A stretch of DNA of 48,530 nt from Acidimicrobiaceae bacterium (GTDB lineage: Bacteria; Actinomycetota; Acidimicrobiia; Acidimicrobiales; RAAP-2), in assembly GCA_003133325.1 (NCBI GenBank), contig PKXA01000099.1, forward strand, positions 1-48,530, in the 5' to 3' direction. This document shows, piece after piece, positions 1-48,530 of this stretch. Within the stretch, counting starts at the first letter, position 1; each line of letters begins with the position of its first letter. The position numbers were made by a program, and so were the translations under genes. Under the pieces are notes generated by a model. That model was given only the letters and a program-made list of their open reading frames with translations. It searched no databases and was not told where the DNA came from.

Positions 1-626
1 TTCGCAGGGGGATCCCTTTACCGAGAGGCTTCGGGACAGAAGGAAAGATCCGAAAGGACCGCACCGGTATTGACGCAGAGATCGCGTCGATCACCGAGAC
101 CCGCTGGGTCTCCCGGGTCATAGCGACGACGCTCGCCGGTTAAGGGCCATGGGACTTCTCCCTCACCTTCGACGTCAATGCCAAGGCCAGGAAGAAACTC
201 GAAGACGAGCTCTTCGGCAAGCGGATCCTCTTCACCGACCACGACGAGTGGCCAGTCTCCGACGTCATCGCTGCCTACCGGTCCCAGTGCACCGTCGAGT
301 CCGACTTCCGCCAGATGAAGGATCGCCAAGTTGTTTCGTTCTCCCCGATGTTCCACTGGACCGACCAAAAGATCCGAGTGCACGCCTTCTACTGCGCGCT
401 CGCCCTCGCCCTCGCCCGGCTCATGGTGCGAGAAGCCAAACAGTCCGGACACGACATGAGCGTGCGCCCACTCCTCTCGACGCTCGGCGAAATCGAGGAG
501 ACCGTGCTCCTCTACCAGGGTGAGCGGGGACGTCCTCGGGCACGGCGGATGCTCACGGAGATGGACCCCATTCAAGAGCGCCTCTACGACCTCTTCGGAC
601 TCGACAAATACGCCCCGAGACGCTGA
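1..626 (+). pseudogene. IS4/IS1634-like DDE transposase, 3' remnant with internal stop
   Basis: The third forward frame reads as a transposase C-terminal half and runs off the left edge. It is interrupted by an in-frame TAA at 141-143; the sense on both sides is continuous (ITETRWVSRVI before, WDFSLTFDVNAKARKKLEDE after), so this is a nonsense mutation rather than a frameshift. A YREK-like signature is visible at about 279-323: Tyr, then VESDFRQMKD with the presumed catalytic Glu at 297-299, although the usual Arg is Gln. The frame ends at the TGA at 624-626. The 3' end is followed by a GGTACTACACCTAC segment that recurs near 36691. The IS family name is inferred from the motif and the C-terminal pattern. 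The element is probably not active. Confidence 0.75.
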
Positions 627-782
627 CCTAGGTACTACACCTACTCCACACAAACACCAGCCCTGAGCTGCGCCGATAGCAGCTCACGACGGGCTATCGA
701 GGAAACTCGACCTAGGTGCCATATGGCCCTAGTAAGGGTGAGGAGCGCTGTGGTACCTTGCATTTGTCTCGTCCAGTGTGGA

Positions 783-841
783 TTGACCGTTTGGCCAATG
801 CGTGCGGCGGGCGTTACGGCGACATACGTATCTACAAGGAG
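783..841 (+). promoter_or_regulatory. Putative promoter region and ribosome binding site of the first cell-wall-binding gene
   Basis: TTGACC (783-788) could serve as a -35 element. ATACGTAT lies at 824-831 and a strong AAGGAG ribosome binding site at 836-841, eight bases before the ATG at 850. The second paralog has the same arrangement, with TTGACC at 3250 and AAGGAG at 3347. The -10 position is not certain. The ribosome binding site decides the start at 850 over the upstream in-frame ATG at 802. Confidence 0.45.
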
Positions 842-849
842 AATCGACA

Positions 850-3129
850 ATGAGACAGAAGAATTACCGGCTCCGCCAACTGGCGGTAGCGGCAATAGGA
901 GCGGTAACCGCCGTTTCGGGAATCGCGGTCTTGGGAGCAACCCCGGCGGGCGCCGTTGCTGCCCCGCCCGCGGTGTCGCCATTGACCCTTGCCCCTGCAC
1001 CGGCTGCGAGCGTGGTTGCTGGTGGGGCTAACCAAGCGGCGACAAACTGGACGTTTACCATCGGAAACCAGTTCGCGACTGCTGACAAGCTCGTTATCGA
1101 TGTTGGCCCCAACGCGACCACCCAGTGTCAGTCGGCGACGAACTATGTAGGTTTTTCCGCCGCGCCCACGGTAGCTGTCACAGCGATCACCGGGCAGGAT
1201 ACCCCCCCGCAATTTACTGCCGCATTGGCGACCCAAACGACTGACGGGGCCGGGTGCACGGGTATCTTCGACCAACTTCAACTGATCGTTGACAACAGCG
1301 CCGACCTCCTCCAGGTCCCACAAGCCGCCTGGACGGTCAAGGTCAGCGGAAACCTCTACAACGTCGGTTCGGCCACGCCGGCTGGCAGCATTGGTGCGTC
1401 TGGTAGTTATGTCCAAGGTGCAACTGGTGGTTCAACCACTGCCGTCGTCGTCGCTCCGAACGCCACGGTGAGCAGCGTTGCCGTCAGCGCCGACAACCCG
1501 CCGGTATTGGTGCAACCGAACCCGACCCCTGCTGCTGGTACCAATACAGGCATCAGCGCCATTGTGCTCACTGAGTCATCTGTCGCCGCAGTCCCGGTCG
1601 GGTACGTCTGCGTCGAGTTCAATGGAACGGGGAATGATTTCGTCAATAACGCCGGCGTACCTGCCGGCATTGCGACGGTCACCCCTTCCACCGGGGGGAC
1701 CGTCGGCAGTTCCGGAGCGCTCACGCCAGTCGGCGCTGTTGTCAATGGTGGTACGCCGGGTTTCGCTTTCCAGGTCACGCATGTTTCGACTACCGCCACG
1801 AGTTACGCGGTAAGCGGTCTTTCCATCGTTAATCCGAGCGCACTGGGAACCCAGAGTGTTTCCGTCTTCTACGACTCCGTGTCGAACGCCTGCACAACAA
1901 CCACCGCAACCTATAGCGCGAGTACTCCCGTGTTCTCGGTATTCAGTACCAACCGGATCTACGGACAGACCGCCGACGGTACCGCCGCCGCCGAACTTGC
2001 CTCACAGTACGCTCCGACCGGTTCCAGTTGCCCCAATGGCGCCGCTGGAGGACCCGTTGTGTTGGCTACCGACCACAACTTCCCTGATGCACTGTCCGCT
2101 TCCTATCTGGCGGCCAAGCTCGGAACCGGCGTGCTGTTGACGCCGACCAACGCGTTGGCTGCCGAAACGGTGACGGCCCTACGGATCGAAGGCATCACCC
2201 ACGTCTATATCGTGGGTGGTCCGATCGCAGTCAGCGAGACGGTGGTCGCCGCATTGCTATCCATCCAGGCTTACAACTGCGGTGGTACGGCCGGCCTCAC
2301 CACCAGCACCGGTGCACCGCAGAATCTGGCCGTTACCCAGGTCTACGGGCAAACCCAGTACGACACGGCCCAGACGGTCGCCCAGTACTTCGGTGCCTCT
2401 GGCGTTGGAACGGGTACCTTCGGTGGGGGCTATCCCACCAGCACCACCGGGACCAGTGCCTACAACTCGACGTCCGGTTTGAGTGGAACCATTGCTCCGA
2501 CCAGTTCGGTGCCGACGGCCACGGCCATTTTGGCCACGGGGCAGACCTTCCCCGATGCCATGTCCGCCAGTGCGATGTCCTACGCCAAAAATTGGCCGAT
2601 CCTGTTGACCCAACAGGCGGCGCTGTCAACTCAGGCTTCGGCCGCTATCGCCAACCTGGGCATCAAACAGGTCATCGTGATGGGCGGTCCGGTTGCCGTT
2701 TCGGATGCAGTTGTACTGCAGCTCGAAGCATTGGGTGTGTCGGTGCTTCGCATCGCCGGCACTGATCTCACCGACACCGCACAGTTGCTTGCCGAGTTCG
2801 AATTGAGCACGACAGTCAATGGCAGCAGCCAGGCCACCGGGCTCGGTTGGGCGAAACTCGGTGCCAACCCCAATACCTACGGTGTGAACGTCGCCCGCGG
2901 TGACTTCTACGCTGATGCCCTGGCCGGAAGCGTGGTCGGAGGTAAGACCCACTCGCCGATCGTGTTGACGCTCGATCCCAACACGTTGGGTACGGGCATC
3001 CCGGCGCTGTTCAACGACGAAGCCAATTTGGCGGTACCCAACGATGTTGACGCTGTCACTGTCTTGGGTGGTCCGCAGGCTGTGACCCCGGCAACCGTGA
3101 ATGCGGTGTTGGCGTCGATCCCCAGCTAG
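850..3129 (+). CDS. Secreted protein with C-terminal cell-wall-binding type 2 repeats (first paralog)
   Basis: A 759-residue protein. It starts with a signal peptide (basic MRQKNYRLRQ, hydrophobic stretch, AGA cleavage region near residue 36). Residues about 40-360 form a Thr/Val/Gly-rich, beta-strand-like region of unknown role. From about residue 365 to the end there are three units of the cell wall binding repeat 2 family (PF04122 type), recognised by NRIYGQTADGTAA, ATDHNFPDALSAS, VYIVGGPIAVS, ATGQTFPDAMSAS, VIVMGGPVAVSDA and VTVLGGPQAVTP. In this family the repeats attach proteins non-covalently to the cell wall, so this is probably an exported surface protein. AAGGAG eight bases upstream fixes the start. 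The gene is tandem with a close paralog at 3359. Substrate and partner are unknown. Confidence 0.88.
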   Translation: MRQKNYRLRQLAVAAIGAVTAVSGIAVLGATPAGAVAAPPAVSPLTLAPAPAASVVAGGANQAATNWTFTIGNQFATADKLVIDVGPNATTQCQSATNYVGFSAAPTVAVTAITGQDTPPQFTAALATQTTDGAGCTGIFDQLQLIVDNSADLLQVPQAAWTVKVSGNLYNVGSATPAGSIGASGSYVQGATGGSTTAVVVAPNATVSSVAVSADNPPVLVQPNPTPAAGTNTGISAIVLTESSVAAVPVGYVCVEFNGTGNDFVNNAGVPAGIATVTPSTGGTVGSSGALTPVGAVVNGGTPGFAFQVTHVSTTATSYAVSGLSIVNPSALGTQSVSVFYDSVSNACTTTTATYSASTPVFSVFSTNRIYGQTADGTAAAELASQYAPTGSSCPNGAAGGPVVLATDHNFPDALSASYLAAKLGTGVLLTPTNALAAETVTALRIEGITHVYIVGGPIAVSETVVAALLSIQAYNCGGTAGLTTSTGAPQNLAVTQVYGQTQYDTAQTVAQYFGASGVGTGTFGGGYPTSTTGTSAYNSTSGLSGTIAPTSSVPTATAILATGQTFPDAMSASAMSYAKNWPILLTQQAALSTQASAAIANLGIKQVIVMGGPVAVSDAVVLQLEALGVSVLRIAGTDLTDTAQLLAEFELSTTVNGSSQATGLGWAKLGANPNTYGVNVARGDFYADALAGSVVGGKTHSPIVLTLDPNTLGTGIPALFNDEANLAVPNDVDAVTVLGGPQAVTPATVNAVLASIPS

Positions 3130-3173
3130 ACGGGGAACGAAGCAACATGTAGTGAGCCGCACAAGGAGTATCT

Positions 3174-3263
3174 ATGCGAGAAGGGGGCCCGCAAGGGCCC
3201 CCTTCTCGCGGATACCGAGAGAACATGGCACAGCAGTACTGCCACCGGGTTGACCTTGGGTAA
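3174..3263 (+). CDS. Possible 29-codon leader peptide between the two paralogs
   Basis: An AAGGAG (3163-3168) stands five bases before an ATG at 3174, opening a 29-residue frame that ends at the TAA at 3261-3263, about 95 bases before the next gene. Codons 2 to 12 lie inside the perfect hairpin at 3176-3209. It may be a real leader peptide or a chance frame over a terminator; the sequence alone cannot decide. No similar protein is recognised. Confidence 0.25.
   Translation: MREGGPQGPPSRGYRENMAQQYCHRVDLG
3176..3209 (+). terminator. Perfect 15-bp hairpin with GCAA tetraloop
   Basis: Left arm 3176-3190 (GCGAGAAGGGGGCCC), loop GCAA 3191-3194 and right arm 3195-3209 pair without mismatch. It starts 46 bases after the stop codon of the first paralog. 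There is no T-tract, so it may be a non-canonical terminator or an attenuator/processing site controlling the second paralog. Confidence 0.65.
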
Positions 3264-3358
3264 CCTTCGAGACATCTCGCCCAACCGTGGGGTCCGCATA
3301 TCCGAGCGACCCCTATTCCGCACGCCGCGCCGAAGTCCGTCGAGACAAGGAGAATCCA

Positions 3359-5665
3359 GTGAGACCAATCAGGACTTTCCGCCTCTGCCAGCCGGCGGTA
3401 GTCGCAGTGGGGGTGCTGAGCGCCATCTCCGGAATCGCCGCCATCGGCGTCTTGCCTGCCCACGCGGTTGCGGCTCCGGTGGTGCTGTCCACCACTACCA
3501 TCACCCGACCGAACAGCGTCATTGTGGGTGGAGCCGGCCAGGCGGCCACCAATTGGGGATTCACCTTCTCCAACACGTTTGTCAAGGGGGACGCTTTCGT
3601 CCTCGACGTGGGTCCTCCGGGTGCGACTGGCTGTCAATCGTCCACCAACTATGTCGGGTACGCGGCCACGCCGACGGTGACCGTCAAAGCCGTCTCGTCC
3701 GGCCAGGACACTCCCCCGACCATCACGGCTACCTTGGCCCAGCAGACCTCCAATCCCGTCGAACCCGTCCGCTGCCCCGGCATTCATGACCAACTGGTGC
3801 TTGCCATCGGAAATGGTCCCGATTCCACGTCGACCGGATCGGGGAGCTGGACGTGGGACATCACCATCAGCGGGATCAGCTACAACGTCGGCACAGCCAG
3901 CGCGCCCCGCAACGTCACCGTCGGTGGTTCGTATGTGTTCGGGGCGAAAGGCACGACACCCGTAGCTGTTGGGATCTCCGCCAATGCGGTGGTGACTGCG
4001 GTTGGGGTCACGGCCGACAACCCGCCGGTAGTGGTCCGTCCGAACACGACGATGGATCCGTCGATCAACACGTCGATCAGTCCCGTCGTGTTGACCGAGA
4101 CCTCGCAAGGCGCCATTCCGAGCGGATTCGTCTGTGTCGAGCTCAACGCCGGCAACTACTTCGTCACCAATGGCACGTACGTACCTGTGGGCATGGCGCA
4201 TGTCAACGCCGGGAGCGGCGCGATCCTCGGAAAGTTGGGTGCGCTGTCTGGGTTCGGTTCCCCCAGTGCGCCCGGCGCATTCGATACATCGGGCGTGGCA
4301 TTCCAAGTGAGCACCGTGTCGACGACTGCCGGTGCCTTCGAAATAGCGGGGCTGACGGTTGTCGATCCGAACAACGTCCCCTTCGGTTCCCAGAATCTCA
4401 CCGTGTTCGCGGCCTCCTCGGTGGCCAACTGCGCCAGCGGCACCGCTACGGTGGTGTACAGCTATTCGGTGGCGGGCTTTTCGGTCTTCAACCCCAACCG
4501 GATCTATGGTCAGACCGCTGACGGCACCGCCGCCGCCGAACTTGCGTCGGTTTACCCGCCGAGCGGGACCAGCTGCCCGCCGAGCGGAAATGTCGTGTTA
4601 GCCACCGATCACAACTTCCCTGACGCTTTGTCCGCTTCGTATATGGCCAAAAAGCTCGACACCGGTGTGCTGTTGACACCTACCGGCGGACTTTCCTCGA
4701 TTGCTGCGGCGGCTTTGCAGCTCGAAGGCATCACCCACGTCTATATCGTGGGTGGTCCGATCGCGGTGAGCGGCACGGTGGTCCAACAGCTGCAGGCCGC
4801 TCAAGCGTATGCGTGCGGTGGCACCGGTGGCCTCACCACCAGCACCGGCTCGCCTCAGAATCTGACGGTGACCCAGGTCTACGGGCAGACCCAGTACGAC
4901 ACGGCCCAGGCGGTTGCCCAGTACTTCGGCGCCGGTGCCGTTGGCACGGGGACCTTCGGCGGGGCGTACCCCAGCATCTCGGGGTCGAGCGCTTACAACA
5001 CCACGACCGGTCTGAGTGGCAGCGTTGCCCCGGCCGGTTCGGCCGCTACCCCGGTTGGCATTCTGGCCACTGGGCAGACCTTCCCCGACGCCATGGCCGC
5101 CAGTGCGATGTCCTATGCCGAGAATTGGCCGATCCTGTTGACCCAACAGGGTTTGTTGGCGGCTCAGGCGCAGGCGGCGATCGTGAACCTGGGCATCAAA
5201 CAGGTAGTTGTGATGGGAGGACCGGTTGCCGTTTCGGATGCAGTTGTAGTGCAGCTCGAAGCATTGGATGTGTCGGTCCTTCGCATTGCCGGTGCCGACC
5301 TCACCGACACTGCACAGTTGCTTGCCGAGTTCGAGTTGAGTACGACAGCCAATGGCAGCGGTCAGGCCACCGGACTGGGTTGGGCTGACTTCGGTGCCAA
5401 CACCGATGCCTACGGTGTGAATGTCGCCCGTGGTGACTTCTATGCCGACGCCCTGGCCGGCAGCGTCGTGGGAGGAACCAACCACTCGCCGATTGTGCTC
5501 ACCCTCAATCCCGGCACCCTGGGGTCAGGCATTCCGGACCTGTTCAACAACGAAGCCAATTTGGCGGAGCCCAACCAGGTCGAGGCGGTCACCATCCTGG
5601 GTGGTCCGATGGCGGTGACACCGGCAACCGAGGCTGCAGTGCTGCAGGCAATCGGCAACTCCTGA
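3359..5665 (+). CDS. Secreted protein with C-terminal cell-wall-binding type 2 repeats (second paralog)
   Basis: A 768-residue tandem paralog of the protein encoded at 850. I place the start at the GTG at 3359 because AAGGAG (3347-3352) lies six bases upstream and the downstream frame opens with a typical signal peptide (basic start, hydrophobic core, AHA-VAA end). The N-terminal beta-rich region (about residues 35-380) is diverged, while the C-terminal repeats are nearly the same as in the neighbour: NRIYGQTADGTAA, ATDHNFPDALSAS, VYIVGGPIAVS, MGGPVAVSDA and ILGGPMAVTP. The expected role is a wall-associated surface protein. The conserved anchor with a diverged N-terminus suggests duplication followed by change of the exposed part. 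Confidence 0.88.
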   Translation: MRPIRTFRLCQPAVVAVGVLSAISGIAAIGVLPAHAVAAPVVLSTTTITRPNSVIVGGAGQAATNWGFTFSNTFVKGDAFVLDVGPPGATGCQSSTNYVGYAATPTVTVKAVSSGQDTPPTITATLAQQTSNPVEPVRCPGIHDQLVLAIGNGPDSTSTGSGSWTWDITISGISYNVGTASAPRNVTVGGSYVFGAKGTTPVAVGISANAVVTAVGVTADNPPVVVRPNTTMDPSINTSISPVVLTETSQGAIPSGFVCVELNAGNYFVTNGTYVPVGMAHVNAGSGAILGKLGALSGFGSPSAPGAFDTSGVAFQVSTVSTTAGAFEIAGLTVVDPNNVPFGSQNLTVFAASSVANCASGTATVVYSYSVAGFSVFNPNRIYGQTADGTAAAELASVYPPSGTSCPPSGNVVLATDHNFPDALSASYMAKKLDTGVLLTPTGGLSSIAAAALQLEGITHVYIVGGPIAVSGTVVQQLQAAQAYACGGTGGLTTSTGSPQNLTVTQVYGQTQYDTAQAVAQYFGAGAVGTGTFGGAYPSISGSSAYNTTTGLSGSVAPAGSAATPVGILATGQTFPDAMAASAMSYAENWPILLTQQGLLAAQAQAAIVNLGIKQVVVMGGPVAVSDAVVVQLEALDVSVLRIAGADLTDTAQLLAEFELSTTANGSGQATGLGWADFGANTDAYGVNVARGDFYADALAGSVVGGTNHSPIVLTLNPGTLGSGIPDLFNNEANLAEPNQVEAVTILGGPMAVTPATEAAVLQAIGNS

Positions 5666-5794
5666 CAGGGGAGCGGACACGGCCCTTTCATGGTCGAGGG
5701 CGCAGGGCTGCGACCTCCGGTGTGTGATCCGGATTGACGTGGGGTGTTCGGGTGGTGACAGTCGTAGTGGGCGCGAGATCCGTGGATCGCAGGG

Positions 5795-6046
5795 TTGAGC
5801 AGCGCTCCGGTTCGAGCGGACGAGCAGGCTCGCTTCCATGCGGAGATCGACAAGCATCACTGGCTTGGACACCGGATGGTCGGCGAGACGATGCGCTACG
5901 TCGCGACCGATGCGAATGATGAATGGGTTGCGTTGGTCGGATTCGCTTCGCTCGCACTGACCTGTACGCCTCGTGATCGGTTCATAAGCTGGTCGTCGGA
6001 GTCACCGTCTCGCAGGCTGCGTTTCGTTGCATCGAACCAGCGGTAG
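5795..6046 (+). pseudogene. DUF4338 / DruA-like protein, N-terminal remnant
   Basis: An 83-codon frame from a TTG reads with the pattern of DUF4338 proteins: VRADEQARFHAEIDKHHWLG, then GETMRYVAT, WVALVGF, RDRFISWS and RRLRFVASNQR, ending at a TAG. The family is normally several hundred residues, so only the start is left. DUF4338 proteins are known as DruA of the Druantia anti-phage systems and as transposon-associated proteins. None of the other Druantia genes is present, so this is only a remnant. It lies just upstream of the AbiE toxin-antitoxin pair. Between 5666 and 5794 and between 6047 and 6200 I see nothing else. Confidence 0.6.
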
Positions 6047-6201
6047 GGATCACGGATTACTCCCCAGACTCGATCACCGAAAGTCCCCGCGAGGGTCCGT
6101 TCCGGCCACTACCGACCCGTTCGACGATGGGCTAACCGGCCAGTGAACGCAACTGGAGTCGAGCGGATGAGCCCATGGACACAAGAGGTAGTGAGGAATA
6201 G

Positions 6202-6218
6202 CGTAGTGATATCCTACG
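6202..6218. promoter_or_regulatory. Operator-like palindrome 1 upstream of abiE
   Basis: CGTAG, seven bases, CTACG. The same half-sites with the same 7-base spacing recur at 6254-6270, exactly 52 bp (about five helical turns) downstream. AbiEi antitoxins are known to repress their own operon by binding two inverted repeats in the promoter. Confidence 0.6.
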
Positions 6219-6249
6219 GTTTCCCCCGAAGCACCTACCGATGGACGGG

Positions 6250-6274
6250 ATACCGTAGTATTATGCTACGGTAT
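6250..6274. promoter_or_regulatory. Operator-like palindrome 2 and promoter of abiE
   Basis: A perfect 9-bp inverted repeat, ATACCGTAG and CTACGGTAT with seven bases between, ends six bases before the abiEi ATG at 6280. TACGGT (6267-6272) is a possible -10 element seven bases from the ATG, which would give a leaderless mRNA and place the operator over the promoter. Confidence 0.6.
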
Positions 6275-6279
6275 ATGGC

Positions 6280-6834
6280 ATGCAGGATCGGGCCATGGAG
6301 CGTGCGTTCAGCCTCGCTCAAGAGCAGCAGGGATTCGTCACCTACACGAACCTCGTCGACCTGGGGATCGACCCTGCACTGGCCCGCCAGTGGTACCAGC
6401 GGGGGCGGGTGGAGCGGGTCGCGTACGGCGTGTACCGCTTTTTTCAGGTCCAAGTCAGCGAACTGGACGCCTACCGGTTGGCCACCTTGTGGCCTGTAGG
6501 GCGGGGCGTCCTGAGCCATGAGACCGCCCTGCAGGTCCACGAGATGTGCGACGTGAACCCCGCGAAGATCCACATCACGGTCCCGGGTCGCTACCGACCC
6601 CAACGCGCCGGAGGAGAGAGCTACGTCCTCCATCGCGCTGACCTTGCTCCGGCGGAGGTCACCTTCGTCGAGGGGATCCCGATCGTCACTCCGCTCCGCG
6701 CCATCGCCGAGGCGATCGACACCGCAGTTCCCCCCCACCTCGTCGCCCAGGCGATCGGCACCGCCAGACGGCTTGGCCGAGCCCGCACAGCCGACCTCGA
6801 CCGCCTCGAAGAGCGACTTGCGGCACCGGCATGA
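6280..6834 (+). CDS. abiEi: AbiEi-type antitoxin/transcriptional regulator
   Basis: A 184-residue protein (or 179 if it starts at the in-frame ATG at 6295). The N-terminal winged-helix-like part (residues about 6-60: EQQGFVTYTNLVDLGI, then RQWYQRGRVERVAYGVYRF) matches the AbiEi_4 helix-turn-helix of type IV antitoxins. It is followed by the AbiEi C-terminal part (LSHETALQVHEM, HITVP, VEGIPIVTPLRAIAEAI). The role is to antagonise the partner nucleotidyltransferase toxin and repress the operon. The stop overlaps the toxin start in ATGA. There is no clear ribosome binding site, so translation may be leaderless. Two palindromes lie upstream. The family call is from motif pattern and gene pairing. 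Confidence 0.8.
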   Translation: MQDRAMERAFSLAQEQQGFVTYTNLVDLGIDPALARQWYQRGRVERVAYGVYRFFQVQVSELDAYRLATLWPVGRGVLSHETALQVHEMCDVNPAKIHITVPGRYRPQRAGGESYVLHRADLAPAEVTFVEGIPIVTPLRAIAEAIDTAVPPHLVAQAIGTARRLGRARTADLDRLEERLAAPA

Positions 6835-7769
6835 GCGACCCGTTCGCAGGTCTGGCGCCGCGGGACAAGGAGCCCAACACGGGCACGAACTTCCTCAACT
6901 GGCTGGCCCAGGCGGCCAACCGGCAACAGATGGCGCCAAAGCGACTGAACCGGATCGTGGCGAACGGGATCGTCATCGCCGCGCTCCAACGGGCATCGCA
7001 CGACGACGGAAAGAGCTTGTTCCTCATCAAGGGCGGCATCCAGATCGAGCTGCGTCTCGGGTTGCGCGCCCGGGCCAGCGCCGACCTCGACACCCTGTTC
7101 CGCGGGGAGTTCTCGACTTTTCTCGCCGCCCTTGACGAAGTGTTACTCGACGGGCTCGGGCCGTTCACGCTGCAGCGAACAGAACCCGAAGACATCCACG
7201 TGGCGAGCCGGACGGTCAACCCGCGGCGGATGAACGTCGGTATCGGGCTCCGGGGCCGAACCGTCTTGACCGTTCAACTGGAGGTCGCACCCGACGAAGC
7301 CGGAGCCGGAAAGACGGTCGACATGATCCCCGTCCCGTCTCTCGAGCACTTCGGTATCTCCTCCCCTGGGCAAGCCGCCGCCTTGGCGCTCGAGTACCAG
7401 GTGGCCCAAAAACTCCATGCCTGCACCGATCCGCACACCGACGAGCGGGCCAACCTCCGTGTCCACGATGTCGTCGACCTCCACCTGGTGCGAACCACGT
7501 TCTTTGCCGACGGCGTGCCGCCTTTGTTGAGGGAGGCATGTCTGGCCGTCTTCGACGCCCGAGCCCAAGAGGCGGCTGCCACGGGACGAGATCCCCGGCC
7601 ATGGCCACCGGTGGTCGAAGCCCATGGACACTGGCGCCAGCCGTATGAACGGCTGGCAGGGGAGCTCGGCCTCGGGCTGACCTTCGGCGAGGCCGTCACC
7701 GGCTTGAACCGGTGGATACGGGAGATCGACGCCGGTCACGGGCACTCGGCTCCAGACCACCTCGCCTAG
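6831..7769 (+). CDS. abiEii: AbiEii-type nucleotidyltransferase toxin
   Basis: A 312-residue protein of the AbiEii/AbiGii nucleotidyltransferase family (PF08843 type). The polymerase-beta-like active site is visible: FLIKGGIQIELRL (about residues 64-76) followed by SADLDTL (about 83-89), with the DxD pair that binds metal. VAQKLHACTDP near residue 192 is the second conserved block. Such toxins act as nucleotidyltransferases that stop growth, and AbiE systems can protect a population from phage by abortive infection. The start overlaps the antitoxin stop by four bases, so the two are translationally coupled. No frameshift is seen, so the pair looks intact. Confidence 0.85.
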   Translation: MSDPFAGLAPRDKEPNTGTNFLNWLAQAANRQQMAPKRLNRIVANGIVIAALQRASHDDGKSLFLIKGGIQIELRLGLRARASADLDTLFRGEFSTFLAALDEVLLDGLGPFTLQRTEPEDIHVASRTVNPRRMNVGIGLRGRTVLTVQLEVAPDEAGAGKTVDMIPVPSLEHFGISSPGQAAALALEYQVAQKLHACTDPHTDERANLRVHDVVDLHLVRTTFFADGVPPLLREACLAVFDARAQEAAATGRDPRPWPPVVEAHGHWRQPYERLAGELGLGLTFGEAVTGLNRWIREIDAGHGHSAPDHLA

Positions 7770-8006
7770 CAAGCCGGCAACTCGCCCGTCAGCCCAACAC
7801 TGCGCTCGATCTTCTCGGAATTCCACGTCGACTTTGCACATGACCGTGGGGAGCGGACCGACCGGTAGTGCGCATCACAAGGCAGTAGCGGTTTGAGATA
7901 GGGATTCGAAAGGATCCCTTTCTGGCGGCAACCGAGAGATCGTCGGTTATGGGTCCTCTGGTTGGTCGGCTTGGGTCGAGATCCGGATCGGTCGGCCTGT
8001 CGGGGG

Positions 8007-8990
8007 TTACCGGTCGCCGGCAACCGGGCCAGGTCGGGACACATTCACGAACCGACCGTCGACCACCTCCACCTCGGTGAGTTCCAGATCGGCGCCGACT
8101 CTCGCCACGTCAGGGTCAACGCTCCGTCCGGCCCACCGGGCGGCGTAGTTGGCATCGGCCCGTCGGTCGCCCCGAGCCGCTTCCCGAGTGTCGGAGCGCA
8201 TCCATTGGAAGACGACCATGCCGATGGCGGCGAAGGTGAAGAGCTCACTGGCGATCCACAGAAGTCCTCCACCCTGCTGGGTGTCGGCCAACGTGTGGAA
8301 AGACGGAGCGACAGAAACGGTGGCTTGGGTCAGGGCCAGGCCGAGCAGGGTGCCGACGGGGATGTCCACCGCGAGGAAACCCAGCTTCATGGGAGGGGTC
8401 AGGCGCCAGCGGGACGGGTCGATGCCGACCACCAGCCACCAGTAGAGGCAGCCGGTGATCAGAAAGTGCAGATGGGTGAGGTCATGGACGAGCGGGTGTT
8501 CCAAGCTGAATTGGTAGAACGGGGTGAGGAAGTATCCGATCATGGTGACCGAGAAGAAGAACAACACCACCAGTGGATTGGTGATGACCTCGACGATCGG
8601 GTGGTGGAGCACCCGGAGGATGGTGGTCTGGGTGTGTCGACCCGAGGCCTGCAGTGCCAGGGTGACCGGAGCACCCAGCACCAGAAGGATGGGAGCCACG
8701 TTCATCAGGAGTAGATGCTGGATGACATGGATGGAGAAGACCGAGTCGTCGTAGGAGGCGACCCCCGAGTCGGTGGCGATGATGATGGTGACGATCCCGG
8801 CCAGAAACGACACCGTCCTCCACGGTGACCAATGCCGCCCTTTGAGAGCCAGCCGCCTGGCAGCCAGGACGTATCCGGCGCCCAGGGCAATGTCCACAGC
8901 CACCGTCACCAGGCTCAGCCAGTCGGTCTGCCATCCGCTGATGAGGGTGTGGAGTTGGACGGGAGGGGAGATAGCACCGGCGAACAACAT
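8007..8990 (-). CDS. ctaG: Cytochrome c oxidase assembly factor CtaG-like membrane protein
   Basis: A 327-residue integral membrane protein of the caa3-type CtaG family (PF09678 type). Diagnostic blocks are HVIQHLLLMNVAPILLVLGAP (about residues 88-108), VLFFFSVTMIGYFLTPFY, and HLHFLITGCLYWWLVVGIDP with its conserved histidines. About seven hydrophobic segments can be counted. In the family it helps copper insertion into cytochrome oxidase. The last roughly 70 residues are hydrophilic. GGAG stands a few bases before the ATG at 8990. It is a monocistronic gene between two toxin-antitoxin modules, with no oxidase genes nearby. Between 7770 and 8006 I see no gene. Confidence 0.82.
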   Translation of the reverse strand: MLFAGAISPPVQLHTLISGWQTDWLSLVTVAVDIALGAGYVLAARRLALKGRHWSPWRTVSFLAGIVTIIIATDSGVASYDDSVFSIHVIQHLLLMNVAPILLVLGAPVTLALQASGRHTQTTILRVLHHPIVEVITNPLVVLFFFSVTMIGYFLTPFYQFSLEHPLVHDLTHLHFLITGCLYWWLVVGIDPSRWRLTPPMKLGFLAVDIPVGTLLGLALTQATVSVAPSFHTLADTQQGGGLLWIASELFTFAAIGMVVFQWMRSDTREAARGDRRADANYAARWAGRSVDPDVARVGADLELTEVEVVDGRFVNVSRPGPVAGDR

Positions 8991-9100
8991 CGGCTCCAGT
9001 CTTTCAGGCCACCAGCCCGGATCCCAACCGGGCTGGACCAGGCATCCGGTCGATCAGGCCGGCTCGGGAGCCTTGGCCGGCCGGGGGAGAGGTCGAGAGG

Positions 9101-9499
9101 TCAGCGGGGAGTGACCACGCTGATCCCAGCCGCCTTGGCGGCGGCACCAAGCTCGTTGTCGTAGACGACCATGGCGTGAGCATCGACCCGGAGAGCAGTG
9201 GCCAGATGAATGGCGTCGGCGGACCGCAGTCGCCCGGGCAAGAGGGGCGCAGTTACGAGATCTCCGCTCTCGACATCGATGAGGGCCAGGGTGGACAACA
9301 CGTCGGCTACTGCTTCGGTTCGGATGGGCGCGGTTGGCCGGTTTGCGGCGCAGTGCAGTTCGGTGTGAAGGAGCAGCGATGCGACCAGCGTGTCCGAAGC
9401 TCCAGACCGAACGTGCTCGAGGTAGTCAGCGACAGCCTCGGATTCGGCTTCTGCGACGAGGAGCTTCATCGCCGCGGAGGTGTCGACATAGACGATCAC
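9101..9499 (-). CDS. vapC: VapC-type PIN-domain toxin
   Basis: A 132-residue PIN domain. The acidic active-site residues are in place: VYVDTSAAMKLL (Asp at residue 6), a conserved Glu in LLLHTELHCAA (about residue 47), and RSADAIHLATAL (Asp near residue 95), with VVYDNEL (Asp near 114) as the last. The family cleaves RNA (tRNA or rRNA). The GTG start overlaps the stop of the upstream antitoxin as GTGA, the usual coupled antitoxin-toxin order. It appears intact. Confidence 0.88.
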   Translation of the reverse strand: MIVYVDTSAAMKLLVAEAESEAVADYLEHVRSGASDTLVASLLLHTELHCAANRPTAPIRTEAVADVLSTLALIDVESGDLVTAPLLPGRLRSADAIHLATALRVDAHAMVVYDNELGAAAKAAGISVVTPR

Positions 9500-9762
9500 C
9501 GGTCGCCACGGACATCGGCAATGATTTCGGAAGTGGTCCGAGCCGACTTCGCCCGTTGCAGTTGACGCAGATCCACCGACCGGTCCTCGGGCTGGCGCAC
9601 TTTTCCCGCCGCGATCAACCTCTCATACGATGTAAGTGACGGGGGGACGAGGACAGCGGCGACTTCACCGTGGTTGGTGACCTCGATGATCTCGCCGGCT
9701 GCCACGTTTCGAAGTATCTCCGAGCTGTTGTTACGAAGCTCGCGATGGCTGATCGTGCGCAT
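9496..9762 (-). CDS. Phd/YefM-type antitoxin, partner of the PIN toxin
   Basis: An 88-residue protein. I start it at the ATG at 9762 because GGAGGGAGGAAG lies directly before it; the longer frame reaching 9960 adds only low-complexity residues. The N-terminal part has the Phd/YefM pattern: MRTISHRELRNNSSEILR, then GEIIEVTNHGEVAAVLVP (residues 1-50). The C-terminal half (RQPEDRSVDLRQL, TSEIIADVRGDR) would wrap the toxin. It should neutralise the PIN nuclease and bind its own promoter. The gene is translationally coupled to the toxin. Confidence 0.82.
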   Translation of the reverse strand: MRTISHRELRNNSSEILRNVAAGEIIEVTNHGEVAAVLVPPSLTSYERLIAAGKVRQPEDRSVDLRQLQRAKSARTTSEIIADVRGDR

Positions 9763-9779
9763 CTTCCTCCCTCCCTTTG

Positions 9780-9800
9780 ATTGTAGCAAACGTAGCAAAC
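9780..9800 (-). promoter_or_regulatory. Antitoxin promoter with tandem 9-bp repeat
   Basis: On the minus strand TACAAT (9785 to 9780) is a near-perfect -10 hexamer, giving a 5' leader of about ten bases that just holds the ribosome binding site. Overlapping it, GTAGCAAAC is repeated exactly twice (9783-9791 and 9792-9800, plus strand), a likely binding site for the autoregulating antitoxin. Confidence 0.5.
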
Positions 9801-10023
9801 GTCGGAAGTTCCGGGCATGGAGCCAAGTTTCCAACGTCCTCCATTCTGTGAGCGACGATGGCAGTCGGCCTCGCCAGTTGACAATCGGTTGGGAGGAGGC
9901 AGCCAGGGCGTGCCGCCGATACCCCGCAGGATCTCTACGGATGGTGTTGCGTATACGCACAATGATTTCTGAGTGGATGGTCGGTTTCGACGAGTAATCA
10001 ATGAGGAGGAGAGTCGAAACGGA

Positions 10024-11256
10024 TCAGGCCGGCTCGGGCTGGAGTTCGCCGGCTGCATCGAACTCGTCGAGAGCGTCGAGCCCGGTTCGCAGCGCACTCT
10101 CGATGGACCGGCGTTGTCTTGACGCTTCGGCGGTGGCTTCCCAACGGGCCTCGATGCGGCCGAAGCGCCAGACGCCCAGGGCCACCGCCCAGACCACTAC
10201 GAAGATTCCCACGATGAAGAAGCCGGCCCTGTTGATGTTGAACCCGGCCAGCCGGTCCCATACCCAGCCGTGGAGATGGGCCTCTTGTCCGAGAAGCCCG
10301 AAAAGCTCCACGGTTCCGATGAAGAAGGCCACCGCCACCGACAGTCCGGTGATGGTGATGTTGTAGTACACCTTGCGAATGGGCCGGGAGAATGCCCATC
10401 CGTAGGCGAAGTTCATGAAGCACCCGTCGAGGGTGTCGAACAGGCTCATCCCGGCCGCGAAGAGGATCGGCAACGACAGGATCGCCCAGAACGGCAGTCC
10501 GCTGGCCACTGCCGTCCCCGACAAGACCAGGAGGGCAACCTCGGTGGCGGTGTCGAAACCCAGGCCGAAGAGGAGTCCGATCGGGTACATCTTCACCGGT
10601 TTGTCGATGCGGCGGGCCAGGGGCCCGAAGAACCGGTTCATCAGTCCCCGCTGATTGAGCTGGATCTCGAGCGCCTGGTCGTCGTACTTCCCCTCGCGGA
10701 TATGGAAGAAGACCTTCACGATGGAAACCAGAATGACGATGTTCAGGACGGCGATGAGATAGAGGAAGAAGCCCGACACCGACGTGCCGATGACCGCTGT
10801 CCACTGGTGGAGCCCGGAACCGTTGTTCTTCACCTGGTCGTCCAGTGCCCGGATGCCGAAGTTGAGCACGACGGCCAACCCGAACACGATCGACGAGTGG
10901 CCGAGGGAAAACCAGAACCCCACACTCAGTGGACGCTTCCCTTCGGCCATGAGCTTTCGGGTGGTGTTGTCGATGGCGGAGATGTGGTCGGCGTCGAAGG
11001 CATGCCGCATGCCGAGGGTATAGGCGAGGATCCCGGTGCCCAGGCCGAACAGGTCCTTGGTGCTCAGGTGATAGTGGTGGGAGATGGCGGCGAACAGCAG
11101 TACGAAGCCGAGGACGTGGAGCCCGATGACGGTGGTTGCCATACCTCCGACCCGTCGCCACTCGGAGGGATCGAGCGAATCCTGTATCTTCCGGATTCGG
11201 GCGGAGCGGGCGGTGGTCTCGTGGGCTGCCGCGAGAGCGGGGACGGGACCGGGCAC
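10024..11256 (-). CDS. NiCoT-family nickel/cobalt transporter
   Basis: A 410-residue membrane permease of the NiCoT (HoxN/NixA) family. Signature motifs are present: RHAFDADHISAIDNTTR (the H-x4-DH metal motif), FSLGHSSIVF, and LGFDTATEVALL. About eight hydrophobic segments are visible. The family imports Ni2+ or Co2+ across the membrane. I place the start at the GTG at 11256, because TACAGT (-10) ends seven bases before it and a Fur-type palindrome lies just beyond. The longer frame to 11382 would translate a duplicated piece of the fur gene and is unlikely. A Fur-family regulator is encoded at 12105-12572, so metal-dependent repression is probable. Confidence 0.88.
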   Translation of the reverse strand: MPGPVPALAAAHETTARSARIRKIQDSLDPSEWRRVGGMATTVIGLHVLGFVLLFAAISHHYHLSTKDLFGLGTGILAYTLGMRHAFDADHISAIDNTTRKLMAEGKRPLSVGFWFSLGHSSIVFGLAVVLNFGIRALDDQVKNNGSGLHQWTAVIGTSVSGFFLYLIAVLNIVILVSIVKVFFHIREGKYDDQALEIQLNQRGLMNRFFGPLARRIDKPVKMYPIGLLFGLGFDTATEVALLVLSGTAVASGLPFWAILSLPILFAAGMSLFDTLDGCFMNFAYGWAFSRPIRKVYYNITITGLSVAVAFFIGTVELFGLLGQEAHLHGWVWDRLAGFNINRAGFFIVGIFVVVWAVALGVWRFGRIEARWEATAEASRQRRSIESALRTGLDALDEFDAAGELQPEPA

Positions 11257-11263
11257 AGCAGAA

Positions 11264-11292
11264 ACTGTAAGGCTGATGCGAATCAGTTGCAA
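11264..11292 (-). promoter_or_regulatory. nicoT promoter with Fur-type operator in the spacer
   Basis: On the minus strand TTGCAA (11292-11287) is followed by exactly 17 bp and then TACAGT (11269-11264), with the GTG start seven bases further. The 17-bp spacer contains the palindrome CTGAT-GCGA-ATCAG (11273-11286, plus strand). A repressor bound there would block RNA polymerase. A Fur-family repressor is the natural candidate. Confidence 0.6.
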
Positions 11293-11329
11293 GAGCGAAA
11301 TTGTTGCGATGGACGGGCCCGGCCCGGAC

Positions 11330-11368
11330 TCAGACTTCTGCAGATTCTCCGGCAGCGGGCGCCTCGGG
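11330..11368. repeat. 39-bp direct repeat, copy 1 (duplicate of the fur 3' end)
   Basis: These 39 bases are identical to 12105-12143, the last 13 codons (with stop) of the Fur-family gene. The identity begins exactly at the T of the stop codon. Copy 1 is followed by an 18-bp tandem variant (11351-11368 and 11369-11386 differ at one base). It still reads as a PEAPAAGESAEV-stop tail on the minus strand, but is cut off from the rest of the gene. Confidence 0.9.
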
Positions 11369-11468
11369 GGCAGCGGGCGCATCGGGAGTGGCTCGTGGGT
11401 TCTGGGGGATGGCTCACCGGGCGCCCCTCACTGGCGTACACGGGTGATCAATGTCGGCCGCCCAGCAA

Positions 11469-11508
11469 GTTTGTGTCTTCCATTTGTAGTTTGTGTCTGA
11501 CATAAGAT
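11469..11508 (+). promoter_or_regulatory. Promoter and direct-repeat operator of the toxin/RHH pair
   Basis: GTTTGTGTCT occurs at 11469-11478 and 11489-11498, 20 bp apart (two helical turns), immediately before TAAGAT (11503-11508), a likely -10 element. Direct repeats on one face of the helix suit a ribbon-helix-helix autoregulator. Confidence 0.5.
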
Positions 11509-11512
11509 AAAG

Positions 11513-11754
11513 GTGAAGCTGATCCGGTTCACGCGGGGGCCCGCAAGCATCGGGTCGGCAGGAAGTCCGCCTACCACGTGATCGCCATGACCGGCGACAC
11601 CACCACCACAGAACCCGACACCGGCGACACCACCCTCAGCTGGGTCGGCAAGGACGAACGTGGTCGAGAGCTCGAGATCGTGGCGATCGACAAGCCCGGC
11701 TGCTACTTCGTCATCCACGTGATGCCGACGCACTATAGAAGGGAAGGCAGATGA
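11513..11754 (+). pseudogene. Small toxin-like gene, frameshifted in a G tract
   Basis: A GTG at 11513 opens VKLIRFTRG, then the frame goes wrong at the GGGGG run at 11535-11539. The neighbouring frame continues with ARKHRVGRKSAYHVIAM, later WVGKDERGRELEIVAID and FVIHVMPTHYRR, ending at the TGA at 11752-11754. Adding one G restores a single protein of about 80 residues. Small proteins ending in a VIHVMPT-like motif directly upstream of a ribbon-helix-helix gene are typical toxin partners. The stop overlaps the antitoxin ATG (ATGA). It is either a real inactivating mutation, a variable homopolymer, or a sequencing error. Confidence 0.6.
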
Positions 11755-12059
11755 GACGTAGCAAGATCAAGCCCGGAGCGATCGGTCCCGACGTTGATCT
11801 CGACACCGAGGAGGTGTACCTGGCCGACGGGCGGCGCCTGACCGAACAGGTCGCCGAGGAGTTGGCGGAGCGGGCCCTGGCCCGGCACCGGGGTCGACCA
11901 TCAGTGACGGGTGGAGGTGAACGGACCCCCAGCCTGACAGTTCGAGTTCCGCAGGCAACGAGGACAGCATTGGAGGAGCTCGCCAAGGCTCAGGGAAAGC
12001 GGCTGGCCGACGTGAGCCGTGAGGCCCTGGACGAGTACGTCTCTCGCCACGCCAGCTGA
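11751..12059 (+). CDS. Ribbon-helix-helix (CopG-like) antitoxin
   Basis: A 102-residue protein. The C-terminal part (about residues 60-100: PSLTVRVPQATRTALEELA, then LADVSREALDEYVSRH) fits a CopG/ribbon-helix-helix DNA-binding fold. The N-terminal part (YLADGRRLTEQVAEELAERAL) resembles the toxin-binding region of similar antitoxins. The ATG overlaps the upstream toxin-like stop codon. Its expected role is to bind the upstream direct repeats and neutralise the toxin. It remains intact although the toxin appears frameshifted. Confidence 0.75.
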   Translation: MRRSKIKPGAIGPDVDLDTEEVYLADGRRLTEQVAEELAERALARHRGRPSVTGGGERTPSLTVRVPQATRTALEELAKAQGKRLADVSREALDEYVSRHAS

Positions 12060-12066
12060 AAGAGGG

Positions 12067-12102
12067 GTCGACTTCTCGGTCCTTTAGGGCCGGGAAGTCG
12101 AC
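12067..12102. terminator. Bidirectional terminator hairpin between the RHH antitoxin and fur
   Basis: GTCGACTTC (12067-12075) pairs with GAAGTCGAC (12094-12102), and the inner bases continue the stem with two G-T pairs. The stem lies between the convergent stop codons at 12057-12059 and 12105-12107, so it could end transcription from both sides. Confidence 0.6.
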
Positions 12103-12104
12103 GG

Positions 12105-12143
12105 TCAGACTTCTGCAGATTCTCCGGCAGCGGGCGCCTCGGG
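12105..12143. repeat. 39-bp direct repeat, copy 2 (native 3' end of fur)
   Basis: This is the genuine C-terminal coding end of the Fur-family gene, identical to 11330-11368. The two copies bracket about 736 bp that carry only the toxin/antitoxin pair and its terminator. Confidence 0.9.
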
Positions 12144-12572
12144 ATTGGCGGCGGCGCACTCGGCGCACCTGCCGCTCAAGGAGAAGTGGTGGGGGTCGAT
12201 GACAAACCCGGTATCGGCTTCGAGCCGTACCCGCAGCGGGTCGAAGGTGCTGTCGGGGATCTCGATGACCTTGTCGCACACTTCACAGACCAAGTGGTGG
12301 TGGACGTCATTGGCCAGATGCCAGCGGGAGGGGCCGTGGCCGATGTGGACGTGAAAGGCGATATCGAGCCGTTCGAAGAGTTCGAGGGTGCGATAGATCG
12401 TGGCCAGGTTGATATCGGGGTGTTGGGCCCATACCGCGTCGGCCAACTGCTCAGCGGTGAGGTGGTCATCACTGCGGTCGAGGGCTTCGATCACCGCCCG
12501 TCGGTCAACGGTGATCCTTCCGCCGGAGAGCCGAATCGCCTCGATTGCCTCCTCGACCCGTTCCGTCGGCAC
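12105..12572 (-). CDS. Fur-family metal-responsive repressor
   Basis: A 155-residue Fur-family protein. The helix-turn-helix runs over ITVDRRAVIEAL, HLTAEQLADAVWAQHP and INLATIYRTLELFERL (residues about 21-75). The metal/dimer part contains DVHHHLVCEVCDKVIEI, DPHHFSLSGRCAEC and their two CxxC pairs for structural zinc. I start it at the GTG at 12572, because TACGCT (12585-12580) stands seven bases upstream, the leaderless pattern seen several times here; the frame to 12809 has no family similarity. The regulated metal (Fe, Ni, Zn or Mn) cannot be told from sequence; the nearby nickel/cobalt permease with a Fur-type palindrome suggests Ni or Co. Confidence 0.85.
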   Translation of the reverse strand: MPTERVEEAIEAIRLSGGRITVDRRAVIEALDRSDDHLTAEQLADAVWAQHPDINLATIYRTLELFERLDIAFHVHIGHGPSRWHLANDVHHHLVCEVCDKVIEIPDSTFDPLRVRLEADTGFVIDPHHFSLSGRCAECAAANPEAPAAGESAEV

Positions 12573-12682
12573 CTTGGTGAGCGTAGCGGGAGAGAGTGGA
12601 ATGGGGGTGGGTATGCCGAAAAGGGCTATCGAAGGCCGGTCAAAGGTGCCATGAGGGAGAGCCGAGCCGATCCGGCTACCGG

Positions 12683-13297
12683 CTACCGGCGGGCGGGGGA
12701 GATCCTCTTCCTCATCCGCTTCCTCTTCTTCTCCCGGAGGTACAGCCAGCGGCCGAACAATGCCCCGAGAGAGGCGACGACGACGGTTCCCACCAAGGCA
12801 TAGAGCCACAATTCAGCCACCGGGAGGGGAAGGCCCTTGTTCAAATACAATCGAAGCCCGATGTCGGCGATGATCAGTATGAACGAGACGGGAATGGCGA
12901 GGGCGATCCCCTGGGCAATGGCACCGGTGGAGCGACGCCGATGGCGGCCGGCGATGGCACCACCGACGAAGAACGCGGCGGTGACGATGACGGTGGGCGC
13001 AATCCAGAGGTCACCCGGCTGGTCGATCATGGGCTGACCCCTCCACATCGATTCCCACAACATCATGGGTCCGCTGATGACCAGGGTGAACAGCATCGCA
13101 TTGCTGAGCGAACGGTAGTGGATGGCCCGGTGCCCGCCGGGCGGTGCTGCACTCTGCAGGGACGGGACATCGATGCTCTCGGTCACGCCGACCTGGGTCG
13201 AGACTGATCCCGACCCGAGATGGCCGGATGCGGGCAATCCCTCGCTGAGATCGGGAATGTCCACCGGCAACCGTGAGACCCCGAGGGTGGAGCCCAC
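12683..13297 (-). CDS. Conserved-looking membrane protein of unknown function
   Basis: About 204 residues from a GTG at 13297, four bases after the stop of the upstream LAFTG gene, so probably one operon. Residues 1-60 are hydrophilic. Four hydrophobic segments follow: AMLFTLVISGPMML, LWIAPTVIVTAAFFVGGAIAG, IALAIPVSFILIIADIG, and LWLYALVGTVVVASLGALFG. The tail is very basic (REKKRKRMRKRI). I do not recognise a family. The start is uncertain, since the frame is open further upstream and a ribosome binding site is weak. A role with the surface protein next to it is only inferred from spacing. Confidence 0.6.
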   Translation of the reverse strand: MGSTLGVSRLPVDIPDLSEGLPASGHLGSGSVSTQVGVTESIDVPSLQSAAPPGGHRAIHYRSLSNAMLFTLVISGPMMLWESMWRGQPMIDQPGDLWIAPTVIVTAAFFVGGAIAGRHRRRSTGAIAQGIALAIPVSFILIIADIGLRLYLNKGLPLPVAELWLYALVGTVVVASLGALFGRWLYLREKKRKRMRKRISPARR

Positions 13298-13301
13298 CTG
13301 A

Positions 13302-13973
13302 TCAGACTTGCTGATGACTCGCCCGACGCCGGGTGAAGACCACCAGAAGCGTCCCCATGGCCAATAGGAACAGCGCCCCGATGATGAGGGCCAGGAGGTC
13401 GGCACCGGTGAAGGCGAGGGAGCCGCCCGAGCTACCCGAACCGCTGGTGCCGAGAGCGGATGTGGTGGCATTGGGGATGTTGACGTTCACAGTGCCGCCG
13501 GCACCTCCCGAGGTATTTGCCAACGTGACCGTATTGGAGCCGTATGTCGCCGACACCGGCGTCGAACCGTTCACGCTGACATCGGGATCGCCGCTGACTG
13601 CAATCGTCAACGTGACATTTCCGGCACCGTCGGAATTCGCGGTGATACCGGTGGTGACCCCGGCGATGGAGATGGCGAAGGTGGAGCTCGGTGAGCAACC
13701 GGTGAGCACCACGACTGCGGAATTGCCGGCGTAAATGGTGACAGTGCTCACACACGGCTGTGTGCCACCGCCCGGGTTGGTGGTCCCACCGCTGTTGCCC
13801 TGTGTCGTCGTGGTCGTGCTGCCGCCGGGGGGGTTTGTGCTCCCGGGGACAGTGGTGACAGTGGTGGTCCCCGGATAGCCGGAAGCCGCCCCGGCGACGG
13901 TCGGGAGCGCGAGGCCCAAGCCACCAACGATGGCTATCGCCCCACCGATAACGGCAAGCTTGCGGAATATCAC
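13302..13973 (-). CDS. Secreted surface protein with LAFTG sortase signal
   Basis: A 223-residue protein with a classic sorting layout: signal peptide (MIFRKLAVIGGAIAIVGGL, then VAGA), a Thr/Gly/Ser/Pro low-complexity linker (about residues 32-70), a beta-rich domain (about 72-175, with two cysteines), a Gly/Ser linker, the motif LAFTG near residue 187, a hydrophobic segment and a basic FTRRRA tail. LAxTG is the preferred signal of class E sortases, and a class E-type sortase is encoded at 40492. The start is a GTG with AAGAGG upstream. The protein is expected to be covalently attached to peptidoglycan. Function of the beta-rich domain is unknown. Confidence 0.8.
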   Translation of the reverse strand: MIFRKLAVIGGAIAIVGGLGLALPTVAGAASGYPGTTTVTTVPGSTNPPGGSTTTTTQGNSGGTTNPGGGTQPCVSTVTIYAGNSAVVVLTGCSPSSTFAISIAGVTTGITANSDGAGNVTLTIAVSGDPDVSVNGSTPVSATYGSNTVTLANTSGGAGGTVNVNIPNATTSALGTSGSGSSGGSLAFTGADLLALIIGALFLLAMGTLLVVFTRRRASHQQV

Positions 13974-14130
13974 GTGACACCTCTTGGGATTTCAGGCCGG
14001 AACCCCATGGGCCCGGTGCTGATTGAACTTGGAATCTGATCAATTTCTGATGGTAGAACGATCGAATGGCCGCATTATCACGGCCGACCTTCAAAAACGT
14101 GCTTCCACCTGGCCTTGGGACCATTGCCGG

Positions 14131-16053
14131 TTATCGGGGGGTGAGGGCCCATGTGGCGGCGAGAGTCTTGGTCAAGCCGGCCGTGACGTACGAGGGCCCG
14201 ACCACGTTCCAGTCGGGTCCTCCCACCACCTGGACGGAAACCTGGGCCGGTTCGAGGCTGGGCTGAGGCACCAGTTGCAGGGACAGATGTCCGTTCCGCA
14301 CTGCATTCGGGATCACCGTGGTGAAGTCGACTGTCTGGTGCTGCTGAGGGAGCACCGAGGTGGCCGTCTCGTTGAGCACCAGCCCGGACTCGTAGACCCC
14401 GGCATTGGTCTGTGAGCCCTTCGGGGACCAGAGGTAGATCCGGGTGACGTACTGACCGGGAGTGAACGAGTTGATGTTGTCCGGCCCCAACTGGGCCGAG
14501 GGCGGCTGCCCGGCAGGAGCGTGGTTCGAGATGGTTGCGTAGGTATGGACCACCGCATTGTTGTCCTTGTCGATGGAGACGACCATCCGGATGCCGGTGG
14601 TGACGTAGTAGTCGAGTTTGGCCGCGGTGGCACTCTGGACCGAGAGGTGGAAGGTCCGATCGGCCTCACTGGTGTCGATGGCGCCGGATCCGCCGGCTTT
14701 CACGATGGTGGCCTCGTACGAGGGATTTTCGTCCCAGGCCAGCAGGTGGCGTCCGGCCACGTCTCTGGCCAGAGCCACGGCCAGCCCGGCCAGGTCGACA
14801 TGCTCGGTCTTCATCTTGTCGACGACCGCACGGGCCACCGCGGAAATATCGTCGTGGCGCTGGGTCTGGTCCCCGGCCGGAAATTCGGCATAGAGCTGGT
14901 GGAGGAGGACATCGGCAGCGTTGGCTGAGGTGACCGGCTGGTCGATGCCGGACACCGTGACCGGTCCGGACAGAGCCAGCAGGCTGACGAGGGCCGGAAC
15001 GTCGAGAGCGATCACCCCGTTGACGTGGGTGCCGGTGACCTGTTGGTACATCGCCTGCATGGTCTGGCCGCTCAAGGGGAATCCGGCGGTGGCGTTGACC
15101 GACTGCCACAGTTGGGTGGGATCCAGCGAACCGAAGATGGCTTGGGTACCCGCAGGCATGGCCACGTTCACCGGATGAGGCAATGGGATATCTGACGGCG
15201 CGGTGTGGTCGAGCGAGAACGAGCCGTTGGCGGAGTGCATCAGTGCGGTGGAGAGGACCTCGCCCTGGTCACGCATTTCGGCGTTGTTCTCCCCGGCGAT
15301 GAGCTCCAGACGAGGACCGGCGGCGCCTACCAGGGGCAATGCATAGGAGAGCACGTTGCTTCCGGTTCCCAGCAGCGCCGCCAGCTTGGAGTCCTCGGTG
15401 TCGAAGGAGGCCCGAGCGGAGCCGAGCGGCCCCCACAGGCCACCGCTGGGCCGATTGAGGGTCGTGAGCTGGTGGTGGGCCGATGAGACAGAGGTCTGGA
15501 GGCCCTGGAGTTGAGGAATGGAGATATTCAAACCTTGGGTGGTGGCGGCAAGGGTGTCCACCCGCTGGAGGAGGCCGTTTCCGAGGGTTGCCGTCTGTCC
15601 TACATCCTGGACAAGCTGGAGGAGAGCCTGGCGTTGACCGTGGAGCAGGGGGAGCGCCCCGAGGACCTTGAGGCCGAGCGATGAGTGCAGGGTGATGTAG
15701 GCCGAACTGGCGTCCTGTTCGACCGCGTCGATGTCCACCTGGGCTTGGGCCCGACCTGCGGCCGACGTCAGTTGCTGGCGGTTGTCGAGGGCGACGGAGA
15801 TCGTGCTCCTAGCGCTGTCCAGGGTGTGCTGGGCCTTGATGATGGAGCGGAGGGCCAGCACTCCGAGGACGAGGAACCCCAGTACGATCAGTACCACCAG
15901 ACTCGAGCCGGCGAAGAGCCACGGACGCCGGGTGATGAGCCCGGTACGGGCGGAATGGTGATGGTCCTCGTGCTTCCGGTGCTGTTTCCAATGAGAAATC
16001 CCGTACCGGAAGCGATGGCCGACGTGTTGACGACGATGCCGGTAGGGCGTCAT
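14131..16053 (-). CDS. DUF4012-type membrane-anchored protein
   Basis: A 640-residue protein. After a His/Arg-rich cytoplasmic start there is one transmembrane segment (about residues 48-70, SLVVLIVLGFLVLGVLAL). A long extracytoplasmic part follows, with heptad-like and LLLHGQRQALLQL-type helices (90-230). The DUF4012 core has the recognisable LELIAGENNAEMRDQGEVLS and MQAMYQQVTGTHVNGVIALD stretches (about 265-360). DUF4012 proteins are common in actinobacterial and other surface-polysaccharide loci, but their role is not known. It is divergent from the BY-kinase gene at 16224, sharing a 170-bp intergenic region. I infer a part in envelope glycan assembly from this neighbour. Confidence 0.78.
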   Translation of the reverse strand: MTPYRHRRQHVGHRFRYGISHWKQHRKHEDHHHSARTGLITRRPWLFAGSSLVVLIVLGFLVLGVLALRSIIKAQHTLDSARSTISVALDNRQQLTSAAGRAQAQVDIDAVEQDASSAYITLHSSLGLKVLGALPLLHGQRQALLQLVQDVGQTATLGNGLLQRVDTLAATTQGLNISIPQLQGLQTSVSSAHHQLTTLNRPSGGLWGPLGSARASFDTEDSKLAALLGTGSNVLSYALPLVGAAGPRLELIAGENNAEMRDQGEVLSTALMHSANGSFSLDHTAPSDIPLPHPVNVAMPAGTQAIFGSLDPTQLWQSVNATAGFPLSGQTMQAMYQQVTGTHVNGVIALDVPALVSLLALSGPVTVSGIDQPVTSANAADVLLHQLYAEFPAGDQTQRHDDISAVARAVVDKMKTEHVDLAGLAVALARDVAGRHLLAWDENPSYEATIVKAGGSGAIDTSEADRTFHLSVQSATAAKLDYYVTTGIRMVVSIDKDNNAVVHTYATISNHAPAGQPPSAQLGPDNINSFTPGQYVTRIYLWSPKGSQTNAGVYESGLVLNETATSVLPQQHQTVDFTTVIPNAVRNGHLSLQLVPQPSLEPAQVSVQVVGGPDWNVVGPSYVTAGLTKTLAATWALTPR

Positions 16054-16209
16054 GGGCTCGTCACCACACCCGGGTTCGATTCCGCGCTCGGGTCGGTCTG
16101 TCCCGGGCCTGTCACCGGGGTGGTGTGGGTGGAATCCGAGCGGAGAAGTGTCATGGTGGAAGAGGACTGGGCGGCGGGCTACGGGGCCACCCGGCCGCAG
16201 CGCAGCCGC

Positions 16210-16215
16210 TAGGGT
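16210..16215 (+). promoter_or_regulatory. -10 hexamer for leaderless BY-kinase transcript
   Basis: TAGGGT ends eight bases before the ATG at 16224, with no ribosome binding site between. The layout matches other genes in this window and suggests translation of a leaderless mRNA. Confidence 0.4.
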
Positions 16216-16223
16216 AGCTCGGC

Positions 16224-17918
16224 ATGGATGACCAGCACGGGGAGAAGCAACTCTACTTCCGAGACTACGTTCAGATCCTGGGGCGGCGTCGGTGGACGAT
16301 CATACTCGTGCTCGTCATCGCGGTCGGCGCCAGCATCGCCTACGACGCCCTCACCACCCCCAAGTACTCGGCGACAGCTCAACTTCAGCTCACACCGCAG
16401 GTGTCGGCCACGGTGCAGCAGGCCAGCAACCCGACGGCCCTCCCCGTCGTCGTCGATGTCCCCACCGCCATCCAGGTAATTCAGAGCACTTCGGTGCAGG
16501 ACGCGGTCGACAATCAGGTGCCCGGTGCTGCGGCGGTATCGGTTAAACAGGTTCAGCTGACCAATGTCGTCGATGTGTCGGTCTCGTCCACTGATGCGAA
16601 ACAGGCAGCGCAGGCGGCCAATGCCTATGCCGCCGAGTACATCAGCGAGCAGCAACAGCAAGCGGTGGAGACGCTCAACAACGCCGAGCACATCGTCCAA
16701 ACTCACATCAGCGGCCTTCAGACCCAGATCAGCAGCGTCCAGGCCCAGATTGCCGCACTCCCCACCAATGCCGACGCCAGCACACTGGGTCAGGCGCAAG
16801 CGTTGCAGACCCAAGTGGCCGCGTTGCAGTCGCAGCTGGCCACCTATGAGGGCCAACTGGGCCAGTTCCAGTCTGCGGCCTCGCTGGACACCGGTGGCGG
16901 CCAGATCATCGGTAAGGCCCCGGTTCCGACCAAGCCGTCGAGTCCGAAGCCGGTCACCGATATCGCCTTGGCCGTGATCCTCGGACTTGTGATCGGCCTC
17001 GGCATCGCCTTGCTCCGCGAGTACTACGACGAGAGCATTCGCACCAAGGTCGATCTCGAACGGGTCACCCGCGGTCTTCCCACCCTCGGCCTGATACCCG
17101 CCATCGGGGACTGGCGCAGTGATGGTGAACCGTACCTGGTGAGCAAAAAAGCCCCTACCGCACCACCGTCGGAGGCGTATCGAAGCCTTCGGACCTCGAT
17201 CCAATTCCTGGGTCTGGAGCGGGAGATCGAGACCCTGCTGTTCACCAGTCCCGGCGCGGCCGAGGGGAAGACCACCACGTTGGCCAATATGGCGACCACC
17301 ATGGCTCAGGCCGGACAGAGCGTGGTGGTGGTCTGCTGTGACCTCCGCCGCCCGCGGATCCACGAGTTCTTCGGTCTGACCAACGGGACGGGCTTCACCT
17401 CGGTGCTACTCGGGACGTCCTCTCTCGCGGACGCATTGCAGCCGGTTCCCGGCACCCCCGGGCTGTACCTTCTGGCGTCCGGCCCCACCCCACCGAACCC
17501 ATCGGAGTTGCTCTCGGATCCGCGGGCCAAAGCCGTCTTCGCCCAGCTCGCGCAACTGGCCGACATCGTGTTGATCGACAGTCCACCGATATTGCCGGTC
17601 ACCGACGCCGCGGTGCTGTCCACCTTGGTGGACGGGGTGGTGATGGTCGCCTGCGTCGGCAATTCGAGCCGAAGGGAGGTCGCCCGTGCCATCGACGTCC
17701 TCGGCAGGGTTGACGCACCCCTGGTGGGCGTGGTGCTCAACAAGGCGTCCGAGAGCGATTCCTATGCCTACTACCGGTACTCGTATGGACCCACCGACAA
17801 CGAGCAATGGGCCAAGGCGCGGGGCGTTCCGGCCAAGGTCGGCACATTGAAATTGACCTCACCCTCCTCACCCTCTTCCTCCTCCGACGGAGGGTCGAGC
17901 GAGGAGGGAAGCACATGA
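16224..17918 (+). CDS. Wzz/BY-kinase fusion controlling polysaccharide chain length
   Basis: A 564-residue protein. The N-terminal Wzz domain has two membrane segments (about residues 24-40 and 246-263) flanking an extracytoplasmic coiled-coil (about 125-220, rich in Gln/Ala), and the Pro-rich PVPTKPSSPKPV before the second segment. The cytoplasmic BY-kinase domain has Walker A (SPGAAEGKTTT, 342-352), Walker A' (VVVVCCDLRRPRIH, 367-380) and Walker B (IVLIDSPP, 448-455). A tyrosine cluster near 514-521 (YAYYRYSY) is the autophosphorylation site expected of bacterial tyrosine kinases. It probably controls export or length of the exopolysaccharide; the counteracting phosphatase would be the one at 41358. 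A methyltransferase start overlaps its stop (ATGA). Confidence 0.9.
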   Translation: MDDQHGEKQLYFRDYVQILGRRRWTIILVLVIAVGASIAYDALTTPKYSATAQLQLTPQVSATVQQASNPTALPVVVDVPTAIQVIQSTSVQDAVDNQVPGAAAVSVKQVQLTNVVDVSVSSTDAKQAAQAANAYAAEYISEQQQQAVETLNNAEHIVQTHISGLQTQISSVQAQIAALPTNADASTLGQAQALQTQVAALQSQLATYEGQLGQFQSAASLDTGGGQIIGKAPVPTKPSSPKPVTDIALAVILGLVIGLGIALLREYYDESIRTKVDLERVTRGLPTLGLIPAIGDWRSDGEPYLVSKKAPTAPPSEAYRSLRTSIQFLGLEREIETLLFTSPGAAEGKTTTLANMATTMAQAGQSVVVVCCDLRRPRIHEFFGLTNGTGFTSVLLGTSSLADALQPVPGTPGLYLLASGPTPPNPSELLSDPRAKAVFAQLAQLADIVLIDSPPILPVTDAAVLSTLVDGVVMVACVGNSSRREVARAIDVLGRVDAPLVGVVLNKASESDSYAYYRYSYGPTDNEQWAKARGVPAKVGTLKLTSPSSPSSSSDGGSSEEGST

Positions 17919-18652
17919 CATCCCGAGCGTCGGGCGGCTTCAAGGAGGAAGTGAAGCAGGCGTGGGCTGGGAAGTTGCCGGAACGGTACGGACTGGCGGA
18001 GGCCAGTTTCCTCGACTTGGTCTCCCCGAGCCTGACCCCGGGTTGCCGGATCCTCGACGTGGGGGCCGGTCGGACTCCGGTCCTCGCCCCGGAGGCACGA
18101 CCGGTGGGATGCGAGTACGTGGGCTTGGACATCGCCCGGTCCGAACTGGAAGGCGCGCCGGCCGGATCGTACGACAGCTTTGTGGTGGGGGATATCACCA
18201 AGCCGACCCCGGAACTCGAGGGCCGTTTCGACCTTGTTCTCAGTCTGCAATTGCTCGAACACGTCAAGTCGCTCGATGACTCGCTCAACAACATCTATTC
18301 CTACCTCCGCCCCGGCGGACGCTTCCTCGGCCAACTCTCGGGGAGGTTCTCCTTCTTCGCCCTGGCCGGTCGGGTCATCCCGATCGGAGCATCCCGGGCG
18401 ATCCTGAAGTGGGCACAGCATCGGGACCCGGCCTCGGTGTTCCCGGCGCACTACCACCACTGTTGGGCCTCGGCCATCCGGAAGATCACGCCGCAGTGGA
18501 GCCGTGTCGACGTGATCCCCATTTGGGGAGGAAACGCCTATCTGACCCGCTCGCGCGCCCTGTTGGCATTGAACACCGCCTACGAGCATTGGGGGATGGC
18601 GGGCAATCACGACAACCTGGCCACCCACTACATCATCGACGCCCGGCGGTAG
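17915..18652 (+). CDS. Class I SAM-dependent methyltransferase
   Basis: A 245-residue protein whose ATG overlaps the kinase stop codon. GGAGGG lies a few bases upstream. The glycine-rich SAM motif reads ILDVGAGRTPVL (about residues 46-57), and the post-motif region FDLVLSLQLLEHVKSLDDSL (about 104-123) with YLRPGGRF follows the usual Methyltransf_11 order. The substrate is unknown; translational coupling to the chain-length kinase points to glycan or lipid-carrier modification. The next frame downstream (18659) is truncated, so this may be the end of an operon cut by rearrangement. Confidence 0.82.
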   Translation: MTSRASGGFKEEVKQAWAGKLPERYGLAEASFLDLVSPSLTPGCRILDVGAGRTPVLAPEARPVGCEYVGLDIARSELEGAPAGSYDSFVVGDITKPTPELEGRFDLVLSLQLLEHVKSLDDSLNNIYSYLRPGGRFLGQLSGRFSFFALAGRVIPIGASRAILKWAQHRDPASVFPAHYHHCWASAIRKITPQWSRVDVIPIWGGNAYLTRSRALLALNTAYEHWGMAGNHDNLATHYIIDARR

Positions 18653-18658
18653 TCCGTG

Positions 18659-18799
18659 ATGAGTCGGGCTGCCTTCTACGTTCGGGACATCGCCACCCGT
18701 GTCGGCCGCCGCGCCGCCGAGTGCTACACCGACGTCGACCTGCGCCGAGGTCGACCGCCCTGGCTACTCACGGTCGATCAGGCACTCAGTTCGTTGTAG
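18659..18799 (+). CDS. Short frame after the methyltransferase, possibly a truncated gene
   Basis: Six bases after the methyltransferase stop, an ATG opens 46 codons (MSRAAFYVRDIATRVGRR, later LRRGRPPWLLTVDQ) and runs 22 bases into the 3' end of the convergent epimerase gene. The composition looks like a real protein start. It may be the 5' stub of an operon gene cut off when the inverted epimerase segment arrived; no family is recognised. Confidence 0.3.
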   Translation: MSRAAFYVRDIATRVGRRAAECYTDVDLRRGRPPWLLTVDQALSSL

Positions 18800-19743
18800 A
18801 TCCACTCGTAGGTCTTTTCCATCCCGTACTCGAGGCTGATGGACGGGGCCCAACCCAGGCTTTTGGTGATCAGCGTGTTGTCGCTGTTGCGTCCTCGCAC
18901 ACCCTGGGGTGCATCGAGTTGGTGGTGACGCTCGAGCTTCACACCGGCGATGTTCTCCACGATGTCGACCAGCTCGTTGACGGTCACCAGTTGCTCGCTT
19001 CCGATGTTGAGAGGCTCGCGGACGTTGCTCTCGGTCAGGCGAAGGGTGCCTTCGAGGCAATCGTCGATGTAGGTGAAACTCCGGGTCTGCTTGCCGTCAC
19101 CCCAGATATCGATGTCGTGCTTGCCGCTGAGCTTGGCCATGGCCACCTTGCGGCTGATGGCAGCCGGTGCCTTCTCGCGTCCGCCGTCATAGGTGCCGAG
19201 CGGGCCATAGACGTTGTGATAGCGGGCTACCCGGGTCTCTAGTCCGAAGTCCTCGTAGAAGTGCCGGGCCATCCGCTCGCTGAAGAGCTTCTCCCAGCCG
19301 TAACCGTCCTCGGGCATGGCGGGGTAGGCATCGCTCTCCCGTAGTGCTTCGACATCGGGCGAATCCTGTTTGCCCGCCGCGTACACGCACGCCGACGAGG
19401 AGTAGAAGAATCGTTGGACATCAGCGTCGCGGGCGGCGAGCAACATGTGGGTGGAGATCAGCTCGGACAGCATGCACAGGGCCTTGTTGTTCTCGATGAA
19501 GCCCATGCCCCCCATGTCGGCAGCCAGGTTGAACACGGTGTCGATCCCCTCGCAGGCCGTTTTGCACGAAGAGAGCTCCTGTAGGTCGGCGCGTTGGTTA
19601 TCGACATCGTCGAAACGCTGATGCCACGCTTCGAACGGAATCTGGTCTACTGCCCGGACACGGTCGACGCCCTGCTCGCGCAACCTGGCGACCAGATGCC
19701 CGCCGATGAATCCACCGCCGCCGGTGACCAATACGCTCTTCAT
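18778..19743 (-). CDS. GDP-mannose 3,5-epimerase-like nucleotide-sugar epimerase
   Basis: A 321-residue extended SDR protein. TGGGGFIGG at residues 7-15 binds NAD. The stretch NLAADMGGMGFIENN (72-86), SSSACVY with Cys119, YGWEK with Tyr148 and Lys152, GGREKAPAA with Lys191, WGDGKQTRSFTYIDD and GVRGRNSDN all follow the plant GDP-mannose 3,5-epimerase pattern, including the acid/base Cys and Lys. That enzyme turns GDP-D-mannose into GDP-L-galactose or GDP-L-gulose. A related specificity is likely, but related bacterial epimerases on other sugars cannot be excluded. GGAGAAACGG lies before the ATG at 19743. It presumably feeds the glycosyltransferases around it. Confidence 0.85.
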   Translation of the reverse strand: MKSVLVTGGGGFIGGHLVARLREQGVDRVRAVDQIPFEAWHQRFDDVDNQRADLQELSSCKTACEGIDTVFNLAADMGGMGFIENNKALCMLSELISTHMLLAARDADVQRFFYSSSACVYAAGKQDSPDVEALRESDAYPAMPEDGYGWEKLFSERMARHFYEDFGLETRVARYHNVYGPLGTYDGGREKAPAAISRKVAMAKLSGKHDIDIWGDGKQTRSFTYIDDCLEGTLRLTESNVREPLNIGSEQLVTVNELVDIVENIAGVKLERHHQLDAPQGVRGRNSDNTLITKSLGWAPSISLEYGMEKTYEWIYNELSA

Positions 19744-19919
19744 CCGTTTCTCCCTCTCCACGTCGATTCGACCAGCATCCACTGGGGCTCACTTCAAGCC
19801 TTCCCCCGGTTCTCGCCACTTGGGCGATCACCGGCGCAACCTTACTGGCGAGTGGCCCAGGTGGCCCAAATTCTCTCGTCACCGGTCCCTGGTCACCGGT
19901 CCCCGGTCCAGGCCTGGGC

Positions 19920-21164
19920 TCAGGACGTCAACCCATGGGACGTCGACAGGCACGAACCTATGATGGCTTCGAACTGGTCGGCGGCCGAGCCCGGCGAAAA
20001 CACGGATTCGGCATAGCGCCGGCCGGCAACACCCAGTCGGGTGCAACGGGCAGTGTCGTTGATGAGGTCGGACACGGTGGGCCCGATGTTGTCGCGGTCG
20101 GCGGGGTCGACCACCACCCCGGCCTGATTGCCCTCGAGGATTTCGGCGATGGAGTTGTCGCCGGGGAGGAACCCCACGATGGCCCGCTCAGCACACAGGT
20201 AGGAGAGCACCTTGGATGGGACCGAATACTTGCTGGCATCGGGCTCGAGGATCGCCACCAGGACGTCGGCACTTCCCATGACCTCGGGCAGATCCCGGTA
20301 GGGCTGATAATCCAGGAGGATGAGGTTGTCCGCTCCGTGGCTTCTCTTCCACTCCTCGAGCCACTCGCGGCCTTTTCCTTCCGAGACGACCACCACCCGG
20401 GCGTCAGGGCGCTCGGTGCCCAGGTGCTCGGCGACCCTGGCCAAAATGCCGGGATCGTGCTTCAGTCCCAAGGTGCCTGAATAGAGGACGACCGGTGTTG
20501 TCGACAGCCCCATCCGAATGCTCCACGGATTGACCTTGGTGCGGACCGGGAGATCTTCGATCGGTGCCCAATTCGGGATGATGGTGATGGCCGACTCTTT
20601 GATTCCCCACGATCGGAGTTTCGGCCGGAATGTCGGTGAAATGGCCACGATCGCCGCACTCGCCCGGGCGATCGCACCCTCGATGCGGTCGGCGATCCAC
20701 GCCGGGACCGCGCCCACCGCCCCGAGCTTCTTCCGCGCCGCCGCGCCGATGGCTGCGCTGTAGATGTCCTGATGCCAGAAGATCATCGGGATTCGCATCC
20801 GCTTCAGCCGCAGGGCCACCAGGGCGTGGGCGAGGAGGGGAACATTGCTGAGAATGGCTACGTCCGGGCTCTGCAGCCCGATGAGCGTTCCGACCCTTCT
20901 CCCGTACGACACTTCCTGGGCGATCCGCTTGATGGGCGAATACCGCTTGAATTCGCCCTCCATCGGGCACGGTTGGAAGGTGAGGGTGATGGGATCGCCC
21001 GGCATCGGCTCCACCGCGCCCTTCCCGGTCACGTAGGAAGGACAGTGCTGGTGGGTAACCCGGTGGCCACGAGCGGCCAAAGCCCGGCTCAGCTGGACCT
21101 GGCAGGGGTGCCCCGAATAGTCGTGGACCACGATGGAGAGTCTCGGCCCTTCACCTGCCACCAC
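19920..21164 (-). CDS. GT4-family glycosyltransferase (WcaI-like)
   Basis: About 414 residues from the GTG at 21164; the frame continues to 21482, but the family-like sequence starts only at LSIVVHDYSGHPCQVQLSRA. The N-terminal Rossmann half includes AILSNVPLLAHALVALRL and MIFWHQDIYSAAIG. The C-terminal half shows the GT4 nucleotide-sugar site: VVLYSGTLGLKHDPGILARV, VVVSEGKGREWLEEW, LLDYQPYRDLPEVMGSADVL and PSKVLSYLCAERAIVGFLPG. The pattern resembles WcaI-type colanic acid glycosyltransferases. It adds a sugar to the lipid-linked repeat unit; donor and linkage are unknown. The exact start is uncertain. Confidence 0.82.
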   Translation of the reverse strand: MVAGEGPRLSIVVHDYSGHPCQVQLSRALAARGHRVTHQHCPSYVTGKGAVEPMPGDPITLTFQPCPMEGEFKRYSPIKRIAQEVSYGRRVGTLIGLQSPDVAILSNVPLLAHALVALRLKRMRIPMIFWHQDIYSAAIGAAARKKLGAVGAVPAWIADRIEGAIARASAAIVAISPTFRPKLRSWGIKESAITIIPNWAPIEDLPVRTKVNPWSIRMGLSTTPVVLYSGTLGLKHDPGILARVAEHLGTERPDARVVVVSEGKGREWLEEWKRSHGADNLILLDYQPYRDLPEVMGSADVLVAILEPDASKYSVPSKVLSYLCAERAIVGFLPGDNSIAEILEGNQAGVVVDPADRDNIGPTVSDLINDTARCTRLGVAGRRYAESVFSPGSAADQFEAIIGSCLSTSHGLTS

Positions 21165-21441
21165 CTTCGGCGGTACCGGGCCCACAACCACTTCAGGCCC
21201 CACCCGACGATGTCGACCCAGGTGGGAGGATGACCAGTATTCCCAGTTGGGCGTGGGCAGGTGCCATGTGATGCTGACTTTCGAGGTCGTGTTGGTCGAT
21301 GCCTCCGAGAACTCGGGCCTGACACTGTACCTCGGCACCGGGCCGATCCTCCCGTCGGTGACCGGGTTCCACCGGGTTGGGCGATCCGCCCGACCGACCT
21401 CCCTATTCCGCTTCCAACGGCGCGGCGGGCACCAGGGGCGG

Positions 21442-21447
21442 TAATCT
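21442..21447 (+). promoter_or_regulatory. -10 hexamer for leaderless polymerase transcript
   Basis: TAATCT ends six bases before the GTG at 21454. No ribosome binding site lies between them. The upstream region 21165-21453 is shared with the divergent GT4 gene. Confidence 0.4.
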
Positions 21448-21453
21448 TCGCCG

Positions 21454-22764
21454 GTGCCCACCGGGAAGCCCGACGACATCATGACCGCCTGGTCTCGCAG
21501 GCTGGTCTATGCCGGGATATTCCTGATTCCGTTCACGAGGATCCGCGGCGGTGGGATTCAGGTCAGCGACCTGATCTTCGTGATCGCCATCATCGTGTTG
21601 GCCTTCAGCAAAAAACGGGCCAAGATCGAGCCGATGGCGGTGGCCTGGCATTTCGCCGTCTTCATCATTGTGATCGGTGGCATCGGCGCATCGGTGAACG
21701 CAATCTCCCCGTCTGCCAGCATTCTGGTGATTGCTCGCATGGTGTTCGTCATCCTCTTTTGGCCGTGGGTCATCCGGCACGTCCTGGTCGAAGAGCGGCT
21801 GAAACATCAGGCGATGTACGCATTCGTACTGGGTTGCGCCGTATCAGGCGCGGTGGAGGTACTCCAGACCAAGTTCCATGTACTCATTCTTCCGGTGGTG
21901 GGATCGACGACCGGGCGGGCGACCGCATTTACAATTCAACCCAACGAGTTGGGTGCTTGCCTCGCTCTGGGCATCACGTTTGCCGTCGGTCTGACTCTCC
22001 AACTCGGAGTGGGTAGATACTTCCACCGCATCGTGTCGGTCGTTCTCATCGCCATCGGGCTCATACTCAGCGGAAGTGTGTCCTCCATGTTCGCTGCCCT
22101 GGCCGGCTGTCTGGTGCTTCTGATTCGGCGCCGGGTCAGCCTCCGCACCGTCCTGGTCACCTTGGTCGCGATCGTCGTCGTCTATATGGGGGGGACGAGC
22201 CTCTTGGGTTCAAACTCGAAGAGTCTCAATCCCATCGCGCGCTTCGAACAGACGGTCGGAAACGGGCAGAGCTCCAACACCGGCTCAGCGCGGATCAGTA
22301 CGGACAAAGGCGCTTGGCACGGGATAGTGGATGACCCGGTGTTCGGGCATGGCCTCGATCAGACCTCGAGCATTGTCTACTGGGACCCCTATCTCGGGGT
22401 TCCGTACCAGACTCATAACTTCATCCTGATGATCTGGTACCAAGGGGGGCTGCTCTTCCTGCTCGGATGCCTGGTGGCCATCATTTCGGCGTTCCGGAGA
22501 GTGTCCGGTGTCCGGCGACGAGACCCGACCAGAGACATCATCTTCTCCGGGGCCATCGCTTCGCTGATCTATTCGATGACGGCTCCCGTCATCTTCCAAA
22601 CGTGGTTCTGGCTCCCGTTTGTACTGGCCATGACCTACTCGTTGACGCGGACACCTCCCCAAGCCCAGAGGAGTGCTGAGCGCCCGGCTTCGGCCGGAGA
22701 CCGGCATGTCAACGCTCGTTCCGGACGAGTGACTGCGCTTTCCGTACCGGGCTCGGGATCGTAG
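21454..22764 (+). CDS. O-antigen ligase/Wzy-type polymerase
   Basis: A 436-residue membrane protein with about ten hydrophobic segments. The conserved Wzy_C region is VFGHGLDQTSSIVYWDP, then PYQTHNFILMIWYQGG (about residues 295-335). The GHG and H-N motif before a membrane segment is typical of O-antigen ligase/polymerase proteins (PF04932 type). It would polymerise repeat units outside the membrane or ligate glycan to an acceptor. The tail after residue 400 is hydrophilic and low in complexity. It starts an apparent operon with the FkbM methyltransferase and GT61 genes. Confidence 0.85.
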   Translation: MPTGKPDDIMTAWSRRLVYAGIFLIPFTRIRGGGIQVSDLIFVIAIIVLAFSKKRAKIEPMAVAWHFAVFIIVIGGIGASVNAISPSASILVIARMVFVILFWPWVIRHVLVEERLKHQAMYAFVLGCAVSGAVEVLQTKFHVLILPVVGSTTGRATAFTIQPNELGACLALGITFAVGLTLQLGVGRYFHRIVSVVLIAIGLILSGSVSSMFAALAGCLVLLIRRRVSLRTVLVTLVAIVVVYMGGTSLLGSNSKSLNPIARFEQTVGNGQSSNTGSARISTDKGAWHGIVDDPVFGHGLDQTSSIVYWDPYLGVPYQTHNFILMIWYQGGLLFLLGCLVAIISAFRRVSGVRRRDPTRDIIFSGAIASLIYSMTAPVIFQTWFWLPFVLAMTYSLTRTPPQAQRSAERPASAGDRHVNARSGRVTALSVPGSGS

Positions 22765-22851
22765 GAAACAGCATTGGAAGGATCCTCGCGTGTGTCATCA
22801 TGTGACGATGCACCGCCGGATCGACCCACTGTGCGTGGCGGAGGTCGGTCG

Positions 22852-23685
22852 ATGAGGACCCTGGATGTCCGCCACGCGGCCCATACGTTGAGGCGGATTG
22901 CGCAGACACCGAGAACGTTCTCGAACTGGGCTGAAGTCCTGTCCGACATGGCCCGTGAACGGGTCGGGCGTGGTCCGGAAACATTGAGCTTCGCCGCCCG
23001 CACCGGATTGCGGATCGATTGTCCCAACGTTCCGGGAGCGCGGGTTCCCATCTACGAGCTCTTTGCCGAGGATACCTATCAGCTGAATTGGTTCCTCGGC
23101 CCACTGTTGGAGCGACCCATTCAGGTCATTGACATCGGCGCCCATATCGGGACCTTCGCCTGCCTGCTGGCACATGTCCACACCCGGGCCACCATCCGGT
23201 GCTTCGAACCGTCGCCGACGACGGCCGGCTTCTTACGCCACAACGTGGAGCAGAACGGCCTGAGTAGCCGGATCTCCGTGTTCGAATGTGCGATTGCCGC
23301 GGAGACCGGACACGCGGTGTTCGATGACAACGACGGAGGCAGCGGGACCAACGCCCTGGTCGGTGCCGGTCGTGCGGTGGCGTCGGGGACAGCCACCCAG
23401 GTGGAGACCGTGGCGTTCGATGAGGCAGTGGCGTCGACCTCGGTGCCGATCGACTTCGTCAAGATGGACTGTGAGGGTGGCGAGTACGACCTCACCTATG
23501 GATCGTCGCGAGACAGCTGGGCGACGGTTCAGCGGCTGGTTCTCGAGTACCACGAAGTCGAGGGCCAGTCGTGGGATGAGCTGCGGGATTGGTACGAGGG
23601 TGTCGGATTGCAGGTCGTCAGACATGAGCCGGTGAGCCACGGCCTCGGGACCGCATGGCTGTCCCGTGGACCCATCGAACCCTGA
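22852..23685 (+). CDS. FkbM-family methyltransferase
   Basis: A 277-residue protein. I use the ATG at 22852, preceded by GGCGGAGG at eight bases; the frame extends to a TTG at 22774 without family similarity. The SAM site reads VIDIGAHIGTFACLLA (about residues 91-106), then CFEPSPTT and LRHNVEQNGL. The FkbM signature VDFVKMDCEGGEYD-like block appears as IDFVKMDCEGGEYDL near residue 204. FkbM enzymes O-methylate sugars and other secondary metabolites, so a sugar in this glycan is a likely substrate. Confidence 0.85.
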   Translation: MRTLDVRHAAHTLRRIAQTPRTFSNWAEVLSDMARERVGRGPETLSFAARTGLRIDCPNVPGARVPIYELFAEDTYQLNWFLGPLLERPIQVIDIGAHIGTFACLLAHVHTRATIRCFEPSPTTAGFLRHNVEQNGLSSRISVFECAIAAETGHAVFDDNDGGSGTNALVGAGRAVASGTATQVETVAFDEAVASTSVPIDFVKMDCEGGEYDLTYGSSRDSWATVQRLVLEYHEVEGQSWDELRDWYEGVGLQVVRHEPVSHGLGTAWLSRGPIEP

Positions 23686-23697
23686 GGTCAGCTGAAC

Positions 23698-24915
23698 GTG
23701 GTTCGCCTGCCAGGGCCGCTTCGGCCGTACTTTCCGTATCTGAAGCCCGCATATACGCTCGCAACCCGGCTTGTCGCCCCCGCCTCCCAGCAGGCGAGCC
23801 GACTTCGTGGGGGCTACCTGCCGATCGGGGTCGTCCAGACCATGGAGGAGGCGGCCGCATCGACGGGTGGGCGCTGTAGCGTGGCTCGGCCCTCCGAGGT
23901 CGTGACCCGTCCGGTACCTCCGGGCTTTCCTGCACCCGATCCGGCCTTCGGTGAGAACCGTCGAGAGGTTGTGCCCCGGTTGGCGGTGGCCGAATTGCCG
24001 GGTGGACGGGTGCTCGGACCCCACAGCGCGGTCATCACCGGAGCCGGCGACCTTCTCCAAGAAGTGAGCTTCTACTTCGGCACCACCCGACCTCGTGAGC
24101 ACCCGCTCTTTCTGCACCCGTTTCCTCCTCCACCGCTGGAGGTGAGCGGGCGCCTCGGCGTGTTGGCCTCCCGGGGTGACGTGAATTACTTCCACTTCGT
24201 GATCGACGTCCTGCCCCGGCTGGGCGTGCTGGAGCTGTGCCCGGAGATCGCCCCCCCGCAGTGCTGGTACGTCCCGGCGCAAACCAGATTCCAGCGCGAG
24301 CTGTTGGACATGTTCGGCATTCCGGCGGAGAGGCGCATCGACAGCACTCGGATACGGCACGTGCGGGCGGAATGCCTGGTGGTGCCGTCGCCACCGTCGA
24401 TGACCCTGATCAACCCGCCGTGGGTCGTCGAGTTCCTCCGGAAACGGCTCTTGACCATGCCCCATGACCGCGTCCCGGGGCGGGCTATCTACCTGACCCG
24501 TGGCAGCGGCTCCAACAACAGACGGGTCGCCAATGAACCGCAGCTGGTCGAGATGCTGTCGGCCCGTGGCTTTCAGGTCATCGACCCGGGTCAGATCTCC
24601 GTGGCCGACCAGATTCAGGCGTTCGCGGAGGCATCCGTCATCGTGGCACCCCATGGCGCGGCGTTGGCGAATCTGGTCTTCGCCGGCCCGGGTTCGTGCG
24701 TGGTCGAATTGTTCCCGGCCGGGGGTGTGGTGCTCGACTACTGGAAGCTGGCCAGCGGTGTGCCCGGCCTCGAGTATCGCTATCTGAACGGCCGGGGTGA
24801 CCCAACAGCACGCGGTCTTGCGCAATTGCTCGTCAGCGACATCGAGGTCGATCTGGAGGCCCTGTCGTCGATGCTGGACGAGGTCCAAGGGCGGGAGGCG
24901 AAGCTGCAAAGCTGA
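23698..24915 (+). CDS. GT61 (DUF563) family glycosyltransferase
   Basis: A 405-residue protein with a GTG start 13 bases after the FkbM gene. GT61-type blocks are present: DVNYFHFVIDVLPRLGVLE (about residues 161-179), AIYLTRGSGSNNRRVANE (about 263-280), GFQVIDPGQISVADQIQAFA (about 291-310) and IVAPHGAALANLVFAGPG (about 317-334). In bacteria the family (DUF563 type) adds xylose or other sugars to glycans. It belongs to the polymerase-FkbM operon. The segment 24916-25076 before the next gene holds no gene but may have a promoter: TTGACA stands at 25060-25065, close to the AGGAG at 25067. Confidence 0.85.
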   Translation: MVRLPGPLRPYFPYLKPAYTLATRLVAPASQQASRLRGGYLPIGVVQTMEEAAASTGGRCSVARPSEVVTRPVPPGFPAPDPAFGENRREVVPRLAVAELPGGRVLGPHSAVITGAGDLLQEVSFYFGTTRPREHPLFLHPFPPPPLEVSGRLGVLASRGDVNYFHFVIDVLPRLGVLELCPEIAPPQCWYVPAQTRFQRELLDMFGIPAERRIDSTRIRHVRAECLVVPSPPSMTLINPPWVVEFLRKRLLTMPHDRVPGRAIYLTRGSGSNNRRVANEPQLVEMLSARGFQVIDPGQISVADQIQAFAEASVIVAPHGAALANLVFAGPGSCVVELFPAGGVVLDYWKLASGVPGLEYRYLNGRGDPTARGLAQLLVSDIEVDLEALSSMLDEVQGREAKLQS

Positions 24916-25076
24916 ACGCCCGGCCCCGTTGGTACCGGCCAGCTGTTCCGACGGTGTCGGCATCTCGACCGGCGACCGTCAGGCGTTGTGGCATCGACCG
25001 GACCATCATCGGCAAACTGGCGGGAACCAATTGCCTGAATCTGTCTTCCCAACCCTGTTTGACATAGGAGCATCTC

Positions 25077-26171
25077 ATGCCGATGTGCGTAGTCATAGAT
25101 GGCGTCCCGATCCGCGGGATGAGTTTGGGCATTGTTGTGGAGCACCTGCTCGAGGGTTGGTGCGAGTTGTCGCCGGATGACGAGATCCACCTTGTCATAG
25201 GGCCGGACGCCGAGCTTGTGCTTCCGGCCTCGGTGCAGGTCCACCGGGTCAAGATCGGGCGGCCACAGGTCCTCAATCGTCTGTATGTCCAGAATGTCAC
25301 GGTGCCGCGGCTCTGCCGTGAACTCGATGCAGACGCAATGCTCGGGGTAATCCCGGCCACCACCATCAGCCCACTGCCTTGCCCTCGAACAATGATCGCA
25401 TTCGACCTGCGCCACGAACTACGTCCCGAGCAGTTCACAAGAAAGGCGAGACTCTTACGCAAGGTCAGCTACGAGGTCGGTTATCGCCAAGCTGACGGCA
25501 TCGCATGTATTTCCGAACGCACCAGAAACGATCTGTTTGCGTCCCACCCGTGGCTCCGCAGCCACCTGGTTCGAGTCGCCCTGCTCGGCGCCGACCACGT
25601 CAAGGGTTGGTCCCCCATGAGTTCGAGCGAGGAGTACGCAATCGCCTTTGGCCAGTGGGGCAACAAGAACGTCGACCTTGTTCTCGATGCGTGGACATAC
25701 CTCCACCTCCGCGGCGAGGCACTACCTCTTGTCTTGGTTGGGCTATCCGAAGCGAGCCGTGTGCGGGTACAGGCCAAGGTGGATCGTCTCGGCTTGGGTC
25801 AGGTCGTAACCATTCTTCCGTGGCTGCCGACAGACGCCTTCCGCCAACGATTCGCCTCCGCTCGACTCGTTGTCTTCCCGTCGGACTTCGAAGGCTTCGG
25901 ATTGCCTGCGGTTGAGGCCATGAGGCTCGGGATACCTGTTGTGATCTCGGATGATCCAGCTCTGTTGGAAGTGACGACTGGTCATGCCACTGTTATGGAT
26001 GGCTCTGGTCCCGAAGCGCTGGCCCGGGCCGTCGAAGTGGCCAGGCGCGTTTCACTTGAAGACCTTGCGAAGGCAAAGTCCCACGCCGAAGAGTTCACGT
26101 GGAAGCGGACCGCCGCACAGGTGCGGGAACTGTTGGAGCTCTGCATGGCCGGACGTGACCACCAACCGTGA
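25077..26171 (+). CDS. GT4-family glycosyltransferase
   Basis: A 364-residue protein; AGGAG lies six bases before the ATG at 25077. It has a GT-B layout: N-terminal half with MIAFDLRHELRP and ADGIACISERTRNDL (about residues 103-153), C-terminal half with YAIAFGQWGNKNVDLVLDAW, LPLVLVGL, and the GT4 donor-site motif SDFEGFGLPAVEAMRLGIPVV (about 266-286) with its Glu-x7-Glu. It would transfer a sugar within the repeat unit; donor not predictable. The gene is followed directly by an inverted ISL3-like remnant. Confidence 0.87.
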   Translation: MPMCVVIDGVPIRGMSLGIVVEHLLEGWCELSPDDEIHLVIGPDAELVLPASVQVHRVKIGRPQVLNRLYVQNVTVPRLCRELDADAMLGVIPATTISPLPCPRTMIAFDLRHELRPEQFTRKARLLRKVSYEVGYRQADGIACISERTRNDLFASHPWLRSHLVRVALLGADHVKGWSPMSSSEEYAIAFGQWGNKNVDLVLDAWTYLHLRGEALPLVLVGLSEASRVRVQAKVDRLGLGQVVTILPWLPTDAFRQRFASARLVVFPSDFEGFGLPAVEAMRLGIPVVISDDPALLEVTTGHATVMDGSGPEALARAVEVARRVSLEDLAKAKSHAEEFTWKRTAAQVRELLELCMAGRDHQP

Positions 26172-26204
26172 CCACGAACGGAATTCCGCCAGGGTGGCGG
26201 AAAA

Positions 26205-26520
26205 CAACTGCCCGCATCGGCACTGACCAGGTGGATCGTGGCGCATCGTTCCTCTCCCAGCAGGTCGAAGAAGCCGTTGACCGTCTTCTTGTCCCTCGCG
26301 ACCGCGGCCCACACCAGCCGGCGCCGAGTTGTAGTGGACGACGATGGTAGATAGCGGTGGCCCAACTTGTAGCTGATCTCGTCGATCCCCGTGCGGGTAA
26401 GGCCATCGAAGGGATTGTGACTCGCAGCTTGGTAGGGACTCGGTGAAGTGACGTGGTAGGTGAAGCCGAGTCCGTGGCCATGGACGCAGCCGCCTGGGTC
26501 TGAAAGCGGCGTGCAGGGAA
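26205..26520 (-). pseudogene. ISL3-family transposase remnant
   Basis: Read on the minus strand, one frame gives GLTRTGIDEISYKLGHRYL (about 26407-26351), the DDE-start block of ISL3 transposases. After a one-base shift comes IVVHYNSA, and after a second shift RLVWAAVARDKKTVNGFFD and LLGEERCATIHLVSADA (about 26320-26220). At least two compensating frameshifts break the gene, and the N- and C-terminal parts are lost. The first catalytic Asp (in GIDE) and the SADA block are still readable. The remainder of 26172-26610 holds no gene. Confidence 0.7.
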
Positions 26521-26610
26521 TTTGGTCACTACAGTTCCCGGCAGAGGGGTTTCGCGCTGTCGCCCGACGGCACCATCGAGAGCGGAATCCGAATTCAGGG
26601 GGAGCCCACG

Positions 26611-27708
26611 TTGAAGTCGAGAATGCGATTCCCGCTGCTATTCCTAGCGGCCATCCTGTGCGGCATGACGATGCTGGCGAGTGCGGTTCCAGCGGGTGCC
26701 ATCATTGTGACACCCTCGATTACGAGCATCAGCCCGGCCAAGGGGCCTTACACCGGCGGTACCTCGATAACCATCACCGGTACCGGCTTCACGCAAGCAG
26801 CCATGGTGGAATTCGGAAATGTGTCGGTGCCGTTCAAAGTGGTCAGTGACACTGAAGTGACGACAACCTCGCCCGCCGTCGCCGGAGCCGGCACGGTTCG
26901 GATCAGTGTCACCACACCACTGGGAACCTCTCCCGCGGTGAGTGGGGATGTCTTCACCTACTTCTATCAAGGGTATTGGTTGGTAGCCAGGGACGGTGGG
27001 ATTTTTTCCTTCATTCGGCACTTCTACGGCAGCACGGGAAGCCTGCGATTGAACCAGCCGATTGTCGGGATGGCCGCGACGCCGACCGGAGCGGGGTACT
27101 GGTTCGTGGCCAAGGATGGCGGCGTGTTCAGCTTCGGTGATGCCAACTTCGAGGGCTCGGTTCCCGGGATCGGGGTCAACGTCGACGACATTGTGGGCAT
27201 GGCGGCCCTTGGCACCGGCGGATATCAGCTCATTGCGGCAGATGGGACCGTGTACACCTTCAGTTCTTCACAGAAGAGCACCTCTGCCCCACTAAGCCCT
27301 CCAGTAGATGACATTGTCGGAGGTGCAGCGACACCAGGTGGCCAAGGCCTCTACCTGGCCGGTGCCAATGGGCAGGTCTACGTGATCGGGAGCGGGCCGA
27401 TGTACGGATCGGCGGTCAATCTCAAACTGAACGCACCCATTGTCGGTATCGCCATCGATTCCGCCACCGGAGGATATTGGCTGGTAGGCAAAGACGGCGG
27501 GGTGTTCTCCTTCGATGCCCCGTTCTACGGCAGCACCGGCAACCTGAAACTGAACAAACCCGTGGTCGGGATGATCGACACACCGGATGGTCAGGGGTAT
27601 TGGTTCGCAGCCGCCGATGGTGGGGTCTTCAGTTACGGCGATGCACAATTCCTTGGCTCCACCGGCAATATCCCGCTCAACCAACCCGTAGTGGGCATCG
27701 CGGGCTGA
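26611..27708 (+). CDS. Secreted IPT/TIG and propeller-like repeat protein
   Basis: A 365-residue exported protein. I prefer the TTG at 26611 because AGGGGGAG (26597-26604) is six bases upstream; the ATG at 26623 is also possible. A signal peptide covers about 1-33 (FPLLFLAAILCGMTML, then PAGA). An IPT/TIG domain covers about 35-115 (PSITSISPAKGPYTGGTSITI, ITGTGFTQAAMVEFG). Then repeats of about 45 residues follow with the pattern GYWLVAKDGGVFSFDAPFYG, STGNLKLNKPVVGM, resembling a beta-propeller. Such proteins are frequent in Acidimicrobiia. The role is unknown; adhesion or binding of glycan is an inference. A homologous gene begins at the right edge. Confidence 0.82.
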   Translation: MKSRMRFPLLFLAAILCGMTMLASAVPAGAIIVTPSITSISPAKGPYTGGTSITITGTGFTQAAMVEFGNVSVPFKVVSDTEVTTTSPAVAGAGTVRISVTTPLGTSPAVSGDVFTYFYQGYWLVARDGGIFSFIRHFYGSTGSLRLNQPIVGMAATPTGAGYWFVAKDGGVFSFGDANFEGSVPGIGVNVDDIVGMAALGTGGYQLIAADGTVYTFSSSQKSTSAPLSPPVDDIVGGAATPGGQGLYLAGANGQVYVIGSGPMYGSAVNLKLNAPIVGIAIDSATGGYWLVGKDGGVFSFDAPFYGSTGNLKLNKPVVGMIDTPDGQGYWFAAADGGVFSYGDAQFLGSTGNIPLNQPVVGIAG

Positions 27709-28051
27709 CCAACGTGGCATCTGCCTCGAGAAGTTCGCGGAGACTTGATTCGAACTCGATCACCCGACATCGATCCGTCACCTGAATCCGTGAGGCGCTC
27801 GTGGCGGATCGCGGCTGATCGAACTGTTGGATCTTGGCCCTTCACGTCTTCCACGACGCGGCCCTCGATCTCGGCCGGCGGTACGGTCTCAGAGATGACC
27901 GAGGCCATCGTCATGTCACCTGTGATCACGCTGAGCTACGCCGGGTGCTCCCGCAGTCGCAGGCCCCGCTGGGGGGGGCTCTGGTACTGTTCAGATTTCC
28001 AGCGAAGGAGCAGTAACACGTGAGCACCCACCTGACGCCCGGGCGTTCGTA
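27709..28051 (+). other. Intergenic region with G8 tract and leader frame
   Basis: 343 bases without a recognised gene. A run of eight G lies at 27971-27978, followed by TACTGT (27985-27990), a possible -10, and AAGGAG (28005-28010). That ribosome binding site serves a GTG at 28020 which opens only ten codons and ends in a TAG (28050-28052) overlapping the GTG start of the glycosyltransferase by one base. It may be a coupling leader or the result of a frameshift in the true N-terminus. Nothing else is seen. Confidence 0.4.
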
Positions 28052-29245
28052 GTGACGACGCACCCCGCCTACTGCACGATTCTCTCGACGAACTACCTCC
28101 CCAAGGCTCTTGCGCTGGCCGAGAGCCTGCGTCGACATGAGGACGGCGCTTCCCTCAAGATCCTGTTCATCGATGTCGGGAGCGACGACGGGCTACCTCA
28201 GCTCACGGGGGTCGAGTGCCTGAGCACGGCTTCACTGGGCCTGCCCCATCGAACCCTGCTGGACCTCGCGATGGCCTACGACCTCGTGGAGCTCGCAACC
28301 GCGGTCAAACCGCTCCTGTTGAAGGCTCTCCTCGAAGAGAATGACCAGGCCGTCTACCTCGACCCCGACACCTACCTGACGTCGCCGATGATCGAACTTT
28401 CACCGGCGCTGCAGGCTGCGGCCGGCGGCATCCTTCTCACCCCACACTTCCTTCGGCCTACGCCGCCTGACGCGGAGATGACCGATGGGCACATGCTCCT
28501 GGCCGGCGTCTTCAACCTCGGATTCTGTGCCGTCGATCGCCGGGCACACGAGTTCCTCGACTGGTGGTGGGGCCACCTCCGCCATGAGTGCCTGTACGAC
28601 CCCCTCTCCGGACTGTTCTACGACCAGAAGTGGATGGACCTCGGGAGCACCCTCTTCGAGGCGGGCAGCTTTCGGCACTCCGGCTACAACGTCGGCGTGG
28701 CCAACTTGCCCGAACGTCCCCTCGCCGTGGACGCCGACGGCTACTACATCTCGTCCAACGGTGAGCGCTTGCGGTTGTTCCACTTCCACGCGTTCGACTC
28801 GAATGCGCCGGAGAAGCTCTCCGTGAGGTTCCGGCACTCCAGCGAGAACCCGCTTCAGGACGACAGTGTCGTGCTTGAGCTTTGCAAGGAGTACGCCGCC
28901 ATCCTGTCCTCTTTCGAGCAGAGCCTCCCGGCGCCGCCGCCGTATCCGTATGCGACCGACACCCGCGGCAGACATATCTCGAGGCAGCTCCGGCGCGCCT
29001 ACCGGGTGGAGTCACAAGCACCCGGCACGTCGTTGCCCTCACCGTTCGAGCCATCGGAAGCGGGCGAATACGAGAAGTGGCGCCGCCGCGCATGGCGGCC
29101 AATCGCGCGAGGTTTGCTGGGCGACGCGGCCAAGTGCGTGCGCATCGTCCTCCCCGAAGAATACGGACGCGTCAAGAAGCGGTTCCCGAGGCTTGCCGAA
29201 AGGCTCAACAATCGTTTCTCCGGCGGAACGGGATTGTGGGGATAG
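28052..29245 (+). CDS. Glycosyltransferase with DXD motif (GT8-like fold)
   Basis: A 397-residue protein from a GTG. The N-terminal half looks like a GT-A enzyme: YCTILSTNYLPKALALAESL (7-26), LKILFIDVGS, ATAVKPLLLKALL (about 87-99), and the metal-binding AVYLDPDTYL (about 106-115). Later blocks are GVFNLGFCAVDRRAHEFLDWW and FYDQKWMDL, with HSGYNVGVANL. The C-terminal 80 residues are basic and hydrophilic. Donor and acceptor are unknown. The base composition is rather more GC-rich than that of the preceding GT4 and propeller genes, and a helicase fragment follows at once, so this gene may have arrived by transfer. Confidence 0.78.
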   Translation: MTTHPAYCTILSTNYLPKALALAESLRRHEDGASLKILFIDVGSDDGLPQLTGVECLSTASLGLPHRTLLDLAMAYDLVELATAVKPLLLKALLEENDQAVYLDPDTYLTSPMIELSPALQAAAGGILLTPHFLRPTPPDAEMTDGHMLLAGVFNLGFCAVDRRAHEFLDWWWGHLRHECLYDPLSGLFYDQKWMDLGSTLFEAGSFRHSGYNVGVANLPERPLAVDADGYYISSNGERLRLFHFHAFDSNAPEKLSVRFRHSSENPLQDDSVVLELCKEYAAILSSFEQSLPAPPPYPYATDTRGRHISRQLRRAYRVESQAPGTSLPSPFEPSEAGEYEKWRRRAWRPIARGLLGDAAKCVRIVLPEEYGRVKKRFPRLAERLNNRFSGGTGLWG

Positions 29246-29673
29246 CCGAGCTCCGGCTCGCACCCGCGCCCGCTGTGGCCTGGCTATGGGAGAACTCACC
29301 GGCTTCCCGGCGGCGCGACGCCCTCTCCATCGCACCGGGGACGCCGCTCGTCGACGGTGGTATGTCGGCGGTCTCCTCGCTGCGGGCATCGCGCGGCTCG
29401 GTTGCGGTGATCGGCGTGCCCTCCCTCGTCGCGGAGCTGACGTCGTCGGGTCTCGGACCGGACTCGCTCGGCGACCCAGTCGTGGTGGTGGAAGCCCAGC
29501 AGGCCAAGGGGCTCGAGTTCGACGCGGTGGTCGTCGCCGATCCGGCGGCCATCGTGGCCTCGGCGCTCGACGAGATGCGCGGGATGCGCTTGCTGTACGT
29601 GGCGCTCACCCGGCCGAAGCAAGCGTTGACGGTGGTGCACGGCGGAGACCCGCCCGGAGCGCTCGCGGGCTGA
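29246..29673 (+). pseudogene. 3' fragment of a UvrD/HelD-like DNA helicase
   Basis: Directly after the glycosyltransferase stop, an open frame reads as the C-terminal part of a superfamily 1 helicase: VVVVEAQQAKGLEFDAVVVAD (motif V region, about 29482-29544) and MRLLYVALTRPKQALTVVH (motif VI, about 29584-29640), ending at the TGA at 29671. The ATP-binding motifs and the whole N-terminal part are missing and no start codon with a ribosome binding site is near. It is a relic of recombination, not a working gene. Confidence 0.7.
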
Positions 29674-29726
29674 TGCGCTACGGTCTCCCGGGTGGCTGAC
29701 GTCGTGATGGGAGTGGAGGGCTAAGG

Positions 29727-30374
29727 ATGAGGCTGGCGTTCGCCTACGTCTTCGCGTTCGTGCCGATGTCACTCAAGCGGATCATCGCCCAGCGCATCTA
29801 CAAGTGGGACATCCACCCGTCCGCGTACATCGGGCCGAGCGTGCTGACCGTACGGCACGTGTCGATGGGGCCGGGCGCGTCGATCGGTGGCCGCAACGTG
29901 ATCACCAACCTGAACGAGCTCCACTTAGGCGAGGGTGCCAACATTGGCTCCGGCAATTTGATCAAGGGCTGGTGGGACCACCCGACCCAGAAGCTGCCCA
30001 AGCGCAACCCCTCGGTGTACCTGGCCGAGCACGCCCAGATCGCGTCGTACCACTACATCGACTGCGTCGACTCCCTCGAGCTGGGCCGGCACGCTGCCAT
30101 CGCCGGCTTCCGGTCGACCGTACTCACCCACACGGTCGACCTGATGCGGGACAAGTACGTCGCCGGGTCGGTGGTGCTCGGCGAGTACGCAGTGGCGATG
30201 TCGGGGTGCCTGCTGCTGGCGGGGACGCGGATCCCCGCCCGCAGTGTCGTGGCCGCCGGATCTGTGGTCTCGACGAAGCTCACCGAGGAGTTGACGTTCT
30301 ACCGAGGGAACCCGGCTGAAGCTGTGCGGCCGCTGCCGGAGCGGCTAGGGTTCTTCCACCGCGGCGAGTCGTAG
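29727..30374 (+). CDS. Hexapeptide-repeat acyltransferase (first paralog)
   Basis: A 215-residue left-handed beta-helix protein. Hexapeptide-like repeats run from about residue 30 to 185 (AYIGPSVLTVRHVSMGPG, IGGRNVIT, LHLGEGANIGSGN, AVAMSGCLLLAGTRIPARSVVAAGSVV). His at FRSTVLTHTVD may be catalytic. The family transfers acetyl or other acyl groups to sugars. It is about half identical in visible blocks to the protein at 32491-33183, which lies on the other strand. The C-terminal FHRGE motif is shared. It probably acetylates or acylates a sugar of this glycan. Confidence 0.8.
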   Translation: MRLAFAYVFAFVPMSLKRIIAQRIYKWDIHPSAYIGPSVLTVRHVSMGPGASIGGRNVITNLNELHLGEGANIGSGNLIKGWWDHPTQKLPKRNPSVYLAEHAQIASYHYIDCVDSLELGRHAAIAGFRSTVLTHTVDLMRDKYVAGSVVLGEYAVAMSGCLLLAGTRIPARSVVAAGSVVSTKLTEELTFYRGNPAEAVRPLPERLGFFHRGES

Positions 30375-30384
30375 CCCATCTCTT

Positions 30385-30720
30385 CTAGAAACAGAACTGC
30401 ATGTTGGCGGCTACGCCGTACCCGGCGGTCACGCACGCCGCGAGGGTGAGGAGCACCCTCGCCGTGTGGTTGAGGCGCCACCGTATGGCGCCGAACAGGA
30501 TCGCCGCTATCACGGTCGCCACGCCGACCTCGAGCCCGGTCCCCGCGATCGGCATTGCGATCAGAGCCGGACGGTCGAGCGGAGCGCCGCGCACCGGCGC
30601 CGCCGTTCGAACGAGCCAGGCCGACGCCTCGGTGCTCGCGTCGTCTGCGGAGGTGGCGCGAATCCGGTCACGCCGGTAGCGCCCTCCCGGGCGCATAATG
30701 AGGGCCATCCCCGTGGGATG
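30385..30720 (-). CDS. Small hydrophobic protein, hypothetical
   Basis: About 111 residues if it starts at the ATG at 30720 within the palindrome. Two hydrophobic segments (VGVATVIAAILFGAI and ARVLLTLAACVTAGYGV) suggest a small membrane protein; the N-terminal half is Arg/Ala-rich and less convincing. No family recognised. The frame is short and the start uncertain. Confidence 0.35.
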   Translation of the reverse strand, partial: HPTGMALIMRPGGRYRRDRIRATSADDASTEASAWLVRTAAPVRGAPLDRPALIAMPIAGTGLEVGVATVIAAILFGAIRWRLNHTARVLLTLAACVTAGYGVAANMQFCF

Positions 30721-30734
30721 GCCCTCATTATGCG
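30692..30734. terminator. Perfect 20-bp palindrome, possible bidirectional terminator
   Basis: Left arm 30692-30711 and right arm 30715-30734 are perfect reverse complements of 20 bases, with only CGT between. The GC-rich core (GAGGGCCATCCC) flanked by ATAAT/ATTAT is terminator-like in both directions. It also contains mirrored start codons, so that both strands can begin a frame with MALIMR. Confidence 0.6.
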
Positions 30735-31113
30735 TTGGTGGGGTGTGAGCGAAGACTGGGCACGTCCGGTGGACTTCTGGGAGCTGGTGGCACGCGTTCC
30801 CGAGCGGCAGGCGGCCTTCGACCTCGAGCTGTTCAACGGTGATAGCGGCACCGGGCCGATCATGACGATCGGGGCCGGCCTGGGCGGCCCTGAGTCGGGG
30901 TCCGCCGGGCACATCCGGGCCGGGGAAGCGGGTGTGTTCAACCTGCATCGGTATCCGGAGGAGCAGCGAAAGGCACTGTTGGACATCCGGTGGTGGGACT
31001 GGCCAGAGCAGGAGATCAGGGACGAGGTCCCGCTGCTGGCCGGCGACGACGTCGAGGCGTTGATTGAGCACGCCCGCACCCGCTCGCGGGGGAGCACCGT
31101 GCCGGCCGACTGA
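30718..31113 (+). CDS. Hypothetical protein
   Basis: 131 residues starting with the ATG at 30718 inside the palindrome; the composition (EDWARPVDFWELVARVPERQ, LLDIRWWDWPEQEIRDE, DDVEALIEHARTR) is protein-like and the antisense frames are not. No signal peptide or membrane segment. I do not recognise a family. It lies convergent with the TylF-like gene, 11 bases apart. A start within a strong hairpin is odd, so a different start or a truncated gene is possible. Confidence 0.45.
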   Translation: MALIMRWWGVSEDWARPVDFWELVARVPERQAAFDLELFNGDSGTGPIMTIGAGLGGPESGSAGHIRAGEAGVFNLHRYPEEQRKALLDIRWWDWPEQEIRDEVPLLAGDDVEALIEHARTRSRGSTVPAD

Positions 31114-31124
31114 GCCGCGAACCC

Positions 31125-31979
31125 TTACGCGTGCTTGCGCCAGTATGCGCCGAACCCGTCGATGTCCACGATCGGTTCGTCGATGCCGTTGGCCCGGCGG
31201 TAGTCGTGGACAGCCTGTCCGGCCTGCGATTGGTGGCTCCCAAAGTCATCGATGATGCAGAACCCGCCCGGCGAGAGCTTGGGGTAGAGCGCTTCGATCG
31301 CCTGCCAGGTGGACTCGTACATGTCGCCGTCGAGGCGCATCACCGACAGGGCCTCGATCGGCGCGGTTGGCAGGGTGTCCTTGAACCAGCCGACCAGGAA
31401 GTGCACCCTTTCGTCGAGCAGCCCGTAGCGCTCGAAGTTGTGGCGGACCTGGTCGGCACCGATGCTGAGGCCGCCGCGCTTGTGCAATTCGTCCCCCGTG
31501 TCGGCGGGGAACAGGGTCGAGTTCGGCTTGGGCAGGCCTTGGAACGAGTCGGCCAACCACACGTTGCGGGTCGTGTCGCCCCACACCATCAGGTTCGCCT
31601 TCATGAAGATGCACGCGCCGCCCCGCCAGACGCCGGCCTCGATCAGGTCGCCGGGTACGTCGTTCTCGAGCACAGTCCGGACGCAGTGCTCGATGTTCTC
31701 CATCCGACGCAACCCGATCATCGACTCTGCTCGCGCCGGCCAGTCCCGACCGATCTCCCGTAGTTGCGGGTCGTAGGGCTTCTTGTACGCGATCTCGACG
31801 TTGAACCGCGACGCCAGTTGGCCCGCGGAGTTGGCCAGCCGCTTCTTCCACGACTGCGAACCCTGGGTACGGACACCGCCCAGAATGCTGTCGTTGTCCT
31901 CGGCCAGCGCCCCGATCAGGCTCCTCTTGATCAGGTCGAGGTAGAGGGACGATGCCTCGGTGGTGTGGTCGACTGCCAT
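31125..31979 (-). CDS. TylF/MycF-family O-methyltransferase
   Basis: A 284-residue protein. I use the ATG at 31979: TATTGT (31991-31986) lies six bases upstream, so it may be leaderless. TylF-type blocks are visible: MIGLRRMENIEHCVRTVLEN, GDLIEAGVWRGGACIFM (the SAM site, about residues 117-133), WLADSFQGLPKP, and LRLDGDMYEST (as MRLDGDMYEST) with GGFCIIDDFG, whose acidic residues bind Mg2+. Family members O-methylate macrolide sugars, and related enzymes act on surface glycans. A sugar hydroxyl of the exopolysaccharide is the likely target. Confidence 0.87.
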   Translation of the reverse strand: MAVDHTTEASSLYLDLIKRSLIGALAEDNDSILGGVRTQGSQSWKKRLANSAGQLASRFNVEIAYKKPYDPQLREIGRDWPARAESMIGLRRMENIEHCVRTVLENDVPGDLIEAGVWRGGACIFMKANLMVWGDTTRNVWLADSFQGLPKPNSTLFPADTGDELHKRGGLSIGADQVRHNFERYGLLDERVHFLVGWFKDTLPTAPIEALSVMRLDGDMYESTWQAIEALYPKLSPGGFCIIDDFGSHQSQAGQAVHDYRRANGIDEPIVDIDGFGAYWRKHA

Positions 31980-32017
31980 GTGGGGACAATAGCAACCGGC
32001 TGGGATGCAGCTGGAAG

Positions 32018-32450
32018 GGTGTCGCCCTCCACCGACATGGGACCACCCTGGGCTGAGTTCCGCCACCGATATGGGACCACGCTTCCGCCAGTCGTAGGAC
32101 CCCTCCGGGGGTCCCACCTGCGCTGGCCCGCCAACTCGTGCACTCGCCGCCATCGGTCAGCGGATAGTAAGGAGCGCCGACGTCCTCTCGGGAGGTTCGA
32201 GTGCCCGAGGTACGACACCCGAGGTACGAGAGGTATTCCGGCTACTGCTCCGGGGCGAGGGACTGCGGGTGGTGGACGGCAGATGGGTATCGCCGGCAAG
32301 ACCGTCCGGCGCCACGCGACGGCCTCCGTCGACCCGGGTCTCGACAGCGAGGACGGAGAAGACCAGCTCACAGAGGCCTTCATCGCTCCGGTAGGGGAGA
32401 GAATGTCCGGGTCGCATCGGACCGAAGGCGATGGGGCCGCTGTTCGATCC
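32018..32450 (+). mobile_element. IS21-like element, left-end and istA remnant
   Basis: CCACCGAYATGGGACCAC occurs twice (32029-32046 and 32063-32080; one difference), like the multiple terminal repeats of IS21 elements. From about 32200 a broken istA frame follows: EVREVFRLLLRGEGLRVV (about 32216-32270), then, after a shift, MGIAGKTVRRHATASVDPGL (32284 on) and EDQLTEAFI, the usual helix-turn-helix start of IstA. CCCGAGGTACGA is tandemly repeated at 32203-32228. The catalytic core and istB are lost. Confidence 0.6.
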
Positions 32451-32490
32451 CGAGACGAACTGTCGCCGGGCACGCCCGACTATGTAGATG

Positions 32491-33183
32491 TCACGGTTGG
32501 CCTGTTGCGACGCGGCGTGAGGAGTCTGCACCTGCTTCCCCCCGGTGGAAGAAGCGCAGACTTTCGGGAAGCGGGCGGATCGGCTGAGCGGGGTTGCCAC
32601 GATAAAGGGTCAGTTCCTCGGTCAGCTTTGTGTTGATCACGGAACCGGCTGAAATGATGGAGCGTTGCGGAACCCGCATCCCACTGAGCAACGTGCAGCC
32701 CGACATGACGGCGGAGCGGCTGCCCACCTCGACTGGGCCCGTCACAAATCGGTCCAGGACCAAATTGAGGCTGTGGGTCAAGATCGTGGAACGAAACCCC
32801 GCGAGCGAGGCATAGTCGCCAAGCTCAACGCGATCCGAGCAGTCGATGTCGTGGGCCACGGTGATCATGGCGTACTTCCCCAAGATGAGGGAGGGACGTC
32901 GGTTAGGAGAGTGTGTGAACCCCTCCGAGGACAGCGGCCAACCCGATATCCAATTCCGGGTGGCGATGCTCGCGCCCTCGCCGAGTCGCAACTCTTCCAA
33001 ATCTCTGATGACGTTGAGCGGTCCAATACTCGCTCCGGGGCCCATCGACAGGTGACGGACGAGAATGACGCTTCGCCCGATATATGCTGTCCGATGGATA
33101 TCCCACCCGAACAGCAACCTCCCCAGGTGGCGCTTGAGTCGCGACGGAAGCACGATCATGCAACATGCCCACACGAGCCGCAT
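32491..33183 (-). CDS. Hexapeptide-repeat acyltransferase (second paralog)
   Basis: A 230-residue left-handed beta-helix acyltransferase, paralogous to that at 29727 (shared WDIH, AYIG, SMGPGASIG, LGEGA, FRSTILTHSLN, TKLTEELTLYRGNPA and FFHRGEA blocks). The start at the ATG at 33183 aligns with the paralog's start. It is divergent from the methyltransferase-ACP-ligase-reductase operon, with about 120 bp between, so both may share a regulatory region. That makes it a candidate to use the ACP-bound acyl group on a sugar; this is inference from position. The last 15 residues are unlike the paralog. Confidence 0.8.
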   Translation of the reverse strand: MRLVWACCMIVLPSRLKRHLGRLLFGWDIHRTAYIGRSVILVRHLSMGPGASIGPLNVIRDLEELRLGEGASIATRNWISGWPLSSEGFTHSPNRRPSLILGKYAMITVAHDIDCSDRVELGDYASLAGFRSTILTHSLNLVLDRFVTGPVEVGSRSAVMSGCTLLSGMRVPQRSIISAGSVINTKLTEELTLYRGNPAQPIRPLPESLRFFHRGEAGADSSRRVATGQP

Positions 33184-33304
33184 ACATCACCCCGTTGGTC
33201 GATGGTGGAGGACCACGCGATCCTATCCACACCCGGCGCCGGGTGAATCCACCCGCGCAGTAAGATATACCGCGGCAACCCTCCCTGCGGCGGAAGAACA
33301 AGAA

Positions 33305-34147
33305 ATGGGCACCGATAGTTCGAACAGTCACCAGCCTGCAGCGCACTACGACCGTGTGCACAGCGCGTGGAGCCTGATCATGGGGGAGGAATTCCACTAT
33401 GGCTACTTCGAGGCCCCTGAGAATCCTCTGGAACGTGCAACTGCGGCTTTGACGGAACAAATGCTCGGAAGGGCTGACATCGTCGCTGGTGACCTAATCC
33501 TCGACGTCGGATGCGGAACCGGGCGGCAAGCGTGCGATCTCGCGGCCAACCTCGACGCCTCCGTGCTCGGGATCACCACGAGCGGGAGCGGCGTCGCGGC
33601 CGCCACCGAGCTTGCGGCAGAAAGCCAGGTCGACGGAGCCCGATTCGAGCGGCGTGACGGGACTGACAATGGGCTCGCAAGCGGGCAGTTCAATGTCGTC
33701 TGGGTCCTCGAGTCGTCCCACCTCATGCGCGACAAAAGGTCGCTGCTGAGTGAGTGTGCACGGGTCCTCGTGCCCGGGGGCAGACTCGTGCTTTGCGACA
33801 TCATCCGCAAGAGAGACATTCCGTTCCTCGAAGTTCGTTCACGCAGAGAAGAGTTCTCCACGCTCCGCGCGGCCTTCGGTGATGCGCATATGGAGCCTCT
33901 GGAGAGTTACGCCTCGGCCATCCAAGAGCTCGGGATGACGGTGGCCGACTGCTCGGACATCAGTGCTCCGACGCTGCCTACGTTCTCCGCGTGGCGTTCC
34001 AACGTCGTGGCACATGAGCCTGCCTTGCAGGACTTATTGGGTCACCAAGGTGTCAACGACTTCGTTCAGGCAACGCACATTCTTGAGTCTTTCTGGCGTG
34101 ACGGGACTCTCGGGTACGGAATTCTTGCCGCCGTCAAGAAACCTTGA
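33305..34147 (+). CDS. SAM-dependent methyltransferase (polyketide-tailoring type)
   Basis: A 280-residue protein. The start region HYDRVHSAWSLIMGEEFHYGYF (about 12-33 of the protein) resembles tailoring C- or O-methyltransferases. The SAM site is ILDVGCGTGRQACDLA (about 65-80), then GITTSGSGVAAA, NVVWVLESSHLM and LVPGGRLVLCDI. ATG at 33305 with a weak GGAAG upstream. It opens a four-gene operon: 46 bases to the ACP gene, which is coupled to the ligase and the reductase. A substrate that is an ACP-bound acyl chain, or a sugar, fits the context. No frameshift. Confidence 0.8.
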   Translation: MGTDSSNSHQPAAHYDRVHSAWSLIMGEEFHYGYFEAPENPLERATAALTEQMLGRADIVAGDLILDVGCGTGRQACDLAANLDASVLGITTSGSGVAAATELAAESQVDGARFERRDGTDNGLASGQFNVVWVLESSHLMRDKRSLLSECARVLVPGGRLVLCDIIRKRDIPFLEVRSRREEFSTLRAAFGDAHMEPLESYASAIQELGMTVADCSDISAPTLPTFSAWRSNVVAHEPALQDLLGHQGVNDFVQATHILESFWRDGTLGYGILAAVKKP

Positions 34148-34193
34148 CGCTCGAGTCACCCTCCGAGCATCGACAATTCGAAAGGACCCCAGC

Positions 34194-34445
34194 GTGGGCA
34201 CGGATCAAAGCAGGGCGCGAGCAGTCATCAGCCAGTTCCTTCAGCGTACGAACAAGAGTGTCGATGGAATGACTGACGACACGGGCCTCTGGGGGGACGG
34301 CCTTGGGCTTGACTCCTTGGAGGCGGCAGAGTTGTCCGCGATGCTCGAGGACGAGCTCGGGTCCGATCCTTTCTCGGCGGGCGGCGAGATGCCGGAGAGA
34401 GTGGGGGACATCTTTGCGTTCTATGAGGCCGCACCAAGCGAATGA
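34194..34445 (+). CDS. Acyl carrier protein
   Basis: An 83-residue acidic protein with AAAGGA ahead of the GTG at 34194. The phosphopantetheine site reads GLGLDSLEAAEL with Ser41 and the usual DSL core. Helix I (ARAVISQFLQR) and the loop (TDDTGLWGDG) fit the carrier-protein fold. It would carry an acyl intermediate as a thioester. Its stop overlaps the ligase ATG (ATGA), so both are made together; a stand-alone ACP paired with its own ligase suggests a dedicated carrier, not the fatty acid synthase ACP. No phosphopantetheinyl transferase is in the window. Confidence 0.85.
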   Translation: MGTDQSRARAVISQFLQRTNKSVDGMTDDTGLWGDGLGLDSLEAAELSAMLEDELGSDPFSAGGEMPERVGDIFAFYEAAPSE

Positions 34446-35821
34446 TCCGTCTGATCGAGGGCGCCGCGGCCGCATCACCCAGCCATACTGCGGTTGTTAC
34501 GCCAGAGGGTTCGACCTCGTACGGCGAGCTGTTGCACGACGCACGGCGCGTAGCCGCTGCGCTTCAGGGCCGGAACATCACGCGATTCGCGATAGTTGAA
34601 CCCGACGCCGCGTGGGTGATCCGGCTCCTGGCCGGTGCGGCCCTCGCCGGTGCGGAACCTTGTCAGTACCAAGCTGATATTGAAGCACTGGAATTTGAGG
34701 AACAGGCGAGAGCTCTCGGACATTCGGTAGTCGTGACCCGACGGCCCGACCTCGGCGGCCCGCTCGAAATCATCCGGCCACAGGAACTGACAGGTCAGGC
34801 GTCTCACCAGATCGTGCAGTCGGCCGGTGCCCAGCCACTCATGATCCGTACCACGGGCACGACGGGGCTGCCCAAGGCGGCTCGTCATGACTGGCAGTTC
34901 CTGGCGCGGACGGTAGCGGGGATCCGACCGATGCCGAACCAGCGGTGGCTCTTGGCATATGGCCCCCATCAGTTCGCCGGTATTCAGGTGCTTCTGCACG
35001 TGATTGCTTGCCAAGCCACTCTCCTCGCGCCCTTCCCGCGACAACCGCGCGACGGCTTGGAGGCACTGCTCACCGACCGCGTGACGTGCGTCAGCGCCAC
35101 TCCCACCTACTGGCGATTCCTGTTGGCCGAAGCGCGGAGCCGCAAAGTCAAGCTTCCACGTTTGCAGCAGGTGACTCTCGGCGGGGAGGCGAGTCCCGCA
35201 GACCTCCTCGAGGAACTCAAGACTTCGTTCCCTGATGCGAGAGTCTCGCAGGTGTACGCGTCAACCGAATTCGGGTCGGTTTCATCGGTGAAGGACGGCC
35301 TACCCGGGATTGGGGTCGACGCGCTCTTCAGCGAGTCGAATCCAACGTTGAATTTGCGGGTCAAAGACGGTGAATTGTGGGTTCGGGCCGTCGCCGGAAT
35401 GATCGGATACGCAGGAGAATCCGGCGCCGACCCGTCCATCGCCGCTGCCGAAGGATGGCAGGCAACCGGTGACCTGGTGGAGATTGTCGGTGAGCGTGTC
35501 CTGTTCCGGGGGCGAAAGTCGGAGGTCATCAACGTCGGGGGAGTCAAGGTCCACCCCCTGCCTGTCGAGGACAGGATCACAAGCCTTGAAAGCGTGGCTC
35601 TGGCCCGCGTCTTCGGGCGTGCCAACCCATTGACCGGAGCCATCGTCGCAGTGGAAATCATTCCGATGAGCGGGTTGGCCGAAGCCGATGTCGAGAGCAT
35701 TCGACTCGAGATCAAGTCGGCGGTCGCCGACCTGCCGCGGGCCTGGCACCCGCGCAGCGTCACCTTTGTCGATGCCTTCGAAACCCGTGGGGAAAAGACA
35801 GTCAGAAGGATGGAAGAGTGA
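34442..35821 (+). CDS. ANL-family acyl-activating ligase (acyl-AMP/ACP ligase)
   Basis: A 459-residue adenylate-forming enzyme. The phosphate loop is IRTTGTTGLPKA (about 135-146), A5 is YASTEFG (272-278), A7 is ATGDLVEI (341-348), the hinge and A8 are FRGRKSEVINVGGVKVHP (355-372), and the catalytic Lys is in RGEKTVRR (Lys452). It is shorter at the N-terminus than most acyl-CoA synthetases. It would activate a carboxylic acid as an adenylate and load it on the neighbouring ACP. The acid is not predictable by eye. Coupled to the ACP (ATGA) and to the reductase (GTGA). Confidence 0.87.
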   Translation: MIRLIEGAAAASPSHTAVVTPEGSTSYGELLHDARRVAAALQGRNITRFAIVEPDAAWVIRLLAGAALAGAEPCQYQADIEALEFEEQARALGHSVVVTRRPDLGGPLEIIRPQELTGQASHQIVQSAGAQPLMIRTTGTTGLPKAARHDWQFLARTVAGIRPMPNQRWLLAYGPHQFAGIQVLLHVIACQATLLAPFPRQPRDGLEALLTDRVTCVSATPTYWRFLLAEARSRKVKLPRLQQVTLGGEASPADLLEELKTSFPDARVSQVYASTEFGSVSSVKDGLPGIGVDALFSESNPTLNLRVKDGELWVRAVAGMIGYAGESGADPSIAAAEGWQATGDLVEIVGERVLFRGRKSEVINVGGVKVHPLPVEDRITSLESVALARVFGRANPLTGAIVAVEIIPMSGLAEADVESIRLEIKSAVADLPRAWHPRSVTFVDAFETRGEKTVRRMEE

Positions 35822-36564
35822 CCGCAATTGAACATCCCCGAGTTGTCCTTATCACCGGTGGGAGCAAAGGGTTGGGTGCCGGGCTCGTAGAAGCCTTTCT
35901 TGGTGCAGGCTATTGCGTCGAGACCTGCTCGCGTTCCAAGACAGACACGGTGCGAGCGTGGGAGGAGGACCCTCTGATCAAAGACCGGTTCCACTTCACG
36001 AGTGCGGACGTCTCTGACTCGGGCGATGCGGACCGTTTCATCAAGCAGGCAGCATCTCGTTGGGGGCACATCGATGTATTGGTGAACAACGCTGGCGTCG
36101 CGCCCGAAGGCGTCATCGGCCTCTTCGGGGATGGACCTCTCGATCAGGTGATTGATGTGAATCTGAAGGGAACCGTCTATGTGACGCGTGCTGCGAGCCG
36201 GGTGATGCTCGCCAAGCGGTCCGGTGCGATCGTGAACATTTCGTCGGTCATCGGGCTCTCCGGATACCGAGGCTTGTCCGTCTACGGCGCGACCAAAGCG
36301 GCGCTCGACGGATTCACCAGGGGCCTCGCCCGGGAACTCGGGTCGCGTGGCATCACCGTGAACAGTGTCGCTCCGGGATACCTGCGCACAGAGATGAGTC
36401 ACGGCCTGGATGCCCAGCAATTGGGTCAGATCACGAGGCGAACTCCGTTGGGACGGCTCGGGGAACCTCACGACGTGGCGCGAGCAGTCCTCTTCCTGAC
36501 AGACCCCGCCAACGACTACATCACTGGACACGTGCTTGTTGTTGACGGCGGATTGACCTGCTGA
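35818..36564 (+). CDS. FabG-like short-chain dehydrogenase/reductase
   Basis: A 248-residue classical SDR. The cofactor site is TGGSKGLGAG (about 14-23), with NNAG at 90-93, the catalytic Ser in ISSVIGLSGY and Tyr-x3-Lys in VYGATKAAL. The final VAPGYLRTEM and GHVLVVDGG blocks match 3-oxoacyl-ACP reductases. GTG start overlapping the ligase stop. In this operon it would reduce or oxidise the ACP-bound acyl group; action on a sugar nucleotide cannot be excluded. The stop lies about 50 bases before an IS remnant. Confidence 0.85.
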   Translation: MTAIEHPRVVLITGGSKGLGAGLVEAFLGAGYCVETCSRSKTDTVRAWEEDPLIKDRFHFTSADVSDSGDADRFIKQAASRWGHIDVLVNNAGVAPEGVIGLFGDGPLDQVIDVNLKGTVYVTRAASRVMLAKRSGAIVNISSVIGLSGYRGLSVYGATKAALDGFTRGLARELGSRGITVNSVAPGYLRTEMSHGLDAQQLGQITRRTPLGRLGEPHDVARAVLFLTDPANDYITGHVLVVDGGLTC

Positions 36565-36591
36565 CTTCGCTGCTCGGCGATGGTGGACGCA

Positions 36592-36710
36592 ACGGGAGGG
36601 CTTCCGAGGGAACCCACCGAGATTGACCCCTTCCAACCATGTCTCTATGACCTGGTCGGACTCGAGGCCTTCTCCCCAAAACGGTGACGTGGGTACTACA
36701 CGTACCTCGC
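36592..36710 (+). pseudogene. Second IS4/IS1634-like transposase 3' remnant
   Basis: The frame reads EIDPFQPCLYDLVGLEAFSP, ending with the TGA at 36685-36687, and is followed by GTGGGTACTACACGTAC. This matches the tail at 560-640 (EMDPIQERLYDLFGLDKYAP, then GGTACTACACCTAC) in protein and DNA. Only about 100 bases are left. No ends or direct repeats can be traced. The rest of 36565-36950 holds no gene. Confidence 0.7.
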
Positions 36711-36950
36711 CCGGACGCTGCGACTGACCTGCGGGAATGGGTGATCACGGCCGGATAGCCCGGAGACTCGGGCGGGCGGGTCCGATTCAAACTGGTCCGG
36801 TCACTGCGGCCAGTCTCGCATGCGGATGGTTGGATAAGTCGCACTTTGAGAGAGGGGCCAAATCATCGGGTTTCGCCAGAAGGAGAGCGAAGTAAGCCTT
36901 CGCCTGATAGTTCCCCATTGGGTAGGATCTCCCTCGGAGTCCGTTCCCCT

Positions 36951-38417
36951 ATGGTCAACCTTCGACGAAATAAGTCAGGCCTGCCGGTCGACGACTCGAT
37001 GACCTCCGGGACTCGTCTGGCACCAAAGCCCGCCGCGTCGGTGAGTCGAGTGGTGACGCTCACAGTGGTGGATCAGGGCGCTTCGAGCATCTCCAATTTC
37101 GGCCTCAGCGTGCTCGTCGCGCACGGCAGCAGTGCCCGTGAGCTGGGTATCTTCACCATCGTGATCACCACCTACATTCTCTGCCAGGGTCTCGTACGGA
37201 GTGTGACCAGCGATTGCCTTCTGACCCGTTCGGGGGCGGTTGAGGAACTGAGAGTTCGTTTCGAACGATCCGGTTACCTCTTCGCCCTCGTCTCGGCCAC
37301 CGGGCTGTCCCTGGTGGTGTTGGCGATCGCCGCCGCCGTCGGCAGTTCATTCGCTGTCCCGTTACTCATCTTTGCCATCTGTTTTCCGCTCATGGCGCTC
37401 CAAGACTTCTCCCGCTACATAGGGATTGGCCGTCATGACCCGGCGTATGCCATACGCCTCGACGTGGCGTGGATCGTATTGTTCGTGGTCGGCATCATTG
37501 CGTTCCGGTCGGCGCATATGGTGTCGCTCCCATGGCTGTTCGGCGCTTGGACCGGTGCCGGCGCATTGGTAGGGCTCTGGACGCTGCCGGCATTCCTCTC
37601 CGTGCGCCGTGGCTTGCATGAATTGCGCTTCTGGATACGGAGTGAATGGAGCGTGGGCACTCGATTTGCCGGTCAGTTCCTCGTGGGTACTTCGGGGGCG
37701 TACGTGGTGTTCTATCTGCTCGTCTTTGTGCTCTCCATCGATGCCATCGGGTTGATCAAGATCACCCAGCTGGCACTGGGGCCCATCGTGGTGCTGTTCG
37801 CCGGGGTGCAGTCCGCACTGGTGTCGATTGTGAGCAAAAGGATGCGGGAGGACCGGCACCAGGCCACCCGGTTTCTACAATTCGGCGCAGTCGTCATGAC
37901 CCTGACGATGGCCGTGTGGACGGTGGCCGTCTATGTGGTGCCCGCCCACCTGGTCGCCGACGTGTTCGGGCCAACGTGGCTGCAGGCGCGTCCGTTTATG
38001 CTTTGGATCGGGCTCTCCACCGCCATGGGAAGTGTATCCGCCGCGGCTCTCATCGGCCTACGGGCCATGCGGGCCGCCAAGGAGCTCCTGCGGCTGGTGG
38101 TGATCATGGCCCCGTTCTTGCTCGTGTTGCCTCTCGGGGGGGCAGTGCTCGGGGGTGTTCGCGGTTTCGCGGTGGGGATCGGCGTCTTCTATGTGATCTA
38201 CCTCTTTGTGGGGTGGGTCACCCTTGCACGGGCGGCGAAGCGATTTGAAGTCGATGATGCCGAGGAGCCGGAACCCCTTCCAGACGTTCTCGCCCGGGAA
38301 GGCCTTGTAGAGCCGATATCGCTGGCCGACATGCTCGCCCGCCAGGATGGCCCGGAGCCGGTCACTCTGGCCGACATGGTTGCCCGCCACGGGCATCCGG
38401 GCTTGCCTGCGAAGTAG
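36951..38417 (+). CDS. Wzx-type polysaccharide flippase
   Basis: About 488 residues with 12 or so hydrophobic segments, in the layout of polysaccharide transporters (Wzx/MATE-like). Start at the ATG at 36951 (CGGAG upstream); the frame opens earlier at a TTG without membrane character. It would flip the lipid-linked repeat unit to the outside. The cytoplasmic tail (about residues 440-488) carries three copies of a 15-residue unit (LPDVLAREG, ISLADMLARQDGPEP, VTLADMVARHG), unusual for flippases. No oddity in frame. Gene convergent with the sugar transferase; 38418-38688 between them holds nothing recognised. Confidence 0.8.
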   Translation: MVNLRRNKSGLPVDDSMTSGTRLAPKPAASVSRVVTLTVVDQGASSISNFGLSVLVAHGSSARELGIFTIVITTYILCQGLVRSVTSDCLLTRSGAVEELRVRFERSGYLFALVSATGLSLVVLAIAAAVGSSFAVPLLIFAICFPLMALQDFSRYIGIGRHDPAYAIRLDVAWIVLFVVGIIAFRSAHMVSLPWLFGAWTGAGALVGLWTLPAFLSVRRGLHELRFWIRSEWSVGTRFAGQFLVGTSGAYVVFYLLVFVLSIDAIGLIKITQLALGPIVVLFAGVQSALVSIVSKRMREDRHQATRFLQFGAVVMTLTMAVWTVAVYVVPAHLVADVFGPTWLQARPFMLWIGLSTAMGSVSAAALIGLRAMRAAKELLRLVVIMAPFLLVLPLGGAVLGGVRGFAVGIGVFYVIYLFVGWVTLARAAKRFEVDDAEEPEPLPDVLAREGLVEPISLADMLARQDGPEPVTLADMVARHGHPGLPAK

Positions 38418-38688
38418 CACCGGCGAGGTGGCCACGGAGGGGAACTCGCGGCGGATCGGCCCATGTGGCAGACGGATGCCCCAAGGAGCAGGTATCGGAT
38501 CCGCTACGAGTGTCGGCGTTCCGGCCCGCACCACGGACCGGCTGATCACTCTGGCGTGTTGATCGACCACTTTCGGGACGCCACCGGCACCGTGAGTTTC
38601 ATTCACCGCAGCCGGAAAATCGTTGCCACGACGGCCGATGAAGACCGGAGCCGGGTGTCGCCACCACCCTCTGCTCGAGACTGACGGC

Positions 38689-40260
38689 CTAGTAGGCGCC
38701 AATCCCGTTGAGCATCGTCCGCGGTGTGTCCAGCATGATCTTCAGATCCCACCAGAACGACCACGAGCTCACGTAGAGATGGTCCAGGTGGTGCAGGTCC
38801 TCGGTGCTCAAGTCATTGCTGCCCGAGACTTGCCACAGGCCGGTGATACCAGGACGAACGGCAAAACGACGGGCTGCCCATCCGTCTAGTTCCGATGATT
38901 CATGCGGGACGAACGGCCGCGGTCCCACGATCGACATGTCACCCTTCAATACATTGATCAGCTGGGGCAGTTCGTCGAAACGGCTCTTGCGTAGGAATCG
39001 TCCGGCCCGGGTGATTCGTTGTTCTTCGCTCAACTTCTTCCGCACCTCGTAAAGCGGGCGGCACACGCCGGATTCTGCCTTGGGATCCGACGCCTCAGAC
39101 TCTCCGCCCGTGTCGTCCACTGCATGGTCACTGATATTCGTCATGGTGCGGAACTTCAACACGGTGAATGGTAAGCCGTCCCGTCCCAAGCGGGTCTGGC
39201 GAAATATGGCTTTGCCTGAGGACGAGAGTTTGATCGCAATCGCGGTGACCGCCATCACCGGCGACAACACGATCAGAGCCACCAGGCTGGCGGCGACGTC
39301 GAACGAGCGCTTCAACAGACGATCCAACCCGCTGAGGTCAGGTCGCGCCACCTCAACGAGCGGCAGTCCACCCAGGTCGGCGAGTCGGGACCGGAACGAC
39401 ACCAATTCGAAGTACCGAGGAACGAAGGCGATGTGAACATGGCCCTGAAGCTGCCGGTAGATGCCGACCAACTTTTCCGAGTGACAGCTGGGGAAGCCGA
39501 CGATGACCTGCTGCACCTGCAGGTCCCGGCAGAGAGAAGGAAGGTCGTTGACAGTTCCGAGGGCCCCTTCATCGGGCTGCCCGTCGCCGACGACATGACC
39601 CACGATCTCCACTTCGCGCCGAAGGCCCAGGTAGGTCGTGATCCGGTCGGTCAGAGAATCCGATCCGACGACGAGAACCCGAGTGACAGTCAAGGTGTGG
39701 AGCGAAGCCCGGAGGATGAACCGGCCGAGAGCAATGAAGGACACGGCAAAGACCACCGCGACGACATACTGCGAAACGACCGGCCTGGCCGTTCCGGCGA
39801 TTCCATGGATGTAGGTACCGGCAGCCAAGGTGAGGAAGCAGCCGACACTGACGGCGAAGAGGACGTCCTTCAGTTCCTTGTACATGCTCGAACCGAGTTG
39901 GCCGTGATTGGTGCGGTAGGCGCCGCCGAAGGCTATTGCCAGCACCACAGCGAAGGGGTACATGGCGTCGATGGCAAGGTTGCCCCAAAAGTGTTGGATC
40001 GAGTTCGTCGGTACTTTGGACATGACCGACAGGACAATCAGCGCCGTCATCAGCGCAATGGAGGTGCACACGAAGTCGACACCGACCCGGGCGGCGGCGT
40101 ACTGGCCGTCCGAGATGGTGCGTCGTCTCTTTTCGGGACGGATCGGCGACGCCAAGCCTGGGGCGGTCTGCTCCGAAACAAAACGGACAGCTCCCAGTTC
40201 GGGCTCGCTCGTGCCCACGAACGACGAAAATTGCGGCGTCTCCAGCTCAGATATCGACAA
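38689..40260 (-). CDS. Initiating polyprenyl-phosphate sugar-1-phosphate transferase
   Basis: A 523-residue protein of the bacterial sugar transferase family (WbaP/exopolysaccharide type). Four hydrophobic segments and a CoA-binding-like domain (RVLVVGSDSLTDRITTYL, 190-ish) come first. The catalytic part follows: LLKRSFDVAASLVALIVLSP, AIFRQTRLGRDGLPFTVLKF, RTMTN, GRFLRKSRFDELPQLINVLK, GDMSIVGPRPFVP and RPGITGLWQVSG. It loads the first sugar-1-phosphate onto undecaprenyl phosphate and starts the repeat unit. The TTG start at 40260 lies three bases from a G8 tract (minus strand), which may act as ribosome binding site. It is an intact gene. Confidence 0.9.
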   Translation of the reverse strand: MSISELETPQFSSFVGTSEPELGAVRFVSEQTAPGLASPIRPEKRRRTISDGQYAAARVGVDFVCTSIALMTALIVLSVMSKVPTNSIQHFWGNLAIDAMYPFAVVLAIAFGGAYRTNHGQLGSSMYKELKDVLFAVSVGCFLTLAAGTYIHGIAGTARPVVSQYVVAVVFAVSFIALGRFILRASLHTLTVTRVLVVGSDSLTDRITTYLGLRREVEIVGHVVGDGQPDEGALGTVNDLPSLCRDLQVQQVIVGFPSCHSEKLVGIYRQLQGHVHIAFVPRYFELVSFRSRLADLGGLPLVEVARPDLSGLDRLLKRSFDVAASLVALIVLSPVMAVTAIAIKLSSSGKAIFRQTRLGRDGLPFTVLKFRTMTNISDHAVDDTGGESEASDPKAESGVCRPLYEVRKKLSEEQRITRAGRFLRKSRFDELPQLINVLKGDMSIVGPRPFVPHESSELDGWAARRFAVRPGITGLWQVSGSNDLSTEDLHHLDHLYVSSWSFWWDLKIMLDTPRTMLNGIGAY

Positions 40261-40398
40261 GGACCCCCCCCTGCTAGGGCGCGGATTCGGTAACTACCTC
40301 TGCCATGTCCAGCACCACCGTTGATTGAAGAACATGTACATCAATTGAAACGAGGGCTAATGGTGGACCTTGCGAATTTTCTTCAATTAGGCCAGTGT

Positions 40399-40430
40399 GT
40401 CCGGTCGCCAAGGCGTCCGGTCGCCAAGGC
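40399..40430. repeat. Tandem 16-bp duplication
   Basis: GTCCGGTCGCCAAGGC occurs twice in direct succession (40399-40414, 40415-40430), upstream of the sortase start. It is probably a simple slippage duplication. No function can be given. Confidence 0.8.
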
Positions 40431-40491
40431 GTCCCGCTCACCCCGGAGAGGACCGGAACAAGCGGATTACGCTGCAGCGGTGGGAGTTCGG

Positions 40492-41364
40492 ATGATCGTG
40501 CGTGGGGTGGGAAAAGTCCTGATCGGGGCTGGTCTCGTGGTCCTTTTGTTCGTTGCCTACGAGCTGTGGGGGACCGGCCTGATCACGTCGGGCCACCAAA
40601 ACTCCCTGCGCCATCAGTTCGAGCGGGACCTCGGTGCCCATCAGGGAGTTACCCCGCCCAATGGGACGACGCAGACGACCCCGACGACCCAGCCGACCCA
40701 ATCCGTCCAGAATCCCGTGCCGGCGCCGTCCGAGGGCCAGCCCGACGGCATCATCGACATTCCGAAAATTGGTTCCGACTACGTAGTGGTGGAGGGCACC
40801 AGTACCGATGACCTGGAACGGGGGCCCGGCCACTATCCCGGGACTTCTCTGCCCGGAAACCCGGGAAATGCCGCCATCGCCGGCCACCGGACCACGTACC
40901 TGAAGCCGTTCTACAACCTCGACCAACTGGCTCCCGGTGATCCGATTTACGTCACGACGCTCCAGGGACGATTTCAATACAAGGTCGTCGACACCTTGGT
41001 CGTGAGCCCTGACGATGTGGCCGTACTGAATCCCACCGCATCACCGATCCTGACCCTGACCACCTGCAACCCTCGCTACAGCGCCGAGACCCGTATGGTG
41101 GTCCAAGCCAGCCTGGTGTCACCGGTGGTTGCCGCAGTGCCTACGACCAAGTCACTCCCCCGTCCTCGGAGCCTCGCCGAGGGCCGGGGCGGATGGTCGA
41201 GTGCGGCACTGTGGGCCCTGGCGTGTATCGCCTTCGGGACCGTCGTCTGGCTGATGTGGCGTCGTCGGCGGAAGTGGTGGGTGCCGGTGGTGGGCCTGGT
41301 CGGTCTGCTGGTGCTCTTCTTCTTCTTCGGTGCGTTGACCCCGTTGCTCCCGGCCGGCTACTGA
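40492..41364 (+). CDS. Class E-type sortase
   Basis: A 290-residue membrane protein; I start it at the ATG at 40492 with GGGAG before it. One N-terminal transmembrane segment (10-25), a Thr/Pro/Gln-rich linker (51-85), then the sortase fold: IDIPKIG, GPGHYPGTSLPGNPGNAAIAGHRTTY with His132, and TLTTCNPRYSAETR with Cys192 and Arg201. All three catalytic residues are in place. A second membrane segment pair at the C-terminus (230-250 and 262-285) is unusual but seen in some actinobacterial sortases. A likely substrate is the LAFTG protein at 13302. The stop overlaps the convergent phosphatase gene by seven bases. Confidence 0.87.
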   Translation: MIVRGVGKVLIGAGLVVLLFVAYELWGTGLITSGHQNSLRHQFERDLGAHQGVTPPNGTTQTTPTTQPTQSVQNPVPAPSEGQPDGIIDIPKIGSDYVVVEGTSTDDLERGPGHYPGTSLPGNPGNAAIAGHRTTYLKPFYNLDQLAPGDPIYVTTLQGRFQYKVVDTLVVSPDDVAVLNPTASPILTLTTCNPRYSAETRMVVQASLVSPVVAAVPTTKSLPRPRSLAEGRGGWSSAALWALACIAFGTVVWLMWRRRRKWWVPVVGLVGLLVLFFFFGALTPLLPAGY

Positions 41365-41927
41365 CGGTCAGGCCCGGTGGGGTCGGGCCAGGCCAGGCGG
41401 GCGAGTTCGTCGACCAGGCCGGCGATCGACTCGGCCGATGCCCGGTACTTGCGGGCCGATCCGCCCAACGGGTCATCGATATCGTCCTTGGCTGACTTTC
41501 CCTGCAGATCCGCGGTGCGTCGCCCCTGATGAACGAAGATCAGCCATTCGTCGAGCGATTGGCCGACGCCCCGTGGCCCGACCGCCCGGCCGCGTCGAAC
41601 GATCTCGGGCAGGGTGAAGGTCTGTGACCAGGCGCCGGGATCCATCGTCACGACCTCCCGGACGTGCCCTCTGGTCATACCCAGGATGAGGTCGGCCCCT
41701 CTGATGTCGGCGGGGGTCACCTGACGACCACGATGGCCTGACAAGTCAACGCCGAGGGGAAGGCCGGCGGTGATGACCTCGGGAGGCGATTGCGCACCGA
41801 GATCGAGCAGGCCCGCCGAGTCGACGCAGATGTCGGAATCCGCCGACGCCAACCGGGAGGCCAACAGTGCGCTGGCGGTGGGTGAACGACAAAGGTTGCC
41901 AGTACAGATGAACAGGACGGTGCTCAT
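41358..41927 (-). CDS. Low-molecular-weight protein tyrosine phosphatase
   Basis: A 189-residue enzyme with the P-loop CTGNLCRSP (Cys8, Arg14) directly after VLFI, and the general-acid region DDIDDPLG (about 146-153). It dephosphorylates tyrosine; in polysaccharide loci it usually resets the BY-kinase (here at 16224), which would couple both to glycan export. The ATG lies one base after the stop of the DNA methyltransferase gene, so it may be co-transcribed with it. Confidence 0.88.
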   Translation of the reverse strand: MSTVLFICTGNLCRSPTASALLASRLASADSDICVDSAGLLDLGAQSPPEVITAGLPLGVDLSGHRGRQVTPADIRGADLILGMTRGHVREVVTMDPGAWSQTFTLPEIVRRGRAVGPRGVGQSLDEWLIFVHQGRRTADLQGKSAKDDIDDPLGGSARKYRASAESIAGLVDELARLAWPDPTGPDRQ

Positions 41928-41928
41928 T

Positions 41929-43350
41929 TCATCGTTGGCGCTTGCCGAGGCTGAGGGCTCGCAGATCCTGAGGAGCTGACGCCTTCAACATCTCGATCAC
42001 CGCGCTGATCGGCTTCTTGGGTCCACATACCTGCTTCAGTACCTCTGCACCGGCGCTTCCCGCCACCGGGGTGGCGGTGGTGAGGAGGACGAGACGGGTG
42101 TTCCCCAACTCGCGGAGGACAGCCGCCTTGCCGATCGCCTTCCACAACGTGTCGGCCCGCTTCAATCCGGATGGCTGACTGGTGAAGGCCCCCGAGACAT
42201 CGAAGTACCACGTATTGCCGGCGGGGTCCCGGGCGCTGAAGTTGACTTCGACGCCGCCGGGCAGGCGTTGGTCCTCGCGGATGTCGCCGAAGCCATTTTC
42301 CGCGATCAGGATACGGGCGATCTCTTTGGCTGCTTTGCCTTCCCGAATGGCCCGGGCTCGGACGTCTTCGCCCTCGTTGGACGGGGTGGGGATCGCCGGC
42401 AAGCTCACACGTCGAGGACTGCCCGCCTCCTCGACCGCGAGCCGCTGGCGCTCCGTGTCCACCCTTGTCTCCGCCAAACGGATATAGGCCTCTTCGAGGT
42501 CGTAGCCCACATAACGCCGGCCGGTCCGTATCGCCGCCACCGCTGTAGTTCCCGATCCGACGAAGGGATCCAGAACCAGATCGCCCTTGTAGGTGTAGAG
42601 ATTGATCAGGCGAGAGGGGAGCTCCACCGGAAAGGGGGCGGGATGCCCGACCCGGGTGGCGCGTTCCGACGGGATCTCCCACACGTCGAGGGTGTTCTCC
42701 ATGAAGTCTTCGCGGGTCATCGTGACCTCCGAAGGGAGATCCTTCCGATAGCGCTCACGGGCGGGGACCGCCCTGTCGAACCGGCCCTTGCTCGCTACGA
42801 TCACCCGTTCGGTCAGGTCTCGCAAGACCGGGTTGGCCGGGCGTTGGAAGCTTCCCCAGGCACACGAGCCCGACGATCCCCGTTGCTTCATCCAGATGAT
42901 CTCTCCGCGGAGCAAAAGGCGCAGATCGTCCTGAAGGATGCTGATGACATCAGCCGAAAGCGATCGGTAGGGACGCCGACCCAGGTTGGCAACATTGATG
43001 GCGATCCGACCCCCTGGCTCGAGCTTGCGTACGCATTCCGAAAACACATCTCGGAGGAGGTCCAGATACTCGAGATAGGTGGAGGGGATCCCGCCTTCAC
43101 CCAGCGCCTCCTCGTACTCCTTGCCGGCAAAGTAGGGAGGTGAGGTGACGACCAGGGCCACCGACGCGTCAGGCACCTCGTTCATCGACCGGGCATCTCC
43201 CCGGATCAGCTTGTCGAAACCTTCGCTTGGACACAGGCCAGCGTCGGTCGACTGCTCAGGGGGTGTGAATCGGTTGTAGAACCCGGAGGCGTCGTGGTTC
43301 TCACGCTTGGACACCCCAAAAGCCGAAGTGGAGGTCGAGCGCTTGGTCAT
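41929..43350 (-). CDS. DNA methyltransferase (N4/N6 type) with C-terminal extension
   Basis: A 473-residue protein. The catalytic motif TSPPY (69-73) precedes the SAM motif DPFVGSGTT (261-269), the beta-class order of N4-cytosine/N6-adenine methyltransferases. IIWMKQRGSS, HPAPFPVELPSRLINLYTY and the region between fit the PF01555 family. Residues about 310-473 form an extra domain: GFGDIREDQRLPGGVEVNFS, then WYFDVSGAFTS and LKRADTLWKAIGKAAVL; the acidic and charged pattern is reminiscent of a PD-(D/E)XK fold, but no complete motif is proven. No restriction gene is adjacent. I start it at the ATG at 43350. Confidence 0.82.
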   Translation of the reverse strand: MTKRSTSTSAFGVSKRENHDASGFYNRFTPPEQSTDAGLCPSEGFDKLIRGDARSMNEVPDASVALVVTSPPYFAGKEYEEALGEGGIPSTYLEYLDLLRDVFSECVRKLEPGGRIAINVANLGRRPYRSLSADVISILQDDLRLLLRGEIIWMKQRGSSGSCAWGSFQRPANPVLRDLTERVIVASKGRFDRAVPARERYRKDLPSEVTMTREDFMENTLDVWEIPSERATRVGHPAPFPVELPSRLINLYTYKGDLVLDPFVGSGTTAVAAIRTGRRYVGYDLEEAYIRLAETRVDTERQRLAVEEAGSPRRVSLPAIPTPSNEGEDVRARAIREGKAAKEIARILIAENGFGDIREDQRLPGGVEVNFSARDPAGNTWYFDVSGAFTSQPSGLKRADTLWKAIGKAAVLRELGNTRLVLLTTATPVAGSAGAEVLKQVCGPKKPISAVIEMLKASAPQDLRALSLGKRQR

Positions 43351-43454
43351 CCGGGCGATCCTACGCGGCGCCTGTGACGATTTGGGGTACCGAGGGCTGT
43401 AGGGCTGTGGCGCCACCACCTGATTGTCGGGTGGTCACCGCGTCTTCGTCCGCC

Positions 43455-43847
43455 TCAGCTGAGAATCTTTGCCTTTTGGGCGTCGAACTCTGCGTCAGTG
43501 ATCACGCCCTTCGATTTCAGGTCGGCCAGTTTGGCCAGTTCGTCGGCGCCACCACCAGCCCCGGACGCGTGATGCATGAAGGCATCAAATGCCTCGTGTT
43601 GCTGTGCCGCCTGGCGCTCGGCGCGCTCATGCATACTGCCGCCGCGGGCGATCAGGTAGATGAGGACTCCGAGGAACGGGAAGATGACAACGAAGATGAC
43701 CCACAGCGCCTTGGCCGGACCACCCATGTCGTGGCTGCGGAAGACGTCAGCGAAGACCCCGATGAGGAGCCAGATCCACACGAAGAAGAAGAAGAACTCC
43801 AACATCGTCCAGAAGATGTTGAGAAGCGGATATGTGGCGGCAATCAT
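43455..43847 (-). CDS. PLDc_N/SHOCT-type small membrane protein
   Basis: A 130-residue protein. Two membrane segments (about 8-32, FWTMLEFFFFFVWIWLLIGVF, and 47-66, LWVIFVVIFPFLGVLIYLIA) match the short PLDc_N segment. A SHOCT domain at the end (ADELAKLADLKSKGVITDAE, FDAQKAKIL) is typical. Function unknown; such proteins are often linked with envelope or stress. AAGGAG is 12 bases upstream of the ATG at 43847. Stand-alone gene. Confidence 0.85.
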   Translation of the reverse strand: MIAATYPLLNIFWTMLEFFFFFVWIWLLIGVFADVFRSHDMGGPAKALWVIFVVIFPFLGVLIYLIARGGSMHERAERQAAQQHEAFDAFMHHASGAGGGADELAKLADLKSKGVITDAEFDAQKAKILS

Positions 43848-44271
43848 GTCCGGTGTCGCTCCTTGGCTACGGGGGGATCACTGACGAGTTGTGTGCATGA
43901 TCCGCCCACATGTGAATCCTTCCGGGGCAGTTCGGATGGGTACGGATCCGCAGCGAAAGGGCTGACGCCAAACTACCACGGGGCGCATTTGGGTGGCTTG
44001 GTTGGGGATCGACGCTACGAGCCCTCACGACGCGTTGCCCGATTGGTTGCCGTCGGGTCTCTGCTGCCGGCGGCGGATCTTCGAGTGTGATCCACCCTGG
44101 CGAACCCACCCCGTGGCCTCGGCCGTTTGGGCACCTTGGCCTTCCTCCAATCGTTGGAGAGGACAGCGGACACCCGGGAGACCCGGTCATCTTTCGGGGG
44201 CAGGTCGGCCCCCCGGGAAACCAGCGCCGGCGAAGTAGCGGTTCCATTGCCACTTCGGTGAGACTGCGGCC
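43848..44271. other. Intergenic region without recognised gene
   Basis: About 420 bases between divergent genes. Frames on both strands are antisense-like or short and have no ribosome binding site or family pattern. I looked for a stable RNA and saw none. It may contain the promoters of both neighbours. Confidence 0.5.
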
Positions 44272-44601
44272 ATGGCTTTCGGTCAACAGTCGGGACCACC
44301 GGCCGCGGCGAGACAGGTGCAGGAGCTGTTGGCGCTCATCCAGGACGCCGGTCACACCGACTTCCGGGACGCGCGTGGACCGATGGGGTTCACACAGCGT
44401 CAGGCCGCCGGCAAGTTCACTCGCGACGAGGCAGCAGCATTTATCGACCGGCTGCAGGAGGCAGAGATCGATGGGAGTGACCCGGTCGCTGCCGATCCGC
44501 CGGAAAGGCTGTCGGCCGTAGAGCAGACGATGCGCCGGATGCCTGCCGGGCAACTCGCCGCCGAGCTTCAGCGTCGCGGCTGGACGGTGATCGAACCGTA
44601 G
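44272..44601 (+). CDS. Small conserved-looking actinobacterial protein, unknown function
   Basis: A 109-residue protein with two helical parts, AAARQVQELLALIQDAGH (about 10-27) and FTQRQAAGKFTRDEAAAFID (about 40-58), and a C-terminal helical end, RMPAGQLAAELQRRGWTVIEP. The composition and the pattern resemble small actinobacterial proteins with no known function. No signal peptide. The start follows a weak upstream region. No operon partner. Confidence 0.6.
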   Translation: MAFGQQSGPPAAARQVQELLALIQDAGHTDFRDARGPMGFTQRQAAGKFTRDEAAAFIDRLQEAEIDGSDPVAADPPERLSAVEQTMRRMPAGQLAAELQRRGWTVIEP

Positions 44602-44661
44602 GACCGGTGATTGGGCGCACACTCGTCTGCTCGGCGCCGCCGCGTTCCCAACACCGACAGC

Positions 44662-44964
44662 TCAGGCGGGGATACGCGAAAGTATCTCGGCGAAGCCGTC
44701 GGGAGCGATCACCGGAAGCAGGTGACCCGAGTCGACGCGGACAACAGGCACCGGTAGCGGGAGCCGCTGCGCCATCTCCTCATGGGTCGCCGTGGTACCG
44801 GGCGGTCGCGTTGGTTGAGCACGGAGTTGATCGGAACACCGGTTGCGACCGACCAGTGCACCGGTTGGAAGTAGTGGTGCACCGTGTCTTCGACGCAGCG
44901 AATCGGATCGACCACGAACGCCGAGGTGCCATCGTCAAGCGGATCGCCGCCATAGCGCCATAGG
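44662..44964 (-). pseudogene. Alpha/beta hydrolase C-terminal remnant
   Basis: On the minus strand the frame gives FVVDPIRCVEDTVHHYF and GVPINSVLNQRDRPVP (about 44935-44788), then after a one-base shift EEMAQRLPLPVPVVRVDSGH and LLPVIAPDGFAEIL, ending at the TGA at 44662-44664. The last part has the catalytic His of the alpha/beta hydrolase fold (DSGH). The nucleophile and N-terminal half are absent. It is a decayed gene. Confidence 0.6.
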
Positions 44965-45017
44965 TATTGCGGAACGACTCGGTCGGGCTCGGCATGATCT
45001 CGGGCATGATCTCGGGC

Positions 45018-45362
45018 ATGGTCACAATGTCGGTCGAGCAATTCGAGGAGCTGGTGGCCAACGGTCTTGATGGGATTCCTGCAGAACTCGGTGCCACCAT
45101 GGAAAACGTCGCTGTCGTGGTGGACGACCTCAGCCCACCCGGTCGGCTGCTAGGGCTATATGAGGGGGTCCCACTCACCCAACGGGGCAACCACTACTCG
45201 GCGTCAGTGCCCGATCGCATCACGATCTACATGGCGACGACATGTGGGGCGTGCCAGACCACGCAGGAAGTGGTGGAACTGGTGCGCAGGACGGTAATCC
45301 ACGAGGTCGCCCACCACTTCGGTATCGATGACCAGCGGCTCGAGGAGTTGGGCTGGGCGTAA
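45018..45362 (+). CDS. Zincin-like metallopeptidase family protein
   Basis: A 114-residue protein of the small zincin-like family (PF06262/DUF1025 type). The Zn site is HEVAHHFGIDD (HExxH plus a downstream Asp). ELGATMENVAVVVDDLSPPG and the ITIYMATTC block match the family start and middle. The activity and substrate of this family are not known. Just before the start, CATGATCTCGGG is repeated in tandem (44995-45018), creating several in-frame ATG codons; I chose the ATG at 45018, but 45027 is possible. Confidence 0.8.
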   Translation: MVTMSVEQFEELVANGLDGIPAELGATMENVAVVVDDLSPPGRLLGLYEGVPLTQRGNHYSASVPDRITIYMATTCGACQTTQEVVELVRRTVIHEVAHHFGIDDQRLEELGWA

Positions 45363-45413
45363 GCCGGCACCAAGCCCTGGCGGGACGGGCGTCCCCCCTC
45401 CGCATCGTGGGCG

Positions 45414-46043
45414 TCAGGATCGGTTCGAGGGGTCGTCTTCGACGGCCTGGGCGTCAAAGCCCCCATGGCGTATTGGGAGCAGCTCGGCCACCATGCGCTG
45501 GCCTGTTTCCAAGGTCGAGGTCAGGATCTCGACAGCGTCCTCGTCCCTGCCTCTCTCGACCATCCACTTGGCTGCCACCAAGTGCTGCAGGATGGAGTCA
45601 CTGATCTCGAGCGCCTCCCGCTGGCGATGGGCGGTTTCCTGGAGGCGACGACGCTGCTCCTGTTCTGCCAGGGCACGCCGTTGGCCAGCCCTTATCTGGT
45701 CCGTGGCCCGACCGAGCAACACACCGAGCAATAGCAATCCCGCGGCACGCGCGATCCAACCGGTGGCGTCGATGTCTCCCGCACCGTCCGCCAATTCGAA
45801 GATCGCGAACAGGGAGAATCCGACGGCCGCGCCCACCAGACCCCCGCGCAGGCCGAACGACATGGCCAGGAGGGCGATCGGCAGCGAGTAGAGGATGTCG
45901 ATCGCTTCTCCGCTGCCGTCGCTGAAGTACCGGGCTACGGAAACTCCCGCAAAGAGGCCGGCCGCGATGAGCAGCGCCGCATACGAATGCGATCGGTACC
46001 AGGGGAACGAAGCCCCCTCCGGCTGATCTCGGGTCCATGCCAC
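45414..46043 (-). CDS. Membrane protein with coiled-coil, sensor-kinase-like but without ATPase domain
   Basis: A 209-residue protein. Four hydrophobic segments (about 20-40, 49-66, 68-85, 93-112) resemble a small MASE-like sensor domain. A coiled-coil follows (ATDQIRAGQRRALAEQEQRR, about 112-135), and a helical hairpin near 145-185 (SDSILQHLVAAKWMVE, AVEILTSTLETGQRM) resembles the dimerisation part of histidine kinases of the HisKA_3 or HWE kind. No kinase N/G boxes follow. It may be a kinase-like regulator acting with partner proteins, or a truncated kinase. Function unknown. Confidence 0.6.
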   Translation of the reverse strand: MAWTRDQPEGASFPWYRSHSYAALLIAAGLFAGVSVARYFSDGSGEAIDILYSLPIALLAMSFGLRGGLVGAAVGFSLFAIFELADGAGDIDATGWIARAAGLLLLGVLLGRATDQIRAGQRRALAEQEQRRRLQETAHRQREALEISDSILQHLVAAKWMVERGRDEDAVEILTSTLETGQRMVAELLPIRHGGFDAQAVEDDPSNRS

Positions 46044-46424
46044 CTACTTGCCTCCCTTGCGAGCGTGGCAGATGTTCCCCCCGCTCCACCAGGGACCAAA
46101 GTCCCGAAAGGTGGCCTCGGCGGGGTGGGTCCGGATTCGCCCTTCACGGTCACTTGGAGGTTCGGCGGATAGGCGACATGTCCGGTGAACCTCCAAGCAC
46201 ACAGATCAGACGGTGCCGCACCCTCGGGTGGTTCATGATCCAGAGCGGTGATCAGGCGTGGGTCCGAAGGCTCGAGTCCGTTGGGACGTGGGGATGACTC
46301 GTCGTCCTGCCGATCTTTCCTCCGATCGTGTGATCATGATCGTCAAATCCGACGACGACGTCACCGCGGAGCGATCCACAGCCTGGCTGGGCCGACACGG
46401 GGGCGGCGAGCCGGTCGCCCTCAG
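46044..46424. other. Intergenic region with 11-bp inverted repeat
   Basis: CTTGGAGGTTC (46153-46163) and GAACCTCCAAG (46187-46197) are perfect reverse complements with 23 bases between. They could form a long hairpin or a two-site operator. No gene recognised; a forward frame starting at 46294 is antisense to the lipoprotein gene and not convincing. Confidence 0.5.
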
Positions 46425-47003
46425 CTATCCGTCGATCCCGACCCATGCGGTGAGGCGCGTTCCGATCGCGCCGCCCGAGACGGTGCGCGACCCGTTCGAG
46501 ACGAAGCTGCAGCCGTCGATGTCGACGGAGACATCAACGCCAGGGCCAGATGGGTACACGAACTGCAGCAGGTCCACCCGTCCTTGTGAGGCCGGGCAGC
46601 CATACACGGCTCCCGTGGGGATCACCGGCCAGGTTGGCTGGTCGATGTACGTGACGAAGGACGGGAGTTGCGAACCAGTCACCACATGGGACTGCACCAT
46701 GGTGCCGGCCGTGACCGCCTGATTCAACCCGGCGTACCGGCAGACCGTCAGCAAGGTCGGACCTGGCGGCACAAGAGTGCTCGCCAAACCCGGGCGGGTA
46801 GGTGGCGGGTTGAGGGGCGTGGTCGAGGAGGGGGCCCACTGTCTCGGGCAAGCAGCTGCGCCCACCGGAACGGTGGTCGAACTGGTGGTGGGTCCTTCAG
46901 CAGCTGTTGTGCCGCCACACGCTGCGGCGACGACTGCCAGGATGCCGAGTCCCAGTAGGGGGTTGCACGCAACTGATCTGAATCCGCACGGCGGATGGGA
47001 CAC
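46425..47003 (-). CDS. Secreted lipoprotein, unknown function
   Basis: A 192-residue protein with a lipobox: hydrophobic LLGLGILAVVAAACGG with the lipid-modified Cys near residue 29, then a Thr/Ser-rich linker (TTSSTTVPV). Mature part has a Cys pair-like spread (ACPRQW, VCRYAG, GCPAS, DGCSF), and its end (VSGGAIGTRLTAWVG) is hydrophobic. No known domain. Start: GTG at 47003, with TACCCT (47015-47010) six bases upstream, a leaderless pattern. Anchored outside the membrane. Confidence 0.7.
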   Translation of the reverse strand: MSHPPCGFRSVACNPLLGLGILAVVAAACGGTTAAEGPTTSSTTVPVGAAACPRQWAPSSTTPLNPPPTRPGLASTLVPPGPTLLTVCRYAGLNQAVTAGTMVQSHVVTGSQLPSFVTYIDQPTWPVIPTGAVYGCPASQGRVDLLQFVYPSGPGVDVSVDIDGCSFVSNGSRTVSGGAIGTRLTAWVGIDG

Positions 47004-47241
47004 ATCCTCAGGGTAGATGTTGATTCAGGCGGATGGTGGCCGCCTGAACCTCCGGATGACGATTCAGGTGGCCTCGACGGTTGGCTCCAAGGTGGTGGCA
47101 AGCGGACATGCGGTGACAGCGCACGGAGCCTCTGAAGTAGATGTGGCTGCGAAGTGCGAAGCCCCGAAAGCCGCCGAGTGGCTTTGGGAATCCGGCGACT
47201 TCAGTCGCCGGAGCAGGTCAAGCTGCATCTGGTCCCGCGCT

Positions 47242-47247
47242 TACGCT
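47242..47247 (+). promoter_or_regulatory. -10 hexamer for leaderless transcript of the Cys-rich gene
   Basis: TACGCT ends eight bases before the ATG at 47256, without a ribosome binding site. The same hexamer stands before the fur start on the other strand. Confidence 0.4.
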
Positions 47248-47255
47248 GTGTGCCC

Positions 47256-47912
47256 ATGGACCCATCGTTCACCGAGGTTTCGGCCGGCGACACCACCTGG
47301 CGTTTCGACCGCTCGTTCCTCACCTCCAACTGGACCTGCATCTGGGGCCGCGGTTGCCTGGGGATCCTCCCCCAACCGGCGGCCGAACTCGGCCATGGCT
47401 GTTGCTCGATCGGTGCCGATCTCGACGGCAACGACGAAGCGCGCCGGATCGGAGCGCTGGCGGCCACGTTGGAGCCTTCACGCTTCGAGTACCACGCCAC
47501 CGCGGCCGAAGGTGGTGTCTTCGGTGACGCCACCCGTAGCAGCACCCGGGTGGTCGACGGAGCCTGCATCTTCCTCAACCGGTCCGGTTTCGACGGGGGC
47601 GCCGGCTGCGCGTTGCACCTGGCAGCCCTCGATTGGGGCGAGTCGCCCATCGACTGGAAGCCGTCGGTCTGCTGGCAGCTGCCGATCAAAGTGGATTGGG
47701 AGCCAGGCGACGACGGGACCGAAGTCGCCACAGTCCGGGGGTGGACGAGAGGCGACTGGGGCCCCGAGGGCGACACCATGGCCTGGTGCTGCACCGAGGG
47801 CACCCAGGCCTACGTCGGTGACCGGCCGGTGATCGAGTCGATGGCCGAGGAGCTGGAGGCGATCATGGGTTCCGAGGTGTACGTCGAGCTTCGGCGACGC
47901 CTCGACAACTGA
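47256..47912 (+). CDS. Cys-rich conserved-looking protein, unknown function
   Basis: A 218-residue protein. Cysteines are grouped in CIWGRGCLG (27-35 or so), HGCCSIG, DGACIFLN, GCALH, VCWQLP and WCC. The pattern resembles the cysteine-cluster families that bind Zn or Fe-S, but I cannot name the family with certainty. DWKPSVCWQLPIKVDWE is the best conserved-looking region. I start at the ATG at 47256; the upstream frame (47154) has no support. No signal peptide. Single gene. Confidence 0.7.
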   Translation: MDPSFTEVSAGDTTWRFDRSFLTSNWTCIWGRGCLGILPQPAAELGHGCCSIGADLDGNDEARRIGALAATLEPSRFEYHATAAEGGVFGDATRSSTRVVDGACIFLNRSGFDGGAGCALHLAALDWGESPIDWKPSVCWQLPIKVDWEPGDDGTEVATVRGWTRGDWGPEGDTMAWCCTEGTQAYVGDRPVIESMAEELEAIMGSEVYVELRRRLDN

Positions 47913-48283
47913 CTTCGCCATCCCGGCCCCGCAGGGTCCGGCGGGTGGAAGGCGGGCGGGATCCGACCCTCGCCGCCATCCAGATAGGTGCCGCCAAACC
48001 CCGGTCACCCCTTGCCGTGCTTGCTGAGATCAGGACAGCGGCCACCTGGGAGCGGGCCGGTCAGAGTCACAACCGCGTAGGCCGGCCCGATCGAGCCAGC
48101 GAGCTGCCGGCTGCGAGACGTGCTGATCACCAGTGCTGCCCGGTCATTCGTCGGCATCGGGCCCGTTGCAGCCCGTCGGTGCCCATGGAAGAGCACCGGT
48201 CAGGATTTCGGAACTGGTAGGACGCCCACCCGCGGTCTCATGGAGGAAGCTGCTGACAGATTGCCTGGATAGAGTCGTCAAAT
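47913..48283. other. Intergenic region without recognised gene
   Basis: About 370 bases. Frames present are short and have no ribosome binding site. Toward the end TAGAGT (48270-48275) is a possible -10 for the gene starting at 48284. I see no tRNA, repeat or IS end. Confidence 0.5.
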
Positions 48284-48530
48284 GTGAAGTCGGTTCGGAA
48301 ACTCGGGGTTTGGAGGTCATCAGGGTTATTGGTTCTGGCCTCCCTGTTGGTCCTGACGGTGGTGGTGATCTCCTGGTTCCCGGTCCGGGCCGTCTCGGGC
48401 GCATCAGTGAAGTCGCCCCGCGTAGAGAATCTCTCTCCGGCTCCGGATTCGGTTGTCCCATTTGGTGGAGCCTCGCTCGGCGTACATGCATTGACCAGTC
48501 CAAAGGCCCCGGTCGTCGGGATGGCCGCCA
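48284..48530 (+). CDS. Secreted propeller-like repeat protein, 5' part (runs off the window)
   Basis: A GTG opens 82 codons up to the right edge. A signal peptide is clear (basic VKSVRK, then LLVLASLLVLTVVVI and a small-residue VSGA). Then SVVPFGGASLGVHAL and PVVGMAA match the repeat pattern of the protein at 26611 (FGDA, then IVGMAA). The rest of the gene lies outside the window. TAGAGT eight bases upstream suggests a leaderless mRNA. Confidence 0.6.
   Translation, partial: MKSVRKLGVWRSSGLLVLASLLVLTVVVISWFPVRAVSGASVKSPRVENLSPAPDSVVPFGGASLGVHALTSPKAPVVGMAA

What the first reader, a model, noticed from the sequence alone, without database searches (positions are those of the whole stretch)
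32491..36564. Dedicated ACP, ligase, reductase and methyltransferase operon inside a surface-glycan locus
Seen: methyltransferase, stand-alone ACP (Ser41 in a DSL motif), ANL ligase with all core motifs, and FabG-like SDR, tightly spaced (46-base gap, then ATGA and GTGA overlaps), divergent from a hexapeptide acyltransferase. Known: ANL ligases load ACPs, FabG-like enzymes act on ACP-bound acyl groups, and hexapeptide enzymes acylate sugars. Inferred: the operon makes a specific, possibly methylated acyl group on its own carrier and the acyltransferase puts it on a sugar of the exopolysaccharide. I do not know a described system with this exact set, and it has no ketosynthase, so the acid must come from elsewhere.
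Basis: partly seen in the sequence, partly recalled or inferred. Interest (0 to 1): 0.75.

Follow-up and report, generated by a model that had tools for sequence, protein, structure and literature searches.

The report
Swappable acyl-making cassette in glycan loci
A small set of bacterial genes appears to load an acid onto its own carrier protein, modify it there and pass it to a surface sugar; the same set recurs in many related soil bacteria with an exchangeable finishing enzyme, but its chemistry is untested.

Summary
MT (33305-34147), stand-alone ACP (34194-34445, Ser41 in DSL), ANL ligase (34442-35821) and FabG-like SDR (35818-36564) form a tight set, divergent from a hexapeptide (LbH) acyltransferase (32491-33183), in a glycan locus. 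It is a recurring cassette: of 52 loci encoding the ligase (window included), 48 have both ACP and SDR within 6 kb, 45 an LbH acyltransferase, 27 the MT; 6 of 6 loci fetched later have the ACP-ANL-SDR core. It is in 53 of 294 sampled genomes of the family of a Nocardioides genome, in none of 60 relatives of the window's genome.
New here: the third enzyme alternates. The core carries the MT, or a PapA-like acyltransferase (15), or a CatB/Vat-like transferase near the ACP (6), MT never with either by the rule used; allowing for kinship this is suggestive only.
Best reading: the ligase loads a non-amino acid, the SDR leaves a hydroxyacyl-ACP, the exchangeable enzyme caps a hydroxyl, the LbH enzyme moves the acyl to a sugar. 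Substrates unknown. New variant of a known kind.

The parts
32491..33183 (-). Hexapeptide-repeat (LbH) acyltransferase, probable sugar acyl transferase; divergent from the operon
   Evidence: Pfam Hexapep 20.7 bits, below cut-off 27; NCBIfam weak hits to NeuD/WcaF-type transferases, far below cut-offs; His137 invariant in an 11-row alignment; a homologue stands next to the MT in 7 further loci (L014, L018, L020, L070, L073, L077, L078)
33305..34147 (+). SAM-dependent methyltransferase of the MitM/RebM kind (ORF opens at 33065; the name RebM for PDB 3bus is recalled)
   Evidence: Pfam Methyltransf_11 4.7e-17; PDB MitM 6.4e-29, 3bus 'Methyltransferase' 3.1e-28, D-glucose O-methyltransferase 3.1e-27
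34194..34445 (+). Stand-alone acyl carrier protein, phosphopantetheine Ser41 in LDSLE
   Evidence: PF00550 24.8 bits over cut-off 20.8; Ser41 invariant in 21 of 21; one of 5 PF00550 places in the genome
34442..35821 (+). ANL (acyl-AMP) ligase, 459 aa
   Evidence: PF00501 91.6 bits; motif conservation in 51 sequences; model mean pLDDT 71.4, Z 28.5-29.9 to the 50 ANL entries shown
35818..36564 (+). FabG-like SDR reductase, 248 aa
   Evidence: TIGR01830 221 bits, below its equivalog cut-off 297.75; best other SDR of the genome is 39% identical
29727..30374 (+). Second LbH acyltransferase, 55% identical to the first
   Evidence: Hexapep 29.8 bits over cut-off 27
31125..32153 (-). TylF-family O-methyltransferase (probable sugar O-methylation)
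   Evidence: PF05711 324.6 bits
36846..38417 (+). Wzx-like membrane protein
   Evidence: no Pfam/NCBIfam/PHROGs hit; 24-29% identity to membrane proteins of related loci, of which L009 and L013 pass Polysacc_synt_3
38689..40260 (-). Initiating polyprenyl glycosylphosphotransferase
   Evidence: TIGR03025 345.3 bits over cut-off 295.55
16224..26171 (.). Rest of the glycan locus: Wzz, methyltransferase, epimerase, GT4, Wzy, FkbM methyltransferase, GT61, GT4 (both strands)

Best explanation
A self-contained acyl-supply cassette for decorating a surface polysaccharide. Step 1 (inferred from family and operon): the ANL ligase adenylates a small carboxylic acid that is not an alpha-amino acid and loads it on the phosphopantetheine of the adjacent ACP. 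Step 2 (inferred): the FabG-like SDR reduces a keto group on the ACP-bound acyl, giving a hydroxyacyl-ACP; the acid is then most simply a keto acid from central metabolism, which would explain why no ketosynthase is needed. Step 3 (inferred, new): an exchangeable capping enzyme modifies a hydroxyl; in the window it is a RebM/MitM-like methyltransferase, in sister loci a PapA-like acyltransferase or a CatB/Vat-like transferase. Step 4 (inferred): an LbH acyltransferase moves the acyl group to a hydroxyl of a glycan sugar. Shown here: the genes, their conserved linkage, the alternation of the third enzyme, and the glycan-locus setting.
For: Linkage: of 52 loci, 49 have ACP, 49 SDR, 48 both, 45 an LbH acyltransferase within 6 kb of the ligase; 6 of 6 later loci have ACP+ANL+SDR (L106 is 91-99% identical to earlier queries, so about five are independent). 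An SDR over E 1e-60 to the window's occurs once in each of 11 genomes holding the ligase, in the same locus. Housekeeping ACP and FabG-like SDR are separate in the genome (C96). Glycan genes in 47 of 52 stretches. Alternation: 0 of 51 rows hold MT together with PapA or with HexC within 600 bases (Fisher 1.8e-11, ignoring kinship), with 11 label changes on the ligase tree against a shuffled mean of 21.1. Members of the three exchangeable kinds modify hydroxyls in named relatives (D-glucose O-methyltransferase, dimycocerosyl transferase, type B chloramphenicol O-acetyltransferase). Ligase pocket: no acidic residue in the A4 segment, Gln177 in 51 of 51, no Pro in the A5 motif in 51 of 51, against the rule for amino-acid domains in PMC11253843. 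Precedents with mutants: vioR and vioM deletions in PMC3927599.
Against: No biochemistry. Allowing for kinship the alternation is weak: 7 independent contrasts, 4-6 opposite, 0 same direction, the rest without difference, median p 0.0625. The 600-base rule for HexC was set after seeing the data; HexC-type genes lie 1.8-3.3 kb from the ligase in L009, L081, L083 and L086, three of them MT loci, and farther off in the PapA loci L066 and L089; the window, an MT locus, holds a HexC-like remnant. Two core loci (L083, L084) have none of the three by this rule, and L079 has the MT without ACP or SDR. Seven of 52 loci have no LbH protein of the four clusters, and L103 and L105 of the later six have none. 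14 of 15 PapA loci also have an LbH protein, so which one transfers is unclear. The one solved keto-acid domain has a hydrophobic Ile at the Asp235 position; here the residue is Gln or Phe depending on the register of the alignment, so a keto acid is not indicated by the pocket. SDR substrate is guessed from FabG likeness.
Confidence: 0.5

Rival explanations
1. Same acyl supply, but the methyltransferase methylates the sugar, not the acyl group, as VioM does in Pseudomonas syringae.
For: VioM deletion leaves a modified viosamine lacking one methyl; the residue is named there as a 2-O-methyl sugar (PMC3927599 passages). Closest structures include a D-glucose O-methyltransferase.
Against: The MT is exchanged for PapA/HexC in the cassette and sits between SDR and ligase in L062, L063 and L108, which fits an acyl substrate slightly better. 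Other methyltransferases (TylF, FkbM) are present in the locus.
Confidence: 0.3
2. The cassette makes a fatty acyl (lipid) chain for a liposugar or a lipid-anchored glycan rather than a small decoration.
For: The authors of PMC4875605 proposed a liposugar component for islands with ACP, CaiC, FabG, LuxE and LuxC. Best NCBIfam hit of the ligase is a long-chain ligase subfamily, far below cut-off (117.3 of 476 bits).
Against: No ketosynthase on the contig and no dehydratase in the set. A5 motif has Ala (46 of 51) where acyl ligases usually carry Gly; that rule and its meaning for chain length are my recall.
Confidence: 0.1
3. Part of an antibiotic or siderophore cluster that happens to lie beside glycan genes.
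For: Closest methyltransferase structures are MitM and 3bus, which I recall as mitomycin and rebeccamycin enzymes; the ligase weakly resembles a 2-oxoglutaryl-ACP ligase model (44.3 of 370 bits).
Against: The set recurs with glycan genes in 47 of 52 stretches; no NRPS or PKS module was named among the 20 neighbour-cluster representatives scanned, though singletons around the cassettes were not scanned.
Confidence: 0.05
4. The ligase makes an acyl-CoA used directly by the LbH enzyme, and ACP/SDR serve another step.
For: LbH sugar acetyltransferases commonly use acyl-CoA (established knowledge); most of the closest PDB ligases by sequence are CoA ligases.
Against: The ACP gene directly overlaps the ligase gene in the window and an ACP is present in 49 of 52 loci.
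Confidence: 0.1

Closest known systems
Viosamine island of Pseudomonas syringae (vioA, vioM, vioT, vioS, vioB, vioR, acp; PMC3927599, 12 passages seen)
   Same: Dedicated ACP, 3-oxoacyl-ACP reductase, acyltransferase and methyltransferase in a glycan locus; product is a sugar bearing a 3-hydroxybutanoyl-type group and an O-methyl group.
   Different: KAS III (VioS) builds the acyl there, an ANL ligase is here instead; an aminotransferase makes an amino sugar there, none is on this contig. No sequence comparison was made here.
Enterobacterial flagellin glycosylation islands with Acp, CaiC-type ligase, FabG, LuxE, LuxC (PMC4875605, two passages seen)
   Same: ACPs (72 strains), CaiC ligases (71, plus two partial) and FabG (71) in glycan islands.
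   Different: LuxE/LuxC partners there; that the three share one island is likely from the numbers but not stated in the passages; no exchangeable MT/PapA/acetyltransferase slot mentioned in them; no sequence comparison made here.
A-KR-T modules of depsipeptide synthetases (keto acid loaded, then reduced by an embedded ketoreductase; PMC4455996 start of abstract in a search listing, PMC11253843 passages)
   Same: Adenylation without the amino-binding Asp, ketoreductase and carrier acting on one acid.
   Different: Embedded domains there, three separate proteins here; product goes to a peptide chain, not a sugar; the Ile/Met signature of the solved keto-acid domain is not seen here.
PapA-type acyltransferases (PF16911)
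   Same: Present in 15 of 52 loci in place of the MT.
   Different: Not found in the window.

Membership tests
ANL superfamily ligase | AMP-binding fold with A3, A7, A8 motifs and catalytic A10 lysine | tested here: met
   PF00501 5.8e-26; TGD, FxGR and Lys452 in 51 of 51, A3 lysine K in the window but varying in relatives; Z 28.5-29.9 to ANL structures
NRPS alpha-amino-acid adenylation domain | Asp at position 235 binding the alpha-amino group | tested here: not met
   A4 segment reads (H/Q/N)QFAG in most rows with no acidic residue; Gln177 in 51 of 51; segment placed by the alignment
NRPS alpha-amino-acid adenylation domain | Pro in the YGPTE motif | tested here: not met
   Ser/Ala/Gly at 274 in 51 of 51
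Viosamine-island-type acyl sugar pathway | Dedicated ACP, FabG-like reductase, acyltransferase and methyltransferase together | tested here: met
   (by family, not by orthology)
Viosamine-island-type acyl sugar pathway | KAS III (VioS) in the island | tested here: not met
   PF08541 and PF00109 matches of the genome are on contigs other than C42
Viosamine-island-type acyl sugar pathway | Sugar aminotransferase (VioA) | tested here: not met
   PF01041 matches on C23, C131 and C71, none on C42; an amino sugar could still come from elsewhere
Viosamine-island-type acyl sugar pathway | 3-hydroxyacyl group on the glycan | not testable with these tools
   needs mass spectrometry or NMR
A-KR-T keto acid module | Adenylation domain without Asp235 plus ketoreductase and carrier | tested here: met
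A-KR-T keto acid module | Ile at the Asp235 position and Met after the A5 Gly, as in the solved keto-acid domain | tested here: not met
   Gln177/Phe178 and Ser/Ala/Gly274, rule from PMC11253843
A-KR-T keto acid module | Domains fused in one polypeptide | tested here: not met
   three ORFs
FabG (3-oxoacyl-ACP reductase) equivalog | Score over the curated TIGR01830 cut-off | tested here: not met
   221 bits against 297.75: FabG-like, not called FabG
LbH acyltransferase | Hexapeptide-repeat left-handed beta helix with catalytic His | tested here: inconclusive
   Hexapep below cut-off for this protein, above it for its 55% identical neighbour; His137 invariant in 11 rows; low-confidence model matches LbH proteins but also bactofilin and other beta helices
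Acyl-ACP-dependent transferase (LpxD/LpxA type) | Uses acyl-ACP as donor | not testable with these tools
   LpxD entries appear at Z about 10 with rmsd about 12; no weight given

The most novel reading that the evidence does not exclude
A dissociated A-KR-T system for glycans: a keto acid is taken straight from metabolism by a free-standing ligase, reduced to a hydroxyacyl on its own carrier, capped at the new hydroxyl by one of three interchangeable enzyme types (methyl, acetyl or a second acyl), and transferred to a surface sugar. The swap of the capping enzyme would give these actinobacteria a modular way to vary the outermost chemical group of the polysaccharide.
Probability: 0.22. Interest if true: 0.7.

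Novelty: new variant of a known kind. Interest (0 to 1): 0.5.

Why it matters
Acyl groups on bacterial polysaccharides affect antigenicity, phage binding and physical behaviour (general knowledge), but the route to many unusual groups is unknown. Here is a compact gene set, found in 53 of 294 sampled genomes of one actinobacterial family, that predicts such groups, names the carrier, and may predict from one gene whether the group is methylated or acylated. It is directly testable in culturable Nocardioides and Pimelobacter strains and would give a genomic marker for acylated actinobacterial glycans.

Tried and rejected
Taxonomy of the window was not pursued beyond kinship counts. Ligase substrate prediction by pocket: only negatives obtained (no amino-acid signature, no signature of the solved keto-acid domain); the model (mean pLDDT 71.4) matches aryl-acid, benzoate, coumarate, fatty-acid and NRPS entries within 1.4 Z among the 50 shown, so it does not choose. 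Hexapeptide model too poor (54.6) to tell donor type. PDB profile search gave 4-chlorobenzoate ligase as nearest, judged uninformative on substrate. Paper searches that gave nothing useful: (36, 37, 38 and 46 returned zero papers); two searches listed PMC4875605; one search gave the keto-acid papers. Promoter/terminator scan: nothing above shuffles. Amino acid (Dlt-like) loading considered and rejected on the missing Asp/Pro signature. Idea that the MT is required: rejected, 23 of 48 core loci lack it. Idea that the set is vertically inherited in the window's lineage: rejected, 0 of 60 relatives and 0 of 395 other genomes of the phylum draw have it (these searches score only a few candidates a genome, so counts are lower bounds). 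My simple gene caller missed weakly biased genes in the window, so 18 window genes were set by hand and counts were redone with tblastn; L020 (contig end) was dropped there for lack of a full ligase, and the truncated L019 was left out of the trees.

Not done: of the 55 ligase matches, one in G556 and one partial in G609 were not read in their surroundings; singletons around the cassettes were not annotated; the SDR was not aligned to solved ketoreductases; no viosamine-island protein was compared by sequence.


Full report
Observation. Families: class I methyltransferase; PP-binding ACP (24.8 bits, cut-off 20.8); AMP-binding ligase; SDR; hexapeptide protein, the last only weakly by Pfam. The surroundings are a glycan locus: Wzz, Wzy, GT4 and GT61 glycosyltransferases, FkbM and TylF methyltransferases, an NAD-dependent epimerase, a second hexapeptide transferase and an initiating glycosylphosphotransferase. 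No ketosynthase match is on the contig and no DegT-type aminotransferase either, so O-acylation is likelier than N-acylation, unless an amino sugar comes from elsewhere.

Dedicated parts. The genome has five PF00550 places; one, on C96, lies beside the best other FabG-like SDR (39% identical to the cassette SDR) and a ketoacyl synthase match, i.e. what looks like the ordinary fatty acid set. The cassette's ACP and SDR are therefore additional copies. In each of 11 genomes holding the ligase, exactly one SDR exceeds E 1e-60 to the window SDR.

Distribution. A genome scan gave 12 loci with a relative of the ligase (two are halves in one genome), best segments 56-77% identical, in Nocardioides, Pimelobacter and actinobacterial MAGs. 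Matches at E 1e-60: 0 of 60 relatives of the window's genome besides itself; 0 of 395 other genomes drawn from its phylum; 53 of 294 genomes of the family of G450, which holds L012 of Nocardioides sp. Root240; 10 of 393 of its class, seven of them already. The window's ligase groups with two MAG ligases (L009, titled Solirubrobacterales, 99/95; then L010, titled Propionibacteriales, 100/97) inside a tree made mostly of that family. Horizontal spread is the simplest reading.

Cassette. I fetched 40 further loci, called genes with a codon model and clustered them, then recounted by tblastn, independent of the gene calls. Of 52 loci with a ligase (window, 11, 40 from genomes): ACP within 6 kb in 49, SDR in 49, both in 48, an LbH acyltransferase of one of four clusters in 45, ACP+SDR+LbH in 44, MT in 27, PapA-like in 15. 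At least one gene of nine glycan clusters lies in 47 of 52 stretches, 44 of 52 without the two least certain clusters. Pairwise identities of the partners correlate (ANL-ACP 0.71, ANL-SDR 0.62, ANL-MT 0.85, SDR-MT 0.86), uncorrected for shared species history. Six more loci were fetched after the counts (the idea was noted of the same turn, before their content was read): all six hold ACP, ligase and SDR; five hold the MT, one a PapA-like protein, none both; four hold an LbH transferase. One of the six (L106) is nearly the same as an earlier locus.

The exchangeable enzyme. Among 51 loci used for the tree, MT occurs in 27, PapA-like in 15, a HexC (CatB/Vat-like) gene within 600 bases of the ligase in 6; MT never with either other (Fisher 1.8e-11 without regard to kinship). 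The labels (with L083 counted as HexC there) need 11 changes on the ligase tree; shuffled labels need 21.1 on average. With kinship allowed for, seven independent contrasts give 4-6 opposite and 0 same-direction outcomes, median p 0.0625: suggestive only. The 600-base limit is post hoc. HexC-type genes 1.8-3.3 kb away occur in three MT loci and L083, farther away in PapA loci L066 and L089, and the window holds a HexC-like remnant (62% over 47 residues to L009). In some loci the exchanged gene stands between SDR and ligase (MT in L062, L063, L108; PapA-like in L066, L087, L089). PapA-like: PF16911 over cut-off in two representatives. HexC: CatB/Vat models below cut-off in one representative. 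MT: MitM, 3bus and a D-glucose O-methyltransferase among structures. Named relatives of all three kinds act on hydroxyls (some on amines), so a shared hydroxyl made by the SDR is the economical inference.

Ligase substrate. Across 51 ligases Gln177 is invariant, Phe178 in 49, and the A5 motif is Y(A/G)(S/A/G)(T/S/N)E with no Pro. By alignment to 4-chlorobenzoate ligase the former is the segment that carries Asp235 in amino-acid domains. PMC11253843 (passages) states that the Asp is replaced in keto- and hydroxy-acid domains (Ile in the one solved keto-acid domain, small aliphatic residues in two hydroxy-acid domains) and that the Pro is replaced by Met in the keto-acid domain. So an alpha-amino acid is unlikely, but the pocket does not show the keto-acid signature either; keto, hydroxy or plain acids remain. 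The model does not narrow this.

Mechanism. Most likely: ligase loads acid on ACP; SDR reduces a keto group; MT (here) caps a hydroxyl; LbH transferase moves the acyl group to a sugar. These steps are inferred from families and linkage.

Known relatives. Viosamine island (PMC3927599, passages): ACP, KAS III, 3-oxoacyl-ACP reductase, acyltransferase, methyltransferase; the reductase mutant loses the modified sugar and the methyltransferase mutant loses one methyl. Enterobacterial flagellin islands: ACPs in 72 strains, CaiC ligases in 71, FabG in 71 (PMC4875605, passage). Campylobacter flagellin carries minor amounts of a di-O-methylglyceric acid derivative of pseudaminic acid (PMC3958885, passage), showing that methylated hydroxyacyl groups on glycans exist. 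I found no description of this actinobacterial cassette or of the alternation in the searches; the library holds open-licence papers only and most listed papers were not opened.

Verdict. Real, conserved, and a new variant of a known kind: a viosamine-like acyl supply with a ligase in place of the ketosynthase and an exchangeable, probably capping, enzyme.

Noticed in passing
window 30466-31113 (+), match in its C-terminal part: Remnant of a HexC (CatB/Vat-like) transferase: 62% over 47 residues to the end of the L009 protein 4561-5214, no Pfam hit for the rest; a third acyltransferase seems to have decayed here.
   Followed up: partly
window 802-3129 and 3287-5665 (+): Two tandem secreted proteins, 62% identical, both with cell wall binding domain 2 repeats (PF04122).
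   Followed up: partly
window 26611-27708 (+): Protein with an IPT/TIG domain (PF01833, 56.6 bits) and repeats, inside the glycan locus.
   Followed up: partly
window 26171-26611: Stretch that resembles a transposase remnant between glycan genes (by eye, not searched).
   Followed up: no
L079 8009-9352 and L088 8030-9370: Ligase relatives (45-46% to the window's) without ACP or SDR within 6 kb, in surroundings that the two share in part; a side branch that may have another use.
   Followed up: partly
window 41929-43419 (-): N6/N4 DNA methylase (PF01555, 141.8 bits) just past the glycan locus.
   Followed up: no
L063 (6016-6261 and 11063-11320), L108 (4591-4809 and 8591-8836): Two ACP genes of the cassette type within one locus.
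   Followed up: no
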